A stretch of 51,239 bases of DNA from Deltaproteobacteria bacterium (GTDB lineage: Bacteria; Desulfobacterota; Desulfarculia; Adiutricales; Adiutricaceae), in contig JAISEL010000011.1 of assembly GCA_031264185.1 (NCBI GenBank), positions 1 through 51,239 of the forward strand. The letters run 5' to 3'. The first letter of the stretch is position 1; each line of letters opens with the position of its first letter. The translations under genes and the position numbers were made by a program. Shown here in pieces: positions 1 through 51,239 of this stretch. Under the pieces are notes generated by a model that worked only from the letters and a program-made list of their open reading frames with translations, searched no databases and was not told the DNA's origin.

Positions 1-19
1 AAATTATTGTATAAATCAT

Positions 20-80
20 AGGAATAAAAAAATGGATTTTCGACCGGGTATTGGGAGATTATAATCAATACACGGTCGAT
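20..80 (-). terminator. possible terminator of the flagellar operon
   Basis: An inverted repeat (TCGACCG at 40-46 and CGGTCGA at 73-79) is followed on the minus strand by a run of seven T. It lies about 260 bases beyond the last gene of the minus-strand flagellar operon. The stem is only 7 bp and the T run is about 9 bases away, so this is weak. Confidence 0.3.
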
Positions 81-122
81 TTTAGGCTAGGATTTTTCAA
101 ATTTTAGAAGTAAAATCAATGA

Positions 123-245
123 CTTAAAGGATTCTCAGGGACGACTGAATATGCCGACAAAATCTCAACGACTCCTGCCATGGCGGCAAAGCTGACGGAT
201 CATGTCTGGACTTTTGGGGAATTGATTGAAAAAAATTATTGTTAA
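123..245 (+). pseudogene. remnant of an IS1-like transposase C-terminus
   Basis: A 40-codon open stretch ending at a TAA contains TPAMAAKLTDHVWTFGEL, which resembles the RTPAMAAGLTDHVWTLEELL-type tail that I recall from IS1-family transposases. There is no start, no catalytic DDE part and no intact element, so it is a dead fragment if the match is right. It lies between two copies of the direct repeat TCAGGGACGACT. The assignment rests on a short remembered motif. Confidence 0.35.
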
Positions 246-303
246 TACAAGGTCTACACTACCAGATTTTTGACTCGATCCAAAAAGTTTTTCAGGGACG
301 ACT
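135..303. repeat. 12-bp direct repeat flanking the transposase scrap
   Basis: TCAGGGACGACT occurs at 135-146 and again at 292-303. The spacing (157 bp) and the transposase scrap between them suggest debris of an element or of a small repeat, but neither terminal inverted repeats nor a target duplication could be defined. Confidence 0.5.
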
Positions 304-340
304 AGCTTCTTTCTAAAAATTATTTCTACCCCCTTGGCTT

Positions 341-1795
341 CTATCGTCTCTTCAGCAAGCTGATTTGAACGTAGGTCAGGACCGGATTTTCCGGATCATT
401 ATGGAAAGCATCCAGATTATTTAAAGTGGACAGCAGATTAGCCTGCAGCTGCCGTCGTTCATCCAAATCATTTAAGATTGTTGGCGGCATGGACTTGGTC
501 ACGCGGAAAATCAGATCCCGGATGACGATATTTTCGTTTTTGATTACATCCACCGCCAAATCGTCTTGATAGTGAAGAATAATCTCCATCTCCGCCACTA
601 CTTTGTCCGGCTCCGATTCCTGGCCCAGACTGATATAAAACCGCTCTAAGGGATAAACTCCGGGAACCTTTTCCCGAGTTGAGGCCAGATCGTCCATAAT
701 GACTAATGATTCAGCCTGAACAGGAACTTCCGGTTTATTAAAGAATATCTTGTACACGCCAAAACCCAGTCCGGTCAGAGCCACAGCGATGACGCCGATA
801 AAAATGCCCAGTTTATACCTGGAAACTTTGACGACTTGGTGAGTGCTGTCAACAGGGGGCAGCGGAACATCTTCAGCGGCAGCCCCGGCCTGAACCGGGG
901 CTTCTTCCGGAAGACGGGTGGCCTCGGGGCTTAAGTTATCAGCTTCCCTTTTGGCTTCATCAAAAATCCCGTCCAGATCCAGTTCCACTTTCTTAGGAAC
1001 ATTTTCATCTTCAGTATCAGCCAAACTTTTCAGAAATTCGTCTCTGTTCTGATCGTCGGCCGGAGAATCTGAAGGCGCTGCCTCTTTTCTCTCCGAGGCC
1101 GGCTGGTCCGTTTTTTGGTCGCTTTTCTCAGCGCCGGATTCGGACTCCACCCCCTGAATATCAAAATCACTGTCCGCCTCATCGGCTGAACCGGACGCCT
1201 GTTCCGCCGGACTGACTTCCACTTCAGTTATCTCATCATCCGGAATTGTCGGGGCGACCATAGAGTCCAAGGAGTCATCAGCCTTTAGCGGCTGGTTCCG
1301 GGCGGCTTGGGACGGAGCCGGTTCTTCCTCCGCTGCCGCTGCAGCAGGCGATGCGTCCCAGGAGTCATCAGGCTGGGATATTTGAGGCGGGGCCTCCTGA
1401 GCTGAAAGCTCATTGCCCCCGCTTGCTTCATTGGGCGCTTCATAAGCCTCATCCTCCGCTTCCAGGGGCGAGAGATCTAAGAACTCATCACTGTCCTCAC
1501 CAAAGCCTTCATCAAAATCCCCGCTGCTCTGAGTCGCTTTTCCGGCTTCCGGAGCCGGCGGCGGCAGCTCTGACCAGTCGGGAAGTTCGTCGGTTACAGC
1601 GTCGAAGGAGTCATCAGGAGCTTTTTCAGGGGTTCCGGGCTGGGCGGGAACCCGCTCAGACGTTTCAGAAACAGCCTTTTCCCCTGTCCCGGCAGCGGCG
1701 GGCGGCGGGATATCATCCCAGTCATCGGCATTGGGATCTAAAGGCAGACTGTCCCAGTCGTCAATGATTTCGGGTTTTTCAGGGCTGTCAGCCAA
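341..1795 (-). CDS. FliL-like membrane protein with a long acidic N-terminal region
   Basis: The protein has 484 residues. Residues 1 to about 320 are acidic, low-complexity and probably disordered, with repeated DDWD/DSWD/DSLD motifs and a DEFLDL motif. A single membrane segment lies at about 327-352. The last 130 residues (PLERFYISLGQ..., then alternating beta and helix ending at YVQISLLKRR) resemble the periplasmic domain of FliL, which in the family surrounds the stator next to the MS ring. It is the last gene of the flagellar operon, 32 bases after fliA, and a true fliL is already present upstream (12768-13403). The FliL relationship is inferred from domain layout and motif pattern. The acidic tail would face the cytoplasm; its role is unknown. 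Confidence 0.6.
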   Translation of the reverse strand: MADSPEKPEIIDDWDSLPLDPNADDWDDIPPPAAAGTGEKAVSETSERVPAQPGTPEKAPDDSFDAVTDELPDWSELPPPAPEAGKATQSSGDFDEGFGEDSDEFLDLSPLEAEDEAYEAPNEASGGNELSAQEAPPQISQPDDSWDASPAAAAAEEEPAPSQAARNQPLKADDSLDSMVAPTIPDDEITEVEVSPAEQASGSADEADSDFDIQGVESESGAEKSDQKTDQPASERKEAAPSDSPADDQNRDEFLKSLADTEDENVPKKVELDLDGIFDEAKREADNLSPEATRLPEEAPVQAGAAAEDVPLPPVDSTHQVVKVSRYKLGIFIGVIAVALTGLGFGVYKIFFNKPEVPVQAESLVIMDDLASTREKVPGVYPLERFYISLGQESEPDKVVAEMEIILHYQDDLAVDVIKNENIVIRDLIFRVTKSMPPTILNDLDERRQLQANLLSTLNNLDAFHNDPENPVLTYVQISLLKRR

Positions 1796-1827
1796 TTTCC
1801 GTCCCCTTCTGCCCGGCTGGCCTAATT

Positions 1828-2625
1828 TCAGCTCTGGCCTACGGACTCAAAATATCTGTTAATGAAGCCGCGCAGACGGATGACACTTTTTGTATGCAGC
1901 TGGCTTATCCTTGATTCGGTGAATCCCATGATCTGCCCGATTTCCTTCATGGTCATCTCTTCATGGTAATAAAGAGTGACGACCATTTTCTCCCGATCCG
2001 GCAAAGTATCAATCCCTTTTATCAAAACCTTCCTGACCTCTTCCTGGCCCAAAACAGTCAAGGCGTCAGGTGAGCTTTCATCGGCTAAGATGTTATAAAT
2101 ATCCGCATGCTCTTTAGCGTGTCCCGGAGTGTCCAGCTTGAAAGCCTCAAGGTCCAGCATGTTAACCATATAAACTTCATCAAGCTGATGAAGATATTCG
2201 CCGATGCTGAGCCCCATGGCCTCAGCCGACTCTTCATCAGACGGCGGACGGCCCAGCTCCCCTTCCAAACGCCGCCACAGCCTTTCCAGCTCATTGGTCT
2301 TACGCCGGACTGTCCTGGGCACCCAGTCCATATTCCGCAGATCGTCCAGCATGGCGCCTTTAACGCGGAATTCGGCGTAGGTTTTAAACATAATCCCCCG
2401 TTCGGGGTCGAATTTGTCAATGGCGTCAATCAGGCCCAGAACCCCGGAAGAGATGAGATCTTCCTTGTTGACATGGGCCGGCAGACGTGACGACAGCCGA
2501 TCGGCTATGTAATTGATCAAAGGCGCGTACTGTTCAACGTACTTAGTACGTTCCTCAGCGGACAAACCGTGCCACTGACCTTTTTCCACCTGTCCGTTAG
2601 GCCCATATGTGGAATTGACGGTCAT
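1828..2625 (-). CDS. fliA: flagellar sigma factor 28 (FliA)
   Basis: This 265-residue protein has normal FliA length and all sigma-70-family regions: region 2 near LINYIADRLSSRLP...DLISSGVLGLIDAIDKFDPERG, then KTYAEFRVKGAMLDDLRNMDWVPR, region 3, and a C-terminal region 4 helix-turn-helix (MTMKEIGQIMGFTESRISQLHTKSVIRLR). It directs RNA polymerase to late flagellar promoters such as the GCCGATAA-type site seen at 50489-50496. Its ATG overlaps the flhG stop (TGATG), so the two are translationally coupled. No FlgM anti-sigma gene is visible in this window. Confidence 0.95.
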   Translation of the reverse strand: MTVNSTYGPNGQVEKGQWHGLSAEERTKYVEQYAPLINYIADRLSSRLPAHVNKEDLISSGVLGLIDAIDKFDPERGIMFKTYAEFRVKGAMLDDLRNMDWVPRTVRRKTNELERLWRRLEGELGRPPSDEESAEAMGLSIGEYLHQLDEVYMVNMLDLEAFKLDTPGHAKEHADIYNILADESSPDALTVLGQEEVRKVLIKGIDTLPDREKMVVTLYYHEEMTMKEIGQIMGFTESRISQLHTKSVIRLRGFINRYFESVGQS

Positions 2626-3482
2626 CAGTCCACCTTCCGCTGGCTGGCCACTAAGCGGTTCAGGAATAAGACCAGTCCCCCTCCCCCGAATTCCGGCGGG
2701 GTTTTATGAACCAAATAACGGGCCAGTTCAGCAATCTTAACGGAAGCTTCGGAATTGGGATCATTCAGAAAAAACGGCTTCTGACTGCGGACCGAGTTGG
2801 GCACAGCCTCGTCATAGGGAACAAAGCCGACAAGATCCAAAGAAACTTTGGAGAGGTACAGACCGGCCACATTGCTGATCAGTTCGAATATGGCCCTGGC
2901 CTCCTTAGAGCCCGGAACCATGTTAGGAAGAATATAGAACTGGTTTTGATCGTGCTCAGTGCTCAGGGCTTTAATCAGAGCGTAAGCGTCGGTTAAGGAA
3001 GTGGGCTCGTTAGTAACGACCACTATATGTTCCTGAGCCACCAGATTGAAAAATATGACATTGGGTCCGATGCCGGCCGCCGTATCTATTAAGAGAAAAT
3101 CCAGCTCTTCCTGCCACTCTTCAAACTCAGAAATTAATCGGGCCTTCTGGGACTCGCTTATTTCGTTCAATTCCAGAATTCCGCTGGCGGCCGGCAGAAT
3201 CTGAATTCCCAAAGGACCTTTCAGGATGATCTCCTTTAAGGTCTTGTCGCCCTTAAGCCAATCGTGGATAGTATGCTTGGTCCGGACACCCAGCAGAACA
3301 TCGGTGTTGGCCAGGCCCAGATCGGCATCCCAGATAAGGATCTTTTTCCCCATAGCCGCCAGGGCCAGAGCCAATGACAAAGTCAGATTACTTTTGCCCA
3401 CTCCGCCTTTACCGCTGGAGACAGCCATAACCCGGACAGGTTTCACCTCTGGCCTGTTTTTCGCCGGTTTCGAAACGCTCAT
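2625..3482 (-). CDS. flhG: MinD-like ATPase FlhG (flagellar number regulator)
   Basis: This 285-residue ParA/MinD-family ATPase has the deviant Walker A motif SSGKGGVGKSN at about residues 22-32, the DADLGLANTD switch and the DFLLIDTAAGIG Walker B region. FlhG proteins limit the number and place of flagella by acting on FlhF and on the C-ring. It sits directly after flhF (3-base gap) and overlaps fliA by one base, the usual order in polar-flagellated proteobacteria. The C-terminus ends in a basic, hydrophobic stretch (LVLFLNRLVASQRKVD) that could be the membrane-targeting helix. Confidence 0.92.
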   Translation of the reverse strand: MSVSKPAKNRPEVKPVRVMAVSSGKGGVGKSNLTLSLALALAAMGKKILIWDADLGLANTDVLLGVRTKHTIHDWLKGDKTLKEIILKGPLGIQILPAASGILELNEISESQKARLISEFEEWQEELDFLLIDTAAGIGPNVIFFNLVAQEHIVVVTNEPTSLTDAYALIKALSTEHDQNQFYILPNMVPGSKEARAIFELISNVAGLYLSKVSLDLVGFVPYDEAVPNSVRSQKPFFLNDPNSEASVKIAELARYLVHKTPPEFGGGGLVLFLNRLVASQRKVD

Positions 3483-3485
3483 TGC

Positions 3486-4691
3486 TCAACCTTCCTCCAG
3501 TGGGGGCCGCAGCCACAAATCCAGGAACTTATCAGCCTGGGCCGGAATAAAATCTTCCGGGATTCTGGGGCCGGTGGAAAAGAAACCCAAAGCGGGACTC
3601 ACCTTTATGAATAGATTCAGTAAGCTGCCTAAAGTCCGGGTCTCGTCAAGTTTGGTCAGGACCAGACCCCAGAGATCCGGTCCTGCGGTCCTTTGATAAA
3701 TGTCGATCAGATCTTCGCTTTTGAGGTTAGCCGGCAGAACCAGAAGAGTCTGGGCCTCGGCACCTTCCAAAAGAGCCGATTTACGGTCTCCTAAAAAATC
3801 CCTGGTGGATGTATCCACCAAAATCAGATCGGCTGACCCGAAAATCTCCCTGGCTTCGTCAAATTCGGCCCGGCTCTGGCAGGCTTTAACCCCCATGCCC
3901 ATAATCCGGGCGTACTGGGCCAGCTGTCCGGCGGCTCCGAGCTTGAGGGTGTCCAGAGTAATGGCGGCGGTTTTGAGAGCCCTTTTCTGAGCCAGAGCCG
4001 CCAGTTTCACCAGAACCGTCGTTTTGCCCGAACCGCTGGGACCCAGTATCGCTAAAATCCTGGGCAATGCCCCTTCCCGGCATTTTACCAGAGGCCGGAC
4101 CGTCTGGCGTAATTGGCTGAGAAGATCCCCGCCCCAGGCCGCTGAACTTTCGGCCGCCTTTTCCGCCAGATCCCTGGCCAGTTCGGGCTCTAAGGAGGTT
4201 TTTAAAAGGCAGCGGTATAATTTTATCAGTTCAGCCTGATCCCGCCATTTCTCGGACAGGCTCTGGCGGTGAGCCAGATTCAGGATCAGTTCCCGGATCT
4301 CCTTAATCCCGGAATTTACGGTCTCTTTCAGTTCGGCCTTTAAACCGGCTCCCTCTTCGGCCTCTGAATTTGATTTCGCTTTCCTGCTTTCCCGGACAGC
4401 TTTCTGGTAAGCCTTAAAGCCGGTCCCGGGCGGAGTTCCGGGGGAAACAGGCCTGGCCGTTTCCGGGGATGGCGCCGGTTTTCCGGACTGGCAGCCCGGT
4501 TCGGGGATGTCCGGCGGTTTTTCCCTGTCATTTTCCGGCAGATCCTCTTCCCTGACGCCGGCGGTCACCTCCGCCCAGCCGTTTTCCGGGTTCTCCCGCT
4601 GAGACAGTATGACCGCGCCCATCCCGAACTCCAGCTTAATCTGCTGAATTACCTCGGGCAGCGACTTGGCGGTGAACCTTTTAATCCGCAT
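3486..4691 (-). CDS. flhF: SRP-like GTPase FlhF (flagellar placement)
   Basis: This 401-residue protein has an N-terminal B domain starting MRIKRFTAKSLPEVIQQIK, a Pro-rich linker (about 50-100), an N domain and a SIMIBI GTPase domain. G1 is GPSGSGKTT (217-225), the G2-equivalent is DTLKLGA (247-253), G4 is TKLDE. G3 reads DTSTRD (293-298) where DTAGR is usual. FlhF normally marks the cell pole for flagellum assembly and works with FlhG. It overlaps the end of flhA by 11 bases. The changed G3 suggests altered GTP hydrolysis; this is inference. Confidence 0.93.
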   Translation of the reverse strand: MRIKRFTAKSLPEVIQQIKLEFGMGAVILSQRENPENGWAEVTAGVREEDLPENDREKPPDIPEPGCQSGKPAPSPETARPVSPGTPPGTGFKAYQKAVRESRKAKSNSEAEEGAGLKAELKETVNSGIKEIRELILNLAHRQSLSEKWRDQAELIKLYRCLLKTSLEPELARDLAEKAAESSAAWGGDLLSQLRQTVRPLVKCREGALPRILAILGPSGSGKTTVLVKLAALAQKRALKTAAITLDTLKLGAAGQLAQYARIMGMGVKACQSRAEFDEAREIFGSADLILVDTSTRDFLGDRKSALLEGAEAQTLLVLPANLKSEDLIDIYQRTAGPDLWGLVLTKLDETRTLGSLLNLFIKVSPALGFFSTGPRIPEDFIPAQADKFLDLWLRPPLEEG

Positions 4692-6885
4692 AGCTGAAAT
4701 TGACCTCGCCGATGATCTTCAAACGGGTAGTCCCGGTCAGTTCCGAGTGGCTTAAAACAACCAGATTTTCAATGAAACGCTCGGTCAGTTTTCTTAAAAA
4801 ACGTCTGATCATGGGCGAACACAGGACCACCGGCTGAAGATTCTGACTGGTCAGCTGCGGCAGGGCATTGGAAATAGCTGTAACGATGCGCTGCCCGGTG
4901 TCGGGATCCAAAGAAAGATAAGCCCCCCTTTCGGTTTCATTGATGGAGCGGGCCATGGCTTCTTCAATATCCTGCCCGATAGTTAAAATAGGCAGTTCTC
5001 CGGAGGTGGTCACATAAGCGCGGATTATGCTTCTGGCCAGACGCTGCCGGACAAACTCAGTTAAAAGATCCGTATCTCTGGTCAAAGCCGCGTGATCGGC
5101 CAAATCTTCCAAAATGGAAGGCATGTCCCGGACCGAGACCCGTTCTTTAAGCAAATTCTGCAGGACCTTTTGGATCTGGCCCAAAGTCAGAAGACTGGGA
5201 ACCAGTTCTTCGATCACTTTGTCATTGGACTGGGAGACGCCGTCCAGCAGTTTCTGGACATCCTGGCGGCTTAAAAGCTCGTCGGCGTGCTTACGGACGA
5301 CTTCGGTCAGATGAGTGGCCATAACCGAGGCCAGATCCACCACTGTCCAGCCCGAATGCTGGGCCTCGTCCTTGCGCTCATCCGGAATCCACAGAGCCGG
5401 AAGTCCGAAGGCCGGCTCATATGTGGTGATCCCGTTTATGGATTTGCGGGCGTCACCCGGATTCATGGCCAGCTGATGGCCGATCATCATTTCGGCTCTG
5501 GCCACTTCGGTGCCTTTGATTAAAATGGCGTACTCGCCGGGTCTGAGCTGGAGATTATCCCGGACATGCATGGGCGGAACGATAAAGCCCGACTCCAGAG
5601 CAAACTGGCGCCGGATGGACCTGATCCTCTCCAGAAGCTCGCCGCCCTGCTCGTCGTCGACCAGAGGGATAAGGCCGTAACCCACTTCCAGTTCCAGAAC
5701 GTCAAGAGGCAGCAGAGCCTCCACCTTTTCCAGAGGCGGCGGAGCGGCGGAGGCCGGCGGCGCTCCGGGCGGCGAGGCGGTTAAAGGTCCCAGGGACTGG
5801 CCGCCCGGAGGACTGCCCGGCGGGCTGCCGGACGGAGAAGAGGCGGATCCGGAGGCCGGACCTTTACCCCGGGCGCCTAAAATTTCGGCTATTTTCCGGC
5901 GGCGGTACAAGGCGTAGGAAATCGACAAAATAACCAGGCCGGTCAGCCCGAAGGCAACGGTCGGCAGTCCCGGCAATAAGCCCAGAAAAAAGACCACGCC
6001 GCCGGACAGAGCCAGGGCCTCGGGCTTTAAAGTGAACTGGGAGGCGAACTCCCGGCTCATGGTTGATTCCGAACCGGCCCGGCTGACAATAATGCCGGCG
6101 GCGGTGGAGATCATAAGAGAGGGCAGCTGACTGACCAGACCGTCGCCGACAGTCATAATGGTGTAAGTGGTCGCCGCCTGAGCCGGAGCCATGCCCAGCT
6201 GAAGGACGCCGATAATAAAGCCGCCGATGATATTTATTAAGGTGATTAAAATGCCGGCAATGGCATCGCCCCGGACAAACTTGGAGGCGCCGTCCATGGC
6301 TCCGTAAAAATCAGCCTCCCTGGCAATGACTTCCCGCCGGGCTTTAGCCTCGGCTTCCTGAATCAGGCCGGCGGCCAGATCGGCGTCAATGGCCATCTGC
6401 TTGCCGGGCATCGCATCCAAAGTGAAACGGGCCGCCACTTCGGCGATACGTCCGGAACCTTTGGTGATGACCATAAAGTTAATGATGACCAGGATAATAA
6501 AAATTATGATGCCGACTACATAATTGCCGCCGACCACGAAATTGCCGAAAGCCTCAATGACTTCCCCGGCCGCGTTCGTTCCTTTGTCGCCGTTAAGCAG
6601 AATCAGACGGGTGGAGGCTATGTTTAAGGCCAGACGGAAGAGAGTCAGAATTAAAAGCAAAGAAGGAAAAACTGAAAAATCCAGCGGCTTTAAGGTATAG
6701 AGGGCAGTCAGCAAAACGATGACGGACATGGTTACGTTGAAGGTCAGCAGAAGGTCCATGGCGCTGGTGGGCAGAGGGAAGAGGAAGACCAGAATAATCC
6801 CCACCACCCCAAGGCCCATGATGATATCGCCGGCCCCTTTGTTGGTTATGCGCTGGCCCCACCTGGCTAAAAAACCGTCAGCCAC
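4681..6885 (-). CDS. flhA: flagellar export gate protein FlhA
   Basis: This 734-residue FHIPEP-family protein has about eight hydrophobic segments in the first 330 residues, including the conserved cytoplasmic FHIPEP loop (VTKGSGRIAEVAARFTLDAMPGKQMAIDADL). A Gly/Ser/Pro-rich linker of about 45 residues (near 340-385) leads to the large cytoplasmic domain. FlhA forms the nonameric ring of the flagellar type III export gate and docks export chaperones. The linker is longer and lower in complexity than is typical. It overlaps flhB by 8 bases and flhF by 11. Confidence 0.97.
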   Translation of the reverse strand: MADGFLARWGQRITNKGAGDIIMGLGVVGIILVFLFPLPTSAMDLLLTFNVTMSVIVLLTALYTLKPLDFSVFPSLLLILTLFRLALNIASTRLILLNGDKGTNAAGEVIEAFGNFVVGGNYVVGIIIFIILVIINFMVITKGSGRIAEVAARFTLDAMPGKQMAIDADLAAGLIQEAEAKARREVIAREADFYGAMDGASKFVRGDAIAGILITLINIIGGFIIGVLQLGMAPAQAATTYTIMTVGDGLVSQLPSLMISTAAGIIVSRAGSESTMSREFASQFTLKPEALALSGGVVFFLGLLPGLPTVAFGLTGLVILSISYALYRRRKIAEILGARGKGPASGSASSPSGSPPGSPPGGQSLGPLTASPPGAPPASAAPPPLEKVEALLPLDVLELEVGYGLIPLVDDEQGGELLERIRSIRRQFALESGFIVPPMHVRDNLQLRPGEYAILIKGTEVARAEMMIGHQLAMNPGDARKSINGITTYEPAFGLPALWIPDERKDEAQHSGWTVVDLASVMATHLTEVVRKHADELLSRQDVQKLLDGVSQSNDKVIEELVPSLLTLGQIQKVLQNLLKERVSVRDMPSILEDLADHAALTRDTDLLTEFVRQRLARSIIRAYVTTSGELPILTIGQDIEEAMARSINETERGAYLSLDPDTGQRIVTAISNALPQLTSQNLQPVVLCSPMIRRFLRKLTERFIENLVVLSHSELTGTTRLKIIGEVNFSYAD

Positions 6886-7948
6886 GTTTCTTCCTTCCCT
6901 TGACCCTGTAGATGTAACTTAGAACTTCTGCCACGGCTTTATAGAATTCGGCCGGAATGACCTGCCCGACTTCCACTGCCCGGTAGAGGGCCTGAGCTAA
7001 AGGCTTGTTCTCCACAACGGGCACTTTGGCTTCTCTGGCAATATCCTTGATGCGCTGGGCCATAAGATCCTGACCCTTAGCCACCACCACCGGAGCCGGG
7101 GCCTGGGACTGATCGTAGACTAAAGCCACGGCAAAATGGGTGGGGTTGGTTATGACCACATCAGCGTTGGGCACCTCATTCAGCTGCCGCTTTTTGCTGG
7201 CCTCCTTCTGGGCCTGGCGGATCTTGCTTTTGATTAAAGGATCGCCTTCAATCTGCTTATACTCATCTTTGACTTCCTGCTTAGTCATCTTCATATCCTG
7301 CATGAACTGCCAGCGCTGGTAGCCGTAATCCATGACAGCCAGAATCAGAAGAAGAAGGCAGGTTTTAAAAAATATCTCCACGGATATGGACAGGACCAGC
7401 TGGCCGATGGCCGCTGCATTCATATCCACCATCAGGACAAATTCCTCCAAATGATCGCGGATGACCAGATAACCCATCAAAAAGATAACGGTCATCTTAA
7501 AAATGCTTTTTATGCAGTCGACAACAGTTCTGATCTTGAACATCCGGCCGAAGCCGCTGATAAAGTTAAGCTTGTCCAGCTTGGGGACCAGAGAAGAACT
7601 CACGACCATAAAACCGCCCAGCTGGTAGATATTGACAGCCACTCCGGCCGCCAGTACTCCTAAAGCCAGGGGCAGAATCAATATGAGGCTCTCCTTAAAA
7701 AGCAGTCTCGAAAGTTCCAGAAAATCAACTTCATGGCCGTTGGCGGCGGCCATCGTGAAGATGTGCCGGTAAACCCCCACGACCCTGTCCCAGCCTATCG
7801 GTCCCAAAATAACCAGTAAAAAGCCGGCCGCCAGCAAAACCACGGCGGCCGTGATTTCCTGGCTTTTAGGAACCTGACCTTTGAGGCGGGCCTGATTGAG
7901 CTTGTGCCCGGTGGCCTCTTCGGTTTTTTCGCCGGCGTCTTCGCTCAA
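6878..7948 (-). CDS. flhB: flagellar export switch protein FlhB
   Basis: This 356-residue protein has an N-terminal acidic start (MSEDAGEKTEEAT), four hydrophobic segments and a cytoplasmic C domain with the autocleavage motif NPTH at 268-271. FlhB switches export specificity from rod/hook to filament subunits after self-cleavage at that motif. It overlaps fliR by 4 bases and flhA by 8, so translation is coupled. Confidence 0.97.
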   Translation of the reverse strand: MSEDAGEKTEEATGHKLNQARLKGQVPKSQEITAAVVLLAAGFLLVILGPIGWDRVVGVYRHIFTMAAANGHEVDFLELSRLLFKESLILILPLALGVLAAGVAVNIYQLGGFMVVSSSLVPKLDKLNFISGFGRMFKIRTVVDCIKSIFKMTVIFLMGYLVIRDHLEEFVLMVDMNAAAIGQLVLSISVEIFFKTCLLLLILAVMDYGYQRWQFMQDMKMTKQEVKDEYKQIEGDPLIKSKIRQAQKEASKKRQLNEVPNADVVITNPTHFAVALVYDQSQAPAPVVVAKGQDLMAQRIKDIAREAKVPVVENKPLAQALYRAVEVGQVIPAEFYKAVAEVLSYIYRVKGRKKRG

Positions 7949-8751
7949 GGGGCACTTCCTGTCCTGAAAGGAGACAGCATATCCAGGACCCTGGTCAGAG
8001 CTTCCTGGGCTTCAAAAAGGCCCTGACCTACAAGCCGGGGCCAGAAATCCATGGAAAAACCGATTAAGGCCAACCCGGCCAGAATATACAAAGGCATGCC
8101 CACAAAGAGAACCTGCATCTGAGGGACAGCCTTGGCCACAATGCCGAAAGAGACCTTGACGCAGAAAAGAAGTCCCACAACCGGGGCGGCAATCTTGATG
8201 GAAAGTATATACATCCGGCCGGCAGCCTTCATAACTTCGGTGAAAATCTCCGGCCGGCCGGCCACCAAAAAACCCACCGGAGCCACCTGAAAACTGTCCG
8301 CCAAAGCGTTCAGAACCAAATAATGGCCGTTGGCAAACAGAAAAATCAAAACGAACAGGATGTAGACCATCCTGGAAACAATGGGCACCTGGGTTCCGCT
8401 CTGGGGATCCATCAGGTTAACCATGGTCATGCTCATCTGAAAACTTAAATATTCACCGGCTAAGTTGGCCGTCTCCAGAACCAGCCGGACCAGGGTAGCC
8501 AGGACGAGACCTATGATCAGCTCCCCGATGCCCAGGACAGCCATGTCCCAGAGGTTCATGGGCATCATTTCAGCTCTGTAGCTGACTAAAGGAGCGATAA
8601 CCAGGGCCAGGGTCAGAGCCAGAGCGACCTTGGCCTCAGTGACGATATTGGGGCTGCCCAGAATAGGCGCCATGGCCACCACTGTGGCCAGCCGGATAAA
8701 GACCAGGACAAAGGCGCAAAACTCATCGGCATTTATGACCGGAGCTCCCAT
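7945..8751 (-). CDS. fliR: flagellar export gate protein FliR
   Basis: This 268-residue, highly hydrophobic protein has the FliR family layout (six membrane segments) and motifs such as VVAMAPILGSPNIVTEAKVALALTLA near the start. With FliP and FliQ it forms the export gate core inside the MS ring. The gene lies 24 bases after fliQ and shares an ATGA overlap with flhB. Confidence 0.95.
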   Translation of the reverse strand: MGAPVINADEFCAFVLVFIRLATVVAMAPILGSPNIVTEAKVALALTLALVIAPLVSYRAEMMPMNLWDMAVLGIGELIIGLVLATLVRLVLETANLAGEYLSFQMSMTMVNLMDPQSGTQVPIVSRMVYILFVLIFLFANGHYLVLNALADSFQVAPVGFLVAGRPEIFTEVMKAAGRMYILSIKIAAPVVGLLFCVKVSFGIVAKAVPQMQVLFVGMPLYILAGLALIGFSMDFWPRLVGQGLFEAQEALTRVLDMLSPFRTGSAP

Positions 8752-8775
8752 AATCCTTTTCCGCAGTCCCCTGAA

Positions 8776-9090
8776 TTACAGTCCGGAAGGCAAAAGCCCC
8801 GGGGTCGCCAATCCTTCAGCCGCCCTGATCCACTCCGGAAAATGGAGCAAAATATTTTCCGTATACTCGCTTAATTTTTCCAAAAGCCAGGGCCCGGCCA
8901 GAACTAAAACCAAAGAAATGCAGACTATTTTGGGAATAAACTGCAGGGTCATTTCCTGGATTTGCGTGGTGGCCTGGAAAACGCTGACCATCAGACCTAT
9001 AACGAGACCTACCAGAAGCATAGGCAGAGACAGGGTTAAAATCAGCTCCATCGCCCGGCGGCCGAAATCAATAATAAACTCTGTTGTCAA
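8776..9090 (-). CDS. fliQ: flagellar export gate protein FliQ
   Basis: This 104-residue protein has two membrane hairpin helices and the FliQ hallmark FQATTQIQEMTLQFIPKI. FliQ copies wrap the FliP/FliR core of the export gate. It is slightly longer than the usual 89 or so residues because of a C-terminal extension (PEWIRAAEGLATPGLLPSGL). A 98-base gap separates it from fliP; I saw no gene or obvious promoter there. Confidence 0.95.
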   Translation of the reverse strand: MTTEFIIDFGRRAMELILTLSLPMLLVGLVIGLMVSVFQATTQIQEMTLQFIPKIVCISLVLVLAGPWLLEKLSEYTENILLHFPEWIRAAEGLATPGLLPSGL

Positions 9091-9188
9091 AACCCTCTCC
9101 TTTCAGTACTGCCGGAAGCTGACACCTCCATCCGCCTGAAGGCCGGATATTTACGGAGCTCCGGATAAAAAAGTTATCCCAGCCGAAG

Positions 9189-10007
9189 CTATCCCGGGGC
9201 TCCGGCCACCGGCCCGAAACTTCGGACAATGGAGCCCACCAAAAGATTCCAGCCGTCCACTAAAACGAAAAGCATGAGTTTAAACGGCAAAGAGATCATT
9301 ACCGGCGGCAGCATCATCATGCCCATGGACAGAAGGACTGAGGCCACCACCATGTCAATGATCAGAAAAGGCATATAAAGAAGAAACCCGATTGTAAAAG
9401 CGGTTTTAAGTTCCGAAATAATAAAAGCCGGAATCAGGCTCATGGTCGGGACTTCGGCTTTATTCAACGGTTTGGGATCACCGGCAATCCTCATAAACAA
9501 AGCCAGATCCTTTTCCCTCGTCTGGAGAAACATAAATTCCCGGACCGGCTCCAAGGCCCGGCTGACGGCTTCCGTCTGGGTTATTTCGTTACTCATAAAG
9601 GGCTTGAAGGCCCGGTTCTCAATATCCCGCCAGACCGGAAGCATAAGGTAAAATGTCAAGAACAGAGCCAGACTGACGATGATTTGATTGGGCGGAGTCT
9701 GCTGGGTGCCCATGGCCTGCCGTAAAAAGCCGAAAACGACCACAATCCGGACAAATGAAGTCATCATGACCAGAATGGACGGAGCCAGAGCCAGAACAGT
9801 CAGCAGAAACAGGACATTTATCACCGTGGCCAGACGGTCGGAGTCATCGGCCTGATCCAGACTTAAGCTGATGGTCGGGATAGGGATCATATTGCCCGTC
9901 CCCCCGGTCTGGGCCGAAGCTGCGGCCGAAATGCCCCAGAGCGCCGAGGCGATGAGGAGAACCGGAATAAGCGGTTTAAAGGCTTTACGGAAATAATTCT
10001 GCTTCAT
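9189..10007 (-). CDS. fliP: flagellar export gate protein FliP
   Basis: This 272-residue protein starts with a cleavable signal peptide (LIPVLLIASALWGISAAASAQ), as FliP usually does. It then shows the conserved FLTVLALAPSILVMMTSFVRIVVVFGFLRQAMGTQQTPPNQ block and a C-terminal membrane hairpin (GFLLYMPFLIIDMVVASVL, MGMMMLPPVMISLPFKLMLFV). FliP pentamers form the export gate core with FliR and FliQ. The gene is 27 bases after fliO. Confidence 0.97.
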   Translation of the reverse strand: MKQNYFRKAFKPLIPVLLIASALWGISAAASAQTGGTGNMIPIPTISLSLDQADDSDRLATVINVLFLLTVLALAPSILVMMTSFVRIVVVFGFLRQAMGTQQTPPNQIIVSLALFLTFYLMLPVWRDIENRAFKPFMSNEITQTEAVSRALEPVREFMFLQTREKDLALFMRIAGDPKPLNKAEVPTMSLIPAFIISELKTAFTIGFLLYMPFLIIDMVVASVLLSMGMMMLPPVMISLPFKLMLFVLVDGWNLLVGSIVRSFGPVAGAPG

Positions 10008-10034
10008 TTTCGGCTGACCAATTAACTTAGTTAT

Positions 10035-11255
10035 CTAACGCCGGCGATCAGGAGGAACGTCCAGATCCAGATCTAAAAACTCATCATTGGCCTCAGGGCC
10101 GGTAAACGGCTCATCCTCTAAGGTCAGGGTAAAATCAGACAAAGAATCGTCTTCACGGCCGGAAACCGGTGAACTGAGGCGCTGATCTAAAATAGTCAGC
10201 GGTTCCAGTTCGATTGGCTCAGGCAGGCGGACTGATTCTGTTTTCAGGCTTTCATCAAGCCGGACCAGGTCCGGAACTGCTGCCGGAACTGCCGGGGCCG
10301 GGGGCTGGCGGAACCGGACCGGCTGAACCGGCTGAACCGGTTCGGCCGGAGGCGGAGTCTCTATTGTCTGAATCGGCTCTGTCGGCTGAACGGCCCGAGC
10401 TGCCTGAGCCGCTTGAACCGGCAGAACCGGCTGGGCCGGCTGTAGCTGCTTTTCAAATATTTCCGGCGGCGCCGGCGCCGGTTTAGGCTTTTTGCCAGGG
10501 GGAGTTTTAGGCGGCCGTTTGGCCGGTCTGACTTCCTCAGGTTCCGTAAAAGGCTGAGGCGGCAAATCCCGGAAAGGCTCGTCTTCCTCAAGCAGAGGCC
10601 ACTGCCCTAAAGCGGTCAGCCTGTCCTGGGTCACCCCGACTACCAGAAGCTGTCCGTCAACTTCCACCGCCGCCAGGTACCGGCGGGAATCTAAAGCCAG
10701 CGTGCCCCTAAGAGTAAAGGTCTGATCGCCCCGGAAAGACCGGCCCTTAACCACACGGCTGAGAAGTTTCAGAAAAATCAGAAGCAGGGCCAGAACCAGA
10801 ATAAAGGCCCCGGCGGCCTTTATAAGATTCATTGATGAGCCGTCAAAACCGGCGAAAAAGTCTGATTTGGCCGGCACCGGAACAGCCGGACCGGCTGACC
10901 GGGGCTGGGGCGGACCGGCCGCAGCCGCAGGCGGCGCAATGATCGGACTTGAGGCGGCCGGCGGCTGGCTGACCGGTTCCGCAGGCGGTCCGGAAGTCTG
11001 GACTGAGGTCTGACTCTGACCGGCCGTTTCATCAGCTGCCTGGGCGGCGGCATCCCGGACAGTACCGTTCACTCCGCCTATGGGCGGAGGCGGCAGAGTC
11101 TGAACTCCGGGCGGCAGAGGAATCGGAGGCGGCAGAGGAGGTTCCAGGTTTTCTGAGGTCACCGGCTCGCCGGACTCAAACTGGGCTTCAGCCCCTGAAC
11201 CTGATAAAAAAACGGTTCCCAGGACGATAAGCCCCCACAGTAAAACAGTGCGCAT
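10035..11255 (-). CDS. fliO: FliO-like export gate assembly protein with a Pro-rich extension
   Basis: This 406-residue protein has an N-terminal signal segment (about 1-24), a long Pro/Ala-rich periplasmic stretch, one membrane segment at about 143-165 and the FliO core (GRSFRGDQTFTLRGTLALDSRRYLAAVEVDGQLLVVGVTQDRLTAL). A Pro/Glu/Gln-rich cytoplasmic tail ends in an acidic DEFLDLDLD sequence. FliO helps FliP assemble. Typical FliO proteins are 100-250 residues, so both low-complexity arms are long. The call rests on the core sequence and on its place between fliN and fliP. The DEFLDL motif recurs in the FliL-like protein at 341-1795. Confidence 0.85.
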   Translation of the reverse strand: MRTVLLWGLIVLGTVFLSGSGAEAQFESGEPVTSENLEPPLPPPIPLPPGVQTLPPPPIGGVNGTVRDAAAQAADETAGQSQTSVQTSGPPAEPVSQPPAASSPIIAPPAAAAGPPQPRSAGPAVPVPAKSDFFAGFDGSSMNLIKAAGAFILVLALLLIFLKLLSRVVKGRSFRGDQTFTLRGTLALDSRRYLAAVEVDGQLLVVGVTQDRLTALGQWPLLEEDEPFRDLPPQPFTEPEEVRPAKRPPKTPPGKKPKPAPAPPEIFEKQLQPAQPVLPVQAAQAARAVQPTEPIQTIETPPPAEPVQPVQPVRFRQPPAPAVPAAVPDLVRLDESLKTESVRLPEPIELEPLTILDQRLSSPVSGREDDSLSDFTLTLEDEPFTGPEANDEFLDLDLDVPPDRRR

Positions 11256-11272
11256 AATCTCTCCTGGGTCAG

Positions 11273-11704
11273 TCAGTTCAGACTCTTGACCCGTTCCATG
11301 GGACTGACAATATCCGTGACCCGGACTCCGAACTTGTCGTTGACCACGACCACTTCGCCTCTGGCCACCAGTTTGCCGTTGACAAATATCTCCAAAGGTT
11401 CGCCGGCCAGTTTGCTGAGTTCGATAACCGAACCCTGGCCCAACTGCAGAAGGTCGTTGATAACCATTCTGGTCCGGCCGAGTTCCACCGAAATTTCCAG
11501 AGGGATGTCCAGAATAAAATCCAAAGGCCGGGCCGCTCCGTCCGCTGCCGGAGGCGGGGGGCCGAAAGGACTGTCTCCCGGTCCGGATTCGCCGGCCGGA
11601 ACCGCCGTAGGACCAGGATCGCCCCAGTCCTGGGCCAGACCGGGATCATCGGACATCAGGCGGTCGAGATCGCTTTGAGTCAGATTGGGTTTGTCGTCAG
11701 CCAT
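11273..11704 (-). CDS. fliN: flagellar C-ring switch protein FliN
   Basis: This 143-residue protein has the SpoA (surface presentation) domain in its C-terminal half ([71 protein letters not shown]). FliN forms the lower C-ring and helps set rotation direction and export. The N-terminus [10 protein letters not shown] (8-17) looks like the CheY-binding motif of FliM (LTQEEVDALL in the neighbouring gene), joined by a Pro/Gly linker. The gene lies 31 bases after fliM. Confidence 0.95.
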
Positions 11705-11735
11705 GGGTCACTCCCAAGCACGCCTTAACGGCTAA

Positions 11736-12725
11736 TTAATCCTCCCAGATACGGGGGGCGATGTCACTCTGAATCTTGACAGCCTTCTGGCCTCTGGAGG
11801 AACCTATGAAGACCTTAAACTTAGGGACACCTTCGACGTTGACATCCAGGGGCTCATGGACATCGTGCTTAAGCATGATCACGTCCCCTATAGCCAGATT
11901 CATAAGCTCCTCGGCCGTAATGGTTGTCCGGCCCATCTCAACTACCAGATTGACTTCCGCTTCCCTGACCCGTTCGATAAAACGGGAAATCCAGGCCGTA
12001 TCGACTTCCAGCTGATCGCTTTGAAACCCGGCGTAGAGTTTGGAGCGGATGGGCTCAATGGTGGCATACGGCAGACAGACAATCAAAGTCCCGACAGTCT
12101 GTTCCAGCTCCACCTCAAATTTTACGACCAAAACCACTTCCGTCGGGGCCACCACCGAAGCGAACTGGGGGTTGGTCTCGCCCCGCACGTAGCTTAAGGT
12201 CAAGGGATGGACCGGGTTCCAGGCCTTTTCCAGATCGTCCAGGGCCATTTTGATGACTTTAGTCACCAGTCTGGACTCAATGGGGGTAAAGTCGCGGCCT
12301 TCAACTTTAATATAGCCCCGTCCGCTGCCGCCGAAGAAACTGTCGACCAGGTTAAAAACAAGCTTGGTTTCAATGACAATAATGGCATGGCCTCTCAGAG
12401 GCTCCGCCTTGAATATATGAAGGCTGGTCGGCACCGGCAGTCCCCGCATGAACTCCCCGAACTTGACCATGTTGATGGAAAAAGCCGAGATGTCAATGAC
12501 TTTTCTTAAGGCCGTAGACATAGTCTGACGGAAGAAGCGGGCAAAACGGTCGTTAATGATCTCCAGAGTCGGCATGCGGCCGCGGATGATCCGATCCTGA
12601 TTAGTCAGATCATAACGCGTAATCCCGGACTGATCGGCTGTGTTGTTGGTTTCGGTTTCCACCTCACCGCCGCCCATGCCTTTTAAAAGGGCATCCACCT
12701 CTTCCTGGGTCAGTATTTTGGCCAT
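11736..12725 (-). CDS. fliM: flagellar C-ring switch protein FliM
   Basis: This 329-residue protein has normal FliM length. The N-terminal LTQEEVDALL (5-14) is the phospho-CheY-binding motif. The CheC-like middle domain includes GGSGRG and the C-terminal SpoA domain binds FliN. FliM transmits the chemotaxis signal to the motor. It is 42 bases after fliL, in the usual fliL-fliM-fliN order. Confidence 0.97.
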   Translation of the reverse strand: MAKILTQEEVDALLKGMGGGEVETETNNTADQSGITRYDLTNQDRIIRGRMPTLEIINDRFARFFRQTMSTALRKVIDISAFSINMVKFGEFMRGLPVPTSLHIFKAEPLRGHAIIVIETKLVFNLVDSFFGGSGRGYIKVEGRDFTPIESRLVTKVIKMALDDLEKAWNPVHPLTLSYVRGETNPQFASVVAPTEVVLVVKFEVELEQTVGTLIVCLPYATIEPIRSKLYAGFQSDQLEVDTAWISRFIERVREAEVNLVVEMGRTTITAEELMNLAIGDVIMLKHDVHEPLDVNVEGVPKFKVFIGSSRGQKAVKIQSDIAPRIWED

Positions 12726-12767
12726 AGTCCGACTCTCAAGGCAGGCCGCGAAAAATACGGCCCTGAT

Positions 12768-13403
12768 TTACTGGATAACGAAATCTGAATACTTGACTTT
12801 TTTGACCTTATTTTTACTCATAAAGTTATTGGTCCGGTTCAGAATCTGGCTGCGCAGCCTTTCCTTGCCGTCCATGCTTGAGATATCCTCAACCGACTGA
12901 CTGGACAGGAGCATTAAAATGCTGTCCTGGATATCGGACATCATGCGGTTAAGCTCATCGGCCCCGTCCTGGTTATCCACTTCCATGCCGACTGTAACTT
13001 TCAGAAACCGCCGGCCGGAAGGCTCATTTAAGTTGGTGGTAAAAGGCTTCAGCTCCACCGTAATGGGCCCGGCCGCCGGGGCGGCAGCTCCGGCTTCGGC
13101 CCCTCCCCCGCCGTGACCGCCGCCTGACGCAGCTCCTGCCTCGCCTCCGCCTTTAGTCGGGGCAACGATGGGCTCTTCTTCCTGATCCGGTTCGGCCTGC
13201 GCGGCCGGCTGCTGCTCGGAGGCCACAGTCGGAGCGGCCGGCGGAGCCATGAAAGTCTTTAAGGCAAAAAAGGCTCCGGCGCCGCCGACCGCCATGGCCG
13301 CTACGGCGATGATAACAATCTTCATTATTCCGCCGCCCTTACCGCCGGACGGCGACTCTTCCTGACTTTCCTTCTGGGTTTCTTTGGCTTTCTTCTCCGA
13401 CAT
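12768..13403 (-). CDS. fliL: stator-associated protein FliL
   Basis: This 211-residue protein has a membrane segment at about 27-48, a low-complexity Gly/Ala/Glu linker (70-115) and a periplasmic FliL domain (PITVELKPFTTNLNEPSGRRFLKVTVGMEVDN...IQDSILMLLSSQSVEDISSMDGKERLRSQILNRTNNFM...VKYSDFVIQ). FliL rings surround active stator units. It starts 5 bases after the end of the downstream motB gene, which supports a stator role. Confidence 0.93.
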   Translation of the reverse strand: MSEKKAKETQKESQEESPSGGKGGGIMKIVIIAVAAMAVGGAGAFFALKTFMAPPAAPTVASEQQPAAQAEPDQEEEPIVAPTKGGGEAGAASGGGHGGGGAEAGAAAPAAGPITVELKPFTTNLNEPSGRRFLKVTVGMEVDNQDGADELNRMMSDIQDSILMLLSSQSVEDISSMDGKERLRSQILNRTNNFMSKNKVKKVKYSDFVIQ

Positions 13404-13408
13404 AATTT

Positions 13409-14182
13409 CTATCCTTTCCAGGAACTCTGAGGAGGCTGATAAATGACGATCTCCAATCGGCTGTTCCTGGCTCCCTGAGCGGGATCTGCAGTCACCGGCC
13501 GGCTGCCGCCGAAGGCTCCCAGCCGAAAACGGCTGGCCGGCAGACCCAGACCTGTAAAATAATCCATAACTACTCTGGCTCTTTGGGCCGAAAGACGGTA
13601 AGCCAAAGCGGAGCTGCCCCCCTCCATTTCGGAGTCGGGGTTGGTGTAGGCGTCAACGCTGACCGGCCAGGACAGGCGGGCCAGCAGAGAGGCCATCTTC
13701 TGAAGAAGCGGCAGAGTCTCTTCCCTTAAAACCGCCGTGCCTTCCGGAAAAATGACGGCCTTGTCCCAGCGGATGACCAGACCTCTCTCGTCGCGGAAAA
13801 TGGAGACGGAATCTCTGACCTCCTGCTCCAGTTCCTGATAGTCAGGCTGGGAGGCGGGGTCGAGCTGAAAAATAGCCGCTTTCAGTTCCCGCTGATCCAG
13901 CATGACATCCGGAGGTATCCGGCTTAAGTTTTCAATCATCTCCACAACCGGGGCAATGAGCATGGGATTGCTGAAATCCAGAAGGCCCGGTCCTATGTCA
14001 TCCGGCGGAACGTCCTGGGAAAAAGCAATGTCCTGACCGCTCACGGCCAGGGATTTCGGATCAGTTGTGGTGATGGAAATGATTAAAACAAAAAAAGTCA
14101 GCAAAAGGGTGACCATGTCCGAGAAGGTCAGCAGCCAGCCCGGAGTGGTGCTGTCGCAGCTGTCCTCAGACCGGCGGGCCAT
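13409..14182 (-). CDS. motB: flagellar stator protein MotB (with the ion-binding Asp)
   Basis: This 257-residue protein has a single membrane helix (PGWLLTFSDMVTLLLTFFVLIIS) containing Asp22, the position of the ion-binding aspartate of MotB/PomB. A plug/linker region and a C-terminal OmpA-like peptidoglycan-binding domain follow (PVSVDAYTNPDSEMEGGSSALAYRLSAQRARVVMDYF...RLGAFGGSRPV). It overlaps the preceding motB paralogue (TGATG at 14182). It probably pairs with MotA (14994-15758) and possibly with the Asp-lacking paralogue. Confidence 0.93.
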   Translation of the reverse strand: MARRSEDSCDSTTPGWLLTFSDMVTLLLTFFVLIISITTTDPKSLAVSGQDIAFSQDVPPDDIGPGLLDFSNPMLIAPVVEMIENLSRIPPDVMLDQRELKAAIFQLDPASQPDYQELEQEVRDSVSIFRDERGLVIRWDKAVIFPEGTAVLREETLPLLQKMASLLARLSWPVSVDAYTNPDSEMEGGSSALAYRLSAQRARVVMDYFTGLGLPASRFRLGAFGGSRPVTADPAQGARNSRLEIVIYQPPQSSWKG

Positions 14183-14997
14183 CAGTAGACCTCCTCTTCT
14201 CCGCCGGGCTGTTCGGGCAGAATAAACTCAAATCCCTCAAAGTCAAAAAGCCTCTGTCCGCCGTCCAGGTCCCTCAATGCGCCGCTGACGGTGCCTGAAA
14301 AGTCTAAAACCAGATCAACCCGGTTATTTCTGGCCCTCCTGGCCGGAGTGTTGTTGGCCGCGACGGGTTTTTCCCCGCCGTAACCGTAAGCGGCCATGAT
14401 TCCCGGGGGCAGGCCTTCGCCGGCTAAAAACTCCAGAACCGACAGGGCCCGTTCCAGAGAAATATCCCAGTTGTCACCCAGACCCTCTGTCTGGGGCGGA
14501 AAGCTGTCCGTATGCCCCTCTATATTAATAGGTATCTGGGAAGTCCGCATGATCCGGGCAAAGGATCGGAGGGTTTCCTCGGCTTCGGGACTGATTTCCG
14601 CCGAATCGCCGTTAAATAAAAGATTGGACGATAAGGAGATTATTCTCTGGCCTTTGCTGTGAACTATTCTGGCCCTGTCATCCATTATACTGGGGGCCAG
14701 GATGGCTCGTATCTTGGCCATTTCCATATCCCTGACAACGCCTTTTCCGCCTAAATCGGCCTGATTGACAGCCAGCCCTTCCCTGGAGCCGCCGGCAATA
14801 AGACCACCGGCCGCAGTCCCGAAAGTCTGGCTGACCGAGCGGACAACTTTGCCGTAGCGGGTTTCATCAAAATTGGCCTTAGCGGTCAGCATGATGAAAA
14901 AAGTCAGGAGTATCAGCGAAATTGAGGTAAACAAGACCATGGTCGAGTCCTGGACCGGGGCTTCTTCTTCCTGTTTATTTTTAACCACGGCGGTCAC
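14182..14997 (-). CDS. MotB paralogue lacking the ion-binding Asp
   Basis: From the chosen GTG start the protein has 271 residues: one membrane helix (about 20-41) and a C-terminal OmpA-like peptidoglycan-binding domain (IPINIEGHTDSFPP...NWDISLERALSVLEFL...AYGYGGEKPVAANNTPARRARNNRVDLVL). Aligned on the shared TFF of the helix, Ser25 stands where the neighbour MotB has Asp22. The GTG at 14997 overlaps the motA stop as GTGA and sits directly before the expected N-terminus; a longer open frame to 15078 would lie inside motA and looks non-coding. It may form a mixed dimer with the next MotB. That is inference. Confidence 0.85.
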   Translation of the reverse strand: MTAVVKNKQEEEAPVQDSTMVLFTSISLILLTFFIMLTAKANFDETRYGKVVRSVSQTFGTAAGGLIAGGSREGLAVNQADLGGKGVVRDMEMAKIRAILAPSIMDDRARIVHSKGQRIISLSSNLLFNGDSAEISPEAEETLRSFARIMRTSQIPINIEGHTDSFPPQTEGLGDNWDISLERALSVLEFLAGEGLPPGIMAAYGYGGEKPVAANNTPARRARNNRVDLVLDFSGTVSGALRDLDGGQRLFDFEGFEFILPEQPGGEEEVY

Positions 14998-15758
14998 CGG
15001 AAAGCCGAAATACGGGCGGTCGGAGGTATGAAAGCATGAAGCTTCTGTTCGATGATCCGGGGATTGTCGCCCCGGCAAAGGGCTAAAATGCCCTGAACAA
15101 TCAGCTCCTTGACCAAAGTTTCAGCCCGGGAGCGGGCCCGCAGTTTCCCGGAAATAGGCACGAACACCACATTGGCTAATATGGCTCCGTAAAAAGTGGT
15201 GACTAAAGCCACGCTCATAGCCGGACCGATGGCGGACGGGTCATCCATCTGCTGGAGCATGGATATTAAGCCGATTAAGGTGCCCAGCATGCCGAAAGCC
15301 GGGGCAAAAGCCCCCATGGCCTGGAAAATATCGGCCCCCAGCCGATGCCGCGACTCCTGGAAAGCTATCTCCGTTTCCAGGATCTCCACGATAGCCTGAG
15401 GTTCCAGCCCGTCAACCGTCAGCTGGAGCCCTTTTTGAAGAAACTCGTCCGAGACTTCGAGAATGTCGTTCTCCAGGGATAAAAGGCCTTCCTTTCTGGC
15501 TTTGGCCGAAAAGGTGATGAATCCGGTAATGATGTCGCCCATGGTCACGGTTTTGGTCACAAACGCGTTTTTCAGAATGGCCAAAGTATTGAGACAATCC
15601 CGTAAAGGGTAATTAATCATGGTGGCGCAGGCTGTTCCCCCGACCACTATCAGAACGGACGGCAGATCGAGAAAAGCGCTGACGCCGACCCCCATATTTA
15701 TGGAGATGACCAGCAGGCCGACTGAAGACAATATGCCGATTACGGTTGCGACATCCAT
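14994..15758 (-). CDS. motA: flagellar stator protein MotA
   Basis: This 254-residue MotA/PomA-type protein has four membrane segments, with the conserved AFAPAFGMLGTLIGLISML block (ion-path proline) and a C-terminal pair of helices (AIGPAMSVALVTTFYGAILANVVFVPISGKL). It forms the pentameric ring around the MotB dimer and drives rotation. It is the first gene of the operon. A good AAGGTGA ribosome binding site precedes the ATG and a sigma-54 promoter lies about 80 bases upstream. Confidence 0.95.
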   Translation of the reverse strand: MDVATVIGILSSVGLLVISINMGVGVSAFLDLPSVLIVVGGTACATMINYPLRDCLNTLAILKNAFVTKTVTMGDIITGFITFSAKARKEGLLSLENDILEVSDEFLQKGLQLTVDGLEPQAIVEILETEIAFQESRHRLGADIFQAMGAFAPAFGMLGTLIGLISMLQQMDDPSAIGPAMSVALVTTFYGAILANVVFVPISGKLRARSRAETLVKELIVQGILALCRGDNPRIIEQKLHAFIPPTARISAFR

Positions 15759-15833
15759 GGGGGTTCACCTTGAAAAACTAATTGGACCGAAGATTTGGCC
15801 ATTCTGGCTCTAAAAAGACCCATGAAAATCTTT

Positions 15834-15852
15834 AGCAATTTATGTGCCCAAT
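15834..15852 (-). promoter_or_regulatory. sigma-54 promoter of the flagellar operon
   Basis: On the minus strand the sequence GGGCACATAAATTGCT matches the sigma-54 consensus TGGCAC-N5-TTGCW, with the exact 10-base spacing between the GG and GC elements and one mismatch. It is 76 bases upstream of the motA ATG, giving a leader of about 65 bases. Sigma-54 control of early and middle flagellar genes is common in polar-flagellated proteobacteria. An enhancer-binding protein site was not identified. Confidence 0.7.
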
Positions 15853-16108
15853 TTTAAGCTTTTTTTAATTTATCTCTCCCTTTTGGTTCAGCAGAAAAGG
15901 ACTGATTAACAGAAAAAAACATCTGTTAAGCTAAACAGCGGATTTTATTTGGTTTTCATACCAGGTTAAAACCCCGCTGTCCTCTTTTTCAGCCTGAGGG
16001 ATGACCCTCAGTTATTATATCACAATAGATCTATTGTGGCCAGTTTTAAAAGATTATCGCCTTTTGGAGCATTAACTTCCGGGTTCTTCACTTTTGAACC
16101 CAATGGTA
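15853..16108. other. intergenic region between motA and the M16 protease gene
   Basis: AT-rich stretch with no credible gene. It contains the hairpin CTGAGGG-ATGA-CCCTCAG at 15994-16011 and the short repeat TGTTAA near 15905 and 15925. It would hold the enhancer for the sigma-54 promoter if there is one. Confidence 0.4.
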
Positions 16109-16153
16109 AGAAAAAATAACCTATTGGCCGGACAAAATAATTTTCCGGCCAAT
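16109..16153 (-). terminator. intrinsic terminator of the M16 protease gene
   Basis: A 9-bp perfect stem (ATTGGCCGG at 16123-16131 and CCGGCCAAT at 16145-16153) lies a few bases after the stop codon of the protease gene. On the minus strand it is followed by a T-rich tail containing six T. Confidence 0.75.
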
Positions 16154-16159
16154 AAGAAC

Positions 16160-18856
16160 CTACTTTTTCACCCGGGCCCTGACGTCAGCCCAGACTTTCT
16201 CGGTCGGTTCGCCCTGACCGGCGGCTCCGAAAAAGGCGCGGTCCAGGTCTAAGTATTTCCGGGCCACTCTCTGGAGATCGGCGGCGGTGACCGCCTCAAT
16301 GGCTTTCAGATACCTGGCGTCAAAATCCAGGCCCAAACCCAAAAGCTTGTTGAAGACTGACTCGTCAACCCGGTGGGACAGGGTCTGGCGGGTAATTTTC
16401 TTGATGCCCACCAGATAGCGTTTGGCTCCGGCCAGTTCTTCGCCGGAGATGACATTGGCCTTAGTCTCGTCAATGATATCCAAAATTCCGGCCGTGGCCT
16501 GGCCTGTTTTCTGGGGATCGGTGGCAATGTAAAAATAGAATGTCCCAACCAAGAGCCCCGGGTTGTAGCCGGAGGATACCACATAGGCCAGTGACTGCTG
16601 ATCGCGCAGGCGGGTGAAAAGGATGCCGCCCATGCCGGACAGATGGGCGCTTAAGACTTCCAGAGGCGCCTGGTCGGGATCATCCAGGCCGGCGGCTAAA
16701 AAGCCCAGAATCAGATGGGTCTGAGCCCGGTCCAAATTGTCTGAGCCGAAGGAAGTCCCGGTTAAAGGAGCCGGCGGCTCGGGAATGACCACGGCTTTGG
16801 GACTGCCGGCCGGGCGCCAGGAACCCAGTTCCAGCTTTAATAAATCCAAAACAGCCTGAGGATCTATATCGCCGGCCACAGCCACTAAAAGCTTCTCGGG
16901 CCGGATAAGCTCGCCGTAGAATTTCTGCAGGTCTTCCCTGGTAAATTTTTCAACCGCAGGCAAAAGACCCAGATTATTACGGTGATAGGGATGTTCGCGG
17001 AAAAGACCGTTTCTGACCAGACGGAAAGCTCTCTCCGCCATCTGCTCTTCCTGAAGCTTTAAGGCTGCTACCGTCTCTTCCCGGACTTCTTCCAGATTCT
17101 CCTGGGCCAGAGCCGGTTCGGTGACGAGATCCAGCATCAGTTTCAGGCTCTGAGCCCAGTTGGATGACAGAAATGAACCGGAAAGCCCCAGAGAATTGCG
17201 GGCCGAAAAGCCTTCAATGCTGGCGCCCAGGTTCTCAATTGTTCTGGCCATTTCGGCCGAAGGGAGCTTCCGGCTGGCTTTGGGCCAGACTTCGGCCAAA
17301 ATATGGGAAAGACCGTCCTGACCTTCCCCTTCGCCCAGCAGGCCGCCGACGGTCAGTACTTTGACGATGACCTGAGGCAGAGAGGCGTCTCTCAGCAGAA
17401 GAACCTCCACTCCGTTGTCCAGCCGGTAAGTTTCATAGTTGTCTTTAGCTTCGCCGGCCCCTTTGGGTTCAGGCAGAGACCACTGCTTTAAGCTCTTCTC
17501 CAGCTGGTCCCGGTCCGGCTGGGCGGCCTCCCTGGGCAGCATAATGGTGACCGTCATGTTCTCGGGAGTAAAAAACTCCCGGGCCAGATGGACTAAATCG
17601 GCCGGAATCAAGCGGCTCCAGCGGGAGATATAGGCATCTTTAAGCCGCCATTCGCCGGTCTGAAGCTCAAAAGAAGAGATGATGCCGTTCTGGCCCTCGG
17701 CGCTTTCCTGGCTTAACAGAAATGATTTGCCGGTCAGAGCCCGGGCCCGGGCCATCTCTTCGTCCGTGGGCGGATTTTTTACCAGACCCTCCAGCTCTTC
17801 GATAATCGCTGCCAGAGCCGGCTGGATCTTCCCGGGCTCGGTCTCAAAACCGATATAAAAGCAGCCGTCCAGTTTGGGGGTCATGGCGTAGGTATCAATA
17901 TCGGTCACCAGACCCTTGGCCACCCTGACCTGGGAGTAAAGACGGCTGGCCCGGCCCTGGGATAAGATAGCCGAGATCATGTCCAGCTGGTTGGAACGGC
18001 TGTCCGAGCCGCCGGGAGTCCGGAAACCGATTAAAACCTTCGGAAAAGCGGCCTGTTCGCTGGGCATGACCGATAAAACAGGCCCCTTGTTTTCGGCGGC
18101 CGTATTGGCAGGCGGAGTCGGCAGAGAAACGGCCGGTTTTTTCAGTGATTTAAAATACTTATCGACCAGGCCCCGGACGGCGGACGGGTCCAGGCCGCCG
18201 GAGACCACCAAAAAAGCGTTGTCCGGGCGGTAATGTTTCCGGTGAAAGGCCAAAGCCGTCTCCCGGCTGACTCCCCGGACAGTGTCGGCCGAGCCCAGGA
18301 CCATGTGACCGTAAGGATGGTCCTTGAAGACCCGTTCCATGAACTCTTCGGCCATAACCCGATCAGGGCTGTCCATGGATCTTTTAATCTCCTCGACCAC
18401 CACCTCTTTTTCCGAAGCGTATTCCTTAGGATCGTAAGTCGGGGCAAAAACCAGATCGGCCAGGATATCCAGAGCCAGCTCCGCTTCCTCGGCCGGCAGG
18501 CTCAGGTGGTAGCAGGTCTCATCATAAGAGGTGTAAGCGTTGATACTGCCGCCGCTGGTTTCGACCAGACTGGAGATCTCCCCTACTTTCCTTTTGGCTG
18601 TGCCTTTAAAGGCCATATGCTCCATCAAATGGGCCAGACCGTACTCTTTAAGGCCGTTTTCATTGGCCGAGCCGGCTTTAATGACCACTCGGGCTGAAAT
18701 TACCGGATTGCCCGGCTGAGGGGCCAGGATAACCTTTAAGCCGTTATCCAGGACATAACTGTCTTCAGCCCCGCCCCAAACGGCGGGAGTAGTCGAAAAC
18801 TGGGATGACATAAAAAACACCGCGAAAATTGATAAAATTTTAAAAAAACGGATCAT
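16160..18856 (-). CDS. exported M16-family zinc protease with two tandem M16 modules
   Basis: This 898-residue protein has an N-terminal signal peptide (FKILSIFAVFFMSSQFSTTPAVWG). The first M16 module carries the inverted zinc motif HLMEH at 76-80 and the downstream glutamate in VVVEEIKRS. A second module starts near ETYRLDNGVEVLLLRD and has no HXXEH (DGLSHILAEV at the same place), so it is the non-catalytic partner half, as in pitrilysin-like peptidases. It probably degrades peptides in the periplasm; the substrate is unknown. It is monocistronic with its own terminator. Confidence 0.9.
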   Translation of the reverse strand: MIRFFKILSIFAVFFMSSQFSTTPAVWGGAEDSYVLDNGLKVILAPQPGNPVISARVVIKAGSANENGLKEYGLAHLMEHMAFKGTAKRKVGEISSLVETSGGSINAYTSYDETCYHLSLPAEEAELALDILADLVFAPTYDPKEYASEKEVVVEEIKRSMDSPDRVMAEEFMERVFKDHPYGHMVLGSADTVRGVSRETALAFHRKHYRPDNAFLVVSGGLDPSAVRGLVDKYFKSLKKPAVSLPTPPANTAAENKGPVLSVMPSEQAAFPKVLIGFRTPGGSDSRSNQLDMISAILSQGRASRLYSQVRVAKGLVTDIDTYAMTPKLDGCFYIGFETEPGKIQPALAAIIEELEGLVKNPPTDEEMARARALTGKSFLLSQESAEGQNGIISSFELQTGEWRLKDAYISRWSRLIPADLVHLAREFFTPENMTVTIMLPREAAQPDRDQLEKSLKQWSLPEPKGAGEAKDNYETYRLDNGVEVLLLRDASLPQVIVKVLTVGGLLGEGEGQDGLSHILAEVWPKASRKLPSAEMARTIENLGASIEGFSARNSLGLSGSFLSSNWAQSLKLMLDLVTEPALAQENLEEVREETVAALKLQEEQMAERAFRLVRNGLFREHPYHRNNLGLLPAVEKFTREDLQKFYGELIRPEKLLVAVAGDIDPQAVLDLLKLELGSWRPAGSPKAVVIPEPPAPLTGTSFGSDNLDRAQTHLILGFLAAGLDDPDQAPLEVLSAHLSGMGGILFTRLRDQQSLAYVVSSGYNPGLLVGTFYFYIATDPQKTGQATAGILDIIDETKANVISGEELAGAKRYLVGIKKITRQTLSHRVDESVFNKLLGLGLDFDARYLKAIEAVTAADLQRVARKYLDLDRAFFGAAGQGEPTEKVWADVRARVKK

Positions 18857-19283
18857 TGTATACTCTATGCCTCATACATGTCATTTATTGCTATTCAGCC
18901 TGATGGTTTATATGAAACAGATAAATTATCGCAAAAAATACGACAACAGCCATAAAACAGGAGAATTAAAAAATAAAACGGCCACCCGACCGTCTGGACC
19001 ATTCCGGAAAAATAAAAAATAACGGAGTTTTTGCCGAAATTATGGATATATGTTAAAATACAAAGTGAGACAGTATCAGACGCTCGTCCGCTCCTGCCTG
19101 GCAAGATACCACAAAACCGGGCGGCTGGCTACATTAAGAATTAAGGCATATTGATTTCTGGAGGACATCAGCTGAAATTTTCTGACATCTGCTGGCCTGA
19201 AATAATTTCAGCCCTTTTGGCGGAAACTATTTAAATATTAAAGATAGTGTAAATAAATACTGAAACAAAGTCAAGTATGAAGA

Positions 19284-19321
19284 CCTCTCTGGACATAAAA
19301 TTCCATGTCCGAGGGCGTTTT
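19284..19321 (+). terminator. possible terminator or RNA hairpin
   Basis: GGACAT (19291-19296) pairs with ATGTCC (19305-19310), extended by CCTC (19284-19287) with GAGG (19311-19314) across a 3-base bulge, then GCGTTTTA. No gene upstream on this strand explains it, so it may end a small RNA. Confidence 0.35.
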
Positions 19322-19353
19322 AGGTTTCCGGTCAGTCCGGCGGGGGCTGAACA

Positions 19354-19384
19354 CTTGCGCCAAGGGTTTTTTTTGGTTATAATC
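19354..19384 (+). promoter_or_regulatory. possible sigma-70 promoter in the long leader of the PilZ gene
   Basis: A perfect TATAAT near 19378-19383 is preceded at about 17 bases by TTGCGC. If used, the transcript would have a leader of about 650 bases before the PilZ gene, or would make a separate small RNA. Confidence 0.35.
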
Positions 19385-20043
19385 CATACTCATTGAACTT
19401 GGAGTCTAGTTTTTTTGGACTTAAAGGCTTGACTCAGCATAATTTTGAGCGGAAAATGCGGCAGTCAAGTCTGGTTTGGCTCAAAATCCGGTCCTAAAAA
19501 CCAGAGGCGTCCGGTTATTGTCTGATTTTCGGCCTTCAGGCTGGCCAGACCTGTGACCGGTCGCGGCTTCAGGCAGGCGATTTGAGGTTTTTGTTTTATC
19601 CGGAGCGCTGTACTACTCCGGCCGTGAGGCCTGGGATATGATGAGGCTCATTCCGATTCGGAACAGGGGCTTCATTTCCGTGTCCGCTGATATCAAGCGC
19701 TAACTTAAGATGAAGCCGGTCTCCGCCGCCGGCGAAGATCATAGTAAAACCAGGGCTGAATTCAAAGGCCTTAAAGGCGGCGGTGAAAACAACTCTGATC
19801 CGGCCGGCGCTTTAAACGTTTTGGCGGCGGGCAGGCTGCTGCCTGCGGATGATTGGACGTTGTCAGCCGGCTGACCAGGAGTCCGCTGAGAGACCGGAAA
19901 GCCGGCGTTTCCGGCTCTGCCAGAATGCCCCGGCTTCAGGCGGGAGAGATTTTCAGGACGGATTCCTTTAGACATTTACAGTGTTTTTTATTTTGGGTAA
20001 GATTTTTCCGGCCCAATTTTTGATACAGTAAGGGGCGACCCCC

Positions 20044-20784
20044 ATGGCTGAAGTTAAAAAGACCCAGTGGTCTATTGATCGCCTTCTCAGACCTCACACC
20101 CGCATTGATCTGATTCTGGATGTGGATCTGATCAATGACCGTATTGACGTGCGGAACGGGATTGTCTATGAGATAAGCGAAAAACATCTCGTCCTGTCCC
20201 AGACCGACCCGCTGATGACCCGGTCTATGGTCGGACGGGAAGTTGAGGTCACTTTCGTCGGCCGGGAGCCGGTCAGCGGAGAAGTGATGCGCTGGGGCTG
20301 GAGCGGCAAAATTATCGGCATTTCTGACTACAAATATAATGAGAACGAAACTGTCCAGGCCATTTACCTTTCAGCCCCCAAACCTGGAGAAATCAATGAA
20401 ACCAACGCCAGGATGGATTACCGGCTGACCATTGTCTCCAATGATCATATAAGCATTCAGACCCATCCCTCCTTCGGCCGGGTCGTGCTGTTTGACTTTT
20501 CAGCCGGCGGGGTGCTCATAGGAGTTCCCGCACCGCCTGCAGCCACCTTAGGCATGCACCTTTGGTTCACTCTGTTCTTTCCCAACTTCCAGACAGCCGG
20601 CGGCCAGACCACCATTAACGGTGAAGCTGAGGTTGTCCGGATAAATTACACCCCCGGCGATAAGATGGCTAAACTGGGACTCAAATTTCACGAATTGGAT
20701 CTAAACGCAACCCGCGCTCTCCAAAAAGCCATCAACTACTATATGCTGGAAGAGCAGCGGGCCAGACTCCGGGCAGAAACCTGA
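20044..20784 (+). CDS. PilZ-domain cyclic-di-GMP-binding protein
   Basis: This 246-residue protein has a YcgR-like layout: an N-terminal beta-rich domain (about 1-115) and a C-terminal PilZ domain. The cyclic-di-GMP-binding motifs are visible: RMDYR (R123 and R127, the RxxxR motif) and DFSAGG (151-156, the D/N-x-S-x-x-G motif). PilZ proteins of this shape can slow the flagellar motor when cyclic-di-GMP is high. Its position near the motor operon fits that role, but the brake function is inference. The gene stands alone with its own terminator. Confidence 0.85.
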   Translation: MAEVKKTQWSIDRLLRPHTRIDLILDVDLINDRIDVRNGIVYEISEKHLVLSQTDPLMTRSMVGREVEVTFVGREPVSGEVMRWGWSGKIIGISDYKYNENETVQAIYLSAPKPGEINETNARMDYRLTIVSNDHISIQTHPSFGRVVLFDFSAGGVLIGVPAPPAATLGMHLWFTLFFPNFQTAGGQTTINGEAEVVRINYTPGDKMAKLGLKFHELDLNATRALQKAINYYMLEEQRARLRAET

Positions 20785-20807
20785 CCGGGCTGATATATTG
20801 ATCTTTA

Positions 20808-20836
20808 AACGGCCGCCTTAAGGCGGCCGTTTTTTT
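20808..20836 (+). terminator. intrinsic terminator after the PilZ gene
   Basis: The perfect GC-rich palindrome AACGGCCGCC-TTAA-GGCGGCCGTT is followed by a run of T, 24 bases after the PilZ stop codon. A textbook rho-independent terminator. Confidence 0.93.
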
Positions 20837-21026
20837 GGCCTCTTGGTTATAAAGGAATAAGGAAATTGAAAATAAACAGCAGGCAAACAGAGCGGACAGG
20901 CATTTTTCAGACCAACCGGAAGGAATACGGAATACTCCGGTCAGTCCTTATAATTCATATTGCAAAAAATTAATTTATATTTTCGCGCTATAATTGCGCA
21001 AAGCGCAAAAAAGCGCATGCCGCTTA

Positions 21027-21070
21027 TATTGATGCGACTAGCAGAATTTTCTATTCCGGCCGCATCAATA
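21027..21070. repeat. 10-bp inverted repeat beyond the peptide-binding protein gene
   Basis: TATTGATGCG (21027-21036) and CGCATCAATA (21061-21070) form a perfect inverted repeat with a 24-base spacer, 20 bases beyond the stop of the minus-strand gene. It could act as a transcript-end hairpin, although no T run follows. The adjoining sequence at about 20984-21020 is itself rich in short GCGC repeats. Confidence 0.6.
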
Positions 21071-21090
21071 CGGCTGCAGATAAAGCGAGG

Positions 21091-22722
21091 TCAATTCAGC
21101 TTGTAAACCTGACGGTCTTTCGGCACATACCACACAGGCAGGTTCTCCCCAAGCCCGACCGCCGTCACTTCCGGTCCTATAAAACGCTTGCTCACAGCAG
21201 TCAGACTGTCCGGCACGTAAAGAAAGACGTAGGGCACGTCTTCAAAGAAAATCTCCTGGATCCGATCATAAGCTTCTTTTCTTTTGGCCTGTTCGAGAGT
21301 AAAGCGCCCCTCGTCAATTAAGCGGTCCACTTCCGGGTTATTGTAGGAGATGAAATTGAGTTCCCCCGGTTTGGTTTTGGTGGAATTCCAGACATCATAA
21401 AGATCAGGATCCATGGGAATAGTCCAGCCCATAATGATGGCCTCAAAATCTTTTTTATCCAGATATTCCTTTAAAAAAGCGGCCCACTCTATTATTCTCA
21501 GCTTAACTTCAATCCCCACTTCCTTCAGCCGGGCCTGAATGACCAGACCGGTCTGCTCACGGACCTTATTGCCCTGGTTAGTCATAATAGTTAAGACAAA
21601 CCTCCGGCCGTCTTTATCGACATAGCCGTCGCGGTCCGTATCCCGCCAGCCGGCCTCGGCCAGCAGGGCCGCCGCTTTTTTAGGATCATAAGGGTAAGGT
21701 TTGACTTTAGTGTTATTGGCCCACATGCCCGGCTTAAAAGGACCGTTGGCCGGCTGGCCGAAGCCTAAGACCACCCCTTCGATAATTTCATTTTTGTCCA
21801 GGGCGTAGGCAATAGCCTGTCTGACCCGGACATCGGAAAGCCTCGGGTCTTTTTGGTTAAAGCCCAGATAAGTATAGGCGAACTCAGGATAGCGGAAAAA
21901 ATTGTAGTTCTCTTTTAAGAGAGGATCGGTTTGGGCTTCCTCCCACTGGTCCGGGGTCAGGGCCATCATGTCAATGGCCCCGGTTTTCAGCTCCATGAGC
22001 TGGGTAGCCGGATCCGGAATCAGCCTGGTGATCAGGCGGTCCAGCAAAGGCCGGCCTTTAAAATATTTGTCACTGGCCTTCATGATTATTCTCTGACCCA
22101 CCTCCCAGGATTCCAGCTCAAAAGGGCCTGAGCCGACCGGTTTTCTGGCCAGCGGGCTTACGGTTATGTCCTGGCCCTCTAAAAGGTGACTGGGCATAAT
22201 GTCAAAAGACCAGGTGACCAGAGCTCTGGCCAAAGGTCTTTTGTAAGTCACGATGAAAGTCAAGTCGTCCGGAGTCAGGGCGTTTTCAATCTGGGTGAAA
22301 GGCTCCCCGTAAGGCGTCGGAGTTTGGGGATCGCTCATCAGCTTCCAGGTAAAAAGGCAGTCTTTTGAGGTTAACGGCTTTCCGTCCTGCCACATGAGTC
22401 CGGGCCTGAGCTTAAAAGTTATGGTCAGCTGATCATCGGAAACCGTAAAAGACTCAGCCAGTTCCGGGACAAGCTTTAAATCCCTGTCAAAGCGGACCAG
22501 ACCCCTGTAAACCTGGCCGGTGACGGAAGAGGATGAAGTATCGCTGGCCAGGGCCGGAATAAAGTTACTGGCCTCTCCGATGGTTGCGTCCACCAGAGCA
22601 TCTCCGGTTATTCCCTGAACTGAACCGGTCTGTTCCGGAACGGCCTTCTCCGGAACAGCCGTCCACCCGAACAAAATCAGCCCAAGGCCCAAAAAACTCA
22701 ATAAAATCCGCCTGAAACTCAT
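21091..22722 (-). CDS. peptide-type ABC transporter substrate-binding protein
   Basis: This 543-residue SBP_bac_5 family protein (DppA/OppA-like) has a signal peptide at the start (ILLSFLGLGLILFGWTAVP), then the family blocks GQVYRGLVRFDRDLKLVPELAESF, FKLRPGLMWQDGKPLTSKD, VGSGPFELESWEVGQRI and DVRVRQAIAYALDKNEII. It should bind oligopeptides or a similar ligand in the periplasm. No permease or ATPase gene is adjacent, so it is an orphan here; its partners must be elsewhere. It is transcribed divergently from xseA across a 166-base gap. Confidence 0.9.
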   Translation of the reverse strand: MSFRRILLSFLGLGLILFGWTAVPEKAVPEQTGSVQGITGDALVDATIGEASNFIPALASDTSSSSVTGQVYRGLVRFDRDLKLVPELAESFTVSDDQLTITFKLRPGLMWQDGKPLTSKDCLFTWKLMSDPQTPTPYGEPFTQIENALTPDDLTFIVTYKRPLARALVTWSFDIMPSHLLEGQDITVSPLARKPVGSGPFELESWEVGQRIIMKASDKYFKGRPLLDRLITRLIPDPATQLMELKTGAIDMMALTPDQWEEAQTDPLLKENYNFFRYPEFAYTYLGFNQKDPRLSDVRVRQAIAYALDKNEIIEGVVLGFGQPANGPFKPGMWANNTKVKPYPYDPKKAAALLAEAGWRDTDRDGYVDKDGRRFVLTIMTNQGNKVREQTGLVIQARLKEVGIEVKLRIIEWAAFLKEYLDKKDFEAIIMGWTIPMDPDLYDVWNSTKTKPGELNFISYNNPEVDRLIDEGRFTLEQAKRKEAYDRIQEIFFEDVPYVFLYVPDSLTAVSKRFIGPEVTAVGLGENLPVWYVPKDRQVYKLN

Positions 22723-22888
22723 CGAACTTCCTCCTTTCAGGAAAAATGAGGTATACTCTTAAAATCGGATTCATTCCCAAAAGTTGGGGGTCTTTTCCCA
22801 ATTGGAGCCGGAAACTGTTCCATTCTGCTCTCCAATTTAGAACAGACCGGACAAAAAAGCAAAAAAACGTGAGCTAAACAGGATAACC

Positions 22889-24241
22889 ATGGCCGCAACG
22901 CGCCCTCCTGACCTTTTCAGTCAGCGGGAAATACTGACCCCCACCGGTCTGAACAGCCGTCTTCAGGCCGCCTTTGACCGGCACATCGGAACAGTCTGGG
23001 TCTCGGGGGAGATAGCCGGAGCCTCCCGTCCAAGTTCGGGGCACACTTATTTTTCATTAAAAGACTCCCATTCCCTGGTCAGGGCCGTTATCTGGAGAAG
23101 CCGTCTGCCTAAAGCCGGAGGACCGGTCGGCAACGGCTTAAAAGTCTTAGTCAAAGGCGTCCTTACCATTTATCCGCCACGGGGCGATTACCAGCTTATT
23201 GTAGATTATATTGAGCCCCAGGGAGAAGGGGCTCTCCGTCTGGCCTACGAAAAACTTTTGGCCCGCCTGTCGGCGGAAGGCCTGTTTAAGCCTGAACGCC
23301 GCCGTCCTATCCCGTTCTGGCCCCGGAAAGTAGCACTGCTGACCGCCTCCGGCGGAGCCGCCCGCCTGGATTTTCTTTCCTCGGCCGTAAAACGCTGCCC
23401 CTCGGCCTCAGTCAGCTTTTACCCTGTCAGAGTTCAAGGGGCCGGAGCGGCCGAAGAAATGGCTCAGGCCCTGGCCGATCTTAACCAGTGGGGCGGATTC
23501 GACCTGGTCGTCATCACCCGGGGCGGCGGCAGCCTGGAAGATCTCTGGGCTTTTAACGAAGAGGCTCTGGTCAGGGCCGTGGCCGCCTCCCGGGTCCCGG
23601 TTCTGGCGGCTGTCGGCCACTCCACCGATCTTTCCCTGGTCGAACTGGCGGCCGACAGCCGGGCCATTACGCCCACTGCGGCGGCTGAAGCGGTCTTTCC
23701 GGAACGGAAAACATACTTAAGGCAGACAGTGGACTTGTCCAGACGCCTTAAATCAGGTCTGGAGGGCACGCTTGGCGGCCTCGGGAAAGGCATCTCCTCA
23801 TTAAACCGCCGTCTATTCCGCTTTGAAAACCGGATCTTTATGGAACATCAGCGGCTGGACTCCTTATCGGATCGTCTGGCCAAAGCCGGCAGCCGGTATC
23901 CGGAAATCCAGCGCTTGAATTTGAAGTCCCTGATCAGGGAACTGATTTTCAGGTCCCCGGCTGAGAAGCTGAAACGCAACCGCTCCGATTTGGCGGTTTT
24001 AACGGGAGCTCTGCCGCCGGCTGTCTCCCGCTGCCTTATTAATGAGCGCCGGGAACTGGCCGGCCTCAGCTCCCGGCTGAAGCTTGTTTCACCTCTGGGC
24101 ATACTGAGCCGCGGCTATGCGCTGGCCGCCAATGCCCGGGGAGAAATCATCCGTTCCAGCTCTGCGGTCTCGGAGGGAGACTTACTGGACATCCGTCTGG
24201 CCCAGGGCCGGATAACCGCTCAGGTGGTCAAGACCTCCTGA
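22889..24241 (+). CDS. xseA: exonuclease VII large subunit
   Basis: This 450-residue protein has the XseA family length. An N-terminal OB-fold (VWVSGEIAGASRPSSGHTYFSLKD) is followed by the catalytic domain with GGGSLEDLWAFNEEALVRA and GHSTDLSLVELAADSRAITPTAAAE, then a long helical region and the typical ILSRGYALA C-terminus. With XseB it degrades single-stranded DNA from both ends during repair. An xseB gene is not recognisable next to it; a 68-residue ORF occupies that place. Confidence 0.95.
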   Translation: MAATRPPDLFSQREILTPTGLNSRLQAAFDRHIGTVWVSGEIAGASRPSSGHTYFSLKDSHSLVRAVIWRSRLPKAGGPVGNGLKVLVKGVLTIYPPRGDYQLIVDYIEPQGEGALRLAYEKLLARLSAEGLFKPERRRPIPFWPRKVALLTASGGAARLDFLSSAVKRCPSASVSFYPVRVQGAGAAEEMAQALADLNQWGGFDLVVITRGGGSLEDLWAFNEEALVRAVAASRVPVLAAVGHSTDLSLVELAADSRAITPTAAAEAVFPERKTYLRQTVDLSRRLKSGLEGTLGGLGKGISSLNRRLFRFENRIFMEHQRLDSLSDRLAKAGSRYPEIQRLNLKSLIRELIFRSPAEKLKRNRSDLAVLTGALPPAVSRCLINERRELAGLSSRLKLVSPLGILSRGYALAANARGEIIRSSSAVSEGDLLDIRLAQGRITAQVVKTS

Positions 24242-24281
24242 TTTATAATCAACACTAACTAAACCGTTTTGCAGGTGTTAT

Positions 24282-24488
24282 ATGTCTGACGGCGACGACC
24301 ATCCGCCCACTTTCTGTGACCAGCTGCTCGGCCTTAAAAATATCGGCCGGGCTGAGGCCGAACAACTGTATCTGACCATCCTGGATGACTTGGAGAAACA
24401 GATAGCCGAGCTGAAGTCCAAGTTCAAAAACCAGGAAGCATTCGACCAGTTCCTGGCCATGCTTCACGTTAAGAAAGTCATTCACTGA
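24282..24488 (+). CDS. small helical protein of unknown function next to xseA
   Basis: A 68-residue ORF, 40 bases after xseA, with AGGTG upstream of the ATG. It is predicted to be mainly helical (AEQLYLTILDDLEKQIAELKSKFKNQEAFDQFLAML) and ends KKVIH. It sits where xseB often lies but does not show the XseB pattern (FEEALAELEEIVxxLExGxLxLEE), so I do not call it XseB. Unknown. Confidence 0.5.
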   Translation: MSDGDDHPPTFCDQLLGLKNIGRAEAEQLYLTILDDLEKQIAELKSKFKNQEAFDQFLAMLHVKKVIH

Positions 24489-25199
24489 ACTTTCCGGCCG
24501 GCCTCTGACGTCTCTCCCGGCTTAAGCCGAACCCCCCTGGGTCTGCCGATCCAAAAGGCAGAGATTTTACTCTAAAATCAATTCTCTGAACTAATCTGTT
24601 TAATTTCCTCACCTCTTAAATGCTAATTTTAAAATAATCTCCCTTAAATCAGCCTTCAAAAAAACTAAACAGACCGGTTATTCAGAGGATTCCCGGGGTT
24701 TTTCCATTTTCAAAATTTTTTTTAAGCTGAAAAGCGTTTAATCCAAGCCTTTTTTCCGGCTTTTTAATTTATGAATTGTGATTCTTTATTTAAATCTATT
24801 GCCTCGTAAATATTCTGTAAAATAGTAAAATTATGTAATAAATACCAATGTATATTCTTATAATTTCCTTCTTAGTCAGTGACCGAGCCTTAACAGAGGT
24901 CAGTAATTCCCCCCGGCGGCCCGTTCAAATACTTTTGGAATCTGAATATAAGCGGGCGTTTCATTAAAATCCCAGACCCGGCCGGAAACTGTTTCGCCTC
25001 CGGCAGCCTCAGCCGGTCCGGGGGCCAAAAATAATGGCTGCGCCCGGAGCTGACTGGAATCATCTCCGATAATCCCTGAGGGCGCCGGCGGCCATAGCCG
25101 GACCGGGACCGGAGACGATTTGAGGTTCGGCGGAGGGAAGGAACAGTACCTTAAAAACCCCATAAAATCAGGAGTTTATTTTCAAAAGATTTTTTCTCT

Positions 25200-25227
25200 C
25201 CAGGCCGGCAGAAGATAACCGGCCTGG
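25200..25227. repeat. 9-bp perfect hairpin in the region upstream of dnaA
   Basis: CCAGGCCGG (25200-25208) and CCGGCCTGG (25219-25227) form a strong stem with a 10-base loop. No T run follows on either strand. It may belong to an unrecognised RNA. Confidence 0.5.
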
Positions 25228-25284
25228 AAGAATGCAGTCCGGCCCGTCTGATTTCTTCTTTGTCCGGCCTGAAGTCAGGGGGCA

Positions 25285-25333
25285 AAGCAAAAAAACGGCC
25301 TGAAACCCCCAGCTACGCTGCCCAGGCCGTTTT
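25285..25333 (-). terminator. strong terminator-like hairpin with no gene in front of it
   Basis: AAAACGGCCTG (25292-25302) and CAGGCCGTTTT (25323-25333) form an 11-bp stem. On the minus strand it runs into TTTTTTTGC, so it looks like a terminator for a leftward transcript from the 25340-25950 area, where no protein gene is visible. It may also act rightward (TTTTCC). Confidence 0.5.
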
Positions 25334-25952
25334 CCGGTCAGGTCCTCCGTAAATGATCCGGGGTTTTCCCGGTCAGGCTGAAATATCCCCGCCAGAAACC
25401 GCCTGAATTCAAAGGCTTATAAACCGGTTCATTTTTTTATCCGTTTCCGGCCGGGCCCGGGTCAAATAACTTTCAGCAAAAAGTTAAAAAAATTTTATTT
25501 ATAAAAACCGGCAACTTACCTGAAAAACCCCCCGCCGGCCCTGTTCAGTGAAAAACAAGATTCAGTGAGAAAACAGGAGATACTGGCTATTTTTAAATTG
25601 TTCAAAAAACCGTAATTTTTTCGCAATAAGGAGGTAACCTGCCTGATAAGCTCAATTTCGCAGACTCCGGGCGGGTGATAAAATCACCTTGAAAATCCGC
25701 CGGAAAAAATATTTATTTAATGATTTCAATATGTTATGTAAGATCAATAAAACAAGTTCAAAACCTCCGCCTTAAAGCTCTTCAGGAGGTCTTGCCAAGG
25801 AAAAAATATTTGGTTAAGGTATCTCCATTGTTTGACCCACAGCCTTTGGAATGGAGTTTACTGATTGAGTTTTTTTTCCAGCTCGATAATTACTTCCTGT
25901 TGCTTTTGTTGAAAATTTAAATATTTTGAATTCAGATTTTGGTGGTAAGCGC

Positions 25953-27440
25953 ATGGACACAAGTCAAAATGTGCCGGATTCTGATATTTGTGTTTTAAAC
26001 AGTCTGGTTTCTGACTCCTCTGAGTCTTCCGGGCCAGACTCTGACCAGATACCTGTTTCCGGCAGCAGACCTCAACCGACTGATTTGTGGGAATTGGTCA
26101 AAGCTGAACTGGCCCGGTCTTTGGCCCCCAGTGTTTTCAAAGTCTGGATAAAACCTCTCCAAGCCAAATGCCAGGACCAGACTGTCATTGTGGAAGTTCC
26201 CAATCAGTTTTTTCTTAAATGGGTTCAGGAGCATTACGAAAGTAAAATTCTGGCCCTGTTTGCCCGCGAATGCCAGAAAAACGGCTGTGAAGAAATCAGT
26301 TTCGAACTGGTTCTGCCTCCTCCGCCAACCAGCCCCCCCCCGGCTCCAGCACCTCAGGAGACCGGCATTGTCCGTTCGGTTCCGGCCCAGAGAACTATCT
26401 GGCAGACCCAGGGGCCTTTAAGGATTAACCCGGACTTTACTTTCAAAAACTTTGTTCCCGGCAACCCCAACCGTCTGGCTTTCGAGGCGGCCCAAGCTTT
26501 TGCCCGGGGCGAAAACCTGGGCACTGACATTCTGTTTTTTAACGCCGATCACGGTCTGGGCAAATCCCACCTGGTTCAGGCTTTAGCTCAGAAATCGCTG
26601 GCTCAGAATCCGGAACTTAACATTTATTATCTATCAGCCGAAGAATTCACCTCTGAGATGGTCTGTTCCCTCAAAAACCAGCAGATGGACGATTTTAAGC
26701 TCAAGTACCGCAAAGACTGCGATATTCTGATGCTGGAAGAGGTGTGTTTTCTGGCCGGAAAACCCAAAATCCAGGAAGAGTTTAACTACACTCTGGAACT
26801 GCTTCTGAACCACGGCAAAAAAATCGTTCTGACTTCGACCAAAGAACCTAAATTCCTGGGGAAGGGCTTAAGCGAACAGCTTAAAAGCAAGATGAACTCA
26901 GCTCTTCTGGCCCGCATCAACCCCCCGGACTTTGAAACCCGCCTGGCTATTCTGCACCGGAAAGCAGACAAAACCGGACTTAAGCTGGACCGCCAGATCC
27001 TGGAGTTCATAGCCGACAACATTCAAAACGATGTCCGCCTTCTGGAAGGCTGCTTAGTGACCCTTTCGGCCAAAAGCCGTTTTTTAAACCAGCCCGTCAG
27101 CCTGGAGATGGCCAGAGAGTGCCTGTCCTTTGTTCAGGATACGGCTGATGACGACCTCTCCGCCGGTAAAATCATTCAGCTGGTCTGCCTGAACTACCAT
27201 TTAGGGGAATCGGAAATCACCTCAGTTTCCCGCCGCCGGCAGCTGAACGAAGCCAGAGCCATGGGCATGTTTTTACTTCGGACTCTGACCAGCAAGACCT
27301 TGGAAGAGATTGGAGCCTGTTTTCACCGCTCCCATTCCACTACCCTCTACACCATTAAACAGGTGGAGTCGCGCCTGAAAAAGGACAGCAAGCTTAAAGA
27401 GCTGGTTAATTATCTGACCAACCAGCTGGTTCAGGGTTAA
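25953..27440 (+). CDS. dnaA: divergent replication initiator DnaA
   Basis: From the ATG at 25953 the protein has 495 residues (a TTG at 25926 is possible but lacks a better ribosome binding site). Domain I is DLWELVKAELARSLAPSVFKVWIKPL, followed by a Pro-rich linker and the AAA+ domain with a P-loop HGLGKSH (200-206), then the DNA-binding domain. Several canonical residues differ: Walker B is LMLEEV (260-264), the box VII arginines are replaced (EQLKSKM, 308-314), and the box-recognition helix reads FHRSHSTTL (457-465) instead of FGGRDHTTV. I recall similar changes in Desulfovibrio DnaA, so it may be the main initiator of this lineage or a paralogue. hisC follows after 17 bases. Confidence 0.85.
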   Translation: MDTSQNVPDSDICVLNSLVSDSSESSGPDSDQIPVSGSRPQPTDLWELVKAELARSLAPSVFKVWIKPLQAKCQDQTVIVEVPNQFFLKWVQEHYESKILALFARECQKNGCEEISFELVLPPPPTSPPPAPAPQETGIVRSVPAQRTIWQTQGPLRINPDFTFKNFVPGNPNRLAFEAAQAFARGENLGTDILFFNADHGLGKSHLVQALAQKSLAQNPELNIYYLSAEEFTSEMVCSLKNQQMDDFKLKYRKDCDILMLEEVCFLAGKPKIQEEFNYTLELLLNHGKKIVLTSTKEPKFLGKGLSEQLKSKMNSALLARINPPDFETRLAILHRKADKTGLKLDRQILEFIADNIQNDVRLLEGCLVTLSAKSRFLNQPVSLEMARECLSFVQDTADDDLSAGKIIQLVCLNYHLGESEITSVSRRRQLNEARAMGMFLLRTLTSKTLEEIGACFHRSHSTTLYTIKQVESRLKKDSKLKELVNYLTNQLVQG

Positions 27441-27457
27441 AACCGGGAGTATTTTTC

Positions 27458-28552
27458 TTGAAAGTTTTGGATTTAGTGCCTCAGTGCATCAGAAGTCTGC
27501 CGAACTATGTCCCAGGCCGGCTGATGGAGGATGTAGCCGAGGCCATGGGTCTCAGCCGGGTCATCAAGCTGGCCTCCAATGAAAGCTGCCTGGGGCCGTC
27601 GCCTAAAGCCATGGCGGCCATTAAGGACGCTCTGCCCGGTTTAGGCCGTTACGGAGACGCCGACTCCCGGCGTCTCCGGCTGGCTTTAAGCGAGCATCTG
27701 GGCATCGATCCTGAGTATATCCTGGCCGGAAACGGCTCTTCCGAATTTCTGGTCCTCATGTCCCACGCCCTTCTGGGTCCGGGGCTGTCGGCCGTCATGT
27801 CCCGGCCCAGTTTCATTCTTTACGCCTCCAATGCCCAGGCCACCGGCGCCGATGTTTTTGAAGTGCCGGTGACCGATAAATTCGGGCACGATCTGCCGGC
27901 TATGCTGGCCAAAGCCGACTCCGCCACCCGCTTAGTTTTTCTGGACAACCCTCTGAATCCGACCGGAGCCTGGCTTACGGCCGGAGAGATAGATGATTTT
28001 CTGGCTGAACTGCCGGAGACATCCATTTTAATCCTGGACGAGGCCTACACTGATTTCAGCCGCCAGGCCAGGCCGGATTACCGGAAACTGCTGGCCGCCG
28101 GCCGGGTGGCGGTCTTAAGGACTTTTTCTAAAATCTACGGCCTGGCCGGTCTGAGAGCGGCTTACCTTTTAGCCGACCCGGATCTTATCAGTTCGCTCAA
28201 CAAAATCAGGCAGCCGTTCAACTTGAATCTTCTGGCCCAAGCCGGCGCTCAGGCCGCTTTAAACGACAGGGATCATCTGACAAATACCCTTAAGGCCACC
28301 TGGGCCAGTCTGGACTGTCTGAGAGCCGAACTGCCGGCCTTAGGGCTGCCGGTTCACCCCACCGAGGCCAACTTTATCATGGCCGGCCCCGTATCCATGG
28401 GAGCCGAGGCTCTGGAGGCCGCCCTTCTGCGCCACGGCATAATTATCAGGTCCCTCAGCTCCTTCGGTCTGACCGGCCATGTCCGCATCACCGGCGGCCG
28501 GCCTGCGGAAAATGAAGCCTTAATCAAGGCCTTAAGGAAAATTCTGGCTTAG
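27458..28552 (+). CDS. hisC: histidinol-phosphate aminotransferase
   Basis: This 364-residue PLP-dependent class I/II aminotransferase has the PLP lysine in TFSKIYGLAGLRAAY, the LASNESCLGPSPKA N-terminal motif, DNPLNPTG and LDEAYTDF, and C-terminal VRITGGRPAEN. The HisC assignment follows from N-terminal VPGRLMEDV and GLAGLRAAY. It catalyses the transamination of imidazole-acetol phosphate in histidine synthesis. The TTG start at 27458 is preceded by GGGAG at a good distance. It probably shares a transcript with dnaA. Confidence 0.9.
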   Translation: MKVLDLVPQCIRSLPNYVPGRLMEDVAEAMGLSRVIKLASNESCLGPSPKAMAAIKDALPGLGRYGDADSRRLRLALSEHLGIDPEYILAGNGSSEFLVLMSHALLGPGLSAVMSRPSFILYASNAQATGADVFEVPVTDKFGHDLPAMLAKADSATRLVFLDNPLNPTGAWLTAGEIDDFLAELPETSILILDEAYTDFSRQARPDYRKLLAAGRVAVLRTFSKIYGLAGLRAAYLLADPDLISSLNKIRQPFNLNLLAQAGAQAALNDRDHLTNTLKATWASLDCLRAELPALGLPVHPTEANFIMAGPVSMGAEALEAALLRHGIIIRSLSSFGLTGHVRITGGRPAENEALIKALRKILA

Positions 28553-28596
28553 GCGCTTCCCGATACCGGCTCCGGCTCCCGGATGTCTGGACATTT

Positions 28597-28646
28597 ATAG
28601 GTTCCTGGGGTATATTGCCCGTGTCCGGAACCTATTTTTATTTTTC
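28597..28646 (+). terminator. intrinsic terminator after hisC
   Basis: ATAGGTTCC (28597-28605) pairs with GGAACCTAT (28627-28635), with inner pairing of GGG and CCC, and is followed by TTTTATTTTT. It lies about 45 bases after the hisC stop. Confidence 0.8.
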
Positions 28647-28897
28647 CGCCTGACTAAAAGAGCCGGAACCTGCTCTTAAACAACGGCTTTAATTAAGCTG
28701 AAGGCTTTTCCTGTTTAAAAGCAATGCTGCCAGAGAACCCGGATTCATCAAGTTATGTTCAGAAAGTAAAAAGCTAGTTTCGCCTTAAATTTTAGAGTAA
28801 GGATTTTATTTTCATCAATATTTTCAGTTTATGTTTCTGTAATACTCATCTCTCCCAAAATACACTCTTTTTTTGGACCCCCTCCGGAGGTTTTTTC

Positions 28898-30514
28898 ATG
28901 GCCAAAAACGTTTTCATCGCTTCAACCGACCCATCGGCCGATAAAAGTAGTCTGGTCAAAGCCTTTCTGGCCTACTGCCAGACTCATGGCAGCCGTCCCG
29001 GCTTCTTTCAGACCATCACAACCAATCCTGACAACCCCAAATTCAAGGAGCTGGCCGGTCAGTTAGGGCTGGAGCCCCGGGATCTCTACGGCTTAACCGC
29101 CGCCGAAGCCGTCAGCCTCCTCAATTCCGGCAAAAAAGCCTCCCTGATAGAAGAAATTCTGGCCCGCTACAGCAAACTGGCCGGAAAATTCGAGTTTGTC
29201 CTGATTGAAGGCGGAGATCCCGATCCTCTGGCGGCTTTTGAACTCCAGGGTTTAGGCGGAACCCTGGCCGCTAACCTGGCCGCTCCGGTTCTGGTCCTGT
29301 CCGGCGGCGGACCGGCTCTGGCCGCTTCCGGAGCCCGAATTTTTCTGGAACGCCAGGCTGAAGTCTTAGGCGTTATTCTGGTGGACAAAGGCCAGGAAAG
29401 CGAGGCGGCGGCCGTTGATGTTCTGAAAAACACCGAAGTCAAAGCGGTTAAATCAGCCGATCTGGACAGGATCCCGGCTGAATGGGCGCCGAAAATCCTG
29501 GCCTTTTCCCCCAAAGTCGTCACCCCCAAACGCTTTGAGTACGACTTAATTGAAAGGGCCAGATCCAATAAGAAAAAAATAGTCCTGCCCGAGGGCGACG
29601 ACGACCGGATTCTGGCGGCGGCCGATGACATTCTGCGGCGGGAATTCGCCGATCTGGTCATTTTAGGCGACATAAGCGCCATTAAAAAGAAGGCTCAGGA
29701 GCTGGGCTTAAAGCATCTGGACAAAGCCGAGCTGGTGGATATCAGGACCGCTCCTTTCCGCAAAGACCTGGTGGATCAGTTCTATGAGCTGAGAAAAGCC
29801 AAAGGCGTCACCCCGGAAAAGGCCGAAGCCCAGCTTAATGACCGGAACTGGTTCGCCACCATGATGGTCAAAGCCAAAAAAGCCGACGGCATGGTCTCCG
29901 GCGCAGCCGGCACCACGGCCGACACCATCAGACCGGCGCTTTCCATCATTAAGACCAAACCCGGCTGCTCCATCGCCAGTTCCGTTTTTCTTATGTGCAT
30001 GGCGGACAAGGTTCTGGTTTTCGGCGACTGCGCCATTAACCCTAATCCCAATCCTCAGCAGCTGGCCGAAATCGCCGTTATCTCCGCTCAGACGGCCAGG
30101 GCTTTCGGCGTTGAGCCCAAAGTTGCCATGCTAAGTTACTCCACCGGGGCTTCCGGAACCGGACCGGATGTGGATGCGGTTTTGGAAGCCACTAAACTGG
30201 CTCAGGAATCCGCGCCCAGGCTCTATCCGGATCTGCCTCTGGACGGCCCCATGCAGTTTGACGCGGCCTTGGATCCCAAAACCGCCAAAGGCAAAATGCC
30301 CGCTTCCAAAGTGGCCGGCCAAGCCACTGTGCTGGTCTTCCCCAGCCTCAACGCCGGCAACATCGGCTACAAAGCCGTGCAGAGGACTTCCGGAGCCGTA
30401 GCGGTCGGTCCCATCATTCAGGGCCTGAACGCTCCGGTCAATGATCTCTCCCGGGGCTGCACTGTGCCGGATATCATTAACACCGTAGCCATCACTGCGG
30501 TTCAGGCTCAATAG
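28898..30514 (+). CDS. pta: phosphate acetyltransferase, shortened type
   Basis: The C-terminal 330 or so residues are a standard phosphotransacetylase domain (KKIVLPEGDDDRIL, VSGAAGTTADTIRPAL, AMLSYSTGASGTGPDVD, NIGYKAVQRTSGAVAVGPIIQGLNAPVNDLSRG). It interconverts acetyl-CoA and acetyl phosphate. The N-terminal 200 residues resemble the P-loop (CobQ/BioD-like) domain of long Pta proteins, but the P-loop is degenerate (ASTDPSADKSSL). The central DRTGG domain of the 700-residue type is missing; total length is 538. A strong CTCCGGAGG ribosome binding site precedes the ATG. No ackA is adjacent. Confidence 0.92.
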   Translation: MAKNVFIASTDPSADKSSLVKAFLAYCQTHGSRPGFFQTITTNPDNPKFKELAGQLGLEPRDLYGLTAAEAVSLLNSGKKASLIEEILARYSKLAGKFEFVLIEGGDPDPLAAFELQGLGGTLAANLAAPVLVLSGGGPALAASGARIFLERQAEVLGVILVDKGQESEAAAVDVLKNTEVKAVKSADLDRIPAEWAPKILAFSPKVVTPKRFEYDLIERARSNKKKIVLPEGDDDRILAAADDILRREFADLVILGDISAIKKKAQELGLKHLDKAELVDIRTAPFRKDLVDQFYELRKAKGVTPEKAEAQLNDRNWFATMMVKAKKADGMVSGAAGTTADTIRPALSIIKTKPGCSIASSVFLMCMADKVLVFGDCAINPNPNPQQLAEIAVISAQTARAFGVEPKVAMLSYSTGASGTGPDVDAVLEATKLAQESAPRLYPDLPLDGPMQFDAALDPKTAKGKMPASKVAGQATVLVFPSLNAGNIGYKAVQRTSGAVAVGPIIQGLNAPVNDLSRGCTVPDIINTVAITAVQAQ

Positions 30515-30530
30515 CTGAAGGCGCCGCTTT

Positions 30531-31334
30531 ATGACCTGCGAGGTGGGGTTTTTAGGCTTCGGCCGGATGGCTCAGGCAATTTCCGAAGGCCTTAACAAAT
30601 CCGGCAAGATGCCGTACAGCCGTCAGGCGGCCAGCGCTCTGCGGACAGACAAGCTCCAGTCCCTGGCCGACACCCGGGGATTTGTGGTGGCGGTCGATAA
30701 CCGGAACTTACTGTCCCTGAGTCCGGCTGTCATTATCGCCGTCAAACCCCACCAGGTCCAGAACGCCTTAGCCAAGGCCGGTCCGGCCGTTCGCGGCCAG
30801 CTTTTTATCTCCATTGCCGCCGGGATCTCTTTAGCCGAGCTTCAGGCCTGGCTGCCGGACGGAACCAGAGTAATCCGAGTCATTCCCAATCTCCCGGCCC
30901 AGGTGGGCCGGGGGCTGACTCTGGTCTGCGCTCCGGAAGGAACCAGACCGGATGATTTGAAACTGACCCGTTATATATTTGAGTCAGTGGGCACGGTCAC
31001 TGAACTGCCCGAAAGCCTCTTCGACGAAGGCACGGCCGTCAGCGGCTCCGGTCCGGCTTATTTTTTTCTGGTCATGGAAGCCATGGTCCGGGGAGCTGTC
31101 CGGTTAGGACTGCCATGGGACCTGGCTAAAAAAATGGTTCTCCAGACAGCCAGGGGCGCAGCCGAGACGGCTTTGGTCAAAGATGATCTTTCTTTAGCCG
31201 ATTTGCGGGATCAGGTCACCTCACCCGGAGGGACCACGGCCGAAGCCCTGTATGTTCTGGAACAGGGAGGTCTGACGGCTCTTTTTCAGGAAGCCCTGGA
31301 AGCCGCCTCGGTTAAGGCCAAAAAACTGAAGTAA
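30531..31334 (+). CDS. proC: pyrroline-5-carboxylate reductase
   Basis: This 267-residue protein has an N-terminal Rossmann motif (VGFLGFGRMAQAI) and the ProC signature near the C-terminus (TAVSGSGPAYFFLVMEAM, then DLRDQVTSPGGTTAEALYVLEQGG). It reduces pyrroline-5-carboxylate to proline. The start at 30531 is 16 bases after pta, so the two are probably co-transcribed. Confidence 0.95.
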   Translation: MTCEVGFLGFGRMAQAISEGLNKSGKMPYSRQAASALRTDKLQSLADTRGFVVAVDNRNLLSLSPAVIIAVKPHQVQNALAKAGPAVRGQLFISIAAGISLAELQAWLPDGTRVIRVIPNLPAQVGRGLTLVCAPEGTRPDDLKLTRYIFESVGTVTELPESLFDEGTAVSGSGPAYFFLVMEAMVRGAVRLGLPWDLAKKMVLQTARGAAETALVKDDLSLADLRDQVTSPGGTTAEALYVLEQGGLTALFQEALEAASVKAKKLK

Positions 31335-31360
31335 TCCGAAACGAAAAACAGGCTTTATTT

Positions 31361-31573
31361 ATGAACTGCCCCCGCCCCCAGACTTCGGCGAACCTCTTTT
31401 CCGTGGACCGCCTCCACTGCTTCGGCCATTTTGATCTGCAGGATTCGGTCTGCTTCAACTGCTGCGCTCTGGCCATAACCTGCGTGATCATTAAGAATAA
31501 CTTCCTGAAAAACGAAATTCCGGAAGAGGATCCGGCTTCGATCATGCCTTTAAATTGGATTGATTTTGTTTAG
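31361..31573 (+). CDS. small cysteine-rich protein, unknown function
   Basis: A 70-residue ORF, 26 bases after proC, with six cysteines. Residues 20-41 have the spacing C-x10-C-x2-C-C-x5-C within CFGHFDLQDSVC, a pattern typical of small metal-binding (zinc or iron-sulphur) motifs. I recall similar CFGxFD motifs in small bacterial and phage proteins but cannot name a family. It overlaps the next gene's start by 14 bases. Its place and dense Cys pattern support coding; the function is unknown. Confidence 0.55.
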   Translation: MNCPRPQTSANLFSVDRLHCFGHFDLQDSVCFNCCALAITCVIIKNNFLKNEIPEEDPASIMPLNWIDFV

Positions 31574-32432
31574 ACTGCCGCTCATCTGGGCTCTGGCCGT
31601 TTTGCTGCTCACAGCCTGCGCCCCCAGCGCAGCCCAGCGCTGGGCCGATGAAGTCCAGCGCTCCTATGCCCGTGGGTTCAGGCCCTTAGACCTCTACGCC
31701 CCCCCTTTTCACCTGTCCGGTCTGCTGAAAGGCCAGAAAAACAGCGACCTGGTAGTTTATCTGGAAGGTGACGGCCGGGCCATCATTCACGGTCAGCCCT
31801 CTTCCGATCCCACCCCCAGGGAGGCTCAGAGCCTGCAGCTGGCCTTATTGGATCCCGATCCCTGCGTTCTTTATCTGGCCAGGGTCGGTCAGTTTCAGCC
31901 TAATTACGCCAACCGGGACAATGAAGCCTACTGGTCCGACAAAAGACTGTCCGAAGAAGTGGTGGCCGCCGCCAGTTCGGCGATTGAGCAGGTTAAAATC
32001 ATGGTCGGCGCCGCCAGACTTCATCTGATCGGCTACTCCGGCGGCGGCGGCCTGGCGGTTTTAGTGGCCGAAAGACGCCTGGATGTGGCCAGCATTGTGA
32101 CTGTGGCCGGACTTCTGGATACGGACTGGTGGGTTCAGAACCGGGGCTGGCGGCCTTTAGACGGCTCATTAAATCCCATTAAAGAGGCCTGGGCCACTTC
32201 CTTTGTGCCTCAGCTCCATATTTTCGGGCAGAAGGATCAGATAATCCCTTCGGAAATGTCGGCCCGTTTCCTGAGAGCCGCCAAATTTACCAAGATTGAC
32301 CGTTTGGCCCAGAATAATGACCACTACAGCGGCTGGACCAAAGCCTGGCCTGACCTTCTGGCCAAGTATGTTATGCCTTTAAGAAAAGAAGCTTCCCAGC
32401 CTCTGAAGCAGGCCGCCGGATCACCGCTCTGA
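31560..32432 (+). CDS. lipoprotein of the alpha/beta-hydrolase type
   Basis: This 290-residue protein has a lipoprotein signal with lipobox LTAC (Cys20). The rest resembles an alpha/beta hydrolase: the nucleophile elbow GYSGGGG (Ser in GxSxG), an acid candidate in FGQKDQIIP, and a His in NNDHYSGW. It is likely an envelope esterase or lipase-like enzyme; the substrate is unknown. The start is a TTG at 31560, chosen because it gives a complete signal peptide. Confidence 0.75.
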   Translation: MILFRLPLIWALAVLLLTACAPSAAQRWADEVQRSYARGFRPLDLYAPPFHLSGLLKGQKNSDLVVYLEGDGRAIIHGQPSSDPTPREAQSLQLALLDPDPCVLYLARVGQFQPNYANRDNEAYWSDKRLSEEVVAAASSAIEQVKIMVGAARLHLIGYSGGGGLAVLVAERRLDVASIVTVAGLLDTDWWVQNRGWRPLDGSLNPIKEAWATSFVPQLHIFGQKDQIIPSEMSARFLRAAKFTKIDRLAQNNDHYSGWTKAWPDLLAKYVMPLRKEASQPLKQAAGSPL

Positions 32433-32846
32433 TTTCCGGCTGTTCCTGACTGGCTGAGCCGCCAGTTCCTCACATCCCGTTTCAGTAAACGTTCCCGGCT
32501 TCAGCTTTAAGCGCTAAAATCAGAAATGCAGACCCTTGACCGGTACAGGGGGCAGCGGGTCAGCAGGGACTGCGGACATAATCAAACGCTATTTTTCGGC
32601 CGGCCGGCCTGTTTACAGACTCTGACCTGAGCGCCTGAGCTGTCTGATACTGCTTATCCCAGCCTTCACTGTCTCAGCCGAGTTCAGCTTCCCTGATTGT
32701 CCGGATTTCAGGAATCAGCCCGGCTAAGGAAGTTATGTTACAATTATTTAATATGCTCGTTAAAAACCTGGATGAACAGGCCCGCCAAAGTTCAAGCGCT
32801 TTTAAAATTAAGCGCCTTTTCTGCCGTACTGTGAGGCATTACGACT

Positions 32847-34563
32847 ATGAATCCGATAAAAAAATTCAACATAATCGGGCCATGCCTGCCGTCAAAGCAC
32901 TATATGCTTCCGGTCCTCCCCCGTCTTCCCGGCATAATGAAAATGATAGACAATGAAAATTATTTTATCATTCATGCTCCTCGGCAGTCCGGCAAAACCA
33001 CTTTCATAAAAACCCTGGCCAGTAAAATTAACTCTGACGGCAATTATTATGCCTTGTTCTGCTCTCTGGCCTCTTTAAGGGGCACAGCAGATACAAAAAA
33101 AGCTATGGACTCCATTGCCGATTTAATCAATGTTGCCCTAAAAAAATCCCATATCCATCCTTTAAAGGTCCTGGCCTTCCCTGATGACGCCATTCCCGAA
33201 TCAGGCGAAGCGGTAAAAATCGGAATAATGCTCAACCGCCTGAGTGTCAGCCTGGACAGGGACCTGACTGTTTTTTTTCGATGAGGCCGATTGCCTGACC
33301 GGACCGCCTCTGCTCAATTTTTTGAGCCAAATAAGAGACGGGTTTATAGATCGCTTTGATTCTCCTGAAAGCAAATTTCCCCGTTCTTTGGCCCTAGTCG
33401 GCATGCGGAACATCCGGGACTATCTGACCTCAGATCACCCGGAGGCCAAAGACGAGCACCTAGCCAGCCCTTTTAACATTGTGGCCGAACGATTCACTCT
33501 GGCCAATTTTACCGAGACCGAAACAGGCGGCCTCTACCGCCAGCATACCGAAGCCACTGGACAGGTATTTACAGACACGGCCGTGGAGCGCGCCTGGCAT
33601 TGGGCCGAAGGCCAGCCCTGGCTGGTTAACGCTCTGGCTCATGAGATCTTAACCAGGCAGCCGGCCGGAAATTTTTCCAAAACCATCACGGAAACCGACT
33701 TTGACCGGGCCGCCCGGACCCTCATTAAACGGCATGACACACATCTGGATTCCCTTGAGAACAGGTTAGGTGAAGCCAGGATCAGAAGGGTCATGGAGGC
33801 GGTCGTAATCGGCGCCGATTCTTTTCCCAGGGAAATTTCCAGAGACGACCGCCGCTATGTTCTGGAACTGGGACTGCTGAAAGAAAGCCCCGCTGAGAGC
33901 CAAACATATCAGCCGGCCAACCCTATCTATCAGGAAGTGATCCTAAGGGCTCTGACCGCCAAACTTCAGGAAAATATACCCGGCGAGTACATACTGAGAG
34001 CCAGGCAGTGGGTTGACGGAACAAAAGTGAATATGAAAGGCCTGGTGGAATCATTCCGGCAGTACTGGATGGAAAACTGTGAAATTGTAACTGATAATTA
34101 CGATATTGACAGCTCATTGTACGAAAGCATAGACGAAGAATTAAAAAAGGCTAAAGTTATTGGCAGGACAGATGATCTCGCCAGGCAGATAACTAACAGA
34201 ATTACAAACAATCTGCGCAATCTGGTTGATGAAGCTTTGGCTCACTTGGTTTTCTACGCCTTTTTGCAGCGAGTCATTAACGGCGGAGCCGATTTTCTCC
34301 AGCGGGAATACCCCTTAGGCAGATCGAGGTCGGATATCTGCGTCAGCTACCGTGGAAAGCGCTATCCGGTGGAACTGAAGATCAAAGGAAACTTATCTCT
34401 TGAAAAAAGCATGAAGCAGCTTTCCGGGTATATGGACAAATGCGGAGCTGACGAAGGCTGGCTGATAGTTTTCGACCGGAACTTTAAAAAGCCCTGGAAA
34501 GAGAAAATATCCTGGGAGACCAAAAAATATAAGGCTCTGACCATACACGCAGCAGGCTGCTGA
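32847..34563 (+). pseudogene. AAA-like ATPase with C-terminal PD-(D/E)XK nuclease domain, one frameshift
   Basis: Read through one frameshift, the gene would encode about 571 residues. The N-terminal ATPase has a P-loop (APRQSGKTT) and a Walker B-type FFDEADCL. The C-terminal part looks like a PD-(D/E)XK nuclease fold (GRSRSDICVSYRGKRYPVELKIKG, with D and ExK). The frame breaks in a run of eight T at 33271-33278, between TVFF and DEADC; the neighbouring copy has seven T and stays in frame. This could be a recent mutation, a phase-variable run, transcriptional slippage or a base-calling error. Such proteins are common in mobile or selfish contexts; function unknown. Confidence 0.75.
33271..33278 (+). 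repeat. T8 run at the frameshift
   Basis: Eight T where seven restore the frame (7 T in the second copy at 35474-35480). The coding frame on both sides is clearly conserved. Confidence 0.85.
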
Positions 34564-34735
34564 AAACAGACTCATAATAACCTCTGGGGATGGCTGTAAC
34601 TGTAAGCAGGCCAAACCGGCCGGAGGATTTTATGACATTGGCTTTATACGGAAACAATCCGCTCTGAAGCCCCGGAAAACCAAGCTGAAACGGTATATAA
34701 TTTTTCTGAACCCGGAATTTTTATCATACATTAAC

Positions 34736-36960
34736 GGCTTCAGCTTTACGTACCAAAATCAGACATTCAGGCATATGACCGGCATCCGGGTGCAGCGGGT
34801 CAGCCGGGACTGCGGACAGAATTAAACGCTATTTTTCGGCCGGCCTGTTCACAGACTCTGACCTGAGCGCCTGAGCCATCTGAGACTGATTATCCCAGCC
34901 TTTACTGTCTCAGCCGAGTTCAGCTTCCCTGATTATCCGGATTTCAGAATCAGCCCGGCTAAGGAAGTTGTGTTATAATTATTTAATATGCTCGTTTAAT
35001 AACTGGATGAACAGGTCCGCCCAAGTTCAAGCGCTTCTAAAATTAAGCGCCTTTTCCGTCCTGTTACAGGAACTACGACTATGAATCCGATAAAAGAGTT
35101 CAACATCGCCTGGCCGTGCTCTCCGTCTGAACACCATATGCTGCCGGTCCTGCCCCGCCTGCCGGTCGCATAAAAAATGATTGACAAGAAGAATTATTTT
35201 ATTCTCAATGCCCTGAGACAGTCCGGCAAAACCACTTTCATAAAAACCCTGGCCAATAAAATTAACTCTGACGGCAATTATTATGCCTTAGTCTGCTCAC
35301 CGGCCCATTTAGGTGACGTTAAGGCCAAAAAAGAGGCAATGGACTCCATTGCCGAATTAATCAGCAGCGCCCTGAAAAAATCTGACATTCCGTCTTTCAA
35401 CGCCCTAGCCTACTCTGATGACCCCATTTCCGAATCCGGCGCTTGAGTGTCAGCCTGGACAGGGAGCTGATTATTTTTTTCGATGAGGCTGATTGCCTGA
35501 CCGGACCGCCGCTGCTCACTTTTTTGTCTCAAATAAGAGACGGGTTTATTAATCGTTTTGATTCTCCCAAAAGCAAATTTCCCCGTTCTTTGCGTTCTTT
35601 GGCTTTGGTCGGCATGAGAAACATCCGGGACTATCTGACTTCAGATTACCAGGAGACTGAAGGCCGGCCAGCCCTTTTATAGCCGAGAGATTCACCCTGG
35701 CTAATTTTACCCGGACCGAAACAGGCAGCCTCTGTTCCCTGCACACCTAGCCACGGGCCAGATCTTCTCTGATCAGGCCGTGGAACGGGCCTGATACCGG
35801 ACCGAAGGCCAGCCCTGGCTGGTTAACGCTCTGGCTTATGAGATCGTGAACCGGCAGCCGGCCGGAGACTGTTCCAAAACCATCACGGAAACCGACTTTG
35901 ACCTGGCCGTCCGGATTCTTATTAAACGGCAGGACACCCGCCTGGGATTCACTGGAGAACAGGTTCAGCGAACCCAGGATCAGAAGGATTTTGGAGGCGG
36001 CCGCAGCCGGTGCCGAATCTTTTCCCAGGGAAATTTCCAGAGACGACCGCCGCTGCGTTCTGGAGCCTGGACTGCTGAAAGAAGACCCCGCTCCGGACCG
36101 AAGTTGCCTGCCGGCCAACCCAATATGTCAAGAAGTGATCATAAGGGCTCTGACCGCTGAACTTTAAGAAGATATCCCGGCCGGGCACATCCGCAAAGCC
36201 AAAAAATGGATGGACGGCACAAAGCTGAATATGAACGGCCTTCTGGAATCCTTCCGGACTTACTGGCGGGATAACTGTGAAATAATGAGCGGAAAATATA
36301 CTGACGAAAGTCTTTTGGCGGCTGGCGTAAAACAGATATTAAAAAGACGAGGAGCAGATGATACAGACGGCATTATATTTAATGACTTATATGAAGGAAT
36401 AAGGAAATCTTTAAAAACCGCAGCCGGTGAAGCTTCGACCCAGCTGGTCCTCTATGCCTTTTTGCAAAGAGTCCTAAAAGGCGGAGCCGATTTTGCCCTG
36501 AAGGAATACGCCTTAGGCAGATCAAGGCCGGATATTAGCGTCAGTTACTTAGGCAGGCGTTATCCGCTGGAACTGAAGATCAAAGGCCGTCTGACTCTTG
36601 AAGAAAGTTTGGAACAGCTTTCCGGGTACATGGATAAATGCGGAGCTGACGAAGGCTGGCTGATAGTTTTCGCCCGGAACTTTAAAAAGCCCTGGCAAGA
36701 GAAAATATCCTAGGAGACCAAAAAATATAAGAACCTGACCATACACGCAGCAGGCTGCTGAAAATGGACTCAAGATAACTCCTGAGGCTGGGGCCTGTAA
36801 CTGTCAGCAGGCCAAACCGGCCGGAAGTATTTTATGACATCGCCTTTATTCTGAGACAATCAGCTCTAATGCCTTAGAATACCGGCTAAAACCAGATATA
36901 ATTTTTTTGGGCCCTGAATCTTTTGCAGACATATATTATAAAAGAAATATATTTTCTGGG
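34736..36960 (+). repeat. 2.2 kb tandem duplication, right copy
   Basis: Second unit of the tandem duplication, from GGCTTCAGCTTTA at 34736 to about 36960, where it grades into AT-rich sequence. The right edge is approximate. It is more diverged and more damaged than the left copy. Confidence 0.8.
35081..36761 (+). pseudogene. decayed second copy of the AAA ATPase/PD-(D/E)XK gene
   Basis: The start ATGAATCCGATAAA matches the left copy. Damage seen by comparison: an in-frame TAA before MIDKKNYF, a deletion of about 31 bases near 35440 that shifts the frame, a small insertion duplicating part of FPRSL, further frameshifts between 35680 and 36000, and stops TAA near 36165 and TAG at 36711-36713. 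P-loop (ALRQSGKTT), Walker B region and nuclease motif remain recognisable in pieces. Confidence 0.85.
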
Positions 36961-37543
36961 CAAGACGGGTCATGTGAATATCTTTGGGTCTTAATATATA
37001 ACGATAGATAATTTGACCTGTTTAAACAATAAAATATAATAAAAAATATATAAAATTATATTTTTTATTTAAATATTATTAGTTTATAATATTTAAAATT
37101 ATGTTTATTGTTTATTAAAAATACCATCATTTATTACAGACATCCAAGCCATGTTATTTAGCCTAAATTAACCAACCTGATTTCCCTTGTCGTTCCTGCC
37201 AAAACCTCGTTTTAACAATTTAGGACCTGCCCGCTAATGTAGACTTCAGATGCCTTTATCTTTGTAAAACAGTTAAGTTGGAACTCCGGCCGGAGCAGTA
37301 ACTGCCAGACACCGGTTCTTTTCCTGGGCAGGAACTTTCGGTGAGAGCAAATTCTTTGTTTGCTGCCTCAAATTATGCTAAAATGATTAGCAAAGTAACG
37401 GTCAAATGGCGCTGGTTTTTCGCTTTTTTCGAGCAGTCTGTTAATCTCAGGTTTCCGGGCTGCCCGCGATGAGACTTATTCTCCGACTGACAGGTCCAGG
37501 TTGTTTCCGGCTTAATTTTTTGTTTTTCGAGGTTTTTGATTCC
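36961..37543. other. AT-rich gap before the glycosyltransferase-like gene
   Basis: No gene. Positions 36940-37140 are extremely AT-rich (many ATATAA stretches), and the part next to the gene has no clear promoter that I can defend. Confidence 0.4.
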
Positions 37544-38815
37544 ATGGCCAGTTTATCCCCCGAGTCCCATATTCTTAAGGAGGAAAATCCTGACAGCGTT
37601 ACTGAGGCTGACTTAGTCATAGGCTTTTTAGCTAAAGATAATGCCAGCACCATAAACAGTCTGGTAGTCAAAGGCTCGGAGGGCCAGGAAACGGACTACC
37701 CCGGCCTGAAGACGGTTTTTATTTTAAGTGACTGCCACTCTGCCGATAAGACCGTTGAGACTTACTTCCGGACCAAATCCCCCCTGCCCAAAATGGCTGT
37801 GGTCTGTCCGCCTGAGTTTGATGCGGAAATCTACGGCTTTTTCAACCTTTTGCTCACCGCCCAGCGTTTAGGCGCCAAAACAGTAATCATTGAAAGCGCC
37901 GACACTATGACCGTAAAAAGAACCTGGATAAAGCGCCTCATCCAGCCCATTATAGACGGTATAGCCGACTTTACGACCCCTTTATACTCCAGGAACGCCA
38001 TTGACGCTCCGGTCACCAACCTCATGGTCTACCCCATGATCCGACTTTTGTTCGGCCGCCGTCTGAGGCAGCCGATCCTGACTGACTGGGCTTTTAATGA
38101 CCGGGGCTTAAAAACCCTACTAGGGTACAAAAAATGGCCGGATTTTCCCGGACTTCTGGCTTTGGAGCTGACGGTAAAAGTTCTGGCTGTAACCGGCGGC
38201 CACAGGATCTGTCAGTCCATCATGACCGAGGGGCGCTACGGCATGTCCAATAAGGAAATGGACACGCCTCACATTATGCTGATGTTCAGGCAGTTAGCCA
38301 GCGGTCTTTTTGACGTCATGCTCAAATTCAAAGACAACTGGCTGTCCGTCTCCCGCTCCCGCCCGACTTCGGTCACTGGGACCGATTTGAAGCCCGATCT
38401 CTTCCCTTCCCGCTATCAGGTCAGCCTGGAAGAACTATACGGAAAAATACACCTCCTTTTGGCCGAATACGAATCGGAATGGACCGGACTTTTAAGACCG
38501 CTGCCGGGAGATTTTTATAATTACCTGAAAACAGCCCCCCTGGACACTTTGGAAGTCAGCAGCCAGAAATGGGGGCTTTTTCTTTTTCACTGCGCCTATA
38601 TTTACGAACAGCTTTCGGAAAAAGACCAGCAGACGTTTATTGAGGCCATAACTCCGGCCTTTTTAGCCCGTTTTTTAACCTTCCAGAAAGAGACTATCGG
38701 ACTGCCCAGCGGTCAGATTGAGGCTAAGGTCGAGGACGGGGCCGAACAGATGGAAAAGATGAAAAAACAGTACCTGTCCCAAGGCCTGTCTTTGAGTCCG
38801 CCGGCTAACCTTTAA
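37544..38815 (+). CDS. GT-A fold glycosyltransferase-like protein
   Basis: From the ATG at 37544 (GAGG 12 bases upstream; a frame open further to 37469 is unlikely) the protein has 423 residues. It resembles the family related to mannosylglycerate and glucosyl-3-phosphoglycerate synthases: ADLVIGFLAKDNASTI, FTTPLYSRNAIDAPVTNLMVYPMIRLLFGRRLRQPI. Where the family has a DSD metal-binding motif, this has ESAD (117-120). The C-terminal half is helical. It may make a compatible solute or a glycan, or may be inactive. No partner gene is adjacent. Confidence 0.7.
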   Translation: MASLSPESHILKEENPDSVTEADLVIGFLAKDNASTINSLVVKGSEGQETDYPGLKTVFILSDCHSADKTVETYFRTKSPLPKMAVVCPPEFDAEIYGFFNLLLTAQRLGAKTVIIESADTMTVKRTWIKRLIQPIIDGIADFTTPLYSRNAIDAPVTNLMVYPMIRLLFGRRLRQPILTDWAFNDRGLKTLLGYKKWPDFPGLLALELTVKVLAVTGGHRICQSIMTEGRYGMSNKEMDTPHIMLMFRQLASGLFDVMLKFKDNWLSVSRSRPTSVTGTDLKPDLFPSRYQVSLEELYGKIHLLLAEYESEWTGLLRPLPGDFYNYLKTAPLDTLEVSSQKWGLFLFHCAYIYEQLSEKDQQTFIEAITPAFLARFLTFQKETIGLPSGQIEAKVEDGAEQMEKMKKQYLSQGLSLSPPANL

Positions 38816-38962
38816 GCCGCAATAATAGGGCTTACGGCCGAGTCCCCCGGTCTGAGCCCGAAAATAAAGGCGGTTTTCCAAATCCGGTCAAAAGTACTAT
38901 AATAATCCCCATGATCTATGAGGCTCCACCTCTTTGTACTATCTTTCCCCAAAGGTTTTTTC

Positions 38963-39439
38963 ATGAATAAAATAGTTTTGATCCTCTTTCTGGTCTTCTT
39001 TTTTTCCAGCCAGGTCTTAGCTCAAACGACCGCCTCTCCGGCTCCCGGCCCCGGATCTGACAATATAAGTCAGGCCCCGGGCACTTCCCCTCAGAACCGG
39101 ACATCTGACCAGATGCTCCTGCCCAGGATGATCATTTCGGAGACTGAGTTCGATGCCCGGTTAAACCCTCCCGGCAGCTCCGTCAGCCATAATTTTGTGG
39201 TCAGAAATGAAGGGACCGATGATCTTAAGCTGGAGGTCGTGCCGGGCTGCGGCTGCACAGTGACCAGTTTTGACGGGGTTATCGCGCCTGGGGCCGCCGG
39301 CAGCATCCTAGTGACCGTGGATCTCTACGAGGCCTGGGCCGGCCATAAAGTTAACAAAGCCGTGACCGTGACCAGCAATGATCCCGAAAATCCCCTGATC
39401 CGCCTGATCATGCATGCTCAGGTCGATGTGAAGAAGTAA
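38963..39439 (+). CDS. exported DUF1573 protein
   Basis: From the ATG at 38963 the protein has 158 residues, starting with a clear signal peptide (MNKIVLILFLVFFFSSQVLAQ). The mature part has the DUF1573 pattern (HNFVVRNEGTDDLKLEVVPGCGCTVTSFDGVIAPGAAGSILVTVD), an Ig-like envelope domain with the CGCT motif. Function unknown. A frame open to 38918 exists but would place residues before the signal peptide. Confidence 0.85.
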   Translation: MNKIVLILFLVFFFSSQVLAQTTASPAPGPGSDNISQAPGTSPQNRTSDQMLLPRMIISETEFDARLNPPGSSVSHNFVVRNEGTDDLKLEVVPGCGCTVTSFDGVIAPGAAGSILVTVDLYEAWAGHKVNKAVTVTSNDPENPLIRLIMHAQVDVKK

Positions 39440-39497
39440 CCTGAGATCTTAAAATTTTTAGATATTTAAATTTGCTCTTTTTTGGTTCGGTTCAATT

Positions 39498-40301
39498 GTG
39501 CATATTCTTCTTACCAATGACGACGGTTTTTTCTCAGACGGGCTTCTGACCGCCTACAGCGCTTTAAGGTCAGCCGGCCACCGGGTGACTGTCTGCGCCC
39601 CGGACCGGGAAAGAAGCGCCCAGTCCCAGTCCGTAACATTAAACAAGCCCATCGAGGTCTTAACTAAGCCTCTGCCTGACGGGGTTTTGGGTTATTGCGC
39701 CTCCGGAACCCCGGCTGACTGCGCCCGTCTGGGCTTTACGACCCTGGCCGGGGAGCCGGTGGATTTGGTCATCAGCGGAATTAATAACGACACTAACTTA
39801 GGCTTTGATGTCAATTACTCCGGCACCGTTGCCGCAGCCCTGGAAGCGGCCGGAGAGAGAATTCCGGCCATTGCCGCTTCTCTTGAACGTTCTGCAGAAT
39901 ACGACTGGACCGGGGCGGGCGAAATTTTAGCGGGAGTTGTCAGCCAGCTTTCTTCCTGGGCTGTACCTTTGGGGGTTATGCTGAACCTTAATATTCCCCA
40001 TAAACCGGCGGACCGGAATCCGGTCTGGACCAGGGCTTATGAAATACCGGCCCCTGACTATTTTGAGAAAAAAATTCTGCCGGAAGGATTAGCCGTCTAT
40101 ACCCGCCGCCGGGGCAGCAATAAATTAAAGCCGGCAGAAGATCCGGTCCGGCCAGAGCCGGATAATGATGTCGCTCTTCTTAAATCCGGCTACATTACAA
40201 TAAGTCCTATCATTACTGCCAGCACCCATCTGGAGACGTTAAACCGGCTCCGGAGCTGGAACGCCTCTGCCAGGCCCGACCGTGCCGAAAAATCCCTTTG
40301 A
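39498..40301 (+). CDS. surE: 5'/3'-nucleotidase SurE
   Basis: This 267-residue protein has the SurE active-site start MHILLTNDDGFFSDGL (metal ligands Asp8, Asp9), CAPDRERSAQSQSVTLNKP and SGINNDTNLGFDVNYSGTVAAALEAA. It dephosphorylates nucleoside monophosphates. The GTG start at 39498 is the only one that keeps the DD motif at its usual distance. The end overlaps the J-domain gene by 20 bases. Confidence 0.95.
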   Translation: MHILLTNDDGFFSDGLLTAYSALRSAGHRVTVCAPDRERSAQSQSVTLNKPIEVLTKPLPDGVLGYCASGTPADCARLGFTTLAGEPVDLVISGINNDTNLGFDVNYSGTVAAALEAAGERIPAIAASLERSAEYDWTGAGEILAGVVSQLSSWAVPLGVMLNLNIPHKPADRNPVWTRAYEIPAPDYFEKKILPEGLAVYTRRRGSNKLKPAEDPVRPEPDNDVALLKSGYITISPIITASTHLETLNRLRSWNASARPDRAEKSL

Positions 40302-41154
40302 AATTTTCGGCCTGACCCCGGAGATGGTCGGCGAGCTGTCGGAAAAAGATCTCTTCGGGCTGTTAAAATCTCTTTACCGCACTTTGCTCAAAACGTTCCA
40401 TCCCGATACCAGCCGAGGCAAAAAATCAGACGGGGATCAAAAAGCCGTTGAACTGAATCTGGCCTTTGAGGCTTTAAATCTGGACCGCAATCCGGCCTCT
40501 TTCCGGAAATTACGGAAAGCTTACTTAAACCGAAGACCCTCCACGGCTTTTCAAAACAGTCTGCTCTTAAAAAACCAGCTCTCCATCCAGCTGGAGAGGG
40601 AAAACCGGCTGGCCGACAATTTTTTAAGCTATCTGGTCCAGGACGCCCAAAGACCGGAACAGGAACCCGCTCCCCCGCCCTCTTCCGTTAAACTGACCGA
40701 TACCGGGATCCGATTGGGATTATTGGATGTGGCCATTAATAATAATATCCGGCAGGCTTCCTGGATATTAGGCACCAATTACAAACAGCTGGAGATAAGC
40801 CCGGAAGGGCTTCTTTCCATTAAAAGCGTAGGCCGCCGCCGGTTCAGCCGGGCTAATTTCATAAAGCTTTTAGGCTGCGTTCCGGTAGACAGGATGGACA
40901 TTGCCCCTTTGCTGGAGAGGATGCCCGGCCAGTTTTACCGCTATCCGGCTTTAAGTCCAGGCATTGATCCGCCAGGACCTAAGCTTTCGGTTGTCAATCT
41001 GATCAGTCAGGCCAATTTTAAGCGCCATATCCTGAATTCCCTGGTCCCATTTCTTCTGGAGAGAGCCTATCTTTTTTCCTTAAATAAAGCCGAATTTTCA
41101 ACAAGCGGCCATATAAGCTTAGAAGGGGTCATTGTTAAGCTGGACCATCTGTGA
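40282..41154 (+). CDS. J-domain protein of unknown function
   Basis: This 290-residue protein has an N-terminal J domain (LYRTLLKTFHPDTS, HPD at 40-42), which stimulates Hsp70 ATPase in the family. The rest has no recognised domain, although it contains a coiled-coil-like stretch (QLSIQLERENRLADNFLSYLV). The start is a GTG (40282) overlapping surE, so the genes are co-translated. Confidence 0.75.
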   Translation: MPKNPFEIFGLTPEMVGELSEKDLFGLLKSLYRTLLKTFHPDTSRGKKSDGDQKAVELNLAFEALNLDRNPASFRKLRKAYLNRRPSTAFQNSLLLKNQLSIQLERENRLADNFLSYLVQDAQRPEQEPAPPPSSVKLTDTGIRLGLLDVAINNNIRQASWILGTNYKQLEISPEGLLSIKSVGRRRFSRANFIKLLGCVPVDRMDIAPLLERMPGQFYRYPALSPGIDPPGPKLSVVNLISQANFKRHILNSLVPFLLERAYLFSLNKAEFSTSGHISLEGVIVKLDHL

Positions 41155-41324
41155 AAGACTCTGGCTTACAGACGGGCTGATTGATCCGGCCTTTTTTCTT
41201 CGATCAATTCCCTCCGCCAAGTTTTCCTCCTATTCAGAAATCATGAAACCCTGGAATCCCAAAGACAGCAAGCTTTTGCAGAAGTCTCAAGTTCTTCTTA
41301 TGGAGACAAAACTGCTCCGTAAAT

Positions 41325-41355
41325 GAAAAAGCCCCGGGCGGCGGACGCCCGGGGG
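41325..41355 (-). terminator. intrinsic terminator of flagellin cassette 1
   Basis: CCCCGGGCG (41332-41340) pairs with CGCCCGGGG (41346-41354) with a 5-base loop. On the minus strand it is followed by CTTTTTC. It lies about 30 bases after the flagellin stop codon. Confidence 0.9.
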
Positions 41356-41385
41356 AATAATAGGTCAAATCTTACCTGAAACTTT

Positions 41386-44300
41386 TTACCTGATAAGACT
41401 CAAAGCAAGCTGGGAGAGGCTGTTGGCCTGGGCCAGCATTGAGGTGGCGGCCTGGGAGAGGACGTTGTTCCTGGTGAACTCAGTCATCTCGGTGGCGACA
41501 TCAACATCCGAGATCCGGCTCTCTGAGGCTTGGAGGTTTTCGGCCTGGATGGTCAGGTTGGTCATGGTGTTTTCCAGACGGTTCTGGAGAGCCCCCAAAT
41601 CAGCCCGTATTTTGTCTTTTGTGTTGATGGACTCGGTAATGGCGTCCAAAGCCGCCTGAGCCGACGACTGGGTCCTGACTTCGGCCCCATTCCAGTCGCC
41701 GTCGGCGGCATTCTGGATTTCCACGAAACTATAACGATCCATACCGTTGATGATACCGGTGGTCAGATTAGGAGTTTCAATTTCGCCTTCATTGGCAATC
41801 CAAATATCCCTTTCCGCTCCGACGTCCCGACCGTTAAGGGTCAGATTCCAGACCTCATTGCCCAGGTCCGATTTGGTCTGGATTGGCTTCATGGATGCCC
41901 AATGCTGGCCGCCCAAGGTGAAGGTTGTTCCGGCCGAGTGCATCTCGGCATTCTCCACGTTTTCAAAACTGACAGCGTTCAGAGCGCTTTGCGAATGAGT
42001 ATCATCACCGGCCACTTCGCAGGCTAGAAGATCGTTGAAATTGCCGCCTTCTTTGGTGAAGACATAGAGCATGTCAACAGTCCGGCCGTTGGAATCGAAA
42101 GACTGGACCATGGCCCAAAAATCTTTTGAATAAGCATTAATGGCCGAGGCCAAAGCTCTGGTAGTAAAAGTCGCCGAGTTACTGCTCAGGTCGCCGACTT
42201 GAAATACTTCCTTGGAAGCGTCTATTTTGCCTGCCAATACTTCCGTAACCGGCGGATTTTCAGTTCTGGCCATGGCGGAGGCATCCACAGTCGGGCGGTT
42301 GGTATTGGTTAAGGGTACAGCGCTCAATAAACTGTCCAATCCCATAAGAGCATTGTTAAAATTTCCTACGGTAACAGGAACCCTGTTGTCTATGTCGGTA
42401 TATTGACTGGTTAGCCCAGTAAGTTTCGCTCGCATCCTGCCTTGAATACCTGAAAGTGAATCTCCGATGGACGTAATTTTTTTGACAAATCCCACTCCAG
42501 GAGGCAACAGATTGTCTGAGGCGGCATCTACAACTTTATCATATGCCTCCTTCATTGTGTTACCTTGAGCAGTTATCAAAGTCATCGGGTATGAAAGTGA
42601 CGAAGCATTTTGACTTATAACTACGTTCATCCAGTTTGCGTTAGTTTCTAATCCACCAAAAGTGACATACAACTCAGTAAATCCGCCTAATCTGGCGGCT
42701 ATAGTTGCCGAAGTAGTAACTTGACTCCCATTAACAAAAATACCGGTATTTTTTGTTCCTGCGTAACCAGTTACAAAAAGACTACCCCCAACCAGTGCGC
42801 TAATAGATGCGCTGAATACAGGCTTAGTGGCAAGAGCTGATGTCATTAGTTTATCTTCAATTGTAATCGTCAGTTCTCGCATTCCCAATTTTTCTGCTAT
42901 AGACTTTGTTGATGTCCAACAGGCAGTGTCGTCATCAACAAATATACCGGTCGAATACACGCCTGGAGCGGTAACTCCTGATACAAAACCAGTTGCAGTC
43001 AAAACAGCTTTAATGCCGGCAGAAGTACCTACCGCAATGAGAGATGAATTGGCCGATGTTCTAATAGCGTTAGCGCTTGCCTCCAGGGTGAGTCTGGTTA
43101 AACCGCTAAGTCTGCTGGCCAGCGAAGAAGAACTTGTCCATTTTCCGTTGGTATAGTCAACCCAGACATTAGTTTCGTAGGATCTGCTGTTGCTTATCGG
43201 AGTGGCTGTAATATCAAATCCCAGGATAGCAGTTACGCTCGTGTTGCTGAAAAGCGTCGTTGCACTGGCAACAGCGGCTACCGAAGTTACCGCTAAAGCA
43301 GACAGATTGAAAGTTACTTCAGATAGATTAAATTGAGCAGCTAGAGAGGCTGAAGTAGTCCAAATTCCGGCACCATCAGCATAAATACCGGTTCTAAAAT
43401 GGGCGCTCCCGTAAACATAATTGGCCGAAGTGACACCTAAAGACTTTAAATACGCCGATGTAGCCATAGAATTGGCGGCGGAGGCTGCTGAAGTCAGCAG
43501 CATGCCTGTCATAATTCTATTTATGGCTGATTGCAGAGCTGCTTCACCTGCGGCACTGTTAGCGCTGGCTTCAGAACCCAATATGGTGGCAGTGGCATCC
43601 AAATTACGGCCGTTGGTCAAGAGACTTCTTAAATCTCCGGTGGCCCAATATCCTCCATCGCCAATCTGCCAGGCAGATGTGTTGTAGCTGAACGTATAGG
43701 AGCTGTTGGTAACTGTTCCGCCGCCGGCGACTCCGGCCGATCCCCAATAATACGCTTCATCGCCTAAGCATATCGCCAATGTACCGCCGCATTGAATCTG
43801 CTGCATCAAGGCCGCGCTCTGCAGCTCAATACCCACACGGCTTTGAGTTCCGTTGTTAACCTTGTTGATCAAAGACTGGAGACTGTCGGTAGAACTGACC
43901 GTATACCGCCCGGCCAGATACCGGCCGGTCAGAAGAGCCGAGTCGCTGTTTTCCTTCCAGTCCCAGTTGTAACCGTAACTGAAAGTCTCACCGCTGGTGA
44001 AACCGGCCCGGCCATCTAAAGAACTGTATCCGGTGGTACAGCAGCCAGGTCCTTGCAAAGGCCCTGCCCCGGCGGCTCCCTGGCCCCAGATATCGTTTTT
44101 GGCGTCCCCGCCGATCCGAAGGCCGGTGGAGCTGGTGGCCCTGGCATCTCCTATGTTGACAAAGTAGTAATCCTCAGCTGGGTTATTAGAAACTCCAAAG
44201 TGGATCTTCAGGCCCTGTCCGCCGTGCTGGTTGGTCACCGACCCGTCTAACAGCTTAATTCCGTTAAAATTAGTGGCATTGGCGATACGGTCAATTTCCG

Positions 44301-44589
44301 CAGCCATGGCCTGATACTCGGAATTGATGATTTCCCTCTGGGCTGTGGTGTAAGTGCCGGTGGCGGCCTGCTCGGCCAGTTCCTTCATCCGGACGAGCTT
44401 TTCGTCAATGACACCCAGGGCACCGTCTGCCGTCTGAATCATGCTGATTGCATCGGCTGTATTTCTTATGCCCTGGTTCATGGTGGCGATGTCCGCCCGC
44501 ATCATTTCCCGGATAGCTAAGCCAGCTGCATCATCGGCGGCGCTGTTGATCCGGAGGCCGGACGACAGCCTCTGGACACTGGTTGACAA
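41386..44589 (-). CDS. silent flagellin cassette 1 (lacks start codon and N-terminal codons)
   Basis: The frame has 1,068 codons. It covers flagellin from the D0/D1 region (SVQRLSSGLRINSAADDAAGLAIREMM) to the C-terminus (MLAQANSLSQLALSLIR). It lacks the first 24 codons of the intact copy at 50677; upstream of the homology the frame reads only about nine codons before a TAG and has no ATG, ribosome binding site or GCCGATAA promoter. The TTG at 44587-44589 is therefore not a credible start. The middle (about 400-645) contains four repeats of about 70 residues. It lies head-on to the intact gene. It probably serves as an alternative body in an inversion switch; the protein would not be made as it stands. 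Confidence 0.85.
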   Translation of the reverse strand: MSTSVQRLSSGLRINSAADDAAGLAIREMMRADIATMNQGIRNTADAISMIQTADGALGVIDEKLVRMKELAEQAATGTYTTAQREIINSEYQAMAAEIDRIANATNFNGIKLLDGSVTNQHGGQGLKIHFGVSNNPAEDYYFVNIGDARATSSTGLRIGGDAKNDIWGQGAAGAGPLQGPGCCTTGYSSLDGRAGFTSGETFSYGYNWDWKENSDSALLTGRYLAGRYTVSSTDSLQSLINKVNNGTQSRVGIELQSAALMQQIQCGGTLAICLGDEAYYWGSAGVAGGGTVTNSSYTFSYNTSAWQIGDGGYWATGDLRSLLTNGRNLDATATILGSEASANSAAGEAALQSAINRIMTGMLLTSAASAANSMATSAYLKSLGVTSANYVYGSAHFRTGIYADGAGIWTTSASLAAQFNLSEVTFNLSALAVTSVAAVASATTLFSNTSVTAILGFDITATPISNSRSYETNVWVDYTNGKWTSSSSLASRLSGLTRLTLEASANAIRTSANSSLIAVGTSAGIKAVLTATGFVSGVTAPGVYSTGIFVDDDTACWTSTKSIAEKLGMRELTITIEDKLMTSALATKPVFSASISALVGGSLFVTGYAGTKNTGIFVNGSQVTTSATIAARLGGFTELYVTFGGLETNANWMNVVISQNASSLSYPMTLITAQGNTMKEAYDKVVDAASDNLLPPGVGFVKKITSIGDSLSGIQGRMRAKLTGLTSQYTDIDNRVPVTVGNFNNALMGLDSLLSAVPLTNTNRPTVDASAMARTENPPVTEVLAGKIDASKEVFQVGDLSSNSATFTTRALASAINAYSKDFWAMVQSFDSNGRTVDMLYVFTKEGGNFNDLLACEVAGDDTHSQSALNAVSFENVENAEMHSAGTTFTLGGQHWASMKPIQTKSDLGNEVWNLTLNGRDVGAERDIWIANEGEIETPNLTTGIINGMDRYSFVEIQNAADGDWNGAEVRTQSSAQAALDAITESINTKDKIRADLGALQNRLENTMTNLTIQAENLQASESRISDVDVATEMTEFTRNNVLSQAATSMLAQANSLSQLALSLIR

Positions 44590-44602
44590 CCGACCAAAAA
44601 TG
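44581..44602 (-). other. predicted recombination site S1 at the 5' edge of cassette 1
   Basis: Minus strand TCGGTTGTCAACC (44593-44581) is identical to the site in the intact gene, in the same reading frame (CGG TTG TCA ACC), and contains the odd palindrome GGTTG-T-CAACC. Similarity to the intact gene stops a few bases upstream. Predicted from comparison. Confidence 0.65.
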
Positions 44603-45047
44603 AATTGTAAAAACTATATAAAACAGGCAAATTAGTTTTTTAATTTTTCTAAACACCTCCATAAATAAAAAATATTCCTAAAAATTATTTAAACAAGTTT
44701 TTAACTTTTACATATTCATTTTTTACCATGATTATTGCAGAAAATAGTACTATAGCCAAAATTACTAGAAACGGACATTACAAAATTTTTGCTCTTCACA
44801 TTTAGAGAGCTAACCGCCATTCTGTTTTCTTTAATTGGCGTTATTATCTGTAAATTTATTTCTTAATTTTATTTAACAGATATTAATACTACTATTTAAT
44901 ATTAATATATCTATTTTTTACCTAACAATCACTTTCATAAATAAATTTCAGGCAAATCGCAAAGTCCGGAATTCATTCAATGAAGAAGCCCTCGGACAAA
45001 GATCATCCGAGGGCTTCCGGAGAAAACTATTCTTACCTTTAAACTTT
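44594..45047. other. AT-rich gap between the two silent flagellin cassettes
   Basis: No gene and no recognisable flagellar promoter. It holds a strong hairpin at 44985-45017 behind cassette 2. The rest is very AT-rich. Confidence 0.5.
44985..45017 (-). terminator. terminator hairpin of flagellin cassette 2
   Basis: GAAGCCCTCGGA (44985-44996) pairs perfectly with TCCGAGGGCTTC (45006-45017), 9-base loop, about 30 bases beyond the stop. The tail on the minus strand (TTCATTG) is only moderately T-rich. Confidence 0.7.
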
Positions 45048-48000
45048 TTACCTAATTAGGCTTAATGCCAGCTGGGAAAGGCTGTTAGCCTGAGCCAGCA
45101 TGGAGGTAGCTGCCTGGGAGAGGACATTGTTTCTGGTAAACTCAGTCATCTCGGTGGCAACATCCACATCTGAGATGCGGCTCTCCGAAGCCTGGAGGTT
45201 TTCGGACTGGACAGTCAGGTTGGTCATGGTGTTCTCCAGACGGTTCTGGAGAGCGCCTAAATCGGCCCTGATCTTGTCTTTCTTTGTGATGGACTCGGTA
45301 ATGGCATCAAGAGCTGCCTGAGCAGAGGATTGGGTCCGAACTTCGGCTCCATTCCAGTCTCCGTCAGCGGCGTTCTGTATTTCCACAAAACTAAAGCGGT
45401 CCATACCATTGATGATACCAGCGGTTAGGTTGGGAGTCTCAATTTCGCCTTCATTGGCAATCCAAATATCCCTTTCCGCTCCGACGTCCCGACCGTTTAG
45501 AGTCAGATTCCAGACCTCATTGCCCAGATCTGATTTGGTCTGGGTTGGCTTCATGGTCGCCCAGTGCTGGCCCCCCAATGTGAAGGAAGTGCCAGCCGAG
45601 TGCATCTCGGCATTCTCCACGTTTTCAAAACTGACAGCGTTCAGAGCGCTTTGGGAATGAACATCATCACCGGCCACTTCGCAGGCGAGAAGATCGTTGA
45701 AATTGCCCCCTTCTTTGGTGAAGACATAAAGCATGTCAACTGTCCTGCCGTTGGAATCGAAAGACTGGACCATGGCCCAAAAATCTTTAGAATAGGCATT
45801 AATGGCAGATGCCAAAGCCTTGGTGGTAAAAGTCCCCGAATCGCTGCTCATGTCACCGACCTTAAACACTTCCTTTGAGGAGTCTATCTTACCTGCCAAC
45901 ACTTTGGTCACCGGTGAATTTTCATTTCTGGTCATGGAGGCGGGCTCCACGGCCGGACGGTTAGTATTGGTCAATGGTACAGCGCTTAAATAACTGTCTA
46001 ACCCCACAAGAGCGTTGTTAACAGTTCCCCCGGCCAACGACGCCAAATCCCTGGTGTTTATGTCTGTGTACTGGCTGCCCAGACTTTTAAGTTTCTCCCG
46101 CATCCTTCCCTGAATGCCCAAAAATGAATCCCCGATTGATGTTATCTGTTTGACAAATCCCACTCCTGGAGGCAGTGTATTGTTTGACGCCTCGGTGCGA
46201 GTCTTGACATATACCTCGCCCACCGTGTTGCCTCTGCCTTTTATCAGATTAACCGGATAAGCAGATGTTAATCCATTTTGATTAATAACTTTGTCCATCC
46301 AGTTTGCTGCAGTTTCAGTCCCGTCAAAAGTGACAGTCAGTTCAGTAAATCCACCCAGAGCCGTCGCCAGGGAAGCTGAAGTAGTAAATTCGCTTCCCTT
46401 CATAAAAAGACCGGTATTTTTTACTCCTGCGTAGCCAGCGGTAAAAATAGCACTAGCAGCTGCCGAGGCGGCCCCCCTGAATACTGCGAGAGAACCTATA
46501 GCTGAATTCATCAGTTTGTCATCAATTGTAATCGTCAGTTCCCGCATACCTAATTTGTTTGCAATTGTTTTAGAAGATGTCCAGCAAGCAGTATTATCAT
46601 CTACAAAAATTCCAGTCGAATATACACCGGGGGCAGTAACTCCTGATATGAACCCAGTTGCCGATAAAACTGCTTTAACAATGGCTGAATCAGATACTGA
46701 TGTGAGATCGTAATTTGCAGATGTTCTAATAGCGTTGGCGCTTGTCTCAAGAGTGAGCCTGGTTAAACCGCTAAGTTTGCTGGCCAACGCAGAAGAACTT
46801 GTCCATTTTCCAGTTGCATAATCTACCCAGACATCAGTTTCGTAGGATCTGCTGTTACTAATCGGAGTAGCTGATATATTAAATCCAATGATTGCAGATA
46901 TGTTTGCTTTGCTGAAAAGCGCTGCTGCACTGGCAGAATTGGCTGCAGAGACGACCTCTAGAGCGGACAGATTGAAAGTTACCTCGGAAAGGTTAAATTT
47001 GCCAGCCAATGTGGCCGAAGTAGTCCAGATTCCGCCTCCGTCGGCGTAAATACCGGTTCTGAATTGGGCGCTTCCGTAGACATAATTGGCCGAAGTCACA
47101 CCTAGAGACTTTAAATACGCCGATGTAGCCTTAGAATTCGCGGCGGAAGAGTCTGAAGTCAGCAACATGCCTGTCATAATTCTGCTTATGGCTGATTGAA
47201 GGGCTGCCTCTCCTGCGGCGCTGTTAGCGCTCGCCTCAGAACCCAATACGGTGGCACTGGCATCCAAATTGCGGCCGTTGGTCAATAAACTTCTCAAATC
47301 TCCGGTTGCCCAATATCCTTCATTCCCAAGCTGCCAGGCAGATGTATTATATCTGAAAGTATATGAGCTGTTAGTAATTGTTCCGCCTCCAGCTACTCCA
47401 GCTGATCCCCAATAATACGCTTCTTCGCCGAGACATATGGCCAATGTGCCGCCGCATTGAATCTGCTGCATCAAGGCAGCGCTCTGAAGTTCAATACCCA
47501 CACGGCTTTGGGTTCCGTTGTTGACCTTGTTGATCAAAGACTGCAGACTGTCTGCAGAGCTGACCGTATATCTCCCAGCCAAATACCTGCCTGTCAAAAG
47601 AGCCGAGTCCTTGTCTTCCTTCCAGTCCCAGTTGTACCCGTAACTAAAAGTTTCTCCGCTGGTGAATCCGGCCCGGCCATCTAAAGAGCTGTAGCCGGTG
47701 GTGCAACAGCCTGGCCCGGCTAGAGGCCCTGCCCCGGCGGCGCCCTGACCCCAGATATCGTTTTTGGCATCCCCTCCGATCCTAAGTCCGGTGGAGCTGG
47801 TCGCCCTGGCATCCCCAATGTTGACAAAATAGTAATCCTCGGCCGGATTATTGGAGATCCCAAAGTGGATCTTCAGGCCCTGTCCGCCGTGCTGGTTGGT
47901 CACCGACCCGTCCAAAAGCTTAATTCCGTTGAAATTGGTGGCATTGGCGATACGGTCAATTTCCGCAGCCATGGCCTGATACTCGGAATTGATGATTTCC

Positions 48001-48263
48001 CTCTGGGCTGTGGTGTAAGTGCCGGTAGCGGCCTGCTCGGCCAGTTCCTTCATCCGGGTGAGCTTTTCATCAATGACGCCCAGAGCTCCGTCGGCCGTCT
48101 GAATCATACTAATGGCATCAGCCGTATTCCGAATACCCTGGTTCATGGTAGCGATGTCCGCCCGCATCATTTCCCGGATAGCTAACCCGGCGGCGTCATC
48201 GGCGGCGCTGTTGATCCGAAGTCCAGATGACAACCTTTGAACGCTAGTTGACAACCGATCATA
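45048..48263 (-). CDS. silent flagellin cassette 2 (lacks start codon and N-terminal codons)
   Basis: The homologous part covers about 1,070 codons, from YDRLSTSVQRL to LSLIR. The frame stays open to a TTG at 48305, but those 14 upstream codons (AT-rich, no homology) are not credible coding. No ribosome binding site or sigma-28 promoter precedes it. The first 190 or so and last 260 or so residues are nearly identical to cassette 1, while the repeat-rich middle differs at many positions. It has its own terminator. Together with cassette 1 and the intact gene at 50677 it gives three interchangeable flagellin bodies. Confidence 0.85.
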   Translation of the reverse strand, partial: YDRLSTSVQRLSSGLRINSAADDAAGLAIREMMRADIATMNQGIRNTADAISMIQTADGALGVIDEKLTRMKELAEQAATGTYTTAQREIINSEYQAMAAEIDRIANATNFNGIKLLDGSVTNQHGGQGLKIHFGISNNPAEDYYFVNIGDARATSSTGLRIGGDAKNDIWGQGAAGAGPLAGPGCCTTGYSSLDGRAGFTSGETFSYGYNWDWKEDKDSALLTGRYLAGRYTVSSADSLQSLINKVNNGTQSRVGIELQSAALMQQIQCGGTLAICLGEEAYYWGSAGVAGGGTITNSSYTFRYNTSAWQLGNEGYWATGDLRSLLTNGRNLDASATVLGSEASANSAAGEAALQSAISRIMTGMLLTSDSSAANSKATSAYLKSLGVTSANYVYGSAQFRTGIYADGGGIWTTSATLAGKFNLSEVTFNLSALEVVSAANSASAAALFSKANISAIIGFNISATPISNSRSYETDVWVDYATGKWTSSSALASKLSGLTRLTLETSANAIRTSANYDLTSVSDSAIVKAVLSATGFISGVTAPGVYSTGIFVDDNTACWTSSKTIANKLGMRELTITIDDKLMNSAIGSLAVFRGAASAAASAIFTAGYAGVKNTGLFMKGSEFTTSASLATALGGFTELTVTFDGTETAANWMDKVINQNGLTSAYPVNLIKGRGNTVGEVYVKTRTEASNNTLPPGVGFVKQITSIGDSFLGIQGRMREKLKSLGSQYTDINTRDLASLAGGTVNNALVGLDSYLSAVPLTNTNRPAVEPASMTRNENSPVTKVLAGKIDSSKEVFKVGDMSSDSGTFTTKALASAINAYSKDFWAMVQSFDSNGRTVDMLYVFTKEGGNFNDLLACEVAGDDVHSQSALNAVSFENVENAEMHSAGTSFTLGGQHWATMKPTQTKSDLGNEVWNLTLNGRDVGAERDIWIANEGEIETPNLTAGIINGMDRFSFVEIQNAADGDWNGAEVRTQSSAQAALDAITESITKKDKIRADLGALQNRLENTMTNLTVQSENLQASESRISDVDVATEMTEFTRNNVLSQAATSMLAQANSLSQLALSLIR
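48247..48263 (-). other. predicted recombination site S2 at the 5' edge of cassette 2
   Basis: On the minus strand the 17 bases TATGATCGGTTGTCAAC are identical to the intact gene at 50740-50756 and are in the same frame (TAT GAT CGG TTG TCA AC). The next base differs (T instead of C). Homology stops upstream of this motif. Confidence 0.7.
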
Positions 48264-48722
48264 AAGTATTGTATAAAAAGATAGGTAAAAACGTAATAAA
48301 ATCAAAAGATTAAAAAATTTAACAAAATAGAGAACTTGATTTTTTGCCTCTAGGTCACCTCAGGGTCACCCTGTATCAACCTCATGATTATATAATTTAT
48401 TGTTTTTGTTTAGTTATAAAAAACTATTAAAAATAAATTTTTGACCATCAAAATTTATGTGATAAATGCAAACTGCTTTAATAAATTAAGTCTTTTATTC
48501 TATATGAGAATATTTTTTTTTTTGTCATCATAAAATATGGATCTTAAGTTTTATAAATTCTGTTATAAAATAATTAACTAAGTAATCATATTTATAGTCT
48601 GGAAAATCTGATTTTTATAAAAATTTCTCTTTGTTATTTAAATTATTAGTCTTGACTAACTGCCTTTGACCGATTAAAATGATTGAGTGCGTGTTCATAG
48701 ACCAAACTCACTGGAGCAGGCC
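48264..48722. other. AT-rich gap between cassette 2 and the recombinase gene
   Basis: No gene. Contains two adjacent odd palindromes at 48352-48372 and long A/T runs. It presumably holds the recombinase promoter; none stands out enough to place. Confidence 0.45.
48352..48372. promoter_or_regulatory. two adjacent odd palindromes, possible protein-binding site
   Basis: AGGT-C-ACCT (48352-48360) and AGGGT-C-ACCCT (48362-48372) lie one base apart and share GGTCACC as a direct repeat. Dyads with a single central base resemble the form of the GGTTG-T-CAACC site. It may bind the recombinase arm domain or a regulator. Function is inference. Confidence 0.4.
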
Positions 48723-49922
48723 ATGAAAGTCCGACTGACCAAAAATTTGATAGACCGTATTCAACCTGCCGCCAAACGTCAGATTATTCTGGACTCTGAG
48801 GTCTCAGGTTTGGCTTTATATGTTACCGGCCAATTCCTGAACGACAAGGGGGAAGTCAAGGGAGGCCATAAATCATTTTACTTTAATTACAATCTGGGCC
48901 GGGGAGTGAAAAGGCAGCTCCACCTGGGGCCTTATCCGGAACTGACTGTCCAGAAGGCCAGGCTCAAGGTCCAGGAACTTAAGGTTGATATCGCCTGCGG
49001 CCGGGATCCCGCCAGCCGGAAAACTGAGATGTCTAAAGACTTTCTGACTGTGGATTACTGTCTGGACAAGTTTTTCCGGGAATACGTTGATGTTTATTTA
49101 AAGAAATTCACGGCTAAGGCCTACTATTCTTTCCGAAAGACCTATATTTCCCCCACTTTAGGCCATCGGGATGTGATATCCATCTCTTTTCAGGATCTCT
49201 CCCAGCTTCATAAAGACCTTAAGGACAAGCCGACTTCGGCCAACAGGGTCCTGGCATTATGTTCGAAGTTCCTCAATTGGTGCGAAAAAGAGGGGTTTAG
49301 GGCCAGAGGGTCGGCCTCCACCAAGGGGATCGAGAGATATCAGGAAAAACCGATCTTAAAGTTTTTAAGTGTGGACCAATTAAATGAAATCTGGGACACC
49401 ATCATCCGGCTGGAAAAAGATAATAATATCAATCTCCTGCCGGCCACCGCTTTAAAGATTCTGATGCTGACCGGGGCCAGAAAAAATGAGATTTTAGGCC
49501 TTAAGTGGTCGGAAATTGAGTTTGATAAAGGCCGGGCTGTTCTGCAGGACAGTAAAACCGGCTTTAAAGTACTTTATCTGCCGGAACAGGTGCTGGACCT
49601 GCTGAACACCCTGCCCAGAGAAAGTGAATTCGCTTTTCCCAGCCGTTCGGTGAGCGGTCACCTGTTTGACCTTCAGTGGCAGTGGAGGCAGGTTTTAAAA
49701 GAGGCCAAACTGGAAGGCCGGTGGCGTATCCATGACCTTAGGCACGGCTTTGCCTCAGCTGCGGTCAATAACGGCGGTTCTCTGCCGTTCATCGGCTTTC
49801 TTTTAGGTCATAAACGCGCCAGAACAACCGAAAGGTACGCCCACGTGGCCGAACACCCGGCCCAGGCCTTATTAAATCAAGTGGCTAAATCCATCATCCC
49901 CGCCCTGGCCAAGGGCAACTAA
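48723..49922 (+). CDS. tyrosine recombinase (integrase family with an arm-binding domain)
   Basis: From the ATG at 48723 (GGAG at 48713-48716) the protein has 399 residues; a GTG at 48687 would add 12 without a better ribosome binding site. The N-terminal arm-type DNA-binding domain (DUF4102-like: DSEVSGLALYVT, FYFNYNLGRGVKRQLHLGPYPELTVQKARLKVQEL) and SAM-like core-binding domain are followed by the catalytic domain with all six residues in place: R253, K278, H337, R340 (HDLRH), H363 and nucleophile Y372. Normally such proteins integrate islands or phages, but no attachment tRNA or cargo is visible here. It lies inside the predicted invertible segment, as Hin does in Salmonella, although Hin is a serine recombinase. 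Confidence 0.9.
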   Translation: MKVRLTKNLIDRIQPAAKRQIILDSEVSGLALYVTGQFLNDKGEVKGGHKSFYFNYNLGRGVKRQLHLGPYPELTVQKARLKVQELKVDIACGRDPASRKTEMSKDFLTVDYCLDKFFREYVDVYLKKFTAKAYYSFRKTYISPTLGHRDVISISFQDLSQLHKDLKDKPTSANRVLALCSKFLNWCEKEGFRARGSASTKGIERYQEKPILKFLSVDQLNEIWDTIIRLEKDNNINLLPATALKILMLTGARKNEILGLKWSEIEFDKGRAVLQDSKTGFKVLYLPEQVLDLLNTLPRESEFAFPSRSVSGHLFDLQWQWRQVLKEAKLEGRWRIHDLRHGFASAAVNNGGSLPFIGFLLGHKRARTTERYAHVAEHPAQALLNQVAKSIIPALAKGN

Positions 49923-49944
49923 CCTCACCTAATATAATTATAGT

Positions 49945-49972
49945 TGCCAGTTACTCTTAAATATAACTGGCA
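49945..49972. repeat. inverted repeat after the recombinase gene
   Basis: TGCCAGTTA (49945-49953) and TAACTGGCA (49964-49972) form a 9-bp stem with a 10-base loop. There is no strong T run after it. It may end the recombinase transcript or be a site for a DNA-binding protein. Confidence 0.5.
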
Positions 49973-50469
49973 CCAAAAAGCCCGTTCTATTTTGGAAGTG
50001 ACCATAGGCTGCCTTTGGTCAATGAGTCCAATTTTACCATAATTATCAGTCCTTGAATATTACAACAAATATTACAGGTTAATGCAAAATAAATAACTCT
50101 AACAATACCTTTTTACAAGCTATTAAGGTTATTTATTTTCCGGCGCCTGAATCATATCCAGGGAATCAATAAATATGCCAATAAATCATTGATTAAATCA
50201 AAGGCCTTATTTCGTATTAATGGCTTTAAGCCGCTGACCGAAAGGTTTTCCAGGTTTTAGTCATTAATTGCTTTAGGTTTAGCTGTATAAGCATGATTTA
50301 AGAATATAACGCTGATAAAAATATTTTACTAGAGGTAAAACAAAGATATGGCTGATAAGTAGCATTAAAAACAAATGACCTGCAACTTTTATTAATTGAA
50401 TAGAACATGTATTTTACTCAAAGGTCAGGTTTAACAATAGGTAAAGTTAAATTTAGTTGTGAAAAAGAC

Positions 50470-50496
50470 TTAAGGATTAAGAATTTATGCCGATAA
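50470..50496 (+). promoter_or_regulatory. sigma-28 (FliA) promoter of the flagellin gene
   Basis: GCCGATAA at 50489-50496 is a perfect sigma-28 -10 element. TTAAGGAT at 50470-50477, at the standard 11-base spacing, matches 5 of 8 bases of the -35 consensus TAAAGTTT. It is the only such site I found near the three flagellin copies, and it lies inside the predicted invertible segment. Confidence 0.8.
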
Positions 50497-50663
50497 GATA
50501 TCCAAACAGGAACCCATGCCTGAGGGCAGAGTTTCCGTTTATACACAACTAAGTTAAAAAACAGGCTTAATCCAGTTTATCTTAGTGAACAAGGAAAAAG
50601 CCTTAAGGAAAACCGGCGGAAATTTTTCTTCCGGCCGGGTGGCAAGGATGCCAATACATACTC

Positions 50664-50676
50664 AAGGAGGATTCAC
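50664..50676 (+). promoter_or_regulatory. ribosome binding site of the intact flagellin gene
   Basis: AAGGAGG at 50664-50670, six bases before the ATG. The two silent copies have nothing equivalent at their 5' ends. Confidence 0.85.
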
Positions 50677-51239
50677 ATGGCTCTTATTATCAACCACAAC
50701 ATGACCGCTCAAAATGCGGCCAGGAACCTGGGGACAATCTATGATCGGTTGTCAACCAGTGTCCAGCGGCTGTCTTCCGGCCTCCGGATCAACAGCGCGG
50801 CCGATGATGCAGCTGGCTTAGCAATCCGGGAAATGATGCGGGCGGACATCGCCACCATGAACCAGGGCATAAGAAATACGGCCGATGCAATCAGCATGAT
50901 TCAGACGGCTGACGGGGCCCTGGGGGTCATTGACGAAAAGCTCGTCCGGATGAAGGAACTGGCCGAGCAGGCCGCGACCGGCACTTACACCACAGCCCAG
51001 AGGGAAATCATCAAGTCCGAGTATCAGGCCATGGCTGCGGAAATTGACCGCATCGCCAACGCCACCAATTTCAACGGAATTAAGCTTCTGGACGGGTCGG
51101 TGACCAACCAGCACGGCGGGCAGGGCCTGAAGATCCACTTTGGAGTCTCCAATAACCCGGCTGAGGATTACTACTTTGTCAACATAGGAGATGCCCGGGC
51201 TACCAGCTCCACCGGTCTTAGGATCGGCGGAGACGCTAA
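50677..51239 (+). CDS. fliC: intact-start flagellin gene (runs off the window)
   Basis: The visible 187 codons start MALIINHNMTAQNAARNLG, the typical flagellin D0 start, and continue IYDRLSTSVQRLSSGLRINSAADDAAGLAIREMM into D1. From codon 25 onward it is nearly identical to the two silent cassettes. It has a strong ribosome binding site and a sigma-28 promoter, so it should be the expressed filament protein in this DNA orientation. Its 3' end, and so its variable middle, lies outside the window. Confidence 0.93.
   Translation, partial: MALIINHNMTAQNAARNLGTIYDRLSTSVQRLSSGLRINSAADDAAGLAIREMMRADIATMNQGIRNTADAISMIQTADGALGVIDEKLVRMKELAEQAATGTYTTAQREIIKSEYQAMAAEIDRIANATNFNGIKLLDGSVTNQHGGQGLKIHFGVSNNPAEDYYFVNIGDARATSSTGLRIGGDA
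50740..50756 (+). other. predicted recombination site S3 inside the intact flagellin gene
   Basis: TATGATCGGTTGTCAAC at codons 22-27 (Y22 D23 R24 L25 S26 T27) matches S2 exactly over 17 bases and S1 over the 13 bases TCGGTTGTCAACC (50745-50757). It is inverted relative to S1 and S2. Confidence 0.7.

Follow-up and report, generated by a model that had tools for sequence, protein, structure and literature searches.

A putative flagellin switch by in-frame intragenic inversion, with a P4-type integrase as its probable catalyst, in uncultured gut bacteria

The presence of two long flagellin reading frames without a start, near a third flagellin that has one, raises the question of how the start-less copies could be used. 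All three lie in the window, i.e., the whole stretch of 51,239 nucleotides that we analysed, which is one contig (C124) of a deltaproteobacterial genome (G000). Body A (41386..44589, minus strand, 1067 codons) and body B (45048..48254, minus strand), whose proteins are 85% identical, each offer about 1,067 codons of open frame. In both, the Flagellin_N match sets in at profile position 20-21 and a Flagellin_C domain follows, which identifies them as flagellins, and they are complete to the C-terminal domain. The preliminary description was right that an N-terminal part is lacking; this part amounts to exactly 23 codons, not "24 or so". It was also right that the two bodies have no start, ribosome binding site, or promoter. 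Upstream of body A, at site S1, there is no start codon and an in-frame stop lies 7 codons away; at body B, at site S2, the sole in-frame start candidate is a TTG without a Shine-Dalgarno sequence. The sigma-28-like promoter was not found at either body. The flagellin on the plus strand has all of these elements, as had been described: a sigma-28-like promoter (TAAGGATT-N10-GCCGATAA, 50471..50496, two mismatches, about 275 nt ahead of site S3), a Shine-Dalgarno AGGAGG (50664..50669, within AAGGAGG), an ATG start at 50677, and a constant N-terminal coding segment of codons 1-23 (MALIINHNMTAQNAARNLGTIYD, 50677..50745).

From codon 24 onward, this plus-strand gene shares its sequence with bodies A and B. 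The homology of the three begins at one codon, in frame, within an 11-nt core, CGGTTGTCAAC, so that the common onset in a short conserved site reported earlier is confirmed. The core is exact at S1 (44582..44592, read from 44592 on the minus strand; left flank TTTGGT), at S2 (48247..48257, read from 48257 on the minus strand; left flank TATGAT, which differs from the other silent sites), and at the expressed site S3 (50746..50756, plus strand; left flank TATGAT). In the 120 nt upstream of the core, the three copies show background similarity only (about 20-31%), and starting at the core they form inverted repeats that are 90-94% complementary across 500 nt. Hence, a single promoter and start, silent bodies without both, and inverted sites at the junction are found together, as in a locus of the vsa type.

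The core occurs without mismatch at 15 of 15 sites in nine genomes. A longer pattern, CGGTTGTCAACNAGNGT, was found in 9 of the 37 genomes of the family, at flagellin sites only; it is absent from the remaining 28, its reversed control has no match in any of the 37, and none of the viral contigs scanned contains the site. Three relatives without int encode the identical residues and spell them AGATTGTCCAC or AGGTTATCCAC. The degenerate codon positions of the core are invariant and, because CGG-TTG-TCA is jointly improbable given flagellin codon usage (about 0.004 per site), the conservation is one of DNA and not of protein alone. The sides of the core differ. Position -2 is an A in 4/4 expressed sites and a T or G in 10/11 silent sites, the exception being S2, a silent site with the expressed-type base, and the sequence from position +11 onward is body-specific.

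Between the bodies and the start lies a tyrosine recombinase gene (int; 48687..49922, plus strand, with an alternative ATG start at 48723), whose product has all the catalytic residues, as previously stated. These six residues (R265, K290, H349, R352, H375, and Y384) are invariant across the five orthologues, which come from the window genome and from four others belonging to two other genera. The protein is P4-type, with an arm-binding and a catalytic domain (Arm-DNA-bind_3, PF13356, E 1.9e-11; Phage_integrase), and its predicted structure (pLDDT 75.6) resembles those of lambda Int and of P4-like arm domains. All orthologues adjoin a start-less flagellin body. The five score 568-589 bits in a class-wide profile search, with the next match at 345, and they form one clade in the tree (support 97/94). 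Those of G028, G029, and G031 (one genus) and of G044 (another) are 54-60% identical to the window Int. The arm-binding domain is present in the G044 orthologue and missing from the other three, and no remnant of it was found upstream of the int genes of G028, G029, and G031. This loss looks like domestication; a cis-acting invertase may dispense with the arm sites of an element. Because there is no tRNA in the window and no cargo between S2 and S3 apart from int, we class Int as a probable domesticated descendant, not as the integrase of an element. Int is the putative catalyst of inversion at the sites. Distant relatives of Int (Smac51, G040, G034, Alphaproteobacteria, and Desulfobulbus) were considered as further flagellin switches and discarded: neither a flagellin nor the full core was present beside them in the stretches examined.

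Three bodies and three sites had been counted before, which proved too few. The locus extends over two more contigs of the same genome, C71 and C32, and this genome carries at least four flagellin bodies. A fourth start-less site, S4, which is silent, lies at position 7728 of C71, and C32 (12,954 bp) carries a body at each end, C and D, one inverted relative to the other. The 5' part of the body currently joined to the start (50746..51239, plus strand) reaches the end of the window contig and continues into C32 (L029), in either orientation. The ends of C124 and C71 have 119 nt in common, as do both ends of C32, and all four pairings of C124 or C71 with C32 overlap by 104 nt. Because all four pairings overlap, C32 is most likely located between C124 and C71 in one or other orientation. 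Either orientation would join the start to a different body, and the overlaps fit both alike. We rejected the idea that the breaks in the assembly prove a mixed population, since a repeat identical over about 134 nt explains the overlaps between C124, C71, and C32 equally well. The bodies agree at more than 90% at their ends and at about 14-50% in their middles in most pairs, with A and B at 85% overall. C32 also encodes a NeuB-family synthase, a NeuA-like cytidylyltransferase, and a methyltransferase, together with a truA-like gene identified by inspection. Genes for NeuB-type synthases, cytidylyltransferases, and methyltransferases often serve flagellin glycosylation.

Start-less flagellins beginning at profile position 20-21 recur among the 37 family genomes, and one contig of G028 also has the expressed start, arranged as in the window. 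The Int-bearing relatives are Deltaproteobacteria MAGs that we take, from isolate names and general knowledge, to come probably from termite guts. The comparison of sister genomes that the preliminary description had proposed was informative. Four species of one genus carry a body next to tolQ/efp-like genes; three of them (G028, G029, and G031) keep it silent, whereas G033 expresses it. After the core, the first 100 nt of G033 match those of G031 at 97%; the 120 nt ahead of the core match at 37.5%, which is background. Conversely, G033 and the expressed copy of G028 are 96.7% identical before the core and 57% identical over the 65 nt compared after it. The expressed body of G028, which differs from that of G033, is 78.5% identical (65 nt compared) to the silent body of G027 beside ruv/yebC-like genes. 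Which body follows the promoter at the site thus differs between species (G033 versus G028 and G031). Because flank-specific sequence ends at -2 and body-specific sequence starts at +11, the exchange can be placed within 12 bp, TCGGTTGTCAAC, and these alignments show a past exchange at this site between species.

Another sister, G006, belongs to the genus of the window genome and has neither an Int orthologue nor the core. Its flagellin lies at the surE-dnaJ position, which is the chromosomal place of silent body A in the window genome, and its promoter region is attached directly to that flagellin. This region is 72% identical over 434 nt to the putatively movable promoter/leader segment of the window (50243..50676, plus strand), which lies 6 kb from body A and inverted. 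Sites are present in G003, G004, G027, and G033 with no Int in the assembly. Because the promoter segment is likewise missing from the first three assemblies, their Int-promoter segment may be on an unbinned short contig.

The preliminary description had proposed that inversion at the core moves promoter and start between bodies, and the comparative evidence supports it because orthologous recombinases lie beside start-less bodies, the core is conserved only with start-less copies, the break falls within 12 bp, and G006 has its promoter at the place of body A. The arrangement looks real, since it recurs in related genera, joined at the same dozen bases. We consider it very probable that the locus undergoes site-specific, in-frame, intragenic inversion by the P4-type integrase, through which the filament protein can be chosen. 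One segment would comprise the recombinase gene, the sigma-28-type promoter, the ribosome binding site, and flagellin codons 1-23, and would be surrounded by complete bodies starting at codon 24, each headed by TGNTCGGTTGTCAAC in the opposite orientation. Strand exchange by the recombinase within the 12 bp would pair the expressed site with one of the silent sites and invert the intervening DNA, joining promoter, start, and 23 codons in frame to another body. This join would therefore yield a filament built of a different flagellin, and the previous body would turn silent. Inversion between S2 and S3 would flip 2.5 kb and between S1 and S3 6.2 kb; inversion between S3 and S4 may also flip the 13-kb C32 segment with its glycosylation-type, i.e., nonulosonate (NeuB/NeuA-like), genes. 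The parts, the sites, and the in-frame joins can be read directly in the assembled DNA; switching is presumably ongoing and reversible within a population. Flagellin is among the chief targets of host recognition and of phages that bind the flagellum. The benefit would lie in escape from phages or recognition, through variation of an antigen or phage receptor, or in changed filament properties.

Could the exchange instead depend on RecA, as in sap of Campylobacter fetus, with inversion or gene conversion driven by homology across the long inverted repeats in the 5' parts of the bodies and no role for the recombinase? The 500-nt inverted repeats of the window (90-94%) and the exact identity of S3 and S4 over 107 nt from the core onward would suit it, and RecA-type inversion could also occur in the window genome because the first 494 nt of its bodies are 90-98% identical. 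However, the exchange in G028, G033, and G031 maps to the stretch from -2 to +11, on which ground we rejected purely homologous recombination. The longest exact runs between bodies in G029 (38 nt) and G044 (62 nt) lie farther downstream, so homologous exchange would be expected there. The invariance of the degenerate core positions, the limitation of the pattern to genomes with such sites, and the conservation of Int beside the bodies in three genera also speak against RecA, and we find this explanation unlikely.

The start-less bodies, not expressible as arranged, could instead be dead remnants of a past rearrangement, with no switching at all. This is very unlikely: a body that several species keep silent is expressed in another one, the frames of A and B stay open through about 1,067 codons, and the five bodies checked contain no stop codon. 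The comparison of A with B gives dN 0.088 and dS 0.70, hence a dN/dS of 0.125, on which ground we rejected pseudogenes; for the first 200 codons and for the last 67, the ratio falls to about 0.02. Bodies A and B are under strong purifying selection and, to judge by their sequences, the silent bodies are used. We give least credence, amounting to near dismissal, to the idea that Int belongs to a small mobile element inserted in the flagellin gene, with the sites as its attachment sites. It accounts for an Int that is P4-type by domain and fold, but S2 and S3 are inverted rather than direct repeats, and in other genera, where Int is 54-60% identical, the pairing of Int and sites is found elsewhere in the chromosome. 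Integration of a prophage or island was rejected because of these inverted sites and the missing cargo and tRNA.

Returning to inversion by Int, we think it likely, with less assurance than for the inversion itself, that a P4-type integrase of a mobile element was domesticated in one gut-bacterial family into a dedicated flagellin switch, which exchanges all but the first 23 residues among at least four bodies, acting on sites whose core is conserved and whose left arm varies, and which shed its arm-binding domain in one genus. That loss provides a natural series from integrase to invertase, and both the recombinase and the 12 bp of exchange are known in enough detail for a direct test in E. 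coli. The textbook flagellar switch, Hin, has two flagellins and a serine recombinase acting on the promoter. In these uncultured gut bacteria, the choice appears to fall to a tyrosine recombinase of the mobile-element kind, which would select among at least four bodies and make the join within the gene. A single promoter serves the sap S-layer locus of Campylobacter fetus, whose many homologues without a promoter are conserved at their 5' ends; its inversions are nested, homologous, and RecA-dependent, with no local site-specific enzyme. Our locus resembles sap in its one promoter and in its promoter-less homologues with conserved 5' ends and differs in having the gene of a site-specific enzyme locally.

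The flagellin version looks undescribed as far as we searched: a literature search covering few subscription papers found neither a flagellin with intragenic inversion nor silent flagellins with site-specific recombination. The earlier claim of novelty stands to this extent and not for the principle, because intragenic inversion of promoter and 5' sequence with a tyrosine recombinase is known from vsa (PMC2268961), and shufflons and hsdS are related. Salmonella Hin also alternates flagellins through site-specific inversion (PMC8987985). The locus does not conform to this type, in which a serine recombinase flips a promoter outside the coding sequence, since it has a tyrosine recombinase, a join inside the coding sequence, and more than two bodies. 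In pneumococcal hsdS, the gene of the tyrosine recombinase PsrA lies between partly truncated gene copies that undergo intragenic inversion (PMC4948785). The position of the recombinase gene between truncated copies of one gene is shared, whereas hsdS is a restriction-modification specificity gene with 15-bp repeats on which other recombinases also act. Shufflons of the R64 type use the tyrosine recombinase Rci and sfx sites with a conserved core and one conserved arm, the other being variable, an asymmetry proposed to limit Rci to inversion (PMC11852207). Here too, a tyrosine recombinase accompanies several sites in both orientations inside coding sequence, with conserved core and right side and variable left side; whereas the shufflon swaps C-terminal ends, this locus would swap everything behind the N-terminus and move the promoter as well. 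By analogy with Rci, the site asymmetry may restrict the enzyme to inversion, its right side being partly confounded by coding constraint; such a restriction, if true, would avoid deletions when sites fall in direct orientation. In the vsa locus of Mycoplasma pulmonis, site-specific inversion supplies silent bodies with a promoter, a ribosome binding site, and the 5' part of the coding sequence, and the gene of a lambda-integrase-family enzyme, the tyrosine recombinase HvsR, lies near the locus (PMC2268961). The locus described here would likewise move a promoter and a 5' coding piece onto silent bodies, and both systems have a tyrosine recombinase gene in the locus; vsa encodes surface lipoproteins and moves the first 714 nt, whereas the locus described here would move the first 69 nt of a flagellin, with a sigma-28-like promoter and a P4-type integrase.

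The left flank TATGAT, of the type found at the expressed site, also occurs at S2 (window positions 48247-48257), the site that heads silent body B. All the other silent sites differ in this respect, and the flank at S2 is possibly a relic of an earlier exchange or conversion. On contig C32 of the window's genome (L029), the stretch that separates flagellin bodies C and D carries a block of genes at 3057-9789: a NeuB-like gene, a cytidylyltransferase, a methyltransferase and an MbnB/TglH/ChrH-like gene. These would flip together with the two bodies. The same gene block adjoins the flagellin of the int-less sister G006.

The closest relatives of the flagellin-linked tyrosine recombinases (Ints) sit at other places (L133, G040:C196, 10269-11231; L136, G044:C389, 3-821). 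One of the two is close to a contig end and adjoins two similar glycosyltransferase-like genes, and might be a further variable surface locus; the other adjoins dnaX- and ileS-like genes.

A contig of the relative G028 (L061, G028:C288) carries Illumina adapter-like sequence at its end (1-13). Contig C157 (L030) encodes a separate, intact flagellin from position 13181 onward. Its open frame of 1692 codons greatly exceeds the usual flagellin length, and similar giant flagellins are present in several relatives.
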